Origin: Acanthamoeba castellanii str. Neff
Taxonomy: Eukaryota > Discosea > Longamoebia > Acanthamoebidae
Length of the DNA: 64,000 nt
Reading direction: 5' to 3'
NCBI RefSeq assembly: GCF_000313135.1
Contig: NW_004457592.1
Coordinates: 5,976-69,975, forward strand
The notes beneath the pieces were generated by a model that worked only from the letters and a program-made list of their open reading frames with translations, searched no databases and was not told the origin of the DNA. Within the stretch, counting starts at the first letter, position 1; every line of letters starts with the position of its first letter. Positions 1 through 64,000 of the stretch are shown here, in pieces. Both the position numbers and the translations under genes were made by a program.

Positions 1-644
1 GTGGACATCGATGCACGACACGTAGTGTGATCAGCAAAGTATGTTGGAGGAAAGGTGAGGGATCTATGTTGGATCCTTCCGCATTCCTACCTCATCAAAG
101 GTGTCCTCCTTCTGCAGCCTGAAGACGTGCGTTTCTCCAAAGCACACAGTGACCTGATGACGAGGCGAAGGATCAGTACACACTCCTTCCCCTCGGCAGG
201 TAGGGGTGAGAAGGAAACGAACCTCAACTTCGCCGCCAACCTGCGACGGCGCCAGTGGCGTGCCAGGCTGAGAGCCGAGGGCAAGGACTCCGGCAGCTAC
301 ACACACACCACGACGGAGCTAACTGTGAGCCTGGTGCTCATGGGGTGAGTGAAGAAATCCCATCCGAAGAAATACTGTACGTTGGGTTCCGTATTGCTTG
401 GCGATGGCCTCAAGCGGAAGCACGGACGCGATGAGGCGCACAGCCGTAACAGCGCCAACAGTCGGCAAGGGGTAGCTCAGCGGGAACAGGGGCTTGGTTT
501 CTGTTACATTAGATGGGAGAACAACACTTGAGCTCAATGGCTGTGCACCGGTCGCGAGGGGCAAGAAGAGGCCGAGAACTCGTACCGGTCAAGCAGCCCA
601 GGTAGTGTCGCTTTTCGCTTATGAAGGGAGGCAGGGAAAGGAAC
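1..644 (-). pseudogene. Truncated inverted copy of the 25.7-28.1 kb gene
   Basis: Bases 1-644 are almost identical to the reverse complement of 27154-27810, with a few substitutions and a shorter GT run. On the minus strand it repeats four exons of the gene at 25691-28106: LPPFISEKRHYLGCLT, ETKPLFPLSYPLPTV, VLALGSQPGTP and VTVCFGETHVFRLQKEDTF. Identity stops abruptly near 644, in the middle of an exon. The intact copy has its last exon just beyond the point matching base 1, so this copy may continue to the left of the window. On what is visible it has no start and no 5' exons. It is either a segmental duplication or a haplotype/assembly artefact. Confidence 0.85.
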
Positions 645-779
645 GCATTCATACCGCAAAGCACGTTAACAGCTTTGCCATTGTGTGCCTCGAGCTGTAT
701 CTTGTGTGCATTGGTTGTCTCATTGCCAGAAAACAAATAAAATCGTCATACAGCTCCACCACACCACACAGCCACCACC

Positions 780-1891
780 ATGCGTCCCAGCACACTTCTC
801 GCCCTCTCCGCTGCCCTCTGCTTCTTCTTCTTGGCCTCCGCCTCGCCGGATGAGCCCCTCCGGCATGCCGACCCTTTCCGGGGGGAGTTTACCGAGTGGA
901 CGAGGACCCACGCCAAGTCCTACTCCACCGAGGAGTTCGTCTTCCGGCTGAGTGTGTGGCGCGAGAACAAGCGCTTCGTCGAGGAGCACAATCGCCAGAA
1001 CCACAGCTATAGCCTTGGCATGAACCAGTTTGGCGATCTCACCGCCGACGAGTTCCGGAGGATCTACACCACTGACATGTCCAGCTTCGCTGCTGCCACT
1101 GCTCCTATCACGAAGGAGGAGGAGGAGTACAACGCCACCACCTCCGAGGCTGCCTCCCCGGCCTCGTCCGTCGCCACCCCGCGAGCCTCGACTGGAGGAC
1201 GTGGGGAGGCGTACAAGCCGTCAAAAACCAGGGTACATTCCCTCCCCCAGAGCTTGATCAGCCACCTGTCTTGATGTTGTGATTCTTCATTTTTTCAGGT
1301 TCGTGTGGCTCTTGCTACGCGTTCTCGGCAGTCGGTGCCCTCGAGACCGCCCACTGGCGCAAGTATGCCACTCTCCCGAACCTTTCCGAGCAGCACCTCG
1401 TCGACTGCACGGGCGAGTACGGCAACGGCGGCTGCAGTGGTGGTTGGATGCACACCGCCTACCGCTGGCTCCAGGACAAGGGCGGCTCGGTCTCCCAGCT
1501 CTCTTATCCCTACACGGCGAGCGTCGGTGCCTGCCAACACGCTGCCAAGCCCAAGAGTGCGTTTGTGCAACACTACACTCGGATACCCGCCGGCAACGAG
1601 AACGCTCTCCTCGATGCCGTTGCCACGACCGGGACCGTCGCCATCGCCTACAACGCCGGGACCCAAGCCCACGCGTACTACCAGGGCGGCATCCTCGACG
1701 TACCCAACTGCGGGAACACGCCCACCCACGCAGTGCTGCTCGTCGGCTACGGTACCGAGAATGGCAAGGACTTCTGGATCCTCAAGAACTCGTGGGGTTC
1801 GGGCTGGGGCGAGGGCGGCTACTTCAGGCTGGCGCGCGGCAAGAACATGTGCGGGATCGCTGACTGGGCCTCCTACCCCATCGCCTTATAA
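780..1891 (+). CDS. Cathepsin L-like cysteine protease (papain family C1A)
   Basis: Secreted or lysosomal endopeptidase. The start codon at 780 gives a signal peptide (hydrophobic LLALSAALCFFFLASA), then an I29 inhibitor propeptide with FTEWTRTHAKSYS and a GMNQFGDLTADEF segment. The mature enzyme begins near LDWRT, followed by VKNQG. Intron 1 is 1233-1299 less one base (GT at 1233, exon 2 from 1299). Exon 2 carries the catalytic cysteine in GSCGSCYAFS (CYAF instead of the usual CWAF), CSGGWMHTAYRW, the catalytic histidine in NTPTHAVLLVGYG and the asparagine in KNSWGSGWG. The propeptide frame and the DWRT frame do not agree: about one base is missing near 1180 in a C/G run. All catalytic residues are intact, so I favour a sequence error over a true pseudogene. 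Confidence 0.9.
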
Positions 1892-2090
1892 TTAGGTCGC
1901 CCATGTTTGTTCTCTCTGCAAGAACATAAGAGAGTTGGTAATATGGGTGTGCATATATGGTGGTGTAGTACTCTGTACAGCCCCGATCTCTCTGGTGGCG
2001 GCGGCGGCGGCGGTGTGTGGTGTCTCGGTGTGTGTCTGTGTTTGGTGGGGGTGGTCCTTTTGGTGCTCTCGTTATTTTGGAAGAGGGGCC

Positions 2091-2891
2091 TCAGTCGTCG
2101 CCGAGATCCTTGAGCAGCAGGTCCTTGGCTTCGTTCACCTTCGACGCCACGTAGTCGCTGCCTCCATTGTCTGACAAGCACGCGACAACACAAAAACGAA
2201 AGCGCGATCAGAGAGATGATCGTGTGCACAACCAGGTCCCAACTGGGTTGCCTGGTGGAGTTGTACCGGGATGGTTCGCCAACATGATCCGCCTGTGGGC
2301 CATCTTGATCTTCTCCTTCGAGGCGCCTTGTCTATGTGTGTAACGCGCGCCAGGGAAGGAGAAGAGAAGAAGAAGGAGAACGTACATGTAGGTAAGTCTC
2401 GACTGGGTGGGCAAGGCGGTCGTGAGTGCTTGGGAGGGGTCGCGTACCGGACACTGAGGATGAGAGCGGCTTCGGCGCGGGTCATCTCCGACTCAAAGCC
2501 GCCCGTGTAGTAGGACTTCATCCTCGATGGACCCTTGGGCACCACTGCACAAGCAAGCCGAGCCCACCATAGCTCAGACACAGCAAAGAAAAAGGGAAAA
2601 TCGGCAGAGATGAAAGATGAAGATTAAATTGAAAATGTGGAGGGAACAACGTACTGCCCTTGGGGAGGGTCAAGTTGCCGGCCTTGAAGTGCTTGTAGGC
2701 GTTCATAGCCACGCGCCCACCGATGGCCACACCAGCAATCACCACACCCGCCACAAGAAGAGTAGCCTTGCCGGGGGGGGGGTAAATTAAATCGTGGATA
2801 AGAAAAATGCGTAAGCGACACTTCATTTGCAGGCCTGTGCACATCAAAGTGATGCACACGGCGAACCCCCTCCTCTAATGCTGCGTACCAT
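2091..2891 (-). CDS. TIM14: TIM14/Pam18, mitochondrial import motor J-protein (DNAJC19 type)
   Basis: Subunit of the presequence translocase-associated motor; its J domain stimulates mitochondrial Hsp70 at the inner membrane. I read five exons on the minus strand: 2891-2889 (only ATG), 2766-2655, 2544-2448, 2331-2267 and 2170-2091. The product is about 115 residues, normal for the family. A single N-terminal membrane segment (ATLLVAGVVIAGVAIGG) is followed by YYTGGFESEMTRAEAALIL, AHRRIMLANHPD and a C-terminal VNEAKDLLLKDL. The HPD motif is complete only after splicing, because intron 4 splits the Asp codon. The first exon is a bare start codon. The family match is clear from GGFE.MT..EA and the HPD region. 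Confidence 0.93.
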
Positions 2892-3040
2892 TTGCTCCCG
2901 GATCGATACAGCGGCAGATGGTCGCAGATGCAAGTTCGAAGAAAGGGAAAAGAAATGTCAAAACAGAAACTATGGGAAAAGAATGTCGACAGTTTTCACT
3001 GTTTATTATTAATCCCTACTAAGCGAAGATCGAACACAAA

Positions 3041-4259
3041 ATGATGAGGGCCGTTCTGGTTGTGGTGGCTCTGCTGGCCGTGTCGCTGGTGCACCTGTCC
3101 TCGGGTGCGCCGGAGCCTGCGTGCTGCTTCCCGCGCCACTTCGTCTCCTCCTACGAACACTTTGCCGACCAGGGCGGATTTCAGGTTCCTGCCTCCACAT
3201 CTCTTTATATCCTTCTCCCATCTCTTCTGCATCTTCTTCATCTTCGCTTTTTCTTTCTCACTTCCCCTCAACCTCGATAGGCGAACATCCGCTATTCGGA
3301 GGACTACGGCGTCCGGCTCGATACCAGCCTGTGGGACCCCAAGGCCGTGGCCTCCCGCGCCCAGGTCTACCTACTCAAGGTCCCCCCTCTTCTCTCTTTT
3401 CCTTCGCTTTCGTTTTCGCTTTCGCTTTCTGTTTGTGGAAGTGGAGAGTGACCGGCCCTCACGTCTGACGTTGATGACCAGACCGGCCACCTGTACGAGT
3501 ACAACGTGACCTCGGGCAGTTGCGTTCACTTCGAATGTTCTTCGTGCTTCACGGTACGTGCGCACTCCAAGCGCGACCGGCTGCGTGTCACACCAGTCCT
3601 GTGTGCGTGTGCGTGTGCGTGTGCGTGTGCGGTGGTGCGCGTGCGGTGGTGCGCGTGCGTGTGCGTGCAGCGGAGTGTCTCACATGCGGTGGTGCCTTTA
3701 CTCGATCATACAGCCCTTTTGCACCGGTCAGAACACCGCCTTCCGCTTCGCTGGAAACGTCACCATCGGCAGCCAGAACGCTCAGAAATGTAACCTCTCT
3801 TTTATGTCGTGTGTCGTGTGCCGTCACAATGGAATGTGTGCACTTACCTTTTTGTTTGCAGGGGCTGTGCGTGCTGGGGAGGAGTTCTACAGCGAGATCA
3901 CGGCCGTCGGCAGCCGGCCCGGGCAATGCATTCCCGTCAACGAGCTCGCCATGTCCGGCATGTACCTCGAAGCCGTACGCACCCCCCAACCATTGGCTCC
4001 TTACGACCACTTGGTTTTGTGCTGCTGACGTGTCGCTCTGTCTTTTTGGTTCCTCACGCGCGTGCAGGACACCCGATACTCGAACTCATTCTTCTACAAC
4101 GTGCGCCCGTTGAGCTCGCTCGACGGCAGCTTCTTCAACCCGCCGGCGTCCTGCCGGGACGTGCACGTGACGACGATGACGCCGACGACCCGCCCGCAGC
4201 ACTTCCCGCCCGCATTCCTCTCCCTCGAGGGCCAGGCGCGCCTGCTTGGCGTATTGTGA
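3041..4259 (+). CDS. Ependymin-like secreted glycoprotein
   Basis: Extracellular protein of the ependymin-related family, whose function in amoebae is not established. Six exons join in one frame: 3041-3184, 3281-3379, 3482-3553, 3714-3789, 3862-3974 and 4068-4259. The N-terminus is a signal peptide (RAVLVVVALLAVSLVHLSSG). The mature part has cysteines in CCFPRHF, GSCVHFECSSCF and PFCTGQ, a C in RPGQCIPVNE, and the family-typical ending FYNVRPL..FFNPPASCRDV. One N-glycosylation site is visible (NVT). The pattern of cysteines and the FxPPxxC ending match ependymin-related proteins. A CA/GT-rich intron lies at 3554-3713. The next intron is a multiple of three long, so unspliced reading also stays open there. 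Confidence 0.75.
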
Positions 4260-4434
4260 GCCCCGCGCGAGCGAAATGTGCCTCCGCTGGTGTCGAACAC
4301 CGCGTGCGGCTCGAACAGCGCCAGAAAACGAAATACGAAGGAATTCGTAGTCGTCATTCTTTGGGGGGGGGGTAATCGGACCTAAATGAACAATTAATTG
4401 GTTGCAAACAGAATTGCTCGAAAGATCTCCTGTG

Positions 4435-7400
4435 ATGCAAGAGCTTGTCGATTACGCGGACACCTCAATGGAGGTGGATCACGACTCTCTAGCGTTCTTG
4501 GCCGCGTCGGCAGCGGCTGCGCAAGAAGGCACAGTGATTGTTTACACGCCACAGGTCGTCAAGATCGCAGATTTGCAATCATCCACTGTCGGAAGCCTAC
4601 TGCAGGCGCTTGGAAAAAACGACGGAGGTACATAATGATTTATGATTCATTATTTGTGGTCTTTGTCACCCCCCCCCGCGGCCGGGTGGCTTATGAAAGT
4701 TGGTTTCCGTGTAGCGCACGAACTCGCTTTGCGTAGATCTCCCGCAATGCCACTGCAAGTGTCGGCGCCAGTTTCCGCCGGCCAAGTCTTTGGTACTCCG
4801 CCCTCCACATCTGTGTTCTGCGTGTTTCGCCTGCGCTCTGTTTGATGTTTAACGCTCGTGTGTAGTGGTCCGTCATGCTTCGGTGGCGGAGCGGGAAAGA
4901 GCGTATGAGCAGGAGGCGTGGTTCCGACGCCAAAGAGACCACCGACGACAATTCACCTATTCACGGTGGCAGATCCCTATTCCTGCAAACAAGGCCCCTG
5001 TCGACAGGCTCCTGGTCCACTTCGTGCCGGTGGCAAAAATCGGGCTGGTGGTAGAGATGCACCACCTGTGTGGTCATGGTCAACCAACTGTTGCTCACCT
5101 GCTCAACTACCTCTTTGCCTGGGGTACGTCCTCCTCAATGCGTTCGAAGTGCGCATAGGCCGCCTCCAGCGGCTGCATTTGTGATTGCCATGGTTTGACG
5201 GTTGATGTGCCATTGACATCTGGCATATATGTGCGGTGGTGCGTGGCATATATGCAGGAACCCTGCTCGCTCGTGTGCATGATCATGTTTCTCTCCCCCT
5301 CTGGTCAATAAGACTTGACAGCAACGAGCAAAATTGGTACGCCATCCTGCTTAGTTGGTCATTCCCTGTCCACTCATAGTCACAGTGGTGGTTGGCAGGG
5401 AGAATGAAGACTTCCGCCAGTGGTGGAAACAACGCTTGACGCGTGCAGTTCCGGCTTTGGTGTACTCCGTCCGGTTTATTGATGACCGCTGGCAACAACA
5501 ATACAGAGATCTACGCTCCTTCAGCCAACAACTGTTGTCATGTGGTATGTGGGACAATTGCTTGCCATGCTCAGACACCACACAAAACTCACCGAGGCTT
5601 AATGCCTCATGCACAGTGGGGCCACGTGCACTTCGCAGCCGTAGTTGGGTGTCATTGCGCGACAGCCAAGAACCCCTCCCTGGCAATACCCCCGTATCAA
5701 AGGGCTGCATCTATGATATCCTTTACCTCCCCATCTTTTCTTTACAATGTTGCTTTGGGCTCTCAGGCAACCACCTTAACTCAGCTCTTCTACAATTCCA
5801 CACTTCTGTGATCACTCTTCCAGGACCTGGAGAGCAAGCTACCATCCTTCGGGATGATGTGCACTCAATTGCTGTCGTGGGCAACAATGGAGCAGGCAAG
5901 ACTCGCTTTGCCCATCACACAACAACATCAGCCGGTGCCCGGAAGGTGGTCATCAATGCCCTCCGCGATCTTGGGTACCACAGCCACCACCCCACTGCTC
6001 TTTTGCTGGTCTGACTTGCAAATTGTGTGCCCAGTGACCAGAGATCACAACTCCCTGATGAGCTTGCTCAAGTGGTGGCACAACACGACAAGCTGACCAG
6101 GGTGCGTACTGTACCAATCAACATTCCTTGCATTGAGCTGTATGATCAACATGCTCTTGTGGTACATGCTGCAGGTGGCCGCTAGCTTTGCCGAGCTGTG
6201 TTGCCACCATGTTATCCTCAATCAGGATTCTGGCGGCCTGGAGATCATCAATAGCAAATCGAAACAGTACAGCCCCAAGAAGTTGAGCGCAGGCGAGGGC
6301 AGCATCTTCCTGATCCTGTGCCAAGTGGCGTGTGCGCCCATGAACGCCTTGGTGATCATCGACGAGCCGGAGCTGCATCTCGAGCAGGCCAAGTCTGTGC
6401 ATCTGTGCACCGTGCTCGAGCGAATGCGGCCCGACGTGTTCTTTGTCTACCTCACCCACCAGCTGGCCATTGCCTCGCGTCCAGTGTCACGATGCATTCA
6501 TGTCAAGTCTTTTCGGGCACGTGGTCTCTTCGTTCTCCTTCTCACGTTCTTCTTCTCATCACTGATGTTGGTGGTGTGCAGGGAAGAAAAGAATGGGAGA
6601 TGATTCCGCCCGACCTGCCCGACCTGGCGGTCAAGCTGCTGAGCAAGCCCGAGATGAACGTGCTCTACATCGAAGGCACCAATCACGGGAAGGACAACTC
6701 CTTGCGGGATGTCCAGGTCTACGGCCCGCTGTTCCGCAACGGCTTCAATCTTCGCTCGCTCGGAGGGTGCTCCGCCGTGATCGCAAAAACCAAGGAGACG
6801 CGCACACAGCAGTGGGCAACCAAGGTCTCGGTGAGTGGTCTCCTCGATCGCGACAACCACAGCGCCGAGTACATCAAGAAGATGGAGCGGCTTGGAATCT
6901 ACCACCTGGGAGTGTGCGAGATCGAGAATCTGCTGTGGGCGCCCGAAGTTCTGCGTCTTGTGTGCCTGAGCGTCGGGCTTTTCGCAGCAACAGAAACATC
7001 CCCCTCGATCGATCGGTCATCGTCGTCATCGTCGTCATCATCTTCATCGGCGTCAGCACCGGCACTGGAGCTGGCACCGGCAGCTTCCTCTTCCGCTTCA
7101 GCCTCACCGCCCTCTTCAGCTGCACCCGGCACAAGCGATCCCATGCCAGCGGCGGTGCACGAGTTCTACCAACAGTTGTTCGATTTGCTGCGAGAGGGAA
7201 AGAAGGACACATCGAAGAGCAGGAGTCCCTACAAGGCAATCGTCGCCGGGATCGTCGAGCATTGGAAGCGCTACCTCCGCCAGGGCACCGACCGAGACTG
7301 CTTCGACTACTTCAGCCAATCGTTGCCCGGTGGCGCGATTCGAGAAGATGAGAATATCCAGCGCCAGCCGCTCGCCAAGGTCATCAACGACAAGCTCTGG

Positions 7401-7764
7401 AACCTCAGCCACGAACTCGAGACGCTGGAGGGAGACCAAGCTCTGGAGAAGGCCGAGGAGGCCCTACAGACGCTCGAGAAGCTGGCGGCACAAGACGAGG
7501 GTCAGGCGAAGGCCAAGCTGACCGAGTGGGCCACGGCGCTGGTGGACGACATCATCGAGCAGAGAGACGTGGAGCGCGCACTCGAGCATCTCAGCCACAA
7601 GGCACTGGTGGAGGAGGTCAACCGGTTTATTCGGAAGAAGGCAGGCCTCGGCCTCGAGTTCGATGTTCGTAAGACGGTGGTCCGCATGCTCGAGACAAGT
7701 GCAGAGATGCGTCATGCGATTTTGCTGCGGGTTCCGGTCGAGTTGCGCGACCACAAGCAAAGAG
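4435..7764 (+). CDS. P-loop ATPase + TOPRIM/DUF4435-like protein, copy A (OLD/PARIS-like)
   Basis: I know no characterised eukaryotic counterpart. Visible order: (1) N-terminal exons with two ubiquitin-like-looking segments, near 4545-4625 (TVIVYTPQVVKIADL, LLQALGKND) and 5000-5130 (GLVVEMHHLCG, LLNYLFAWG); (2) an ABC/OLD-type ATPase with Walker A GNNGAGKT (about 5880-5903), signature LSAGEGS (6283-6303), Walker B LVIIDEPELHLEQA (from 6349) and an H-loop TH; (3) from about 6587 a TOPRIM-like domain with VLYIEG (Glu codon 6672), GLLDRDN (6840-6857) and EIENLL (6918-6935), the arrangement of DUF4435; (4) a poly-Ser linker (7015-7050); (5) a helical C-terminal region. Exon joints before 5820 are uncertain, and the first two introns do not join in one clean frame. 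Splicing at 7764/7835 leads in frame into copy B, so both may be one protein. Confidence 0.75.
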
Positions 7765-7834
7765 GTCCGTGTCTCTCCACTGAGTCTCTTTATCGAGGTT
7801 TCGCGAGACTGAGATGTTGCTTGTTTGTATGCAG

Positions 7835-10800
7835 GGCTCGTGACCAGCGAACAATCGAGTGTGCAGAAGCTGGCGCGATTCCTCGGAGAGACTGTACGGT
7901 CGCCACCAGTTGGTTTGATGTGTTGGCCCCGTGTGACCGAATGTGTGCATTTGCGTGCAGACGGTGGCCCTTCCGATCAGCGACGACCAGTCAGGCCTCA
8001 CCGTGACACTGAAGCTCGAGCTTCCCGCACCCGCAACTGCAGAACTAGTGCTTCAGGCGCTTGGAGTGTGGGGTACGCACATCTGCCTTGCTATTCTGCT
8101 GGTGCTCGGTGCTCAAGGCCATCACTTCTTTGCCCTTTCCAGCACTCCAGCTGGCCGCCAAGGTCGTGGGAGGCAAAAAGAAAAACCAAAACGCTTGGCG
8201 CCATTGGCTGGAAATGCAGATAAAGAGCGGAAAGTTAACGATGAACGACAGCTCCTCTTCTACGAGCGGGTGGCCAGCTGACCAGCTGGAGCTTGGTACT
8301 TCTCCGCCCCTGTCATGCTTTCCTTTTTGAGGAACTACTGATCATACGCCAGTACGCCAGTACAAGCATGCCCGAGGAGTACTGTCAACAGACGCTGCTG
8401 GGTCAATTCTCCTCAAGTTCACGGACGTTGTGCCAGACCAAAAGCTCTATATCCTCTTTACCTCTTGGACGTGTTGTTTGCGTGTGCGTGTGCGAGTGCG
8501 TGTGAGGTGATGCGTTTCGTCAGGTTTCCTTAGCCATCGTTACATTTTCATCGCCGCAAAGTCGTTCTGCCGCAAGAGCTTACGCAACAGGTCAAGATTG
8601 AAGAGTTGAACCTCGACGGCGCACGTTCGATGACGATTGTGGGACCCAACGGTGTTGGCAAGACTGCCCTCGCACGATCGTTTGCTCGTGGTGCAACTAC
8701 CCAGTGCATCTGGGCCTATCGTGGGTGTGGGTACGCTTGCTCCTCTCCCTCCCCACCGGCAAACGTACTACCAATTAATACGCCACAAACACACTCTTTT
8801 TGCAGCAACTACATGAAGAAGCAGCAAACGAAGCCTTATGAACAAGTTGTGGAGGAGCACCAGCGCCGTGGAGTTGGGTCGACCCTTCTGGATGAGGTGC
8901 CCAACTCTCTCTTCACCTCCTGCGCCTGCTTGTGCTGGGGTAACAGCTGACATGCAATCCTTAGATCAATGAGGATTTCTTCGCCCTCGTTCAGCTCAGA
9001 GTCAGCTGCACGGAAAAACTCGGGCTTGTGGTTCAACGGTTCAACAGTGCGGGCGACCCTGTAGAGCACTCAACTGATAGTCTGAGCGCGGGCGAGGGCA
9101 GCATCCTGAGCATCCTGTGCGACGTGGCTCTGGCTCCCATCGGAGGCCTGGTGATAATCGACGAGCCCGAAATGCACCTCGAGCAGGCCAAGTCTGTGCT
9201 GCTGTGCCAGATCCTTGAGGAACGGCGGCCTGACGTGTTCTTCGTGTACATCACCCATCAGCCCGAGATCGCAGCGCGTCCTGTGTCTCGCTGCATCAGC
9301 GTGACATTGCCGACACCGGTATGTAGTGTTGTATGTCTTGTGTCGCATGTGGCGTGTGGCGTGAATGGCGTGTGCGTTCACGGTGATGCGTGTGCGGTGG
9401 TGCCTGCGTGTGCGTGTGCGTGCGATGAGCACCTCCCCGGCAGCCATTGAAGAGTTGTACTTCGCTGTTGAGTGCTGGAAAGTGTGGCCTGACGCATATG
9501 CGTGTTGGACGTTGCAGGGCAAGGCGATGTACACCCACGTTGGTGATGATCTGATGATGATGAAGTTGGCAGCCAAGCTGCTCAGCAAGCCCGAACGTCA
9601 CGTTCTCTTCATCAACGATCGTGCCCCCCTCGCCGACCAACCGCCGCACGCAACGCAGCACCCGTCGTCGCCCATCGCGAAGCAGGTCTACGGACCGCTG
9701 TTCCGCAACCACTTCACTCTGCGCACGGTGCACACGACGAACCACGACGAAGATGACGTGATCGAGACCACCAAGCGGACGAAGGCGCAGCTGTCTGGGC
9801 TCGATGCCACCGTGGTGGCGGGTCTGGTCGACCGGGCCAACCACAGCGCCGACTATATCGAGATGATGAGCGGCAAGGGCATCTACCACCTTCAAGTGTG
9901 CGAGGCGGAGAATCTGCTGTGGACGCCCGAGGTGCTGCGTCTCGTGTGCGTCAGCATCGGCCTGGTGGGCACCTCGGAGCTGGAGAGTGCTGGTGGGCGA
10001 CGACGCAAGGTGGACGACCTGTACGGCGACATCGACAGTATCAATAGTGACGACTGCACCCCTGTGGACGGCGTGAGCCACGGCCAGCGCAGCAGACACC
10101 CGGGACACAGCGCCAAGCGCATTCGCTACAACCGGAGCCGCTCGGCATCATGTCCCTCCGCGGCTGCGGTCGAGCACCAGCCCGAGGAATTTGAGGCGCT
10201 CGCCTCATCGTCGTCGTCGTCATCGTCGTCGTCGGCACTGCCGCTAGCGAACACATCCAATGACCTGGAAGGGATGGAGGCCTGCGAGTTCTTCGCCGAG
10301 CCCGAGGAATTTGCGGCGCTCGCCTCCTCGTCATCGTCGTCATCATCGTCGTCATCGTCGTCATCGTCGGCGTCGTCGGCACTGCCGCCGGCGAACACAT
10401 CCAATGACCTGAGAGGGATGGAGGCGGTCCGCGAGTTCTTCGCCGGGCTGTTCGCCTCTCTGCGGCAGGAGAAAGACGACGTCAAAGGCAAATCGACATC
10501 ATCGGCCTCGATCTACGACGGGATGATCGCCGGCATCGTCGAGAGGTGGACCGCCTATCTCCAGCAACATACCGAGAGCGAGTGGAAGCACGACAAGACG
10601 CTCAAGGACGCCAAAGGGAAGGCCAAGCAGCAGAAGGGGAAAGAAAAGTTGGATGCGACCGCTACGGCGAGCGTGTCCACCAGCAACCCTACGGAGCTTC
10701 CAGTCGTGCGCTACTTCCGCGAGGCGTTGCCCGGCAGCCACCAGCACGCAGCAGCGGTCCCCAGGCGCGAGACGGTGGCCGCACGCATCCGGCGCCACGT

Positions 10801-11472
10801 CACCGAGCTGAGAGCGAAGATGGTGCTCAAGGACCACAACACCAACAAGTGGGACGAACTGGCGAAGCTGCAGCAGGCCGAAGTCGCGAAGACACTCGAG
10901 GCGATCAAGAACATCAAGATTGACGACGAGGCCGAGGCCGACGAAATCTACAACTCGCTGAACGCTTGGGCGCAGGAGCTGGTCGACGACATCGTGGAGA
11001 GCGGCGACGTGGAGCGCGCGCTCGAGCATCTCAGTCACCCGGGCGTGGTGGACAAGCTCAACGATTTCCTGCGGCAGAAGAAGGGCGCCGCCAGCAGTGA
11101 ATTCGACATTCGGCAGTCCGTCAGAAAGCTGTTGGAAACGAGCGAGGACATGCGCCAGGCCATGCTGCTGCGCATGCCGCCTGCACTGCTGGACGTCATG
11201 CAGGCTGCCGACGACAGACAACGTGCGACCGGCGGTACAACCCACAACACCTTTTTGCATTATTTGAAGCTCTGCAATGTTGGACTCTCATCTCATTTGT
11301 TCAATCCACACACTCTCTCTGCAGCAGTGGCGCGCCCAGTGCTGAGCGCAACCAGGCTGGGTCAGTTGCGTTTCCCTCGCACTGCTACCGAGGTACCGTA
11401 CTCCGGAGGACATTCATTTTTGTACAGCACAGCACAACTCATCCCATTCTCTGGTATACACAGACAAACTGA
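7835..11472 (+). CDS. P-loop ATPase + degenerate TOPRIM-like protein, copy B
   Basis: Paralogous second module of the same locus. It opens with GLVTSEQSSVQKLARFLGET, then an exon GLTVTLKLELPAPATAELV..LQALGVWG that matches the N-terminal segments of copy A, and LLKFTDVVPDQKLYILFTSW. The ATPase has Walker A GPNGVGKT (about 8642-8665), signature LSAGEGS (about 9082-9102) and Walker B LVIIDEPEMHLEQA. The TOPRIM-like part has VLFINDR in place of VLYIEG and GLVDRANHS in place of GLLDRDNHS, so the Glu (9614) and the second Asp (9836) are lost; AENLLW remains. A basic stretch (AKRIRYNRSRSAS), two poly-Ser repeats and a long helical tail follow. The last exons are about 11327-11392 and 11464-11472. 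No ATG exists in the first exon, which argues for fusion to copy A; 7943 is an alternative start. Confidence 0.75.
10183..10440 (+). repeat. In-frame tandem duplication with poly-Ser (TCG/TCA) tracts
   Basis: Two coding units of about 40-45 residues in copy B: PEEFEALA-polySer-ALPLANTSNDLEGMEACEFFAEP, then PEEFAALA-polySer-ALPPANTSNDLRGMEAVREFFA. The serine tracts are TCG/TCA triplet repeats of different length (about 10 and 18 serines). It is an unstable linker between the TOPRIM-like and helical regions; copy A has one simple poly-Ser linker at the same place. Confidence 0.85.
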
Positions 11473-11960
11473 ATCAGCCGGTCGCTTGCCTCCCACGGAG
11501 GCGGTACTTCACGTGTAGGTCTAACCCACCCAGAGTCAACATTCCAAGCAAAATGCAGTCTTTTCTTCTGTCTTTCCCAACACACCTCGCGCCGAGTTAG
11601 CCGTCGTGGTTGCGTTGCCGCTCCTCCTGGCCTTGGGTTTGTTCGCGTGATTGTGTCGATCGCTAGGGAGCCAAGGAATCGCTCTCAGCACCGTTTAGCC
11701 ACCATTTCTCATTGATGCGGGGCAATATTGGGGCTCCGTACGGTGTTCACCTCGGCCAAGCACCCTGCGTCGGTTCGCTCAAGCATGTGAACCCGGTCCC
11801 TCTTGCACCAGCCAACCCTGCCAGTAGTCGTATGCTTGGTCCTTCCATAAAGCACCAAAAAATTTTAGTTCCGTGTTCGTGGAACAAATTGACAATTGTT
11901 GTTGCCAACCCCGACAAGCAACCCACAGTTGTCGCCAACACTCAGAGACGAAGAGAGGAG
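11473..11960. other. Intergenic stretch, nothing recognised
   Basis: About 490 bases between the end of the ATPase/TOPRIM locus and the NF-YA start. I see no coding potential that fits the neighbours, no RNA gene and no repeat. It must hold the 3' end of the first gene and the promoter of the second. Confidence 0.5.
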
Positions 11961-13257
11961 AATGTCTGAGTTGCCAGAGATCCACAACTTTGCGCGAACG
12001 ATACAGGAGCAGGCGGCCCACCGCACGTTCAATCGCATCGTACAGCCGCGTATAGCCGAGCCCAAATGGCCGCGAATCGACTCGCGGGGGCCCTTCGAAG
12101 CGCAGGCCCCCTTCACCCTGTCTGCCGTCGCTCGCGGCAAGGAGCTGCAGCTGACCATGGTCCTCCCGAACGACCGCTTCGAAGTCGAGGGTCAGAGCGG
12201 CAGCAGCAGCTTCAACAATAGCAACAGTGGAGGCCTAGCCCAGGGTTATTCGTTCGGGCTAACCCCGAGGGCGTCGATGTCGGTGATGCCCGCCACCACC
12301 AAAACCGCACCTCTGCTCAGGGCGGCACTGGCTGTGGACAGCGGCGGAGTGTATTCGACGACGACAAAGCTGCTGCTGCTCATGTCGATCCTGTTCAAGG
12401 AGGGCAAGATCGAGGCGGCGGACAAGGACTGGCTCAAGGAGATCGTGGTGGCCGGTGGCGGTCGCCAGGGTGGCGAGGGGAAGGCGGTGCAGTGGCTGAA
12501 GAAGCTCGAGGCCTGCCTGGAGTACTTTGAAGCCGAAAACGACCTCGACGAGGTGGGCGAGACCATGCGCATCCTGACCAGATGCTACGTCCTCGCCTCC
12601 GCCCACAACGACGGCGTTCAGTACCCATTCCGCAGGGTACGTGGAGAATTGCGACACCTTCACGCAAACCGCTTGATCAGCGTTTTCTGATCCGTTTGCT
12701 GCCAGGGTCTCGAGACAGCTGGCTCTCGTCAGTTGGCCCAAATGGGGTCGCTCCTGCAAGTTGACCAGCAGTCCTACATCAATCCGAATCAGTTTCACCA
12801 GGTGGCCCAAACGGGATTGCTCCTGCAAGCGGTCCAGCAGTACGCGCTGCTCTCGCGAGCCGAGGACCCTGTCTCGTGCCTTGACGTCAATCCGAAACAG
12901 TATCATCGAATCCTGAAGCGGCGACAAGAACGGACGAAGCTGGAGGCCAAATACCAGATCATGCCACGCAGGGTTCGACTTTCATCCCGGCCCTCCGTCT
13001 TTCAATAACTGATCCCGAACGCTACCCCTTTGCAGGAGTGGCTGTATGACAGTAGGCACCAGCACACCAAGAACAGGCAGCGTGGGCCTGGTGGGCGCTT
13101 CCTTAGCAAAGTGGAGTGTTGTGACAAGCTCAGGGGCACAACCATCAAGCCTCACCATGCCCCTCTTCCCACTCCTTCTTCGTCATCATTACACGAGCCT
13201 TCCTATCTATCCATCTGTCACCGACTTGACCGCTTCTTTGGCCAGAACCAAACCTGA
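11961..13257 (+). CDS. NFYA: NF-YA/HAP2, CCAAT-binding transcription factor subunit
   Basis: Sequence-specific subunit of the heterotrimeric CCAAT-box factor NF-Y, acting in the nucleus with NF-YB and NF-YC. Three exons join at phase 0: 11961-12636, 12706-12972 and 13036-13257. The conserved core is split by intron 2: the subunit-association helix VNPKQYHRILKRRQERTKLEA in exon 2 and the DNA-binding part WLYDSRHQHTKNRQRGPGGRF in exon 3. The linker between them (QIMPRRE) departs from the usual IPKERKPY. The protein is long for the family, with about 225 extra N-terminal residues predicted partly helical (KLLLLMSILFKEGKIEAADK) and a glutamine-bearing segment with a short internal repeat (QLAQMGSLLQV / QVAQTGLLLQA). 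It is convergent with THUMPD1, 100 bases downstream. Confidence 0.92.
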
Positions 13258-13358
13258 GCCGCAGAGAAATTGAGATACCTTTGATTATCACAACCAAGTT
13301 GTGGCCTTTCTAACGAACAGGTCCTCTTTTCTTTTCTTTCGCAACACATGTACTAAGC

Positions 13359-14927
13359 TTAGTTGGTTGTCATGGTCGTGCTGCCACTCCTCCTGGCTGC
13401 GGTGGAGTGCAAGTTGTACTTGGCAAAGGCGTGGTAGTCTGACGTGACGCTCAATCCACACGCGCTCTGCGAGAGGAGATGAGCGGCAGGCCGCAAAAGC
13501 ATGGGAAAAAGTTGGAAGTCCGCACCTTGAAGATGTATACAAGGACGACTTTGTGGGGCGTTGAGAGGTCGACGCTGTGCACGGGTGGCACCTGCACACC
13601 GCACATGTGCTGCGTTGAGAATTGAATCCGCCCACAAGACAAAAAAAATTAACAAGAAAAAAGTAGAGTACCGAGGCTGCGATCTGGGACACGACGGGCA
13701 TCCTCTCTACACGGTCGTTGTTGCGCTTGTCAAACACAACTGCGAACTGCACACCGCAAAAAGAATAGAGAGAGAGAGAGAGAAAGATCGTGAAACAGTG
13801 GTTGAACGTGTCGAGCGGGATGCGCGACGCACCTTAAGCGGGGCATCGGTCTCGCTGGGGAAGTGGTCGGGCAGCATGGCCTGCGCCGCCGACACAATAT
13901 CGGCTTCGCTCGCGGCGCACACTCGCTCTATGGGCACCAGGCGATGGCACGCGTCGCTGTAGATCGCGCGAGCTTGAGTGTACGAGCCACTCACAAAAAG
14001 CCAAAAGGGACGACAGACCGCGCACCTGTGAGCCGCCTGTTGTGGAAAGTCCGGGTCGGTGAAGATGCGGTGGGCGAACTCGACCGGTCGTATGTCGGGG
14101 CTGTTCACCGACACGAAGAACAACCCGCTGATTCCTGACTCGTGATCGCGCCGATCGGGTGAGCCAAAATGAAACTGTGATTTGCGGGAGGGGGAGGACC
14201 AGACCGCCAGAGTCGAATATGTTGAACAGCTTCGGCGCCCGTTCTCGTGGCTTGTCGCTGGGTGGTGTTGGGCCGTGGCTCGTGCCGGTCTCTTCTTTCG
14301 AATCTGCAGCAGCAGCTGTGTTCGAGTCCGCCAGCTTGAGCGTCTCAGCAGAATCTGCGCTGCTCGGTTCCTCCGCGGCCGTGCCATCGGGTCGGGCGTC
14401 CGCGGCCGTGCCTCCGGCGTCGCCCTCGGTCGGCGCAGGTGGATTGAGATGACGTTCGACTTCTTCGGGATAGAACTTGCGCGCGTACTGCTCCCGAACA
14501 TGCACAAAAGTCATCAGCACCGCACCGCACGCGCACGAACACATGGACGGTGTCGGCGACCACGACACGTGTGTGGCGCCCACGTTGATGCCGGGTTGAC
14601 GCCGTACGTGGTTGAGGAGCTGGAGGACTTGGGCGAGGGCGTGGTTCTCGCGGTGGACGGCGCAGGTGACCACGAAGCCGTGCCTCGCTTGGCCCCGGTT
14701 GAACAGCGTGGCGTGTTTCTGTGCACATGGACCGTCACGGTGCTGAGCGGCCGCTTCATCTTTCTGCAAACGCACAAACTGCAAATAAAGAGGGTTTGCA
14801 CCTTGAGCGAACTTCGATCGAGTCGGGGACGCTTGGTCGTCGGAGTTGTCTTTTGTTCAGCTTTGCCCACCTTCTTGTCCACCGAATCAGTGCCAGTCAG
14901 TTCCGTCTCGCTCCGCTCTCTCTTCAT
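13359..14927 (-). CDS. THUMPD1: THUMP-domain protein THUMPD1/TAN1 (tRNA ac4C adaptor)
   Basis: tRNA-binding adaptor needed by the NAT10/Kre33 acetyltransferase to make N4-acetylcytidine in tRNA. The minus-strand exons read, in order: MKRERSETEL..KRPRLDRSSLK (start 14927); RHGFVVTCAVHRENHALAQV and LLNHVRRQPGINVG; a low-complexity Ala/Ser/Glu exon; LFFVSVNSPDIRPVEFAHRI; DACHRLVPIERVCAAS; FAVVFDKRNNDRVERM and VVSQIAAS; a short exon NAPQSRPCIHLQ; and SACGLSVTSDYHAFAKYNL at the end. The FVTC start, the CHRL.P.....A pair, the FDKRNND motif and the GlSV..DYhaF.KYNL ending match Tan1/THUMPD1. Exon borders are approximate. Its start lies 122 bases from the start of the divergent ACAD11-like gene. Confidence 0.85.
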
Positions 14928-15049
14928 CTTGTTGGGATTAATATCTTTTTCTTTTCCCGGATCTTTTCTGTTCAAATTTTCCTTAGACTAAAAGAAACGC
15001 TCCGGAAATGAAGAAGGTGGAGAGTTCCCAGCCCTGAGCGCAACTGAGG
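14928..15049. promoter_or_regulatory. Short divergent promoter, THUMPD1 / ACAD11-like
   Basis: Only 122 bases separate the two start codons, so both genes must share promoter DNA. It holds a T-rich tract and, on the plus strand, a small upstream reading frame (ATG at 15008, ten codons, MKKVESSQP) ending just before the ACAD start at 15050, which could lower translation of that gene if it is in the mRNA. Confidence 0.5.
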
Positions 15050-18000
15050 ATGTACGCGACGGAGGTGCACACCAGCGCGGTGCGGGAGGCCCATGTGTTC
15101 GATGTGGAGCGCCTCACCAGCTTCATGGCCCAGCAGATTCCCTCCTTTGTGCCGCCTCTGCAGGTGCGCCCCCCAATCCTAGGTGGCTCTACACGAATCA
15201 AACGATCTTCACGACGTGGTGTCGTGCTCACCTTCTCATAAAAACAAAACAAAACAAAACAAGGTGAGGCAATTCAAGCATGGGCAGTCCAACCCGACGT
15301 TCCTGCTGGCGGACGGCAGCGGCACCAAGTACGTGCTGCGCAAGAAGCCGCCCGGCAAGCTCCTCTCCTCTGCCCACATGGTGCTCCCAAATACTGCTCC
15401 AGCGTTGAGTGCTAGTGACTTGCTTATATACGCATTCGTGCCTTGTGTGGGAAATGTGAAGGTGGAGCGCGAGTACATGGTGATGAAGGCCCTGAAGCAG
15501 GTGCGTGCGCACCACCTGCCCGCTCGCTCAGCCATGCATGGACAGCGGGTCCCTCTAACTGTCCGCATCGCAGGTGAACTTTCCGGTGCCCGACCTGCTG
15601 GCCTTCACGGCAGACTCGAGCGTCATCGGCACGCCCTTCTACATCATGCAGTTCGTCACGTACGCCTCCACTTACAGTACCCGTGAGAATGAGGAGTCAC
15701 TGACGTCTGAGGCGCCACGTGGTACATCCACCTGCAGGGGCCGTATCTTTACCGATCCCTCATTGCCCGGTTTGCCGCCTCAAGAGCGGGCCGCCCTCTT
15801 CAAGTACTCCCAACCGGCTCCGTTCACAAAGCAGCTGCATTGTGCTTGCTGACCACTTTTGCTGCTCCATGCATGCAGGGAGTTCATTCGCGTGATGGCG
15901 TTTCTGCACTCGGTCGACTACAAGAAGGTGGGCCTCGGCGCCTACGGCAAGGAGGGCTCCTACTACGCACGCCAGGTACGGCCTGCGACTAAGTAGTCGG
16001 GGTTGCCCTTGATTTGTAGTTATATAAGACCACCTAATATATCACCACTCCAGGTCGCGACTTGGACGCGCCAGTACCGAGCCTCGGCCACGGAGGAGGT
16101 GCCGGCCATCGAGAGCCTCATCACCTGGCTTTCGCGTAACGTGCCCGAAGAGCTGCCTGGCGATTGTACCATTGTTCACGGCGACATGAAGTTCGACAAC
16201 GGTACGCACCCTCTAGTCGCTCCACTGTTTGTTTGCGAAGCTTGCGCTCAGAATCGTCGACCAATGCGGGCTGTGTGTGCAGTGATTTTCCACCCGACTG
16301 AGCCGCGCATCATTGCGGTGCTCGATTGGGAGCTGTCCACGCTCGGCCACCCGCTGGCGGATGTGGCCTACTCGTGCCTTCCCTACAGCGTCGACCTCCC
16401 CGGAAACTCGCTCATCGACAAGGACATGAGCGGTACGTACGCTCTCTTCCCGCCCTCATTTTTGTTTTTTTGGCGTTGGGTCGAGTGTCGTGGGAGGTGC
16501 GGCAGCGTGAATGTTGGATACGGCCATACTGCACAGAAAGCACCGCTTCCCATCCGAACAGCGAAGTTAAGCTGCGCCAGGCGGTGTTAGTACTGGGGTG
16601 GGCGACCACCCGGGAATCCACCGTGCCGTATCCTTTTTACTCTCTTCTTGCTCCGCCCAACAACACAACACTCAACTCTTCGGTACTTGTCACCGATGAC
16701 TGTGTAATGTCGCTGACCTGTCCTGCCACTTCGCTGTGCTGCGCACAGGCATTCCCTCGCAGGCCGAATACGTGAAGCAGTACTGCCAGCATACGGGCCG
16801 CGCCTTCCCGATTCCCAAGTGGCACTTTTACGTCGCCTTCTCCGCCTTCCGGCTCGCCGGCATCGCCCAGGGGGTGTACAAGCGGTACGCTGCCGCCCCC
16901 CGCCCGGCCCCGCGCCCTGTGGTGGGGACCACTGACCGAATGCGTGCGCACGTTCAAGATTCCTGCAAGGCAACGCATCGTCCACCACCGCTGGCGTCTT
17001 CGGAGCGGTGTCGAAGATGTGCCTCGAGGCCGCTTGGAGCCTTGTGGAAGCAGAAGAGAGCAAGCTCACCACCAGTACGCCGCTCATTCATCCTGGCCGA
17101 CTTCACTGCTGGTGTCAGGCCTAACGCGGGTGGCGGCTCAGCGGGTGAGGCCAATGTAAGGCATGGCAGCCCCAAGAAGGGGGTGTCGACGATGGAGGAC
17201 ATCATGGCCGCTCTGCCCGAGCCGCGGTGGGAGCCCGTGTCGGAGAGGAGCGTGGCCCTGCAGAAGCAGCTGTGGCGGTTCCTCGTCGACAACGTCTTCC
17301 CCATCGAGCGCCAGGTCCACGACGAAGTCAACCAGCCGGGCAACCGATGGAAGGTACTCCGATCGGTCACCTTGTTTGGCCATTTCCGCCAACGTGTGGC
17401 GCATGCTGCACCAGAACGGCGACTCATCTTTTTATGTTGTGGGTGCTGGTGCTCAGATCCCTCCGGTAATCGAGCGACTCAAGGCCAAGGCCCAGCAGGC
17501 CGGATTGTGGAACCTGTTTTTGCCTGATCGCTCCAACGGCGGCGCTGGACTGAGGTACTACACGCTCTTTACCCGCTGTGTGTGTGTGTGTGGTGTGGTG
17601 TGTTGTGCGCGCGCGCGTGTGGTGTGTGTGGTCGTGTTTTGCTTGCTGATGACGCTAGTCCAGCAACTCCGAGTACGCGCCGTTGGCGGAGTTGATGGGG
17701 TACTCGCCGCACCTGGCGCCGGAGATCTTCAACTGTAACGCGCCGGACACGGGCAACATGGAGCTCCTCGCGCACTTTGGCACCGAACAACAGAAGAAGC
17801 AGTGGCTCGCGCCCCTCCTCGCCGGTCAAATCAGGTCCTGCTTCGGCATGACCGAGCCGGCTGTGGCTTCGTCCGACGCCACCAACATCGAATGCCGCAT
17901 CACGCGGTACGTTCTGCTCCTTTTCTCACACTTTTTCATTTCGCATTCGCATTCGCATTCGTATTTTAACTTGGCCGAGTGCAGGGATGGTGAGCACTAC

Positions 18001-19698
18001 GTCATCAACGGTCGCAAGTGGTGGATCACCGGCGCTGGCGATCCTCGATGCAAGGTCGGCACATCCACCGCCCGATCTGTCGCTTGCTTGTGGTTCGTGA
18101 TCACGAAACAGATCTGACGTCCTTGTCGTGCTTCCTCGCCCAGTTGTGCATTGTGATGGGAAAGACGGATCCCGACACCCCCAACCAATACCGACAGCAG
18201 GTACGTATCTACAACCCACCAAGCTGCATTTCTTCTTCTTCTTCTTCTTCTTCTTCTGATTAGACGCTCACTGGTCTTCCCCTTCGTTATGTTAGTCGAT
18301 GGTGCTTGTCCCGATGGATGCGCCGGGAGTCAAGCTGGTGCGCCCCCTGACCACATTCGGTTACGACGATGCACCGTCTGGTCACTGCGAGCTGCTCTTT
18401 GAGAACGTCCGAGTCCCGCTCACCAACATTTTGGGCGGCGAAGGTACGCCTCCCTCCCTAGAGAAGCACTATTTCTCTTCGTTCGATTTCTTCATTGTTT
18501 CATTACCGGACGCTGATCGCGGGGTGTCGGTGAATGCAGGCAAAGGCTTCGAAATGGCGCAGGCGCGCTTGGGTCCTGGGCGCATTCACCACTGCATGCG
18601 CATGGTGGGCTTGGCCGAGCGCGTGCTGCACACGATGCGCGTCCGGGTCCAGGAGAGAATCGCCTTTGGGCGACCGCTGGCCGAGCACGGCATCATCCAG
18701 CAGAACATCGCCTTCTCCCGCATCGAAATCGAGCAGGTAAACTCTTTTCCTCCGGGTTGTGGTCACTGTGTATGATGTAACTCACTGGCAACGCACACGC
18801 ACACGCACACGCACACGCACACGCACACGCACACGCACACGCACACGCACACGCACACGCACTACCGCATACGCACATGTGCGTTCAGGCTCGCTTGTTG
18901 ACGCTCAAGGCGGCCCACATGATGGACACGGTGGGCAACCGGCATGCACGGAAGGAGATCGCCATGATCAAGGTGGTTGCACCCAACATGGCGCTGGTAC
19001 GAATCCCGCCTCCCGGGCCAGCAGAGATCGTGTTCACCGAGTGGGTCAGCTAACACTGTTTTTGCCGCCACAGAAAGTGATCGACAGGGCGATCCAGGCC
19101 TTTGGTGCGGCGGGGCTCAGCGAAGACTTTGGTCTGGCCGCCGCCTTTGCTGGCGCCCGCTCTCTCCGCCTGGCCGACGGGCCTGATGAGGTACACACCC
19201 AGTGGAGCCTGGCCATGTGAAGCTCGCGTAGTCGTTAGAGTGGCTCAACACGAACTCATCGTGTGCGCACGCGGCAGGTTCATATGATGACCATCGCCAG
19301 GCTGGAGCTGCAGCAGCACAAGGGTAAGGCGCTCACCCAGAAAGGTGGTGCCACGGAGGCAATCAAGCGCTACCAGACGGCGATCGCGGAGACGTCCGGC
19401 GTTCTCTCGGTGGCCGAGGGCCAGGACCTGGTGGAGATCTACGCCCTGTTCAAGCAGTCCTCCGCGGGCGACAACACCACTCGTACGTCGCGCCAGCACA
19501 CTCGTCAATTTGGCCACCGCCTCAACGGCAATTCTTGTGTTGGCTGCAGCCCAACCGAACGCGAGCGATGTGAGAAGCTACGGCAAGTGGATGGCGTGGG
19601 CCGGCTTGAAGGGCATGCGCCAGGAAGAGGCCCAGACCAAGTACGCAGACAAGATCCAGGAACTGCAGCGCCGGAAGCACGCCACCACCAAACTGTGA
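15050..19698 (+). CDS. ACAD11-like: APH kinase + acyl-CoA dehydrogenase + acyl-CoA-binding domain
   Basis: Fatty acyl-CoA oxidation enzyme, probably peroxisomal or mitochondrial. More than a dozen exons. The N-terminal aminoglycoside-phosphotransferase-like part has [34 protein letters not shown] (catalytic loop) and [18 protein letters not shown]. The dehydrogenase part follows from about 17190: [67 protein letters not shown] and a C-terminal [17 protein letters not shown]11/IBR3 normally end soon after; here the frame runs on through [15 protein letters not shown] into an acyl-CoA-binding domain: [35 protein letters not shown], stop at 19696. One long intron holds a 5S rRNA gene. Exon joins were checked at several points, not all. 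Confidence 0.88.
16516..16634 (+). rRNA. 5S rRNA: 5S ribosomal RNA (nested in an intron)
   Basis: A 119-base 5S rRNA gene on the same strand as its host. The ends GGATACGGCC and GTGCCGTATCC pair as helix I. The conserved loop region CCCATCCGAACAGCGAAGTT and the internal promoter area GGGTGGGCGACC are present. It lies wholly inside the intron 16433-16748 of the ACAD11-like gene, which is 316 bases instead of the usual 60-110. The sequence agrees with the Acanthamoeba 5S rRNA as I remember it. Confidence 0.95.
16634..16638 (+). terminator. Pol III terminator (T5) after 5S rRNA
   Basis: Five Ts follow directly at the 3' end of the 5S gene, the standard RNA polymerase III stop signal. Being on the sense strand within an intron it would also be read through by Pol II. 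Confidence 0.8.
18791..18863 (+). repeat. (GCACAC)n microsatellite in an intron
   Basis: About twelve hexamer copies in an ACAD11-like intron. A similar CA/CG-rich repeat style fills many introns in this window. Confidence 0.95.
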
Positions 19699-19923
19699 GC
19701 AGTTGTCAGCACTACTTTGATTATAAAAATTGTCGCCTCCTCGTGTGTCGTGTCGTGTCATGTGTGTTGTTGTTGTTGTTGTGTGCTCACTCACCACGGG
19801 CCATTGGTAAGCCGCAATGAACGGAAGTGGGCTTGGGCGGGCTGACAGGGGTCCGCCAACTGTGAGTGATGATGGTCATGCATTGTTGGTTGCAGCCGGA
19901 AGAACAACTTTCGGTCAGGTAGG

Positions 19924-21730
19924 TCAATGAATGAAGGTGGCAACGAAATTGCTGCCTCTCTCCTTGAGCTGTGCCCACAACGACGGTGGACAATCCCCCT
20001 ATTGTTCGAAAGAAAAGAAGCGCAGCCCACAAAGGACAGAAACAATAGTGAGTTGAGCCAAAGTGTTGCTCTCAGTGCGGGGAAGAAAGGTAAGGACGGC
20101 TCTGGGCGGACCTTAGACCGGACGTCAGTGGCGATACGCTGGGCCAGGGCATGGGCGTCGTACTGGCTGCCGTGGTGGCTCAGGAAGCTGCCCTCCTTGT
20201 CCATGAGGTAGAGGAAGATGGAGTGGTCCACCAGGTAATCCTCATCCTTGTTCGTCACAACAACGAGCAAACAAACAAACAAACGAAGGCGAATATGAGC
20301 AATCATCGTTAAAAGGTCAATCGCCAACAACTCAGTTGGGTCGGTAATGGCGAGGACGGATGAATGCAGGTACCTCTTCAGAATGCTGCGAGGTGGACGA
20401 ATAGACGCGGAAGGACCGGGCCATGCTTTCCACTTGCTGTGGCGTGCCCGTCAATCCCACAAACGAAGGATGGAAATCTAACAAACGCGGTGTGCAGCAG
20501 CGAAGAAGCAAGGATTAGCGCTCGGAACCGCTTCGTGAGCCAACACTTATTGGGGTTATTGTCATTTAAGCGTCACAAAAAGCGCTCGCACCTTTCAGAT
20601 AGCTCCTGATCTTGCCAACGGTGTCACGGTAGGGATCAACGGAGATGAAGACTGGGACAACTAGGCCAGGTGTGATCCCTTCCTCTTCCTCTGTTGGCAC
20701 CACAACAAGAACGTCCAGTGGCGTAGGGGGGGGAAATGAAAATGAGGACTGGAAGTGGCCAAAGGAGGAGAAGAGGGGGGGGGATAGGGCGAGAGGTGTT
20801 ACCGAGGATTTTGAGCGTCTTGGTCACTTTGGCCAACTCGGCGGGGCAGATGTCGGGACAGAACGTAAACCCAAAGTACACCAACATGTACCTGGCAGGC
20901 GCAGCAGTAGCAGCAGCTGTAGGTAAAAAGCCTAAACGCAATGTGGTGATCGTGTGTTGGTCGGGTACCTGCCGCGGAAGGTGTGGTTGGTGACCACATG
21001 ACCATCCTGGTCGACGAGCGTGAAGGGTCCTCCGATGGACGGCGTTCCTGCCACAGCAATCTCGATTCTTGCTGCAGGATGACACGTTGGGCACGTTGGG
21101 TGTGTTGTGTGTGTGTGTCGTGTGTGTCGTGTGTACCAAAAGCGCAACGCGTACGTTGTGTGGGTGCATGTGAGCATGTTTCCAACACTCTAGAGTGACA
21201 CAAAGGTCCAGCGACAAGCTTACGTACGTTTCCTCTTGGCCTTTTCGAACTCAAAGTAGGCGAGCACCACCCCACAAGCGCCCAGGGCGAGGAGTGCGCT
21301 TTTCCACGTGATGGGCGCCTGCGGTGGCCGGGCTTCGGGAGGAGGCGGGGGAGAGGTGCGAGTGTTGCTCCCGCCTGCAGCTCCGGGTGTGGATGAAGGC
21401 TCCTCCGCTCGGCGGCGGGGCAGAGCCTGCGTCCGTACGAGCGGCGAGCGGGCTGGCCACACACTAGTCTGTCCTCCCTCCAATCTCATGAGCCGCGATT
21501 CCTTATTTCGTCTGCAATTGGCGCAATTGACACCAACGAATCATTGCCCTGCGTTGATGGTAACGCACCTTGAGACTGCGAGTCGCTGTGGAGATGAGGC
21601 TGTTATCCTTGCAGCAGCCGTCCCTGATTATGCCCGAAGCATACAGGCGTGTGGCAGACGCACCCTGACGGCACGCGCGAAAGCCCGCTGACGTCAAGTT
21701 CCGGGCGGAGGCGGCGCGGCAGCTGCGCAT
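19924..21730 (-). CDS. SCO1: SCO1-like copper chaperone for cytochrome c oxidase
   Basis: Mitochondrial inner-membrane protein that delivers copper to the CuA site of cytochrome oxidase subunit II. Minus-strand exons: a basic mitochondrial presequence starting at 21730 (MRSCRAASARNLTSAGFRAC); a proline-rich stretch followed by the membrane segment WKSALLALGACGVVLAYFEF; GPFTLVDQDGHVVTNHTF; YMLVYFGFTFCPDICPAELAK with the CxxxC copper ligands; a strand exon VVPVFISVDPYRDTV; FHPSFVGLTGTPQQVE; and DEDYLVDHSIFLYLMD with the third ligand, the histidine in DHS. Order and spacing are normal for SCO proteins. The last coding exon is uncertain: I join DVRSK to LKERGSNFVATFIH ending at 19924; without that splice it would end nearer 20100. 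Confidence 0.88.
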
Positions 21731-22110
21731 GTTTGCTGTCTTCTTCGCGATTTTGTGATCTCTACCTTACAACTTTGCCACACTCGACCTGTTTCCTCGA
21801 AAGGTAAAGAGAAATGAAAGAGAAAAACTATTTCAGTGGAATAAAAAAATGAGGAATGCGAGGCATTTTAACTTCATCATGGGTGGGGTTCTGTGGCGAG
21901 CCGTTCCGCAGCACGCCAACCCACAGGGATTGACATCTGTGTCACAGACAACCCTGTATTACCCCTTCGACGATGTTGAGGTCGCACTAGACGACACCAG
22001 AGACAGCACGAGCGAAGGAGGTAGGAGGAGGGGAACGACACACGAGTATCTCGCCACTCGCATCAAAGGAAGACCAAGTGAGGCTTCTTTTGCAGCAGCA
22101 GCCCCGCAGG
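21731..22110. promoter_or_regulatory. Divergent intergenic region, SCO1 / uncharacterised gene
   Basis: About 380 bases between two outward-facing genes. There are open frames on the plus strand (from 21849) that could be an upstream exon of the right-hand gene, but I cannot join them with confidence. No other feature seen. Confidence 0.4.
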
Positions 22111-25100
22111 ATGGAACACTTGCAGGCCCTGGCGGCCGCTGAGCTGGGGAGCAGTAGTACAACCGCCGTGAGGGAGAGGACGCACGGCTCCGTCTACGTC
22201 TTGCGGGAGGACGTCGCCGTCTCCGAGGGGAGTAAGGGGGCGATGAGTCCCTTGCGCTCAGGCGGGGTTTCTTCTCCTTCATCATCGACCGTAGTGGGAG
22301 GAAGGCGAGATGACGACGACGATCACGATCAAGCTGGGCTAATCATTATCGATCACGATTCTCAGCGATTGAGATCTCAAGCAGCTGCCATTCCTCGAGT
22401 CTACGGTTCCCAATCAACCTCGACAGCGCCAGTGCTCTTAGGTAAGGGTTATAAAATCCTCATTGACCTCCTCCATCCTCAACAAAGAGAGAAATGCCCG
22501 TAGCGATTATTTACCCCAACCGGCGTCACGTGGCGCATTCTTTCCTTAGAACACCACCCCTCAGGTTTCTTGCACGGCCAAGAAGCCTCAGCACGCTCGC
22601 CACCGCGGGAAGAAGCTTCATCCAGCGTTCCTCTCGAGAGCAAGGGACGCGCCGACAGCCCGCCTTGTCCTGCTCCGCTCAGCCCGCCGTTTGTGGTGCA
22701 CCACTACCCGCCCGCCGGATCCACCCACCAGCCGCTGCCCCTGGCCACGTCAGCTGCTGCTGGTCGCCACTCGGCGCTTCTGCCTCAGCCGCCTCCTTCC
22801 CTCCGCTCCGTACTCTCCTCCCTTTCTTGGCTCCACCCACCCCGCGAGGATGGTGAACCTAAAACTGATTGCGCGCGGCTGCAACGACAGTTCATGATGA
22901 ACAACGCAGGGGCAGCACCCAACAACACGTTCGTGGGCGGCCCGCTGATCTCGCCGCGCGGTAAGCGGCTCCTGCCGCCGCAGGCTCCAGCTTCTTCGAT
23001 GACAAGCTCCAGCGCAACGATAGGAAGCCCGGCCGGTCCGATGGCCTCTCTCTTCTCACTTCACACCTTGCAAGCCCACCTTCTCCGCTCCCCGCTCTCT
23101 GCGAATGCAAGCCCCGCCGGCTCGCCGCTCATGCCGCCCAACAACTGTGGCACCACTACCACTACTCCATCTATCCCAAGCGGCGGTGCCAGCCCACTTC
23201 CCTCAGTGCGGGAGAACAGAACAAGAGACGCCTGCCTTCGGTCCAAGCCCCAGCCTCATCGCCGCTACCCAAGAAGGCCCGTCTGTCAGAGAAGTCTGCA
23301 AAGCAGCCCCGAAAGTCCAGCAAGCTGAATGGTACGGTTCAACTCTTGCGTAGCTTTTCATCTTATTTTTATTCGTGAGTGTCTAATATGCCGCTTTCTA
23401 TGTGATGGTCTATACTGGTAGGACCCGAGAGTAACTCATCGGGCACCAAGACTCAACGTACTCCCTCCGCATCGGGGCCCTACAACAACTCATCATCTCT
23501 CGAATCCTCCTTTGTTTGTCCCATCACGTCATCATCAGTTTCCTCTTCAGCATCACCTTCGTCATCCTCCTCTTCCTCTTCTTCCTCTTCCTCGTACTCC
23601 CCAGCCTTGCCGATACCATCACCAGCCGCTCCGATGGACGAGGTGACGATGGAATGTTGCGCTCAAATGTACTCCCTCCCCAAGCGATCAACCGTGCACC
23701 AGACAGAAAGGCAGACGCTCTTACGCTCTTTCATACTTGATGCGTGCAGAGCGGTAGCGCTGCAAGAGCAGGTGGTGTACTGGGGTCAATCCAAGAACAA
23801 ATGCGACGTCGCGGCGCGAGTCATTGTTCCATTCAAGTACGTGGGCATGTCTATGTCGTTCATTCAATCTCTCTCTCTCTCTCTCGCCCGCCTGACAATC
23901 CTCAATTATTGAAGGATGCCTCACGCACACTGCACCGACACTAACTCCCCTCACAGACTGCAACCGCTGCTCAACAAGCGAGCCTTCTGCCACCTGAAGC
24001 CTTCCACCATCTACGGGGAGCCGGAGCAGGAGAAGCCTTTCGTCCAGCTAAACAGTGGCGCAGCAGGGGACAACGACTTTGACGAGAAGAGAAACTCAGC
24101 GCTCCTGGTGCTAAAGCACCAAACCGAGTCCAGGGGCGAGTATGAGGTGCTCTTCAAGCAATGTATCAATGACAAGTACGTGGTCCAACCTCGCTTTCCC
24201 AAGACCTTTGAGGCCAGTGAGCTATGCACCACGCTCACGCATCTCTTTTTGTGACAACCAGGCGTTTGTCAAACCTTACACTGTTGGAGATCGTCTTTAC
24301 TCTGCTTGTGGGTGGCCATGCGATAACACGGGTGCGTACACGCCACCACGTCTCATGACCCTCGCTTGGCGTGGCTACCAACAACTGCAATGGCGTTTTC
24401 TTTTTCCTTTCTTTTATTCCTCATTCCCCCCCCCGCGCGCCTTCCAGGTGGTACCGATGGTGACCTACACGCATAGTAAAGCCATCACACGAGCCTCCTG
24501 CCGGCTCATCTGGTACCCGACAGGCGAGAGGGTGCGTTGTTGTTTCTCGATGCATTAACGTGAGCAATTCGAGCTAAACCTAGTTTTTCGGTGGGTGGCG
24601 GCCACGATCTCCACTTCTAGGATTCCATCACTATCGACGACATGCTGAACAAGCTGGCGGCCTACCACCGGCACCATCTGGACTATGAGATGCAATCGTC
24701 GGAGAAGAAGTACTATCAATCAAAGCTGCGAGTCCAGAAGAACGGTATGGATTGATGACTCCTGAAGCATTTGAAGGAATGCTAACCATTTCACTGAACA
24801 GTAATCAGCTATGAGGAGTTCTACAGCTTGCTGGGCGAATGGTTCGTACTTGCCATCAAGCTCGCAAAGAAAAAGAAGCAGTATCTGTGGCAGCAGGGAG
24901 AAAAGGTACGCACTTCAGGCCTCACGACGAGAAACGGTATCCGCCTGCAGATATCAATTTACTGATGTGTGGTATGTATGTTTATCTGTCACACGACCAC
25001 GACGACATCCACTCCAGAGTTTCGTCCCGATGCTGATCAATCCCGCCAGGGATGACCCCACGACGATACTCAAAGAGGTTGGCGATTTCGTCATCCACAT

Positions 25101-25594
25101 AGGTACAACCATACAAAGCTCAGGTTTGTCACAATACTTTCCGCCTCTTCGTGAATCCCACTCACCAGCGCTCTGTCTTAGGAGAAGAGATGAAGTCCAA
25201 GAAAGGCTCCAACTCACTTCCTCAAATATTGTACCCGCTCCAAATCACTTACATCGCCGCTGACGGTACGCGCTCTCGCCCTCTACATGCAGAGCTGCTC
25301 GTCCTCTCTCCCTCAACAGTGTCTGTTTGTGGTCGCGCGTTTTTTCGTACAACAGGTCAAGTCGATTGCATGGGGGTGGAGAGCAAGCTGGACAAGCTGA
25401 ATGGGTTCATACACGAGAAGCGATGTCTGACGCACTACCTCGTGATGGTGCCCGGCGGCGAGTGGGCACGGATCAAGAAGGAGGACTTTGCCTTCAACGC
25501 TGCACAGCAGCGACGGTGGGAAACCACCGGCGGCGACAGCTGCGTCCTGGTGCGAGGAAAGGGCGAGTGCGCCTCCTACGCCCACGCACACTGA
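22111..25594 (+). CDS. Uncharacterised protein with long Ser/Pro-rich N-terminus
   Basis: I do not recognise a family. The first half is low complexity: Ser/Pro/Ala-rich, an acidic DDDDDHDQ patch, a poly-Ser tract (23560-23600) and a basic bipartite-looking stretch (PKKARLSEKSAKQPRKSS) that could be a nuclear signal. The second half looks folded and is spread over eight or so exons: ILDACRAVALQEQVVYWG, LNKRAFCHLKPSTIYGEPEQ, AFVKPYTVGDRLYSACGWPC, ASCRLIWYPTGER, a lysine-rich helix FVLAIKLAKKKKQYLW, and FIHEKRCLTHYLVMVPGGEW to the stop at 25592. Near 23207 the frame shifts by one base between PLPS and SAGEQNKRR, and the join at 24331/24448 is not clean, so errors or missed micro-introns exist. 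The start at 22111 is the first ATG of the exon with good downstream frame; upstream exons are possible. Confidence 0.6.
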
Positions 25595-25690
25595 CATGCA
25601 TGATAGCAGGATTATTGATTTATTTGATTTAAAATTACAATAAATTTCTTGTCTGCCGCGTAAAAAGATGTATTGTCACAAATCAAATCG

Positions 25691-28106
25691 ATGGAGCAGC
25701 CAGCAACAGCTAAAACGGGGGAGGAAGTGGCAGCTGCTCGCAAGGAGGAGTTGTCGGCTCTTTCCACGCGGCAGTTGCTTGAGGAACTTCACCTGCCCCT
25801 GCCCCTCCACTACAGAGCAGAGGGTGCGCCTCCCCCACCTTTAATCTTGGGCCGCATTCTGCCCGATAAAATGAATTGAGCACCTGTCTTGTGTGATTTT
25901 ATGGGCGCCATCAGATGGGCTCACGCTCGAAGCCTACAAGAGAAAGGTACTGGAGGTGCTGCTGACCCGGGACATCGCCGCTTTCACGACAGAGGAGCTA
26001 TCCCTCTTCCTTCGCGTGTGCCCCAAGAAAGCCAACAACAGCAAGCCTGTTGAGCATGCCGAGCGGTACGGGGTTCACAACCGAACCATTCACTCAATGC
26101 ACAGCCGCCTGTGCCCAGGCACGAAGACTCACCACCTCTTACGGGTCGTTCTTTCTCTGCTATTCTCAAAAGGGCACTGCTGGCTCGGCTGAGCACCCTG
26201 TCTAAAGTCGAGCTTGCGGAGCTTCTCAAGTGGGTGGCGACATCGTCCTCCCTCGTCGCCGACAAGCAGCAAAACCAGGACAAGTAAGACCCCCTTCCTT
26301 GCCTGTTGTTGATTATCATTTTTCTTCTGCCGTTCTTACAGGCCTGCTCAACGAACTGCATGCTCGATAGATTGATTGAGGCTCTGCTGACGCGCAAGTT
26401 CGAGGAGCTGGAGCCAGCGGACTTCTTCGTAATCATGCCCTTGTGCCCTCCCGAAAGACAGCAGCAGATCATGGCCCATCTCTATCGCATCAGGTCCGTC
26501 TCTCTCCTGCCTTTCCCTTCGTTTCGAATGCCGCAAGCTCGAGTTCGTTTGCTCTTGTCCCAGTCAGTCTCGCTGTGTTAATGTTGGTGGCTTGCTGCTT
26601 CGGAAACACGCGTGCAGGCAACAGCTGGACAGCATTCAGATGCTCCAACTGATGAAGCTGTACTTCGTCGCCCCGCCCTCCGTTGAGGTACATACTTGGC
26701 CCACGCACACAGCAGTCAACTGTAATATGGCACTGATCATGCCGTGGTGGACATGCTCGCATCATGTTATAGATCCAAGGCCTCATGAACGCCCTTTATG
26801 AAAACGAAAAAAGAAGAAAGACGTCGGCCACTCGCGACTGGTCTCGTTCATCCGACCGGCGCACCAGATCCCCTATCCTCCGCAAGAAGGGGCCGAACGA
26901 CCCTTCACGTCCTATCTCGAGCCTCACCCCACACTGCCGCTGTCCTACTTCCTGGACGCCACCTTCAACCCAATCATCGAGGCTCAGGTAAAGTGGAAGT
27001 GAGTGCTGCCCATGTGCACGGCTCGGCTTGCTGACTGCACGCACCTAACCTTGGACCTGGTCTTCACAGGTGGCGAGCGAGAAGCTGGGAGCCAGCAGCT
27101 ACGCGCTGTCCCTCGCGGGTCGACTCCCGTCGCCGCAGCACGGGGTGGCTTTGTTCCTTTCCCTGCCTCCCTTCATCAGCGAAAAGCGACACTACCTGGG
27201 CTGCTTGACCGGTACGAGTTCTCGGCCTCTTCTTGCCCCTCGCGACAGGTGCACAGCCATTGAGCTCAAGTGTTGCTCTCCCATCTAATGTAACAGAAAC
27301 CAAGCCCCTGTTCCCGCTGAGCTACCCCTTGCCGACTGTTGGCGCTGTTACGGCTGTGCGCCTCATCGCGTCCGTGCTTCCGCTTGAGGCCATCGCCAAG
27401 CAATACGGAACCCAACGTACAGTATTTCTTCGGATGGGATTTCTTCACTCACCCCATGAGCACCAGGCTCACAGTTAGCTCCGTCGTGGTGTGTGTGTGT
27501 GTGTGTAGCTGCCGGAGTCCTTGCCCTCGGCTCTCAGCCTGGCACGCCACTGGCGCCGTCGCAGGTTGGCGGCGAAGTTGAGGTTCGCTTTCCCGTCCTT
27601 CTCACCCCTACCTGCCGAGGGGAAGGAGTGTGTACTGATCCTTCGCCTCGTCATCAGGTCACTGTGTGCTTTGGAGAAACGCACGTCTTCAGGCTGCAGA
27701 AGGAGGACACCTTTGATGAGGTAGGAATGCGGAAGGATCCAACATAGTTCCCTCACCTTTCCTCCAACATACTTTGCTGATCACACTACGTGTCGTGCAT
27801 CGATGTCCACAGTTGCTGAAGCGTGCGGCGCGGAGGTGGAATGTGTCGCCGACCTATCACGAACTGCAGGACAACAACTTCAGGACCCTCGACATCAACC
27901 GCCCGGTGGCCGACACGATGACGCCCAACGCCATCATCCGGCTCACCCGGCGAGGCTTTGCCGACACCGCCGCCACGCCCGCCGCCGCCGCGCCCGCTCC
28001 CGCCCTCACGAGCGTCTTCTCACCCCAGCGGCCCGTCTCCAACATCTTCGCCCAGCCGGCCCCTTCACCGTTTGCCTTCGGCACCCAGTCGCCTCTCTTC
28101 AAGTGA
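25691..28106 (+). CDS. Uncharacterised helical protein with a C-terminal ubiquitin-like segment
   Basis: No family recognised for the N-terminal 300 residues. They are helical and somewhat repetitive: LTLEAYKRKVLEVLLTRD, LLARLSTLSKVELAELL, CMLDRLIEALLTRKFEELE, each followed by a short strand-like piece, suggesting a repeated helical unit. The middle reads PLSYFLDATFNPIIEAQ, ASEKLGASSYALSLAGR and LPTVGAVTAVRLIASVLP. The last exons VTVCFGETHVFRLQKEDTF, LLKRAARRWNVSPTYHEL and TMTPNAIIRLTRRG resemble a beta-grasp (ubiquitin/RBD, TUG-type) fold by pattern only. The tail is Ala/Pro-rich, ending SPLFK. One frameshift lies in the A-rich run near 26805-26815. Part of the gene (27154-27810) is duplicated in inverse orientation at 1-644. 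Confidence 0.6.
27154..27810 (+). repeat. Right arm of a ~650-base inverted repeat
   Basis: Near-identical inverted partner of bases 1-644. This copy sits inside an intact-looking exon-intron series, so it is the likely source. Differences seen: a longer GT run at 27490-27508, a 12-base difference in an intron and scattered substitutions. Confidence 0.9.
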
Positions 28107-28143
28107 AAATATTAGGTTGCGGAAAGGAAAGAAAAGAAAGGAA

Positions 28144-30134
<1,991 letters not shown>

Positions 30135-30222
30135 GGCACACACGCAAGAAAAAGTTATTTATTCTCCGTTTTCTTTTTCTTCATCATATTTCTATTTTCT
30201 TTTATTTTATCCCCAAGGCAAG

Positions 30223-31853
30223 ATGGAGACACAGGAGAAGCCTCAGGGCACTACGGCAGATGAACGACCAGAAGAACAAACTGTGCAGGTGCGGGTCCCC
30301 AGTGTGTTGCGTCGTCAGACTTTGTAAAAATAAAATCTCATTTAGCATCACAAACAGCAGGGGGAGGGGCCAGAGCTGCTTACCTGCGCGCCCGCGGCTG
30401 CAGAAGACGCTCCGAAAGCACCCTGAGAGGGCCTGTACGACACGTTCATGCCGCTGCTCATCTCCATGACCTTCAACTCCCCGCTCCAGTTCTGGGAGCT
30501 CAACTACATGCAGCAGCAGAACCAGTTCGATGCGGCGGCCGAGGAACAGGACAAAGTGGTACGTACGCACGTGCGGACCCATGCCCCACGTCTGGCGTAC
30601 CGCGTGCCGCTTCTTCTCACACTCCTCGTCACCACGCGTGGGAGGGCGCCGTGTAGAGTAGCTTGGCCGTGTGGTTCGGCTACGAGCCCATACTGGTCGC
30701 GCTGCACGAGATCAAGCAAGTCACATGTATGTGTCTCTCTGGCTCTGTCCTCTCCTGTTTCTTGCTCTCTCCCTCTCTCTCTCTCAGTGTGCCCTCTTCT
30801 TCGTATTGTTTGCGTCTGCGCCTTTCGGAAACTCACGCTCCTCGTGTGGAGGGCTGCAGCCAACATGGACGCCGCGATACTGGATCTCGGCTGTGGCAAC
30901 GGCCACGTGTGCGAGCTCCTGCTGGCCCTCGGCTTCACCAAGTATATGTGCCTGCCGCACGCCCCGCTTTACCTCTACGTCTAAGCCTCTATGTAAACAT
31001 GACTGACTCTCGGCTGCGACTCTCAGCGTGCACGGGCTGGACTACAGCGACGCTGCGATTCGACTCGCCAGGAGCGTGCGACGGATGTATCGGGAACAGC
31101 GGGAGAACCAGCGACGGCAGGGCGGTGGCGGCGGCGATGATGACGACACCGGCGAGGTGGAGACCGGCATCGTCCGGACGGGTGGCATCGACTATGTCGT
31201 GGGTGACGCGCTGGCGACGGGCATCGAGGGCGGCTCCTTCGACGTGATCTACGACAAAGGCACCTTCGACTCCATCGCCTGCGTGAGCAAGAAGTTCGTC
31301 AAGTCGCGGCCGTCCCTCATGCCGCCGCACGAGGAGGAGAGCGACGAAGACGAGCAAATTCCCCGCAGGAGGACGACGGAAGACACGGAGAACGCCAGTG
31401 GCAACGAAGAAGAAGAGAAGGCAAACGACGACGAAGAGGACGACGAAGACGATCGAATCAAGTATTGCCGCGAGGTGAACCGGTATGGCCGCGTCTTCAT
31501 GAAGCCGCTTACGCGTGTGAAAAAGGTGAGAAAGGGTTGATGACTGATGGAGCAGCCGGGCTTGTCGCCTGCAGATTGCTCAAGCCGGGCGCCTACTTCG
31601 TCATCACGAGTCAGTGCCACGACGAAGACGAGCTGCTCCGCTTCTTCACACGCGAACCGGTACGTGCGCCGGCCTCCACCACCACCACCAAAGACCTTCT
31701 TCTTTGGCCACTCATCATGCACGCAACCCTCGTGCGCAGGAAGGCGAGCCCGCGGGCTGTGATTTCGAGCTGGTCAAGAACCTCACCGACGCGTTCGCCG
31801 ACCTGCGGCTGATGATCTTCCGTAAGCCTGCCCTTGAACTTGACCAGGACTGA
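30223..31853 (+). CDS. EEF1AKMT2/METTL10-like (EFM4) protein methyltransferase
   Basis: S-adenosylmethionine-dependent methyltransferase; the family methylates a lysine of elongation factor eEF1A. Exons: start at 30223 (METQEKPQGTT); a segment FWELNYMQQQNQFDAAAEEQ; VWFGYEPI; motif I ILDLGCGNGHVCELLLALGF; motif II VHGLDYSDAAIRLA; IDYVVGDALATGIEGG and FDVIYDKGTFDSIAC (post-motif II, DKGTFD is typical of this family); LLKPGAYFVITSQCHDEDEL; and CDFELVKNLTDAFADL to the stop at 31851. Unusual: about 65 mostly acidic residues (EEESDEDEQ, EEEEKANDDEEDDEDD) are inserted between IAC and the region before LLKPG. The acceptor before RLLKPG is at about 31575. Confidence 0.87.
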
Positions 31854-31859
31854 GAACAG

Positions 31860-33300
31860 ATTTGCCATCATGTTCGAAGAAATTGAGAGGGAGGGCGAGT
31901 CGCGCGTCGTCGCGTCGGGCCGCGTCGACCTCGTCCGCTCGGCGCTCGAGCTGCTGGCCTGGTCGATCAGGCCCTCGCCGCGCTTGAGCGCAGCCTGGCT
32001 TCTGAGTGCCTGGGCGTAGGCGCCGTAGACGGCGTCGAGCGGCTTGATGTCGATCGCTCGTAGGCGTTGTCAAACAGCGGATCGCATCTGCCTCGTGGTC
32101 GTCGACAGTCGCCTGCTGCTTGGCCTCCTTCAGGTACTGGATGCCCGCCGCCAGATTGGCAAAGAACGCCTTCTTCACCTGTGGATGCAGCGCCACAACG
32201 CCGATCGCAGGAACTTGAACGTCGTCGCTGAGCCGGAGGAGAGCAGAAGAGAAGCAAGTTGCACCTCCCTGCCATGTGGCGTGTGTGCGTGGCGCGTTGC
32301 TACCTGACCGAGGAGTTCAGGCCCTTCCACAGGCCTTGAGATCGATCTCGACGCCCACGATGCGGCTGAGGTACAGGAAGAACATCTCATGTCTATGTTC
32401 TGTCGCAGATCGAACTTGAGGGACTGCTAATCCTCCGTCAGCGCCATCTGCTCAGCAAATCGATCGATTGACATTCGCACAGGAAGACGTCAGCTGTAGG
32501 TCTTCAAATCGACGGCCTTGGCACTGGGCGTACTGGCCCTGCAGGTCCCTCACAACATCAACGATAACGAGCACACGCAATTGCCCGTCAACCTCCAGTC
32601 CGTCATCCATCTAATCTTGAAGTATAGATAAGGCGAGTGTCTGCAGGTGCACCCAGGCGGTGAATGCGTCGGAGCAGAGGTGAATGTTGTGCTTCTACTT
32701 GAAGCGGAGCACGAGCTCAGCTTGTAGAACACGCACCGCTGGTCCGCGTCTCTGGACTGCGCGAGTGTTCAAACCACACGACCACACACAGCCGTCAGTG
32801 AACGAACAGGGGACCAAGAGGGCGCGAGCCGGTACTCTTCAGAGGGACTCTCTGGCGGCAACAGGCGTGCAAAGTCGTAGACGTAGTTCCTGCCATCGGT
32901 GCCGCGGTGGGCTTCGAAGTCGCCCGGCCCGTGGATCGTCTTGTCCTTCGCCTTGTGCCCGCAGATGGCCAGCGGCGTGCACGCTGCGGTCATGGCTTCG
33001 TTCAGTTCGGGAATATCAGCGTGCACGGTCAAGCCGCCATCGCTGGAGAGGAGGACGAGGACATGTGAGTGACTGACCTGCGACAAGAGCAAGAGCAAGA
33101 GCAAGAGCAAGAGCAAGAGCAAGAGCAAGAGCAAGAGCAAGAGCAAGAGCAAGAGCAAGAGCAAGAGCAAGAGGACTGAAGATGGCACCCCGATCCGTAT
33201 TTGAGCATGTCTGACGAGATGGGGAGGAGTGCCACAGCGGCGATGCGATAGTCGCAGTGATCGATTACGCACATCAACAGGTAGCTGTGGAGGGGGCACA
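31860..33300 (-). pseudogene. Decayed CLU (clustered mitochondria) domain gene
   Basis: Pieces of a CLU-family protein lie on the minus strand in different frames. The clearest, at about 32830-33055, reads LTVHADIPELNEAMTAAC, then IHGPGDFEAHRGTDGRNYVY and DFARLLPPESP, which is the family's signature stretch. Downstream pieces (LCSDAFTAWVHL near 32650, MFFLYLSRIVGVEIDLKACG near 32340-32400, QVKKAFFANLAAGIQYLKEA near 32110-32190) also fit but are separated by stops and frame changes. No continuous frame or start is seen, and a hexanucleotide repeat sits in the upstream part. CLU proteins bind mRNA of mitochondrial proteins. It may instead be a real gene with many errors. Confidence 0.6.
33084..33174 (+). 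repeat. (AAGAGC)n microsatellite
   Basis: About fifteen perfect hexamers. On the minus strand it would read poly-Leu or poly-Ser-Cys, which creates long but meaningless open frames. Confidence 0.97.
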
Positions 33301-33593
33301 GTGCGGGTGGTCAGAACGAGGGTACAGTGAGGGGGGGGTGCCACGAGCTTCAATGAGCGTACTGCAATCCAGGCTTCTTACAATGTACTTTCGATCGCGT
33401 ACGTAACCACAGAGCTCCGCTCTTGGTGTGGTTGGGTGTATTACGTGGTGTGGCAGCCAGGTGTGCCTGGTAAGCTGACGCAGCTCCGCGGAGTGGACGC
33501 AAGAATAAGCTTCGATTTTCTTTATATTTAAATTAATTAATACAGTCGCCAGAAAGGCGTGGTGTCAGCCGGATGGAGAGGAGAAACCTCAAC

Positions 33594-35659
33594 TTACAGC
33601 AACGCCCTCGCCAAGGTCGAGAGCCAAGGCTGAGTGTCGGCAGCCGAGCTATCCTCGCTGTCGGTGTAGTAGGGGCGGAGCTCACGAGGAACCGAAACGC
33701 GCGTCTGAGGCGCGCAGGGGTTGGTGCTGCACGAGGCCTTGATGACGATCAAGGGTCCGCCGTTGACGAGCGGGAGGGTCAGGCCGCCGCGCGTGAACTG
33801 CCCGGGCGCGGGCGGGATGGACGTCCACGGAGCGTCCTTGCCCGGGCTGCCGAACGTGGCGGGCTGCATGGTGGCTCGGACGTAGAGCACCTGGGCGGCG
33901 TTGTCCCAGTAGTAGACGTCGCCGAAGCCGTTGGCGACCTCGGCCACGGAGCTGACGTTCCTGAACGGGTGCGTGCAGACGGCCCAGCTGGTGGAGCACC
34001 ACGAAGCCGCCTGGAAGAAGATGTTGAACTTGGTGCCGGCCGGGTAGGGGAAGGCGAGCACGAGCGAGTCCTTCGGGTCCACCTGGATCTCGGTCAGGTT
34101 GAGCACGTTGGGCGTTCCAGCGGTGTAGCGGATGAACCAGCCGCCGGCCTTGTAGACGATGGGTCCGGTCAACTGGCCCATGGCGGCGAGATCGACGCCG
34201 AGGGACTCGTTGCGGCCGAAGAGGGTGGCCTTGCCGACGACGGTGCAGTTCTTGGTGCCATCTCCGTTGCCGTTGACGCAGATGGTGGAGACGATCTGCG
34301 CCTCGAGAGCGGCATTGTAGCGGAACTTGAGGGCGGCGCTGCTGTCCTTGTCGTCCATGGGACACACCCACCGCTCGGCGACGAGCTTGCAGCTGCTGTG
34401 CATCTTCCACCACTCGTCGGCCCACGCGGAACCGAGAGCGGGTAGCGGCCGAGCACGTTGGTCTGGAGCGGGTAGCGGCCGAGCACGTTGGTCTGGCCCA
34501 TGCGGTAGAGCTCCACGCCGGAGAAGCGCCCGGTGGAGCCCTCGCCGATGACCTGGACGTGCCCGCCGAAGCCGGTGAGGTACTTGTCGCTGCACGGGTA
34601 CGTGGAGTTGGTCACGGCGTCCTTGCACACGGCGTTGGCTGTGTCGGTGGGCTCGGAGTTGAACGGGTCGCCGCGCACGACGATGTTGCGCGTGAGGAGG
34701 CCCACCTCGGCCTGGTACTCGCGCCCGCCGTAGTGCTGGTAGTCGAGCGGCGCGTCGAGCTGGATGGCCGCCACGCTGCTGTCGAGCAAGGTGCGGTAGA
34801 CCTTGACGATGGTGCGCACCTCGTTCCGGTGCCAGTCGCGCGAGTCCTTGATCTCGGTCGAGGTGATGAAGATCGACTGGCCCGGCTGCCAGTTGACCAT
34901 GTCCTGGATGAAGAGGTAGCTGTCGCCCTTCTCGGCCGTCATGGCGAGGCGCGACCAGGTGGGGAAGTAGCGCATGCCGTGGATGTCCACCCGGCCGCCG
35001 CCCGACGCGGCGATGCCCTTGACTGGCGGGCTGGCCGGGAGCAGCTGCGCGTCGCGCGAGCCGTGCAGGGTGATGGTGATGTTGTTGCGCAGGCGGCACG
35101 TGGGCGAGCCGACGAGGAACTCGCCCTGCACGTCGAAGCCCGCCGCCGCCATCGAGATCTGCGCGTCGCCGAGAATGAGCGCCGAGCCAGCCGGGATGGT
35201 GATGGTCTTGAAGACGAACGTTCGGTCGATCGAGCAGGACGACACCAGCACGCGCGTATTGGCCGGGATCGTCACGTTGGTCCCATTGGCCGGAACCGAG
35301 CCGCCGGTCCAGGTCGAGGTGGCGTGCCAGTCCTTGAGGCTGTCCAACTGGTCGAGGTGCGGGCAGCCTGACTGCGGCGGGTCGACCGACGGGGTCACCT
35401 TGGCCGGTCGGTACTTGCTGTACTGCGCCACCTCGCTCCAGTGGTTCTTGACTAGAACCCGACCCGACGGGACAAGGGCGCTGGAGAGGGTCTGCGTGGG
35501 GAACACGGCACCATCGGGAAGCGAGCTGGAGCTGTAGCTGTCGCGCACGCACGTAGCGCCCGTGGCGGGCTGGGTCCCGAAGAGGGCGATCAAGAACAGC
35601 AGCAGGAGGCAAGCGGTGACGGCCCACGAGAGGTGCGAATCTAGTCGGCTCGCAGCCAT
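33594..35659 (-). CDS. Secreted G8-domain beta-helix protein (CEMIP/TMEM2-like), internally damaged
   Basis: Extracellular protein. From ATG at 35659 a signal peptide (LSWAVTACLLLLFLIALFG) leads to a G8 domain: WHATSTWTGGSVPANGTNVT, IPANTRVLVSS and ITIPAGSALILGD. Beta-helix-like repeats follow (GGRVDIHGMRYFPTWSRL, GHVQVIGEGSTGRFSGVELY). G8 proteins such as CEMIP and TMEM2 act on hyaluronan; the substrate here is unknown. At about 34436-34495 a 30-base unit is duplicated, then the frame changes to SAWADEWWKMHSSCKLVAER, which continues to the stop at 33594. After GRYPL, CEMIP-type proteins continue with HxH and a further beta-helix core; that part is missing. No introns are needed elsewhere, unlike most genes here. 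A collapsed assembly, a missed intron or a real deletion are possible. Confidence 0.7.
34436..34495 (-). repeat. Perfect 30-base tandem duplication in the G8 gene
   Basis: Two identical 30-base units encode QTNVLGRYPL twice, directly before the frame break of the G8-domain gene. A duplication at the exact break point suggests a replication or assembly slip. Confidence 0.95.
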
Positions 35660-35934
35660 GATGGGATGGTGGTACAAAGAAGAAATGAACACGAAGCCCG
35701 GCGACAACTGAAACCCAAGTCGCGGCAGTATTGGCTTTGCTCCGACTGGCCGACCATTTAATTGCCATGATCGGACTGCGGTGATAGGTTAAATAAAGTG
35801 ACGTGGCGCCAGCCCAGCTGGATGGTTGGCGCAACCAATTTGGTCCGTGATTGGGTACTGAAAGATGCGCACTGGCAACGCGTCCGATGCTCGGATTTTT
35901 CTCGGCACGTCTCCACACATTGCCCCACTATGCT

Positions 35935-37090
35935 CTAAGATCCAGCTGGGCAAATTTCATCAGCCAAAAACTGCAAATCACAATAATAATAGTTTTGGCC
36001 AATCAATTGATGGGATTTGGCATGTGGATTGATAGGCTAATTAGACTGTGACTTGAGCATCCTTGCAGCATGCACCCCTACAGGTGTCCCTATGATTTTG
36101 AGCCCTTCAGCAACAGCAGTACATCCCACATCACCCTCACCATGATTGGCATGCACAAGTTCCTCAGCATCTTGCACCCACACTAGGCCCAATTCAGGCA
36201 CAGGCCAGCAGGGCCACCTTCACATTCAGCAGTGGTGAAGGTGAGCACAACTGCTGTCTTGGTGGCATCATCCATGACACCTTGCAGCACCACCACCAGA
36301 CCTCAAGGCCTTGCAGCAGTGGAAGGCAGCATGCATGTGTCACAAATGGGGTGTTGCAGATGATGTCCAATACTATCTTATTGCCATGCTGACATTCCTG
36401 GTTATCCATGTTGATTGTCAGGAACAGCACACACACACACATAAACAACCATAAACTCACTCTCATGCACTCACTCTCTCTCTCTCTCCATTACCCACAT
36501 GCACACACACACACAACACCAAAAAACACAACCTAAGTGTGGGCCAGTGCTTGCAATGGCCTAAAGAGCAGCAAATTCAGGTGCACCAAAGGCAACAAGG
36601 AGAGCAGGCAAGATCATAGGCTCCAAGAGAGAGAGAGAGGATTGATGAGTGCAAACTGGCCAAGAAAATCAGAAATAAACAAAGAAAAAGGGCTAGCAGG
36701 CCAAGAGGGGGTGAAAGAGAGGGCAATGGGTGAGAGCAAAGCTGCACATGAGGGAGGGCTCTGCCAGGGTAGGGGTGATGAGGAGCTGAGGTGACAAGGA
36801 AGAGAGACACACAGGCAAGAATGGGAACTATGAGAGCCAGCCAGCCAGCAGCAGCTGTTTGCAAACAACCACTTTTGCAAAACAACCACTTTTGCAAACA
36901 ACCACTTTTGCAAAAACAACCACCAATGCTGCAGAGGTGTAGGGGAAAACTGAACAAAAAGGGGTCCATTTCTTGTTTGCTCTCTCTCTTGTGTGTGTGT
37001 GTGCACCTCCACAGCCCCCCCTGGCAAAAATCAGCAACTCCACCATTTGCCAAACAAGACACACTGCATTCTGTTAAGCTCAACCTCCTC
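35935..37090. other. CpG-poor, repeat-rich DNA, left part of the accessory island
   Basis: Composition changes sharply near 35935: CpG becomes rare and CA/TG words dominate. It contains a 40-codon frame (from 36070, MHPYRCPYDFEPFSNSST), AC, TC and GA microsatellites (36430-36640) and tandem repeats. I see no gene I can support. Confidence 0.6.
36858..36921 (+). repeat. Tandem repeat, ~17-base unit AACAACCACTTTTGCAA
   Basis: Between three and four slightly variable copies of the unit in the CpG-poor region. Confidence 0.85.
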
Positions 37091-38060
37091 AGAGCGAGAG
37101 GAAGAGAGGCTGAGAAGCCAAGAGACGTGATTGAGGGAGAAGAGGGAAAATGTATTGTAGGAGTTTGGCAAGTACAAACACAGAGGAAGGAAAAAGGTGA
37201 GAATACTCAAGATTATGAGTAGTCAACATTTCTTGCGGCGTTCGCATTTTTTTCTGTCAGCAAAGTGGAGATCTGGACAGCAAGCAGACAGTGAGAGAAG
37301 AGGCCAGCAAGGACGAGGGTCGTGGTGGCAGGAGAGGACAGGTTTTTATTTGGCTGGCGGCAATAGAAGCCTCGCGCCAGGTCGGACAAATTTTGTGGCG
37401 GAAGAGCGCGAGAATACAGACAGGTTTGTTGTTGCTTTTGTTGACATCTTTTTATTTCTGCGGCATGGATTCTTCTTTGGCCCAAAGGCGGCGACGTGGG
37501 AGCAGCGTGTTCTCTTCGCCCCCGGCGACTTTGCCCCAACCACCCCGACAGCCGACGCCGTGCGTCAAAAACCCCCCAACGCGCACCAGAACAGCCTTCC
37601 GCTGGACGACAGGCAAAGCGACGGCGGCGCGGGAGTGACATATTCTCTTGTCCTCCGCCGCCGCCACCGCAAGAGCCATTGGTGTACGCCCGTGTGGAGG
37701 CACCGCCCGCGTTGGCATCGGCGCCCCCTGTGGTGACGCCAGCGCCTCCCACGACGCCGCTACCGTTGGTCGATGCGGACCAAGTGAAGCACGTGTTGGC
37801 GCCGTCCGCACAACACCAGCTCGGAGGGATGTGCGAGCGCACTCTGGGAGACTAGAAAAAGAGTAAGTCTCCCTCCCCTGCGCTCACAAGACGAGGCTGG
37901 TGAGCGCCTAACCGGCGCCCACCAGCTCACACTAGCTGCGTGAAACGGCAATTTGCGCAGCAAGGGAGCAAAAAAGGGAAAGCACGCTAACCGCGTGTCC
38001 CCGACTCTAGCCAAGTCATCTCCATGCCAACCGTCACATGAAGAGGGGAGCCACTTTATT
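37091..38060. other. CpG-normal interlude inside the island
   Basis: About 1 kb where CpG is again common, between two CpG-poor stretches. Open frames exist on both strands; the most gene-like is plus-strand 37496-37855, with a proline-rich part followed by VDADQVKHVLAPSAQHQ and a stop at 37853. No family recognised and no clear start, so I do not call it as a gene. Confidence 0.4.
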
Positions 38061-38125
38061 TGGGTAGCAACAAACTGTGTTGTTCTGGCTTCACTGAACA
38101 ACTACAGTTCAAGTGGATATTCACC

Positions 38126-39761
38126 ATGTCAAAAGGCCACACCACTGCTGTTCCTGTCTGTCTGCTCTCAGGCCTGCCCAGTTGCAGCAAGTCTGTGCTA
38201 GTTAGGGTCCTGGCGCGCTCTGCTGGTTATGACACTGTCAAAGTGATTGACACTTCAAGCATATTGGTGTGTGGTGTCAATCTGATGATGCAACTGAAAT
38301 TGTGTGTGCTCAGCCCTGCGCGCTGCCTGGTGGTGTTGGAGGACGCTGACATGCTCTGTGCCATAGCAGACTCTTACAAGTCAGATTCCAGTACTGCCAC
38401 AAGCCACTACACTTTGGAAGACTTGCTGCTGCTTGTCAGTTCACTGTCACAGATGCAAAAGGATCATGGAGACCACCAACCCACTCATTATCACCTATTG
38501 CAGGATGAAGTGGTGCATTGTGCAAGACCTGGAGAACCTGGCACTGCATTGCGCCCTGTGTGTGCCCATGTTAGACGCCCCACTTGATGAAATGACTGTG
38601 TTGACTGTGCGCATCACACACCACCTCTTGGACAGTGTGCTGCTGCATCAAGCTGATCAGGATGCACATTCTTTTGCACATCTACTTGATCATGGCAACC
38701 ATGACCTGTGGTGCTGCTACATGGCAGCCTATGACCGATACCTGGCTGCCACACACAGTATCAAACCAGCAACCACGCCCATTGACAACAATCTCAGGTG
38801 GAATCCCTTGTCTGCCATGTGTGCCATTGTCTATGGTGTTGCCAACGCCAGCTTTGGTCACACCAAGGCCAACACTGTCGACATGGCACTGACACTGGCG
38901 TTGCTGCCCTCACAGTTCATGCTCAACCTGGTGCAGGACAATTGTCAGGATGCCTTTGCCAACATGCATGCCCATGGCACTCTGGCGATGAGCACTCTGG
39001 CAATGGACTCTTTGGCCTCTGCCATGGACTGTCTGTCTGACATTGATGTTATGGCTGGCAGTCTCTATGGTTGTTATTCAGACGCCCTTTCCAATGACGT
39101 GGCACATTATCTTACAGCACACACCATGCTCACCTGCCAGCACAACACTGCACACATCAGGCTCATACCTTTTTACCCACCTCACAACAGCATTATGCCA
39201 TTGACACATCAACCATCTTCCACCAAGACAGTTGCCCTGCCTGCCAATATACAACCGCCCCACTACAACACTGGCATGCACATTGTGTATGATTGCACAC
39301 GCTGGGACAAGTTAATGGTGTTTCATGCCACTGCATCTGTGCTGCAAGCACATGACATGAACTTTTTCTGCATCTGGGACCACCAAATGCCGCTCATACT
39401 TAGGCTGGTGTCACTGATGAAGGCAGCCAACTAGTGCACAGAGTTGCACAGTTTCATCACCACTCTGCTCAACCACAGTGCCTCCTGCCAGTATGTTGTG
39501 TCACTCATGACCTTGATGTTTCCTTGCCTAACTGGAGACCCACTAGAGTGGAAGGCCTTTTTCAGTATGTTGACACTGAGCATCCTGCATGATATAGCAC
39601 CACTCATCATCTCCACTGCATCCACTGGGTCAACCACCTATGTGGCCAATGGCATTGTCAAGTGGGTTCCTCAGGTGCCCTCATCTGCTTCATCTCCAGT
39701 GCCTGTCAGTGATCCTGTTGAGTGTGGCATGCACTTTGTGCGCCTGCCACCACCATCCTGA
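38126..39761 (+). pseudogene. Broken AAA+ clamp-loader-like gene (RFC-type)
   Basis: Intronless and CpG-poor. From ATG 38126: a Walker A-like GLPSCSKSVLVRVLA (the glycine before the lysine is Ser), a Walker B-like CLVVLEDADML, and, after a frameshift near 38455, a sensor-1-like TTNPLIITYC. This order resembles large-subunit RFC/Rad24-type AAA+ ATPases. The second frame runs to a TAG at 39432 and then continues open in the same frame (FITTLLNHSASCQYVVS ... MHFVRLPPPS) to 39761. One frameshift and one internal stop, with otherwise long open frames, suggest a recently dead gene. A viral or mobile origin is an inference from composition and setting. Confidence 0.5.
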
Positions 39762-39949
39762 ACTGCAATGTCAACTGCCAACCAATTGCTGCCTCTGTCA
39801 ACCAAGGCAAAACCTTTGCACCAGCACAACAATGGGCGCACAGCGACTGTGCCTGCAGGGACAGACAAGACATGCTATGTTAGCTGGATGGTGAGCCCTC
39901 TCTTGGCGCAGCACTTGGCCCTCTATGACATGGAAGATCTTCCCAAGTA

Positions 39950-41735
39950 GCAGCAGCCACTGCACAGAGCTGCTTGCTGGTGGCACTTTTGTTGTACTGC
40001 TTGAGGTGGTGATAGATCTGGTAAAGGTAGTTGAAGGTGGCAATGTTCATGCCCTCAGCTCCCTCAATTACCTCTACAAGACAGATGGGCTGATGGGGCT
40101 AGTGCTTGTCCCATCTCTTTTTGGTGTGCTGCTTGGCCTTGTGGCGCTTGGATATCTTGAGTGCCTTTAGATTGCAGGGCACCTTGTGCTCCACACCAGA
40201 CGCCTCCATCTTGGCGCCAAACTGCACCACATCCAGCAACCCATAAACTCCTCCTTGCACTCTTTTATGAGGTTGTACATGCACACTTGATTGGGTGTAC
40301 ACAACACAACACTGTCCCTCACAATGACATTGCCTGCATCCAACACTGCTGCTGCCTCTTCCAGCATGACATGTGCTGCTGCTGGTGTGGACTCCATGGC
40401 TTGCTGTCTTACCAAGCCTGTGCCTTTTATCAATAACAACACCCAGCACACACCACAAAAAATACCACCTATGCCACTCCCACACAAGGCTGACCCTGAA
40501 GTGCCAACACCTGCACACAAGCACATGTGCTACATCAACCACCAGGGTTGCAAGTTGGCCTGTATGTTCCCCATTCAGTGCAGCATGTGTTGCTTCAACA
40601 TGGACAGCCATTCATAGCTCTTCTTTCACCTCTACAACGCCAGCCTACCACTTCCCAAGGTGTGTGCACACAGCAGGTTTAGACACATCTGCTGCCTCCA
40701 CTACCTCCTCTCCACAGTGGACTGGCTTGCCACAACACTGGCCTACAAGTATACCAACTCCCTGCATTCACCTGCTGATCACAACAACACCAATGCCAAG
40801 GTCTACCAACAGCCACCTGGTCTGCACATTGCCAAATTACCTGGCCACCCTTGACACCACTCTATTGAATAATCTGTATCAGCAAAAGTGTGCACCATCA
40901 CCATTATGTGCTGTGTGGGGAGGGTGAAGGATTGCCATTTTTTTATTCCTCAGTTGCCAACTGCCTCTTTGCCTTCCAGCACTCAATGAGTTGCACTGTC
41001 ATTGCATGGTGTGTCACCAGCTGGCTGTCCACTGGGAATTTGCCCATCTTCCTCAAGATCTTGGTGAGCCCATCGATGTTGTTCTCCATGCACTGTATGA
41101 TGGCATTGGTGTTGGTCCTTGAGGGTTTGGACCACTTGTTGGAAGTGTGTGCATCCATTGATGTCAATCTCACCTGTCTGCCACTCCATGTTATTGGCAA
41201 CACAGTTGGTGTCAGCAATAAACTCTCACAAGATCTGGCCCAGCATGATGACATCAACCATGGAGAGGATGGTGCAGATGGAGCCAGGACCCATGCTGTG
41301 GCCCTCCCTCTCCATCATGTCAATGATGTTGCTGCCAAGCTGCATCAGTTCATCAGTAGTGAAGCAGTGCAGCTTGCCCCCATGCTGACAGTAGAGCATG
41401 CACACTTTGGCCTCAAGGTGGAGGGTGATGAGACTGGACTCAGTGTTGCACAGAATCTTGGCCAGCATGTTGTTCTGCGCAAGCAATTTCCAACACTTGC
41501 CCACCATCTCCTTGCTGTCCTTGTACTCACCACATCAATCCCCTTGAGGTTGTTGTGCTTGAGGTACTAAATGGCCAACAGCGTCACACACCTCAACAGC
41601 TTGGTAGTGCAGCAACATCACCTTGTGCCAGCCCTTAATAAACTCTGTGCAAATGTTGGGGCTGGGCACCACAAGACAGTGAAAGCTGAGCAGGGCATTC
41701 ATGAGCAGCAGAAAGTCCGCCTCCCTGTGATGCTG
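39950..41735. other. CpG-poor DNA with unresolved open frames on both strands
   Basis: Plausible protein pieces occur on the minus strand: FGAKMEASGVEHKVPCNLKA with a basic ending near 40100-40200, interrupted by TAG and then continuing IEGAEGMNIATFNYLYQIYH toward 39960; and, left of the gap, LAQNNMLAKILCNTESSLIT and MENNIDGLTKILRKMGKFPV with a frame change near 41110. The plus strand at 40450-40850 also has gene-like pieces (CYINHQGCKLACMFPIQCSM, LLSTVDWLATTLAYKYTN). Low CpG lengthens chance frames, so I do not choose among them. Confidence 0.4.
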
Positions 41736-42287
41736 NNNNNNNNNNNNNNNNNNNNNNNNNNNNNNNNNNNNNNNNNNNNNNNNNNNNNNNNNNNNNNNNN
41801 NNNNNNNNNNNNNNNNNNNNNNNNNNNNNNNNNNNNNNNNNNNNNNNNNNNNNNNNNNNNNNNNNNNNNNNNNNNNNNNNNNNNNNNNNNNNNNNNNNNN
41901 NNNNNNNNNNNNNNNNNNNNNNNNNNNNNNNNNNNNNNNNNNNNNNNNNNNNNNNNNNNNNNNNNNNNNNNNNNNNNNNNNNNNNNNNNNNNNNNNNNNN
42001 NNNNNNNNNNNNNNNNNNNNNNNNNNNNNNNNNNNNNNNNNNNNNNNNNNNNNNNNNNNNNNNNNNNNNNNNNNNNNNNNNNNNNNNNNNNNNNNNNNNN
42101 NNNNNNNNNNNNNNNNNNNNNNNNNNNNNNNNNNNNNNNNNNNNNNNNNNNNNNNNNNNNNNNNNNNNNNNNNNNNNNNNNNNNNNNNNNNNNNNNNNNN
42201 NNNNNNNNNNNNNNNNNNNNNNNNNNNNNNNNNNNNNNNNNNNNNNNNNNNNNNNNNNNNNNNNNNNNNNNNNNNNNNNNNNNNNNN
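41736..42287. other. Assembly gap (552 N)
   Basis: Run of undetermined bases inside the CpG-poor island. Open frames drawn across it have no meaning. Confidence 1.
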
Positions 42288-42633
42288 AACTACTGTGCAA
42301 GCACTGACAACATCATGGGCTGACATGCCAGCTCTTCTGCTCCAAGGTTGTGAACAAGGCCCTGAGCAATTCTGCAATGTGCGAGTACCCATCATTGGTG
42401 GCCGCCCAGCAATCACTGTGCACATGCATCCTTGCCAAGAAAGGTGTTTGGTGTTTCATGGTGGATTGCACAGTACTGGCACATTGAAGTTGCTGATCCC
42501 ACTTTCCATGCTAAGGCCTGGGCAGCATCATGTATACTCATGTTCTACTGCCAAATCAACTTTCCTTTCACCATGTTATTTTATTTTTGACATTCACCTG
42601 CCATCCAGGAATGGTGATGCATTGCACAAATAA
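42288..42633 (+). CDS. Unidentified partial reading frame right of the gap
   Basis: An open frame enters from the gap and ends at 42631. It reads CNVRVPIIGGRPAITVHMHP, LVFHGGLHSTGTLKLLIPLS and FIFDIHLPSRNGDALHK, which looks like real protein rather than chance. The 5' end is lost in the gap. I do not recognise a family. It is CpG-poor like the clamp-loader-like gene and on the same strand. Confidence 0.4.
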
Positions 42634-44045
42634 CTTGTGGTCATTTGAAATGAGAGGTCACAAATGATTGTGGAATTTATGTTGTGCTAAAATCATGTGA
42701 GATTTGACATTTTTGATTTACAGGGCAGTTTTGAAGATTTGGATCTGCATGTGTGATTTTGACACCATGGATCACCATTCAGTTCAAGAGGGCCAGCAAT
42801 CTGCGCAAGGCACTCAAATTCAACAGTAAGCCCCCCCTACCCCCCCTACCCCTGGCCTCCCCATTCCCTCTGCTACCCCTCTACCCTGATCCAGACCACA
42901 AGCATTTCAACAGCAAGTGCATCACCATCACTAAGGCCAAATCAGAAGAAGAGTGTGAAGCTGCCCTCAAGTGCCTGGCAGGATCAGAGGTTAGGCTGGC
43001 AGCTAGAGCTGCTGCCCAACAGGCCCGCCTGCAGTGCCAAGCTGACAAGAGGGCAGTCAACACCACTGCCATGGCTGAGTATGAAAGGAATGCCCTCCTC
43101 CTGGCCCAGAATTTCCCCAAGCGCCCCTAGTCCTACCCCCTGGTGGTGCTGTGATGCCAGCCCCAGGCCTGCCCCCTCCCACTCCTCTTTCTTTCCCCAC
43201 TCTTGTCTCCTTGGGTTTGGGTGGTCCATCCTCTTGCTCCTGATCCTTGGAGCCCCACTTGTAGCCACAGACAAGAACTGCACCTCCTGCTACAACAAAG
43301 AGGGGGCCTGAAACCCTGTAACTGCTCCTGTGGGAATTCAGCTGGCACAAGTGAGTAAAAAAGGAAGTACTCCTACCAGAACTCACCCCTTACCTCACCA
43401 ACCCTGCTGACATGCTGGCGGCTGACATCAATCATGGCAAACCACATATCCTGGGCATGTGGACAGTTCCACCCCTCAGCACTGAGGTCACCATATTTGA
43501 CCCCAAAGGGTGGGTGGTGGAGGGCAACCTACACCACAAGGCCATTGGGTTGCACACCAAAAAGTGGGCTGAATGCATGAGCTGCAAACCAATGCAAGGG
43601 GTGAGACAAACACACTGATAGAGCTACCCTGCATTCTGTGCTAGACTGCAGCTGTGACCCCTCTCAACATGTAGTCATTGTGTATGTGTATGTGATAAAG
43701 TAAGTGTCTGGTTTTACAGTTCTTGTTGTTATGTATGCATAGGTGCAAGACACCCTGCCATCAGCCATGGCCAACAACAAGGAACTAGATGCCCAACATT
43801 GCTTACTATGCCCAATTGATCTTGCAACACCACAAATCCCTTCTTCATTGACATCCCTTCTTCAATTCTTTTTTGTTGATAATGCCTTGATCTATTTTTG
43901 GCAGTGTCACCCACACCAAGCTCCTCCATCTGCTCTACCAGGCCAGCTCACACACCTGACCACCAGGTCCATCTTCTCTTGCTCAACACACTCATCACCC
44001 TCCCTTACACTCACCTCCTCTGATTCTACAAGCAGTGCACCCACT
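42634..44045. other. CpG-poor DNA, right end of the island
   Basis: Contains short plus-strand frames that may be fragments or exons: AKSEEECEAALKCLAGSEVR and NTTAMAEYERNALLLAQNFP (42930-43130), and STEVTIFDPKGWVVEGNLHH (43470-43600). None has a clear start or family. C-rich and T-rich runs near 42825-42860 could be intron-like. CpG-rich sequence returns at about 44045. Confidence 0.4.
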
Positions 44046-44328
44046 TCATAATTAGCATTCAGCAATAAATCTTTTGCAATTCGAAATCGCTGGCGCTGGC
44101 CTTGCCGTTCGCGGAGTGTAGAAAGGATTTTTCAGCTGAGTTGCGTTGGTTATGCGGGACTGGCTGGTGCTGACGTGGCAACTTTCCCCCCGCGGGATTC
44201 GCTCCGGCCGCGCAATATTCACCGGGAAAAAATAGCCAGAGAATTCGGCTCCGTCCTCCGCGGGCTCTCAGAGCCGACCACCATCCTCCTGCACCTTCTC
44301 GTCATCGCCCAACAAGGACTGCTCAAGC

Positions 44329-44721
44329 ATGAAATTCGCCTACACCATTCTCTACGTCCCCGATGTCAGCGCTTCGCTTGCCTTCTTCAACCTCGCCTTC
44401 GGCCTGCCCACCCGCTTCCTCCATGAGTCCGGCACCTACGGCGAACTGGAAACCAGCGCCACCGCCCTAGCCTTCGCCGCCCATGAACTGGCCGGGATGA
44501 ACTTCAGCGGCGGCCATGTCGAAGCCCACAGCTCGACCAGGCCGCTGGGCATGGAAATCGCCCTGGTCTGCGAAGACGTGCACGCAGCGCATCGACGGGC
44601 GCTGGATGCAGGCGCCAGCGAACTCAGCGCGCCAAGCGAAAAACCCTGGGGGCAGACGGTGTCCTATGTGCGCTGCCCTGACGGCATGCTGGTGGAGTTG
44701 TGCACGGCGGTACAGCGCTAG
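44329..44721 (+). CDS. Glyoxalase/VOC-superfamily protein, Pseudomonas-like
   Basis: A 130-residue single-domain protein of the vicinal oxygen chelate (glyoxalase/bleomycin resistance/dioxygenase) superfamily; substrate unknown. MKFAYTILYVPDVSASLAFF starts the first beta-alpha unit; MEIALVCEDVHAAHRRAL and WGQTVSYVRCPDGMLVELCT give the second half with the metal-ligand Glu near the end. It has no intron, a purine-rich AAGGA ten bases before the ATG that would serve as a bacterial ribosome binding site, and G/C-ending codons. By memory it is close to Pseudomonas VOC proteins. Together with the REP-like element after its stop, this argues for bacterial DNA: a recent transfer or a contaminated joint. 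Confidence 0.88.
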   Translation: MKFAYTILYVPDVSASLAFFNLAFGLPTRFLHESGTYGELETSATALAFAAHELAGMNFSGGHVEAHSSTRPLGMEIALVCEDVHAAHRRALDAGASELSAPSEKPWGQTVSYVRCPDGMLVELCTAVQR

Positions 44722-44734
44722 TCTCTACAGGCCC

Positions 44735-44795
44735 GACTTGCTCGCGAGGGCGCCCCCCACAACCACCATCGCCGGCAAGCCGGGCTCCCACAGAA
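44735..44795 (+). repeat. REP-like palindromic element of Pseudomonas type
   Basis: GACTTGCTCGCGAGGGCG and CATCGCCGGCAAGCCGG followed by GCTCCCACAG look like the paired arms of the REP elements that lie after genes in Pseudomonas. The assignment is from memory of those elements. Confidence 0.65.
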
Positions 44796-45097
44796 GCCAC
44801 TGTCCCACTGTCCCCTTTGAAACCAAGGCGATCCTTCGGCGGTCCCTGTTTACCTTCCTTCGTGTTCTTTATTTGGACTCGCTCGCGACGAGCACCCGAA
44901 CACGACCACGATGATCCATGTCGGCTTTGTTCAGCTCAAGAGAGGCATCGCGGGATTCGAGACGACGAGCACAGCCAACGGCGGATGGAGGGACTTGTTC
45001 CAACAGCGGACCCCAGGGCGAAAGATTGGGGATGGCCCTGTGTTCGATCTCGTAGGACCGACATACCTCGCACGCACCCTCACGATCTTGGCGCAAC

Positions 45098-45468
45098 ATG
45101 GGAACGCCAAAGACGGCGAACCGGCAACAGGGTCGGATCGAATGGCGTCGTTCACTTGCGCTTCGGCGGCATGGTGTAGTCGGGACTGGCAGAAACTGGG
45201 CGGGTGGACTCTCCAGGTCGCGCATTATTTCGCCTTGGCTCGGCGCCAGTCCCGACGGCCTCATGGTCGAGATCAAGTGCCCCGTGTCGCGCAACATAGG
45301 CAGCGGCGCTGTGCCCGAGATGTACATGCCGCAGGCGCAACTCCAACTGCAGTCCATCGGCGCCGCCGAGCTCGATTTCCTCCACTACTACAGGCCGTCC
45401 GACGATTGGCACCGCAAGAGGAGGTGCAAGGTGATAGGGAAAAATTTGTTTTTAATGTTCCACCGAAC
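45098..45468 (+). pseudogene. Fragment of a YqaJ-type viral recombinase (exonuclease)
   Basis: The frame holds LGASPDGLMVEIKCPVSRN, then VPEMYMPQAQLQLQSIGAAE and LDFLHYYRP. This is the catalytic core pattern of YqaJ/lambda-exonuclease-like recombinases (SPDG, then EIKCP with the catalytic Glu and Lys, then the Y.xQ.Q motif), common in giant viruses and phages. The N-terminal part of the domain is not present in the same frame, and no good start or complete length is seen. It lies between the bacterial-type gene and the PIPK gene. Confidence 0.7.
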
Positions 45469-45756
45469 AGAAAAGAAATGTAAGACGTCATCTCTTTGGC
45501 CGCACACCAAGAGAGGAGCCTCAGGCCTTCTGCGCAGAGCCCTGTGTCTGGAATTTGATGAACGACACGAATCGATTGCTGCAACACCAATAACCAACGA
45601 CACAACACAAACGTGGCACACGCGCGCGGCACAACACAACACACGCCAACGACAATACAGATGTACACGAATTGAATTTATGTGAGCGATGGCAGGCTAC
45701 GATTGCGAAATAACGAGAAAGGAGACGAAGGAGGGTGGAGAGGAGTCGTTTGGGTA

Positions 45757-46894
45757 TTACCTGTACTTGATCGGGTCCACGCATGAGATGGCGTCCTCGT
45801 GTTCGAACAGTTTCTTGTACGTGTTCTCCAGTCGCTTACGCCTGCACACCACCCTCATCAGTATACACGACCACACACAACACACAACACGACCACACAA
45901 CATACACGACCACACAACACACAACACACACAACACACAACACACACGTTACCAGTTGTAGGGCTGCAGGATGTCGATGATGGCCATGAAGTAGATCTCG
46001 CCTTGGTCCTCGTCGAAGTCGTCGGTCGAGGCCAGCCCGCCCCTGTCCACCCGGAACACCGACTCGGCCTTGGCGCTCTCCCGCGGCGACAGACCCTGGC
46101 CGCCGCCGCCGCCGCCGCCGAAGAGCGACGGATAAAGGGGCTTCTTCGCCGGGGCCGCGGCCGTCGCCGACGTCGGCGCGCACAGTGTCGACAGCGCAGA
46201 GAAGGCCGACGACGAGGCCGAAGCGGCGGGCGAGAGCGAAGACGACGAAGAAAGCGAAGACGAAAGCGAAGACGACGACGACGATGGAGGCGAGGAGGAG
46301 CTGTTCTTGTGGATGAGGAGGAGAAGGCTGTAGTCCATGACGCCGTGGGACTCGAGCCACTGGCAGTCCATCTCGAGCTGCCGGAAGAAGAGCTGACGCT
46401 TCTCGCGCCCGATGACCAGCTTGCGGTTCTTCTGGAAGTTGATGTCCTTCAACACCGCGATCTCCTTGTTCATCAACTGCTCGTGTGTGCCATGACACGA
46501 CACACGACACGATCAACCGCACACGCGCGTTTGAGTGAGTTTCTATGTGTGCGCGTGTGTGCGTGTGCGGATGTGTGTCGTGCACGCACCTCTTGTTCGG
46601 AGGCGAAGCGGCCGGCCATGGAGCCCTTGAGGTCGTAGGCCTCGTGTACGGGCAGGTCGCACGGGAACAGGTTCTCCATCACCACAAAGTGGTGCGTTGA
46701 TGCCTGCGTGTGTCATCGCAGCGTACGACTTGTGAGAATCGCGCGTCGTGTCGTTGGTCGTGCCATGCGTGTGTCATGCGTGTGTTCGTGTTGCTGAGAG
46801 TACCTTGGCTCGGACAGTATAGAGTGCGAAGAATCGGGTTAGCAGCGAGTTCTGGTTGCTCGCCATGTGCTGTCATTCACACCACCATGGTGTC

Positions 46895-46957
<63 letters not shown>

Positions 46958-49900
46958 CCGCACACCACACCGATGGGGGGAGCGTGGTACCTCGTAGTAG
47001 GAGAAGACGTTGTCGCGGAAGAACTGGAACTCCTCGTCGTTGATGGTCTTGATGACGTACCGGGTGTCGGGCGAGAAGTAAAAGTGCGAGCCGCTCTTGC
47101 CGGGCGACACGATCGTCGAAAAGCTCTCCCCTTCCACCGCGCCCACGCCCATCGACGCCTGGCAACCCACACCACCCACATACACAAGCTTCAGCGCACG
47201 ACACACGGCACACGGCACGACACACGGCACACACGACACACGACACGACACACGCACACAGGCTAGAAGGGTGCGTACGAGGTAGGCGCTGGCGGTGACG
47301 CCAAAATGGGCGCGCAGGCGGTGGAACACGAGCGGCGCGTGGTCCACAAATTCAGGCCCTGTCGACAGCGTCGACACGCCGCCGCCGCCCGCGACCGACG
47401 TCGAAGACGACGACGACCCGATCGATGTCGATGCTGACGTCATCGGTGACGAAGCCTCAGCCGACGTGGTCGTGGTCGACGACGATGACGAGGACGACGA
47501 CGAAGTCGACGACGAGATGGCCTCGATCCTGGCCAATCGGAGATTAGCCAAAAACAAAGCTGCTCAGCCCACCAAATGGGAGAATTGTGGAGGGACTGGT
47601 ACAGAGGGTAGGTGTGGGCGGCCAGGGCGTCGTCGTAGGTGACGCTGCTCTTGTCGCACATGGACTCGGCCGAGCGCCGGATGCCCTGCCGCAGGTACGT
47701 CACCGTCGCGTAGTTGCTCGACGTCGCCTCCACCACCGTGCCTGCCCCCCCCGCACACAGACATTAGCGACACAACACACGCGCATGACACACACAACAC
47801 GCGCACGACACGACACGCGCGTACCGATGGTCTTCTTGTTGGAGAGGCTGGGCGGGCGTCGGGGCGAGGCGGCGCGACTTGAGCGGCCGCCGCCGGCGTA
47901 GCGCTGGGCCTCGGACGGCTCCAGGGCCTGCAGCGACGGATACGACGACGCCGACGCAGCGGTCGATGAATCCGTCGACGACGAGAATGTGTCGACGCAT
48001 TCCAGGGACGACGAGGAGCCGCAGAGGAGCGAGGAGCCCTCGCCGCTGGCCCAGCCGCCGCCCTTGGCCAGCTCGTCGGGCGCGGGCCTCGATGACGCGG
48101 CCGAAGCCGACGACGACGACGACGAAAAGAAGAGGCTCCTCTTGATCATCGGCAACGGATTGAGGAACCCGCTGCCCAGACGCCCTGAAAAACGCGTCAG
48201 AACACACGCGCCACCGCACGACACACGACACACACGACACGACACGAGACACGCTGGACGGATGGCGCACCTTTGTCGCGTCGCTCCATGCGGTCGAGGC
48301 AGGCGGTGGCGTGTCGCTCGATCTCGGCCACCACGAACTCGTCGCCGCATATCGGGCACGCCACCTTACCGCCGCCGCCGCCGCTGCCGCGAGCGTCGAG
48401 CGCAGAGGGGGGCGACGACCTGGACTCCTTGGCCTTGTCGACAAAATCGGGCGAGTCGGCGGCGGCGGCAGCGGTCATGTGGGGCGAGCCGCACAGCAGG
48501 TCCTCGGCGGACGGGCGGGCGACCGTCTGGCCCCAGCCGCGGCCCAGGGCCTCGGCCAGCCGCGCCCGCTCCCGCTTTTGCGCGGCCTCCGCGGCCAACG
48601 CCGACTGCTGGCGCTGAACGGCGTCGTTGGCCGGCGCCAGGAGGGGCGAGGCCGGGAACGGATTGAACTCGTCCTCGTCCGACGAGCACGACATGCTAAG
48701 CAGGCGCTGCTGGTGGTGCTGCTGGTGCGGGCGCAGGTGCTGGGGTTGGTCGGGCTGCGCGGGCCGGCTGGGCGACGGCGCGCGGTTGGACGAGGAGGAG
48801 GGCGGCGGCGGCAGCTTGGGGAGGAGCGACGCTGCGGGCTGGGGCGCGGGCGGCTGGTGGGCGGCCTGGGGCGAGGTCGGCTGCGGGTGTGGGGAGGAGG
48901 CGGCGGGCGGCGCCAAGTGGTGGTGCTGGCGGGCCAGCAGACCCTCCACCTTGTGAATCAGCTCCGGCAGCTTTTGCTCCAGGACCTTCTTCGTCTCCAG
49001 GTCCTCCAGTTCTGCACGCCCCACCGCACACACGCACACGCACCGCCGCACACGCACACGCCGCACACACGCACGCACACGCCGCACACACGCACGCACA
49101 CGCGATATGTCGGTGTCGACATCAAATGGAAGTCAAGGGAGGTTGGAGGGGCGGCATACCGGAGCCAGCGGCGAAGAGGGATTCGGTGGCGTGGATGTAG
49201 AGGGCGAGGGCGCGCTCGGCGTCGCCCGCGCGCTCGTTCTCCTCCGCCGCCTGCGCGTAGGCCAGGCCCTGCCCGAACGCTCCGCCGTAGCCGCCGCCGC
49301 CGCCGCCACTCACGAACGATGACAGCCGAACGGGCGACGGCGCCGGCGCTGGAGACGACGACGACGCGGTGAAGGCGGACGGCGAGTCGGTGAAGGCGGC
49401 GAACGACGTGTGCGAGAGGAAGGTCAAGTCGGCGGGCGGAGGAGCGGCGGCGGGCGTGGCGGGGAGAGCGGAGAGGGAGACTGCCCGCATCAACGCCGGC
49501 CCGCAGCCGGCGCCGGTGCTGTGGTGGTGCGCCGCGACGGGCGCCGATGACGTCAGCACCGACGCCGAGGTCGACCTGGGCACCGCCACCAGCCGCGGCG
49601 GCGGCGACGACGACGGCGGTGGCTTGGCGCTGATGGTGGGAATGCACGACGCCGATGACGACAGCGACGAGGCCGGAGCGGCCGAGATGGGCAGGAGCGG
49701 GGCGGGGAGCGCGTGGTGGGGCATGGGCGGCGAGATGGAGCGCACGGGCGCCGGCGCCGGCGCGGGCCTGGCAGCTGCGGCGGTGTGTGGGTGGGCCGGC
49801 TGGGGCTTGGCGGCGCGCGGCGGCGGCGGGAAGTGGATGCCGGCCAGGCCCAACGAGCTTTGGGCGGCGGACGAGGGCAGCGAGGCGAAGGAGGAGGACC

Positions 49901-50193
49901 GTACGGGGATGGCCGACGAGGAGGAGGTGAAGGAGGTGGTGGAGGTGGAAGAGGATGGTGGTGGTCGCGGGAGGGAGGTGTGGGTGCTGCTGCGGAACAG
50001 GGGCGTAGGCACCGAGGTGCTGCCGCTGGTCGAGCGCGCAGGCTACGTTGAACATTCCATAATAATAATAATAAAAAATATAATAAATAGATGTTAGAAA
50101 TACATCTGTAATGTATATATGTCAGATTAAATAAGTAATAATAGGATGAGTATTGGGGGGGGGCAAGCAAACCTGAGACGACCGACTATCCAT
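45757..50193 (-). CDS. Phosphatidylinositol phosphate kinase with N-terminal MIT domain and zinc finger
   Basis: Lipid kinase making PI(4,5)P2 or a related lipid. On the minus strand from ATG at 50193 (MDSRSSQ, then a long Ser/Pro-rich exon): a MIT-like helix pair AYAQAAEENERAGDAERALA, LYIHATESLF near 49170-49280; a long helix and Gln/Pro-rich region; a CxxC..H..C finger CPICGDEFVVAEIERHATAC near 48300-48360; more low complexity; then the kinase: YATVTYLRQGIRRSAESMCD, VFHRLRAHFGVTASAYLV, the G-loop STIVSPGKSGSHFYFSPDTR, YVIKTINDEEF, YDLKGSMAGRF, the catalytic GVMDYSLLLLIH, and the activation-loop area RRKRLENTYKKLFEHEDAIS before the stop at 45757. A ~110-residue Ser/Ala/Gly insert follows the MDYSLL motif. 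Introns are full of CACACG-type repeats. Some exon joins are unproven. Confidence 0.82.
46895..46956 (+). repeat. (CA)n microsatellite in a PIPK intron
   Basis: About 30 CA dinucleotides in a row. Confidence 0.98.
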
Positions 50194-50800
50194 CTTCAAT
50201 ATTGAAGGGTTCTGAATCGCTCGTGATTGAGGTGGCGCGGGAGGATCTGGAGCGACTTCTTTCGATGGCTATTTACTGTTTTACGATGAGAGCAGGTGGT
50301 GTTGTGGGTTCGTTTCGCAGGCTGCTGTACTGTGTGAAGCTCGAGCGTCTTTTCCAACTCTCGCGTTTCCGCAGGAGCACGGAACTCAGGTAGTCCTGCG
50401 GTCGTGAGCCGCCTATGGGCACCCTCCGCCGAACTCTTTCGAAAATTCACAAACCAAACCCACCATGAGGGCCACTTCGTTGATTGGTGGCTCAACCAAC
50501 TACACTCCAACATGTGTCTCTTCTTCCTCATCATCATCATCATCATCACACCAACTTCTCAAGAGTGAGGTAGGAAGTGTTGTTTGATCATAAAATTGTT
50601 TGTTGCTAAACCTACACCCCTCAAGCTTGAGGTGAAGTAATACAAAAGTGTACAAGTAGGGAAAGAGGAAGAGAAGTGAAGAGGAAGAGAGGAAGGAAGG
50701 AGGTTGGGCGTGATGTGCCCAAAGGAGCTCTCGAAGCGCACGGTGAGAGGATGGCAAAATGATACTCCACTCAGTCGCGCTCGCTCTTTCGTCGTCACGC
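50194..50800. other. Intergenic, nothing recognised
   Basis: Between the PIPK start and the Rab stop. It contains a CAT repeat (50528-50548) and no supported gene or RNA. Confidence 0.5.
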
Positions 50801-52277
50801 TCAGCAACAACCGCCCGACTGCATCAAAGTGAAGGAGGAGAAGCGGATTAATGATTGATCAAGAACGCATGGGGTTATAACACACACACGCGACACACCA
50901 CCGCACACGCACACACGCAACACGCACGCATCGATGGAGAAAGGGAAGGAAGAACGAACGTCGTTGCCGTGCAGTTCTCTGTACAATTCGAGGCTCCTGA
51001 CTCGTTCGTCGAGGGACGGACCCTGCGACCTCTCAAGCAGGCAGTTCCTCTCGGCGTTCTGGAGGATCTTGTCGACGAGCGCGCCCACAGCCTCCTCGAC
51101 GTTGATGTTCTCCTTGGCCGACGTCGCGAGCCAACCAGCGAATTTGTTGGCCTGTCGTGAATCGCACACGCACGCAGCCACAGTGTGAGAATAAACGCGA
51201 CACGACGCACGACGAAGCACAAGAAGGTGCTGTGTGCGGTACCTTGGCGAATTCGTCGATCTCGGATTCGTTGATGTTGTGAATGTTGCCCAACAGGTCA
51301 GACTTGTTGGCGATGAGTACCACGGGCAGGTGTTCCCCGTTGGGGAGCTTCACCTTGTCGTCCACGTCGTCCTTCCACTTCTTTGCGCTCTATACAATGA
51401 CGATGATCAAGAAGAGTCAGTGGGAGGTTGAAAAAGGGCGCTCGCGCACGGTGTCTGAGTGCGGCGTACCTCGAGCGAAGTTTTCAGATCAGCGGTGGCG
51501 TCGATTACCACAAACGCACCCACGGCGTCGCGATAGTAGACCCTGGTCAAGCTGCTAAATCTCTCTTGACCTGCGAGTAGAAAGTGTGGGGAGAGAGGGA
51601 GAGAGAGAGAGAATTCGTTATGCACCGAACGCGCGAGCGGTGAAGAAGATGAAAACCGACGCCAAGGCGACCCCGCACATCGACGGAACGCGTAAAAGTG
51701 GATTTGTTGTATTTGTGCATCGAGATGCAAGTCGTGGAGTACAAGGCTCAGGAGACGGAATGCCCAACACATTCCCCCTCCATCACTCACTTGCGTGCGC
51801 GCGTGTGCGTGTGGTGGTGCGCGTGTGTAGTGTAGACTCAAGATCATGAGTAGCAGATGAAGTGAAAATAGATGTGAGTGTAGCGTCGTGTAGTAGGGGC
51901 CACGTACCGGCAATGTCCCAGAGCTGAACGAAGATCTTGTGCTGATCGCGCTCGAGCGACTTGAGGGCAAAGTCCACGCCGATGGTGGACTTGTACTGGC
52001 CCGAGAAGTGGCCCTCGACGGTCCTGTGGATGAGCGAGGTCTTGCCGGTGGCGGCGCACCCCACGACCAGCACCTTGTAGAGGTACTCCTTCCCTACCGA
52101 ATCGCGACGCGCGGTCTCGAGAGACACGCGGCCCTTCTTCCCCGTAGCGGCAGCCGCGCCACCGCCGTTGGTAGTGGCAGCGCTGTTGCGGCGCGGTTGG
52201 CCGATGCCATCGCTGCTGCTGCTGTAGTTGTTGTGGTTGTTGGAGGCGTTCTTGATGTTCGAGGTCGAGGACTTCAT
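50801..52277 (-). CDS. Rab32/38-family small GTPase
   Basis: Membrane-traffic GTPase, probably of lysosome-related or phagosomal compartments. From ATG 52277: a 60-residue Asn/Ser/Ala-rich extension, then YLYKVLVVGCAATGKTSLIH (G1), YKSTIGVDFALK (G2), WDIAG|QERFSSLTRVYYRDAV (G3; Ile in WDIAGQE is the mark of the Rab32/38 group), LIANKSDLLG (G4), a helix KFAGWLATSAKENINVEEAV (G5), and a C-terminal exon SGGCC giving a double-cysteine prenylation site with stop at 50801. The P-loop GCAATGKT is unusual compared with the Rab32-type GDxxVGKT; the Lys-Thr are kept. Five or so introns interrupt it. Confidence 0.92.
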
Positions 52278-53387
52278 GTTTTGTCGATGTCTTCCTTGGT
52301 AGTGGTCCTATTGGTGGTCTCCTTCCTGTTGGTGGGGGCCTGCTCTCGGTTGCTGATAGTTTCCAGTTCCGAATTTCTGCAGAAAAATTGAATGAAGTGA
52401 ATAATTGGGAAGATGGGAAAAAAACGTAGCACACAGATATGGATCCTGCAAAGGGTGGAGAGGGAAAGCAGCACCTTTGAATCGACAGTACTTGGGTAAG
52501 CGTTTTCGTTAATGAGCACACTTCAAAAGTGTGCGCGAGATGATACTTGAGTCGTCTTTGGTTCTTCTTCCAAGCTTTCTATCTTGATGAAGGATGGACG
52601 GCGGTTGAATGATGATTGAGGAATCAAAAGAGGAAGTGGTTGATTAGATGATCAACTCTGCGGCTGGGCAGTGGTGTGTACGCGAAGCAGCAGAAGTCGA
52701 AAAGAAGGCAACCGGCCAGTTGCCGCGCTTTGCGTAGTTTCGGGCACTTCTAATGTCGACAACAACTCGGAACGGGCCAGTCAGGAAAAGGCGCGCCGAA
52801 ATTCCGCCAACGGCGTCACCGCAGCGGAAGTCGGCGTTAGAGCCTTTCCTTGAATTGCAGACCAACGGCTTCTGCCGTAGACTTCCGGCACGCTCGGCAC
52901 GGCCACCACCGAGCAAAACTGCACACACCCGTCGTGGTGTGATCACCGGCCCAACGAGGGAGCAGCTGTGTTGCCTTTGGTTGTGCGACCAAGGGAGGGC
53001 CACAAGGAATATCCCTCAACGCCACTGCATTGTACCTAAGATGGCGGAAAGACCCATGCCTGTCTGGAGGCATGGGCACCGCACTGGCCATGACCACTCA
53101 GTTTGGTGGTGACTCCAACTCCAGTCCGGGCGCGTGCCCCTTCGCACGGAATTTCCCTAAACGGCAAGACTGAACAGATTCCCAAAAAGCGTAAACAGCA
53201 CACAGGAACAGAGATAGAGCCACCGCTTCGCTCTTGTCCTCTTTTCTCACCGTCAACCGCTTCTGAGCATTCAGCACCAACTCTCAAGATTTGGAAAGAG
53301 TGCGCACTTCCCCTCTTCCACTCGCTCCTCGTTCTCCTCTGCTTTCGTTCTTTTTGTTAGTTCTTGTTTTCATCCCTCTATCTGCAG
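52278..53387. other. Intergenic, no supported gene
   Basis: About 1.1 kb upstream of both the Rab gene and the proline-rich gene. An open frame of 119 codons (52753-53112) has no recognisable features. A T-rich tract with CAG at 53385-53387 directly before the next ATG looks like an intron acceptor, so a 5' exon of the next gene may lie here. Confidence 0.4.
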
Positions 53388-54329
53388 ATGAACCAACTCG
53401 AAGCAGCCAAGGAACAGCAGCGCCTTGACGCGATCATGAACCGGCGGGCCATGGGTCTGTACTCTTCCAGCGGTGGCACTCGTACCCGCGCAGCCACCAC
53501 CACTACCAACGCACCCAAGTGGGTCGCGCCAGCCACCATCGCCCTCACGCCCAGCACAGCTCCCAGAGCTCCCACTGCAGCCGTCACAGCTGCCAGCATT
53601 GGCACCGGGGCCTGCGCCCTTACGACCACCTCGGCCGCGTCGCCGCCGCCCGTGCCGCCGCGCTCGCCGGTCATGGCCCCTCCGCCGGTGCCTCCTCGCT
53701 CGCCGCTGTTGGAGCCCACTTCGCCGTCGGCGGAGGCGGTGGTGGTGGCGATCGACGACAACGAGGAGGCGCCGTGTGACGACCAGGCGTACCGAGCCAA
53801 ATGCGAGAAGCAGCGGCTCGACAAGTACATCAGCGGTGAGTGGCGGCTGGCGAGGCTGCTCAGGGCCGACAGTGGCGTGACCAAGCCCAAGACCTCCTCG
53901 TCTGACGCCATGGCCGAACGTCGACGCGAGCGCGACCACAAGGAGACGTGCGACGTCGCGACCAAGCGCGCGACGTCGGTCGACCCCTTGGAGACGGAGC
54001 TCACGCTGGTATCGCTCTTCATCGACGAGCTGGTGCACCTCCTGCGTAAGACCACCACAACCACAACGGGCTACGACAACGCGCAGGCCCTGGGCATCGT
54101 CAGGAAGGCCAAGGAGGTCAAGGACGCCGCGGTCAGCATCATCACCACCTCCGCCTCGTCATCTTCATCGACTGCTCGCATCGCGGACGACGTGAACGCG
54201 CTTGCGGGTGCGATCGCACGCTTGGTCAACGGGTGGCGCGAGGGCACCGCCGTCGACGGAGAAGCCGCGGGCGGCGTTGCAAGCCAGGCCGCCCAACTCC
54301 AACAGCAACTGCGCCAGCTCGCCCAATGA
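53388..54329 (+). CDS. Uncharacterised proline-rich protein with PPVPPRSP motifs
   Basis: A single exon of 313 codons from ATG 53388, which follows an acceptor-like CAG. The N-terminal half is Ala/Thr/Pro-rich with two copies of PPVPPRSP, a good SH3-domain ligand pattern. After that come acidic and charged helical segments (YRAKCEKQRLDKYISGEWRL, MAERRRERDHKE) and a helical C-terminal part (LTLVSLFIDELVHLLRK, DDVNALAGAIARLVNGW, a Gln-rich end). I know no family for it. A role as adaptor in signalling or actin control would be a guess from the SH3 ligand motifs alone. Confidence 0.65.
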   Translation: MNQLEAAKEQQRLDAIMNRRAMGLYSSSGGTRTRAATTTTNAPKWVAPATIALTPSTAPRAPTAAVTAASIGTGACALTTTSAASPPPVPPRSPVMAPPPVPPRSPLLEPTSPSAEAVVVAIDDNEEAPCDDQAYRAKCEKQRLDKYISGEWRLARLLRADSGVTKPKTSSSDAMAERRRERDHKETCDVATKRATSVDPLETELTLVSLFIDELVHLLRKTTTTTTGYDNAQALGIVRKAKEVKDAAVSIITTSASSSSSTARIADDVNALAGAIARLVNGWREGTAVDGEAAGGVASQAAQLQQQLRQLAQ

Positions 54330-54429
54330 GCGACCAACCGACATTCATTAATAACCATATTTGGGCAACATGTGATCAAGTTTGCAATTGACATGCAACA
54401 CACACTCGATTAATACAACATAACATTCC

Positions 54430-54951
54430 TCAAATCGGGCTTGGCCGCGGCTCGGCGAGACTCTGCAGATAGGCGGCGTAGGTGGTGTGGGCTGCGGTGG
54501 CGCTGAGGGTGCCCGATGGCGTCTCGCGGGCCAATTTGAGCTTGGAGGCCACAGTCTTCAGGTGGCGCGTGCGGGCGAAGTCGTCGGGCGTCGACACGGA
54601 GAGCAGCTGCGGGTAGTGCGCCAGCCAGTACTTGTGGTGTTCCTTACTCACCAGCAGTTCCACCCCACACGCTCTGCACGCGCACCACCTCCTCTCCGTC
54701 CCATTGCCCGCCACGTCCAGCCTGCCGTGACACACACCGCACGACACGACACGCACATAACACGCGACACGACACACCCGTTCCAATTGGCTCACAGGAA
54801 CCAGCTGACGTCTTAGGAGGCTGGCAAGCACCATGGCTCGGGGTGGGGGCACAGGAACCATGGGTGGTTCTCGTCGCAGTCTCGTCTATGCACACACAAG
54901 AGGCGCACTAGCTGTGTGACACACATAGGGCATCAAATCAACCACCGCACA

Positions 54952-54991
<40 letters not shown>

Positions 54992-55675
54992 CTCACGCAC
55001 TCACGCACAGGGCCAAGCGTACCCCAGGCAAGATGTGGGCGGTCTTGATGACTCTGTCCTGATGGACGAGTCGCCGCTTGGCCTCCTTCAGCTCGGCCTG
55101 CCTGCGCTGGTGGCTGAGCTCGGCGTAGCGCTTCTGGTAGACGCACTTCTCGCGGAGCTGGTTCTTCTTCTTCCGCCCCTTGCCGCGGTGGCGGTCCTTG
55201 CGCCACCGAAAGTCGCGCCACAGCAGGTCCTTCCACAGGCGCTTGTCCTCGTCGATCACCACACACCAGTGCCCGCACACCTGCAGTGGCCATTAAAATA
55301 ATAATAAATCATATGAGTTAATATTATGACTAGATTAACAAATCAGTATTATTTATTTTAGAATTTAATTTAGAAATTTAGAAAATAAATAAATACAAAA
55401 CGTACCAGGCGAAGGCGGGCGAGGAAGGGTCCGTCGTGGATGTGTGAGAAGATGAGGGACAGCAAAAATGCGTCCAACCACACCTCCTCTACTGCTTCCT
55501 CAACAAGTTCGTCCTCCACTTCCGCACTTGCGTCTTTGGGGCCTCCATCTTCCAGGTGTTGTTCGCCGTTGGTGGAAGGCTTGGCCCTGCTGGCAAGTCG
55601 TCGTCGATCGTGGCGGGAGTCGGCTGACTCAGCAGAAGCACGCAGGAGCGAAAGCGCCCGAAATCGGTTCTCCAT
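54430..55675 (-). CDS. F-box-like protein with C-terminal CxxC segment
   Basis: From ATG 55675: a charged N-terminus, then WLDAFLLSLIFSHIHDGPFL, ARLRLV spliced to CGHWCVVIDEDKRLWKDLLW, which follows the F-box pattern (L.d..l..If.yl....l.r.rlVC..W..v..d..LWk.l). A very basic stretch RWRKDRHRGKGRKKKNQLRE and a coiled-coil-like part follow. The last exons carry WCACRACGVELLVSKEHHKY, a possible small zinc site, and end at 54430. F-box proteins link substrates to SCF ubiquitin ligases. The gene is head-to-head with the F-box/WD40 gene, 177 bases away. Confidence 0.6.
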
Positions 55676-55852
55676 CTGTGCCCCTGGTTGTGGTGGCCCT
55701 TGTTGTGCCAGTGCGCACTGGCCTCTTGGAGTGTTTCCGTTTTCACTGCATTTCTTTTTCCCTTTTGGGCGAAGGGGCGTAATTATTGTTTTTTATTTTA
55801 TCTCTGTTTAATTGGCAATAAATAATTATTCTAGTTTTGATCTTCTCGAAAG
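55676..55852. promoter_or_regulatory. Divergent promoter between two F-box genes
   Basis: Only 177 bases separate the two start codons. It is notably AT-rich (TTATTTTATC, ATAAATAATTATT) compared with the flanking exons. Confidence 0.5.
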
Positions 55853-58143
55853 ATGGAGCTGCCAAATGAGGTGGTGCTGCTGGTGTTCGAATTCCTGGGG
55901 GTGGGCGACCTGGCAGCTTGCGCCCGCGTGAGCACCGAGTGGGGCGCACTGGCCGCCACCAACATGCTGTGGCAACACCACTACCGCGCGATCTTGGGCA
56001 ATGGCCACCCTTCATTGACGCGATTTCGATCTTCCACATCCACACCTTCATCTGCTTCAGCTCCACCCCCTGTACCAGCCAACGCACGAGAGATCGAACG
56101 TACGTTCAGCATTTCACATCCGTGTAGAGCCTCGCATCTTTTTCTCATTTTCCCAATCTTCTACTCGCGCGACACGCCACACCACGACACGCACCACCGC
56201 ACACGCACACAACCGTGCACTACGCGCAGGGGGTGGTGCTGTGGATTGGAAGCGTGCGTTGCGCGGGGCGTGGTCGGCCAAGCGGAACTGGCGCCGCGGG
56301 CGGCCCACCCACCGCGAGGCCTTCCATTGCCACACCCGGGCGTCGGGCCTCTGCTTCGATCATCGCTTCCTCTACGTCGGCCTCAACCGCGGCTGCGTGC
56401 AGGTATGTGCGTGTCGTGTGTTGTGTGTCGTGTGTCGTGTCGTGCTGACAGTAACTGCAGGTGTTTGATCTGCACTCGAACCACGACGCAGCACACGCCG
56501 ATGCCGAGACGGCGAAGGATGACGATGGCGGCGACGAAGGCAACGAAGTCTACTCCGGCGACACGTCATCAACGCCGTCAAACTCGACGGCACCCCTCAT
56601 CTACTTTCCTACATCGTCGACTTCGTCGTCGGCTTCAGGGGAGGTGGAGGCGGCGGCAGACGAAGGCGAGGGGCTGGTGGTGCCGATGGCCGACGGGCCG
56701 CGCAAGAAGCCCGTCGTGCTGCATTCTCCGCATTCCTCCTACTCTGACGTGCTCGCCATACACGACCAGCGACTCTACGCCGTCTCGGGCAAAAGCATCG
56801 TCGGTAACACGAGACACGACACGACACGCACCGCACGACACGACACGACACGACACGCGCCGCTTACTTGGTGGCTTACGACACACGTGATGTGCACACC
56901 TACAGTGTGGGACGTGGATGTGTGCGAGGCGAAGGAGATCAAGCGGGTGGAGATTGCGTACGAGGGGCACACGAACAAGGTGTCCTGCATCGACTTCAGC
57001 GGACACCACTTGATCACCGGCTCCTGGGACCAAACCATCCGGTACCCCACACCGCACACGCACGCACGCACCACCGTCCGCGCAGTGACTGAGTGTGTGG
57101 TGTTGCGTGTCGTGTTGCGTGTCGTGTGACGTGTGTCGTGTGATATCAGAATGTGGGATATTAACACGGGCGTGTGCCTGAACTCCATGACGGGCCACAC
57201 GGCCAATATCAAGCACCTCCAGACGGCCGACCATCGCATCGTCTCCAGCTCCAACGACAACACGTACGTGTGCTGAACTTCAGACACACGTGAACGCACA
57301 ACCGCACACGCACACACCACGCACGCACGCACGCACGCACACACACGCACACCGCACACGCACGCACGCACGCACGCACACACACAACCGCCGCAATGGT
57401 GCTGGTCCTCACGTGACGAGCCGCGCGCGGGTGCAGGTTGATGGAGTGGGACATGCGGAGCTGCACGCAGGTGCGGTCCACCTGCTGCACGAAGCAGTCG
57501 GCCCAGGCGGCGCCCGCGGTGTCGGCGTTCCACTACGACCCCGACCGCGATCTGATCGTCATCGGCCAGCGCGAAGGCACCGTACAAAGGTACACACACA
57601 ACACACGACCGCACGACACACACGACCGCACGACACACGACCGCACGACACACGCGACCGCACGACACGCACACGCCAGATTGTGGGACTCAACCGAACA
57701 CGATGGCCAGGTTGTGTTATTCGGAGATCTTCGCACAGAACAGGTTTCTCATGGGCATGCCCGGATCGGCGGTGATGCGCCTCCACAAGGGCCTCATCCA
57801 CCGGGTCCAGATGGACGCCTACAAGGTCTTGACCTCGGGCCAAGACGGCATCATTGGCGGTACACTCCCACGACACACACCGACACACACGACACACGCA
57901 CGACACGCACGACACACACACACGACACATACAAGGCACACCAGACGACACACACACACACACATGATCGTACAACTAACGACAGGTGTGGCCACAGTTT
58001 GGGACCTGGCGACGGGTGGGCTGCTGTACCGCGTGCAGACGGGGTGTAAAAGCTCGCTCAACGCGATGCAGTTCGACCACACGCAGCTCTTCCACGCCAC
58101 CGGTGCCTCCGTCGAGCGCCTCGCCTTCTCCGATGATTGGTGA
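55853..58143 (+). CDS. F-box/WD40-repeat protein
   Basis: Probable substrate receptor of an SCF ubiquitin ligase. N-terminal F-box: MELPNEVVLLVFEFLGVGDL, AACARVSTEWGALAAT, LWQHHYR. WD40 blades follow in separate exons: FLYVGLNRGCVQVFDLHS, SDVLAIHDQRLYAVSGKSIV, VWDVDVCEAK, EGHTNKVSCIDFSGHHLITG, SWDQTIRMWDINTGVCLNSM, TGHTANIKHLQTADHRIVSS, SNDNTLMEWDMRSCTQV, LIVIGQREGTVQRLWD, YKVLTSGQDGIIG, VATVWDLATGGLLYRVQTG. A Ser/Asp-rich insert lies after the first blade. Introns consist largely of CACACGAC-type repeats. Between FGDLRTEQ and NRFLMGMPGS (about 57725-57740) the frame changes without an obvious intron, so an error is likely. Stop at 58141. Confidence 0.82.
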
Positions 58144-58271
58144 GGTCGCCTTCCGTTCGGTGGAAACTCAGTCGACACAAAGGGTGGAATTCTTGGCATT
58201 TTATTTATTTTGTGTTTATCAATACAAAAAGATAGTACACTAGTAAAACCCACACAGAGCAAGGTGCAGCC

Positions 58272-60320
58272 ATGAGCAAGGTGCCTGAGGCCACCTCTCC
58301 TTTCTAGAAGAAGACAGCATCTTGTTTGCAACAAAAGATGGGAACTTCTCATCCAAATGCTTGATCTTATGGCTGTGCTGGAGATGTGCAGTTCGAACAG
58401 CACCTGCGTAAGACAACACTTGCTTTCAAAGCAGAGGAAGAAGAGGAAGGAGGGCTCAGCAGCGAAGATGAGGAGGAAGATGAGGAGTTGGAAGATGAAG
58501 CAGAGTATGCGGAAGAAGAGGAGGAGGATGGGGGAGGGCAGGATGACGTGGCAGCAACTGCAGCAACACAAGAAGCACCCCAACCACAACCACAACCGTC
58601 CAAGTTCCTGTCCGCCAGCCGCAGGCCGGCGGCCACTACTACAACACCACCCAAGAGACAGCGCCTTGGCCCGCCATCACCTACCTCTGCCCCCACCGCG
58701 CCTCCCCACCGCCCCCCGTCAGCCATCGCTCGATCCGCCCCGCCTCCCCACGCGCGGCCGCCACCAGCGCCACCGCGGCCGCGGCCGCAGCCACTGCCCG
58801 ATGTAGGCACCGCCGCCCACGAGCAACGCAGTCGTGTACCACCAGTTCCGCAGGGGCGGTCGGTGCTGGACCTGTCGCGCGATCCTCGGCTCACCCCCGA
58901 GCAGCAGCGCCTGGCCGCCCTCGTGCAGCGCAGTCAGCCACCGACCGGCCCCTTACCCGCTCCACCACCTTCATCTTCTGGTGTACCCATGAGGCCCTAC
59001 ATGGCACCGCCTTGGCCTTGGCTCCAGCAGCAGCCAACCCCTCTGCCGGGCGTGTGGCAGCCGCACGGCGCGGGCCAACCACAGTACACGGCTGTGTCGG
59101 CGGACCCGCGGCTGCGGCAGGTGGTCAAGACTGAGCCGCAGGACGAGGCGGAGGCGGAGATGAGGACTCGCGCAGAGTTGGTCGTGCTCGAGGAGAAGCA
59201 CTGCTGCCATCTCTTTCTCGACGGCGGTACCACCGCACACGCACCACACTACACGCACACGAGAAGGTGAGAATGCTGAGCGACTTCCACTGGTGTACTG
59301 GTGGGCAGTGGACCCGCGCGACGTGGAGGGAATGGAACGCCTGGCCACGCTCTGTCGGCAGTACGGCGGCGACAATGACTCGCCGGCCACCCTCATCGGC
59401 CCCTGGCACCAATTCTTCAACTCAGGGTTCGCCACTTCAACCAACCACACTCACCACGCCAACCACACTCACAACACTCACCACACTCGCCACACTCACC
59501 ACACTCACCACACCAACCACGCCAACCACAACATGTTCGTCAGCGGCACTCACGCGTGCAAGGTTGCAGGAGTGGGGTGAGCGCGAGTGGCAAGTTCAAG
59601 GGCGAATGGTCCATCGTCTGCTGCAAGTCTACAGCGCACGCCACGCAGGTCAAGGAGGTCGTCCAAGGTCTAAACCACTTACATGACCTGATGTAGACGC
59701 GGCACTTGTGCGTGGTGGCGGTGGTAGTGGTGGTGATGTGTCATCTTCTATCACCATCAGACATGAAGGTGGGTCGGAGGAAGATCGAGGCTAGCTTCAT
59801 CGGCGTGGCCTCTCTCTTCGTTCTTTGATTTCTTTCGTTTTCGTTCTTCTCTTCGTCTTCTCAACTTTTTTCGCGACTTCGCAGAGTCAGCTGGTGCTCT
59901 TCAATGTGCCGCTGGACTATCCGCTCGACGATCTCAAGCGCGCTCTTCACGCCCAATCCGCCTGCGTGCGCACTCCACTGCTTCTGCGCTCCGTTGAGCG
60001 TTCGATCTCTCATCTCATCTTCTGTTCATCTGCTCGCAGAGGCTGGCGATCGGCGAGCCGTCGCGTGGTGTCGGCCGGGGCCTCCCAGGGGCGACGGGCC
60101 GCGACGGAGGCAACCAACCACGGAGAGACCGAAGAAGAAGAGGAAGCGGCGGCGAGAAGAAGAAGGTGGAAGAGCGAGAGGTGCTGCTGATCTTCGAGTC
60201 GCCGGAGGGAGCCGCCCGCGCGCGAGGAGGACATGGCGACATCAAGCTCTCCGGCGGCCGCATGGCGCACGCCAACTTCTATCCTCTTCATCCGCCCGCT
60301 GGCTACTTCGGTTCTTGAGC
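58272..60320 (+). CDS. Acidic/proline-rich protein with C-terminal RRM-like domain
   Basis: Probable RNA-binding protein. Start inferred: ATG 58272 (MSK) spliced to FEQHLRKTTLAFKAEEEEE at 58391; this is a guess. An acidic stretch (EDEEEDEELEDEAEYAEEEE), then a long Pro/Gln-rich region with PPKRQRL, then a folded-looking part YWWAVDPRDVEGMERLATLC and LIGPWHQFFNSG, EWGEREWQVQGRMVHRLLQV. The C-terminus has an RNP2-like QLVLFNVPLDYPLDDLKRAL and an RNP1-like VLLIFESPEGAARARGG, with a basic loop (KKKVEERE) between, ending GYFGS at 60320. Several exon joins are unproven and the reading between them changes frame. Confidence 0.5.
59440..59530 (+). repeat. CACACTCAC/CAACCACGC minisatellite
   Basis: About ten degenerate 9-base units. 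It probably lies in an intron, because the flanking frames GPWHQFFNSG and EWGEREWQVQ join better without it; read through, it would give an Asn/Thr-His repeat. Confidence 0.85.
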
Positions 60321-60363
60321 CGTTTCGAAGAGCGCGCTTCTCTTCTTCGTGGCCGACGTACAT

Positions 60364-61084
60364 TTACTGGGCGCTGTCGGTGGGTGGCACGTAGCGAGCG
60401 GCCTCGATGTGCATTAGGCTGCTCGGCGCGAGGTCGTCTTGATGGTCTCCATCGTCGTAGGCCACATGCCAACCTCCAGGCGTCGCATGCGTGACCGTCC
60501 CAACGTACCTGACAACAACAACAGCAAAAGACCACGTCAATACTGGATGCAGGGGCCAGCAAGAAGATGAAGAATGAGACATACCAGTTGTTGGGTCTCC
60601 ACTCGGACAGCACCCGGTCGCCCACGGCGATGGTGTCCGGCGCGCCGGTAAAGTGGAAGAGCCGCTCGGCGCCCAGCCAGCAGGACAGCCCCGACGATTC
60701 CATGACGACATGGTACTGCCTCGACACAGTGTACTTGCCTTCGGCCAAGTCGGTTGCCTTTGTTGGCGTGTGTGTATCGTATGTGTATCGTAAGTGTGTT
60801 ATTAGATGAATGGCGTGAAAAGAGGAGAGTCGCTGTTACCTTCTCGTACGTGTAGGCTATCTTCGACTGTGCAGGGTCAGAGGTGATTGTTCCTGTGCGT
60901 GCCGAAGAAGATGAGAACTTCAAGCAGCCCTGAAGCCAGACTGGCTCAGACTGGCTCCGCTTACCTGGGCCATGCGATTGGATGATGCGGCCGCCCAGGT
61001 TCTGGCTCTTGTTCTGGATCAGCATCCGCTTGCCGAGCAGGGCCGGATCAGCCGGCGGTACGTTCGCAATGTCGGCTGAAGCAG

Positions 61085-61129
<45 letters not shown>

Positions 61130-63059
61130 AGAGCGAGAGAGAGTGGGGTGAGAGGCTCTAGCATTACGTATCGATTCCAGAGAAGGCAAGGGGAGCGCAC
61201 CAACGGTCTTCCAGAACGCTTTCCTCGCGGAGTGCATGTCCTGTGAGAAATCCTGCAACTGGTCGAGGGTAAACCATTTGCTCCAATGCTCGAAGCTGAC
61301 CTCGAACACGAAGCAAGGCTTGGACACGCCTGAAGAGCCCATGACGAGGTGAGGAGCTCGTGCGGTGAGAGACGAGGGCTTGCTCTTAAGAAGCTGGGAG
61401 ACAGATAGATCGTACGCGTGATGCAGCTCATTCCCCAGTGGTCACCGTTCTCTATGAATATCTCCAGGTCACGCAAGCTTGCGTCGTCACTGTTGTATAT
61501 AGCCGTCATCAAGTCCTCGTGCAGGCCTGCAACACAAAGTTAGATTTTGGTAGTAACAAAGATGTTGTGTTGGGGAGGAGCCGGTACTGTGGTCTAGGGT
61601 GTTGAGGGACACCTTTCGCTGGAAGCTGTTGAGCGGAAGGGCGGTCATCGAGTCTAGCATGATCAATCCCTCACTCGTCAAGCCGGTAATTGTTCCTATG
61701 TTTCATCCGATGTGAGACTACATGAAGTGCCCAGCATAACACATGAAGTGCCAAGGCACCGGTACCAGGCATGCAATAGCGGTCTTCATCAGACTGAGCA
61801 ACAATCACCTTGGTGTTGGTCAGCTCTAGTGGAACGTGGCGAGAGCGTCAGGCTCAGACTTGCGCAGCCAACGAACAATGAGTGAGGTTAACCTGTAGTC
61901 CGTATGCTGATCGCAGTGCTGTTGTAGGTCCTGTAGCGTGCAGCGAGCAGCTGATCCATCATCGGATCTTCGCTCGTTTCGATCGACTGGCCCGTTGCTT
62001 TGGTAGCGAGCAGCTTGTTGAGCAGCTGGGACTTTGTCAATTGGAAGAGGGGGTCGCCCTCCTCCGGTCCAGTGCCAAGAGCCTTGCCCCATTCGGTGTC
62101 GCTATGTCGATTACGGTGAGACAGCGCAAGGAGTACATTACGGATTGAGTTGTAATGCGTACCAAAGGTCGACTTCGTCAAGACATGCGAGCACCTCTCG
62201 TGCCAGATCGCTCTTCACGTTCCTTTCGTGATTAGCCTTCCTTTTGCCTTGCACAAGATCAGCCAAGGTTGTCGGAGGCACGAGTCCGTCGCCAGGCACC
62301 TGTGTTGCGTACACATCAGAAGAGTGAGAACAATCCTAGCGTGGCACGCGTCGCTTGCAGGCCTGAGCTGGCGATTGTCCGTACGGGGCGTATGCGAGCA
62401 ACGGGTTGGATGCACGTTGGAAGAGAAGGTGCGAAGATGAGCGTTGGGTCCGTGGTAGTGTCCACGCACACCCCTGTTAGCAAGAACAGAAAAAAGAAGA
62501 CGTGTAAGTGCTAAACGAAGCTAAGAGGAGCATGAGCGATTCAACCTTGTAGCACCCGAACGATGTGTCCGGTGTAGAAGCTGCCAGAGTGTGCGCCGGA
62601 GCACGAGGTTCCGATCACTGGCAGCAGCGCTGCAAGGTGCGGGACAACAACAGTGAGAAGGCCAAGGGTATCAACGGCACGAGGGGAAGGTGACCCACCG
62701 ACTTGTTTGCAGGCGCGCTTCCAGGAGTTGTCGGCCATGGCCAGCGTCCAGAGGGGCATCTGAGCGAGAAAGCGGTGACGATAGATAGGACCCCACAAGA
62801 CATCGCTGTCCGCTACTTCCTTCCAGTCCTTGGGGGCAAGTTGTGAGACATAGAACGTTTCGAAAAACACAGTTGAGGGGGGGGGCACCTTGTTGACGCA
62901 GCCTGCTTGACCGAGAGCAGAGATGTCCAAGTGGAAGAAGATGTGCAGGACAAGCTCCCAAGGTAAGCGGTTATCTGGCCCAAACAGCTCTTCAACGCTC
63001 GTCTGGGCAAGTTCCTCCAGCCAGAGCCCTTCGCGGGGTACCACCCCCAGACAGTTCAT
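60364..63059 (-). CDS. F-box protein with C-terminal Tudor/SH3-like segment
   Basis: From ATG 63059 (MNCLGVVPREGLWLEELAQT): an F-box LPWELVLHIFFHLDISALGQ spliced to KDWKEVADSDVLWGPIYRHR. Many short exons follow: TSCSGAHSGSFYTGHIVRVL, DLVQGKRKANHERNVKSDLA, LFQLTKSQLLNKLLATKATG, ITGLTSEGLIMLDSMTALPL, DASLRDLEIFIENGDHWG, FEVSFEHWSKWFTLDQLQDF, LLGKRMLIQNKSQNLGGRII, GLSCWLGAERLFHFTGAPDT. The last two exons, IAVGDRVLSEWRPNNW + YVGTVTHATPGGWHVAYDDG, look like a Tudor/agenet-type barrel (strands plus conserved W, Y, DDGD). Stop at 60364. The exon chain is by eye; some exons may be misassigned. Confidence 0.62.
61086..61126 (+). repeat. (CA)n microsatellite in an intron
   Basis: About 20 CA units followed by a GA run (61127-61143), inside the large F-box gene. 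Confidence 0.95.
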
Positions 63060-63173
63060 CTTTTGGGCTTTTTTTTCAATAAAAGCCAAAAAGAACGCGT
63101 AGATTTGTGGGGCCGCTCGCGTGTCCGTTCACGAAAGAGTGTTCCCTTTATTCACGGCTTAGGGGTCTCTAGT

Positions 63174-63789
63174 CTAGGCGATTGATCCGTCGGAAGACTC
63201 CTGGCTGATGACGCTGAAGAGTGCCAGAGTGCTGCGCCGAATGAAGTCTAGGTGATTTGCAAGCTCGTAGTTCTCGACGTACACACTGTGCAGGCCTGAA
63301 AGGGAGACGAGAGCGTCAGCATTAGGCGAATGCAAGAGGAATAGCGAGCAAGTAGAGACACGAACTGTTCAGGAGAGCTTCGCACTCAGCAGAACGTTGT
63401 CCGGCCATCTCGTTGAGTTGCGTCATACATACTTCGTAGATCCTCTGCAACTTCATCGTCGAGTCTACACGAAAGCGAAAGCGCTACGTCTGAGTATACC
63501 AACAAACGCGTTCGTGTAGCGGAGGTATGGGGACCAACCTTCGAGTAGCGCCTCCCGTCTCTTCAGCACCTCCTGAGCCTTCAGCTGCGCCGTCCCGATG
63601 ATCTCGACCTGGGGCGGCTCCTTACCGTGCGTCTCATCCTCCTGACTTACTTCGCTACGCGACTTCTTGTTCACGTGTTCGTACTCGCTCAGCTCAGCGC
63701 CGTCCCCCGCCTGAACCAGGCATAAAGAGAGTTGGCGCACGTCGCGTAGGAACCTACTTACGGTCTCTTCGTCTACGTACCTCGCTCAT
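63174..63789 (-). CDS. Small helical protein of unknown function
   Basis: Exon 1 is only 63789-63781 (ATG AGC GAG, codes MSE) with GT at 63780-63779. Exon 2 begins AGDGAELSEYEHVNKKSRSE and contains QVEIIGTAQLKAQEVLKRRE; exon 3 is STMKLQRIYEVCMTQLNEMA, GQRSAECEALLN; exon 4 is GLHSVYVENYELANHLDFIR, RSTLALFSVISQESSDGSIA and a TAG at 63176-63174. About 125 residues, nearly all helical after an acidic N-terminus, so probably a coiled-coil subunit of some complex. I know no family. Confidence 0.6.
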
Positions 63790-64000
63790 CGTGTCCGTGT
63801 AGAGAGAAAGAAGAGACGTGCGGCTTGGCGACCACGGAAGGCAAAGTTGTAAATGATTTTGATGGGGTGCGTCGACGTCCAAGTAGCAACGCAGGCAAAA
63901 CCGAGCCGACACTTCCCGCCATTTTTGTCGCCCTGGAAGGAGTGGCGCTCGCCTGGCGATCGATGATGTTGACAGTGTCTCTGTGCGAAGATGCAAGAAC
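63790..64000. other. Window end, nothing recognised
   Basis: Upstream of the small helical gene; a minus-strand open frame here has no features I can support. Confidence 0.4.

What the first reader, a model, noticed from the sequence alone, without database searches (positions are those of the whole stretch)
4435..11472. Eukaryotic PARIS/OLD-like locus: tandem ATPase + TOPRIM/DUF4435-like modules in a spliced gene
Seen: two modules, each with Walker A (GNNGAGKT / GPNGVGKT), an ABC signature (LSAGEGS), Walker B (IIDEPE.HLEQA) and an H-loop, followed by a TOPRIM-like block (VLYIEG, LLDRDN, EIENLL in copy A). Known: an OLD/AAA_15-type ATPase with a DUF4435 TOPRIM partner is the make-up of the bacterial antiphage system PARIS (AriA + AriB); OLD nucleases have the same order in one chain. 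Inferred: an amoeba, host of many giant viruses and bacteria, has adopted and duplicated such a defence ATPase-nuclease. I know of no description in eukaryotes.
Basis: partly seen in the sequence, partly recalled or inferred. Interest (0 to 1): 0.92.

Follow-up and report, generated by a model that had tools for sequence, protein, structure and literature searches.

The report
Duplicated PARIS-like gene in a eukaryote
A gene with introns in a eukaryotic (perhaps amoeba) genome encodes two linked copies of a bacterial anti-virus ATPase-nuclease of the PARIS type, one with a complete nuclease site and one whose site has decayed, which suggests that a eukaryote took over a bacterial self-sacrifice defence.

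The parts
4435..11518 (+). Predicted spliced gene, 15 exons, 1794 codons plus stop: two fused AriAB-like units
   Evidence: Exons placed by hand from open frames, GT-AG sites and homology; joined frame open throughout
4435..5544 (+). Exons 1-3 (4435-4627, 4866-5123, 5410-5544): N-terminal extension of unit A, no Pfam domain found; least certain part of the model
   Evidence: codon score weak for exon 3
5824..5974 (+). Exon 4: Walker A GNNGAGKT of unit A
6035..6101 (+). Exon 5: ATPase of unit A between Walker A and signature
6175..6501 (+). Exon 6: ABC signature LSAGEG, Walker B IIDEPE, switch THQ of unit A (donor site at its end is one of two possible)
6582..7764 (+). Exon 7: DUF4435/TOPRIM domain with all six invariant acids, poly-serine insert, C-terminal helical domain (unit A)
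7765..7834 (+). Intron 7 between the units: the one stretch that differs strongly from database protein P0001 (upstream exon 387 of 388 identical)
7835..8483 (+). Exons 8-11 (7835-7893, 7961-8072, 8143-8295, 8380-8483): linker and N-terminal extension of unit B; coding score favours the frame that continues from unit A
8534..8730 (+). Exon 12: Walker A GPNGVGKT of unit B
8806..8896 (+). Exon 13: ATPase of unit B
8965..9318 (+). Exon 14: ABC signature, Walker B and switch of unit B
9518..11515 (+). Exon 15: TOPRIM fold with three of six acids lost (E to N, D to A, D to A), poly-serine inserts, C-terminal helical domain (unit B)

Best explanation
This is a eukaryotic, tandemly duplicated relative of the bacterial single-chain PARIS protein AriAB. 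Shown by sequence and predicted fold: each unit is an ABC-type ATPase followed by an AriB-type TOPRIM domain and a helical C-terminus. Both ATPases have complete motifs. Unit A has a complete TOPRIM site; unit B looks like a TOPRIM pseudo-enzyme. Inferred: an ancestor took the gene from bacteria, it gained introns, then duplicated within one gene. The ATPase part works as the AriA-like sensor and brake. On an infection cue it frees the TOPRIM parts, which pair as AriB does. Only the A site cuts, while the B site helps to hold the substrate, most likely tRNA or other structured RNA. This stops translation in the infected cell and so limits giant viruses or intracellular bacteria. Confidence by step: AriAB homologue in a eukaryotic gene 0.95; one chain with both units 0.75; TOPRIM A active and B inactive 0.8; A-B pairing as nuclease 0.4; RNA as target 0.5; defence role 0.5.
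For: PADLOC AriAB 5.8e-34 (A) and 4.2e-20 (B), best of 28 and 37 profiles at E 0.1 or better. 118 of 119 listed relatives carry DUF4435 and AAA_21 in one chain, at 28-39% identity. AriB chains 8v46_D and 8ux9_A are the top two structural matches of both exon models; AriA in those entries is a 464-residue chain, so the 305/306-residue chains are taken as AriB. All 11 ATPase motif positions are kept in A and B; six of six TOPRIM acids in A, three of six in B, against 119 of 119 relatives with all six. A and B are sisters 100/100; branch lengths 0.39 (A) and 1.68 (B). dN/dS between units is about 0.32 in the ATPase (0.24/0.76), 0.64 in TOPRIM (0.38/0.59), 0.92 in the C-terminus (0.61/0.66), so the ATPase pair is constrained. 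Introns 4-6 and 12-14 match in place and phase (2, 0, 0). A bacterial relative lies inside a type III restriction-modification operon (L008), which suits a guard of restriction. PMC12409363 (sections 23 and 25 read): from an AlphaFold 3 model an AriB dimer is proposed to make a single nick, its second site only touching the D-loop, so a dead second TOPRIM could be tolerated.
Confidence: 0.62

Rival explanations
1. Domesticated homologue: the AriAB-derived protein has an ordinary cell role (for example in DNA or RNA processing or the cell cycle) and no longer defends.
For: Single locus in the genome, shortened ATPase, decayed second TOPRIM. Precedent: an archaeal OLD-family ATPase, Cran1, described as acting in cell cycle progression and apparently not in antiviral defence (PMC12796447, start of abstract in the search listing only).
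Against: No tandem relative was found in the protein database, which suits a patchy accessory gene better than a conserved housekeeping one, though how many eukaryotes that database holds is unknown; unit A keeps an intact nuclease site.
Confidence: 0.27
2. Two neighbouring genes, unit A ending by read-through at the stop 8004-8006 and unit B starting at a methionine within exon 10, instead of one chain.
For: The exon 7 frame stays open to 8006; exon 10 holds in-frame methionines; no transcript data. Intron 8 (7894-7960) shows no difference from P0001 at the translated level, so that allele does not mark it as non-coding.
Against: Exons 8 and 9 score as coding in the frame that continues from unit A and hold no methionine. 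The read-through stretch 7765-7834 is the one that differs strongly, and in length, from P0001, as expected of an intron.
Confidence: 0.25
3. A member of the OLD / Gabija / retron ATPase-TOPRIM class, not PARIS.
Against: AriAB outscores the ATPase-Toprim_I-B and PtuA profiles by about 91 bits for A, and these and GajA by 45-49 bits for B (best 25 of 28 and 37 rows shown); the TOPRIM of A carries DUF4435; for unit B no OLD chain is listed beside AriB.
Confidence: 0.05
4. Bacterial contamination or a dead insertion.
For: The named relatives are bacterial.
Against: Fourteen introns, some inside conserved ATPase blocks; GC of 0.55-0.59 over the locus as in most of the window; poly-serine inserts; F-box and CEMIP-like frames in the window; no stop or frameshift in 5.4 kb of coding sequence; ATPase pair constrained.
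Confidence: 0.03

Closest known systems
Bacterial single-chain PARIS protein AriAB (AAA_21 + DUF4435; PADLOC PDLC02982)
   Same: Domain order, ATPase motifs, six TOPRIM acids (unit A), helical C-terminus; 28-39% identity to the 119 listed relatives
   Different: Eukaryotic gene with 14 introns; two units in tandem; second TOPRIM lost three acids; ATPase 56-65 residues shorter than the median relative between Walker A and signature; poly-serine inserts; N-terminal extensions
Two-gene PARIS AriA + AriB (PDB 8ux9, 8v46)
   Same: TOPRIM halves of both units match AriB best of the solved structures compared; AriA and AriB profiles match unit A (27.3 and 23.5 bits)
   Different: One gene, not two; neither AriA nor AriB was detected by single-sequence search of the PDB; hexamer, trigger and tRNA cleavage unknown here
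OLD-family nucleases (class 1 OLD, GajA)
   Same: ABC ATPase followed by TOPRIM in one chain; OLD TOPRIMs rank after AriB in structure
   Different: GajA profile is listed only for unit B, at 22.9 bits; no DUF4435 in OLD proteins (recalled, not tested)
Cran1, archaeal OLD-family ATPase (PMC12796447, listing only)
   Same: Example of such an ATPase in a cellular role
   Different: Archaeal, OLD-type; tandem DUF4435 units not mentioned in the abstract start that I saw

Membership tests
PARIS (AriAB, fused form) | ABC ATPase of AAA_15/AAA_21 type with Walker A, signature, Walker B, switch His | tested here: met
   11 of 11 motif positions kept in both units; AAA_21 itself under Pfam cut-off, 17.4 and 24.9 against 27 bits
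PARIS (AriAB, fused form) | DUF4435/TOPRIM domain with catalytic acids, unit A | tested here: met
   27.8 bits over cut-off 27 by genome scan, 26.7 in the spliced protein; six of six acids
PARIS (AriAB, fused form) | DUF4435/TOPRIM domain with catalytic acids, unit B | tested here: not met
   Three of six acids lost; no Pfam DUF4435 match at E 0.1; fold still AriB-like
PARIS (AriAB, fused form) | Match to AriAB profile better than to other defence ATPases | tested here: met
   115.6 and 69.9 bits; best profile of another system (NsnB) 26.0 and 28.1 bits
PARIS (AriAB, fused form) | AriB-like three-dimensional fold | tested here: met
PARIS (AriAB, fused form) | Hexameric AriA-like assembly holding AriB inactive | not testable with these tools
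   Needs purified protein
PARIS (AriAB, fused form) | Activation by an anti-restriction or similar viral protein | not testable with these tools
   Needs infection assays
PARIS (AriAB, fused form) | tRNA cleavage by the TOPRIM dimer | not testable with these tools
   Needs biochemistry
OLD nuclease | OLD TOPRIM as closest fold | tested here: inconclusive
Gabija | UvrD-like GajB partner gene beside GajA | not tested
   Only ten long frames elsewhere in the window were scanned; no helicase among their matches, but most of the window was not scanned
Retron ATPase-TOPRIM | Reverse transcriptase and msr/msd RNA next to the ATPase-TOPRIM gene | not tested
   No RT or RNA search of the neighbourhood was made

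The most novel reading that the evidence does not exclude
The first PARIS system of a eukaryote, rebuilt as one self-contained molecule: duplication and loss of one active site turned the symmetric AriB dimer into a covalently linked asymmetric pair (one cutting TOPRIM, one substrate-holding TOPRIM) under two cis ATPase sensors, used by an amoeba to shut off translation by nicking tRNA when giant viruses or intracellular bacteria infect it.
Probability: 0.25. Interest if true: 0.93.

Novelty: new variant of a known kind. Interest (0 to 1): 0.78.

Why it matters
Some bacterial defence modules are held to have reached eukaryotes by descent or by transfer (Argonautes, viperins, gasdermins and Detocs/PNP in PMC11249213, passages read); the word PARIS does not occur in that review's main text. 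A PARIS-type sensor-nuclease in a eukaryotic gene would extend the list to a tRNA-cutting abortive-infection system and give a testable antiviral candidate. The live/dead TOPRIM pair offers a natural test of the proposal that only one of AriB's two sites cuts.

Tried and rejected
Bacterial contamination or pseudogene: rejected (introns, open frame, constrained ATPase).

Transporter or SMC ATPase: rejected (the best NCBIfam match, an ABC-F family, has 28.1 bits against a cut-off of 380).

Relatives in viruses: P0002 as query found nothing. Of the 11, I examined two: L021 (Mu-like portal and F protein) and L022 (phage tail protein), both bacterial phage or prophage by Pfam. The genome scan gave 5 loci among 592 stretches, also capped.

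Hidden exons for the missing ATPase stretch: introns 4, 5, 12 and 13 are 60, 73, 75 and 68 bases long, too short. In one search the three relatives with a distance of 120 or less (P0016, P0044, P0116) are short proteins (431-465 aa), probably fragments.

Shared N-terminal domain of A and B: not supported. Search for tandem relatives with the whole chain (none of 7980) was probably swamped by poly-serine words; repeated on residues 922-1310 (1 of 7018) it gave one weak ABC protein (E 0.075), taken as unrelated.

Naming the host: two Acanthamoeba 18S primers recalled from memory had no exact match; the 18S family search did not complete.

Foldseek alone found no significant PDB match; the AriB match comes from VIA-align, which re-aligns Foldseek's top 1000. 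The unit B model has 561 residues, above the size for which that tool is at its best.

Literature: seven searches listed no paper on PARIS or DUF4435 in a eukaryote. Searches showed 20 of 1,866 and 20 of 349. One search listed five papers with DUF4435 and 'eukaryot'; I opened one of them (PMC9122126, passages). The library holds open-licence PMC papers only. The two Nature 2024 PARIS papers are not held and are known here through PMC11455837 (whole text). PMC12409349 was seen in passages.

Full report
What is there. The window is part of contig C75 of a 38.4-Mb, 250-contig genome; the window has about 57% GC, no tRNA by ARAGORN, and of ten long frames scanned outside the locus two match Pfam over cut-off, an F-box and a CEMIP-like stretch. 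From open frames, splice signals and homology I placed 15 exons between 4435 and 11515 that join into 1794 codons without a stop. All 14 introns were chosen as GT-AG and are 50-286 bases long. A codon score trained on exons 7 and 15 favours the chosen frame in 11 of the 13 other exons; exons 4 and 12, which hold the two Walker A motifs, are the exceptions, and exon 3 is weak. The model is therefore firm for the conserved cores and less firm for the N-terminal extensions.

Two units. Unit A (residues 1-771) and unit B (772-1794) each hold an ABC ATPase, a TOPRIM domain, poly-serine inserts and a helical C-terminus. They are 45-47% identical in the aligned core and form a clade with full support in a tree of 50 rows. 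The stem of that clade is long (4.06) and its bacterial sister is unresolved (65/48), so neither donor nor date of transfer can be named. Introns 4, 5 and 6 of unit A correspond in place and phase (2, 0, 0) to introns 12, 13 and 14 of unit B, which points to duplication inside the eukaryote after the introns were present; the splice sites were chosen partly by homology, so this is supportive and not independent. The whole-genome scans found matches at this locus alone.

Is it one gene? Exons 8-11 score as coding in the frame that follows from exon 7, and exons 8 and 9 have no methionine. A database protein from a JGI record, P0001, is an allele of unit A's exon 7: 387 of 388 residues are identical, while intron 7, read through in P0001, differs strongly and in length; intron 8 shows no difference at the translated level. 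That supports exon 7's limits and the presence of the gene in a second record. No transcript was available, so two adjacent genes remain possible.

What works and what does not. At 11 ATPase motif positions both units have the residue expected. At six TOPRIM acids that are invariant in 119 of 119 relatives, unit A has all six; unit B has E to N, D to A and D to A. The second of these lies beside a gap in the pairwise alignment, so which residue faces it is uncertain, but no acid does in either alignment. Unit B's model still has the TOPRIM order of strands and helices. Between units dN/dS is about 0.32 in the ATPase, 0.64 in the TOPRIM and 0.92 in the C-terminus, and unit B's branch is four times as long as unit A's. 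So the ATPase is under constraint in the pair, while the nuclease and C-terminal parts have drifted apart. Both ATPases are short by 56-65 residues between Walker A and signature against the median relative (85 and 94 against 150), with no room for hidden exons.

How it may work. In PARIS, AriA forms a hexamer that holds AriB; a viral anti-restriction protein releases AriB, which dimerises and cuts tRNA (PMC11455837, whole text). [quoted passage not shown] A chain that carries one live and one dead AriB-like domain fits that asymmetry: the second site would not need to cut. This is an inference; a decaying second copy is also possible. The defence role rests on family membership and on the context of bacterial relatives, of which I looked at four: in L008 the AriAB gene (3667-5280) lies between the methyltransferase and restriction genes of a type III system and is followed by a SIR2 gene; in L021 and L022 it lies beside phage genes; in L010 only one of four neighbours matched a defence profile, weakly (LeoBC, 47.1 bits). 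The fused form counts as PARIS by domain make-up in PMC9122126 (passages); I saw no experimental test of a fused member.

Novelty. Seven searches of an open-licence library listed no report of PARIS, AriA/AriB or DUF4435 in a eukaryote, with the listings capped; InterPro and eukaryote proteomes were not searchable. No tandem relative appeared in the protein database. The finding is a new variant of a known kind: a known bacterial system in a new domain of life, with a new layout.

Noticed in passing
L008:1663-9174: In a Clostridia MAG an AriAB homologue lies inside a type III restriction-modification operon (MTase_III, AriAB, REase_III, then SIR2), in line with a guard-of-restriction role.
   Followed up: partly
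L021:430-7059: In an IMG/VR contig an AriAB homologue with a long N-terminal extension follows a Mu-like portal/F module; the Mu F-like protein carries a CdiA_C domain.
   Followed up: no
window 33597-35927 (-): Long frame of 777 codons with a CEMIP domain X match (34.1 bits, cut-off 27.6).
   Followed up: no
window 55841-56887 (+): F-box protein frame (E 7.4e-11).
   Followed up: no
window 40000-50000: Sharp composition shift: GC 43-44% at 40-44 kb and 72.7% at 48-50 kb, against a window mean of about 57%.
   Followed up: no
window 3452-3793, 8460-8510, 9330-9430: TG/GCGTGT-rich microsatellite-like stretches in and around introns (seen in translation for the first, in DNA for the others).
   Followed up: no
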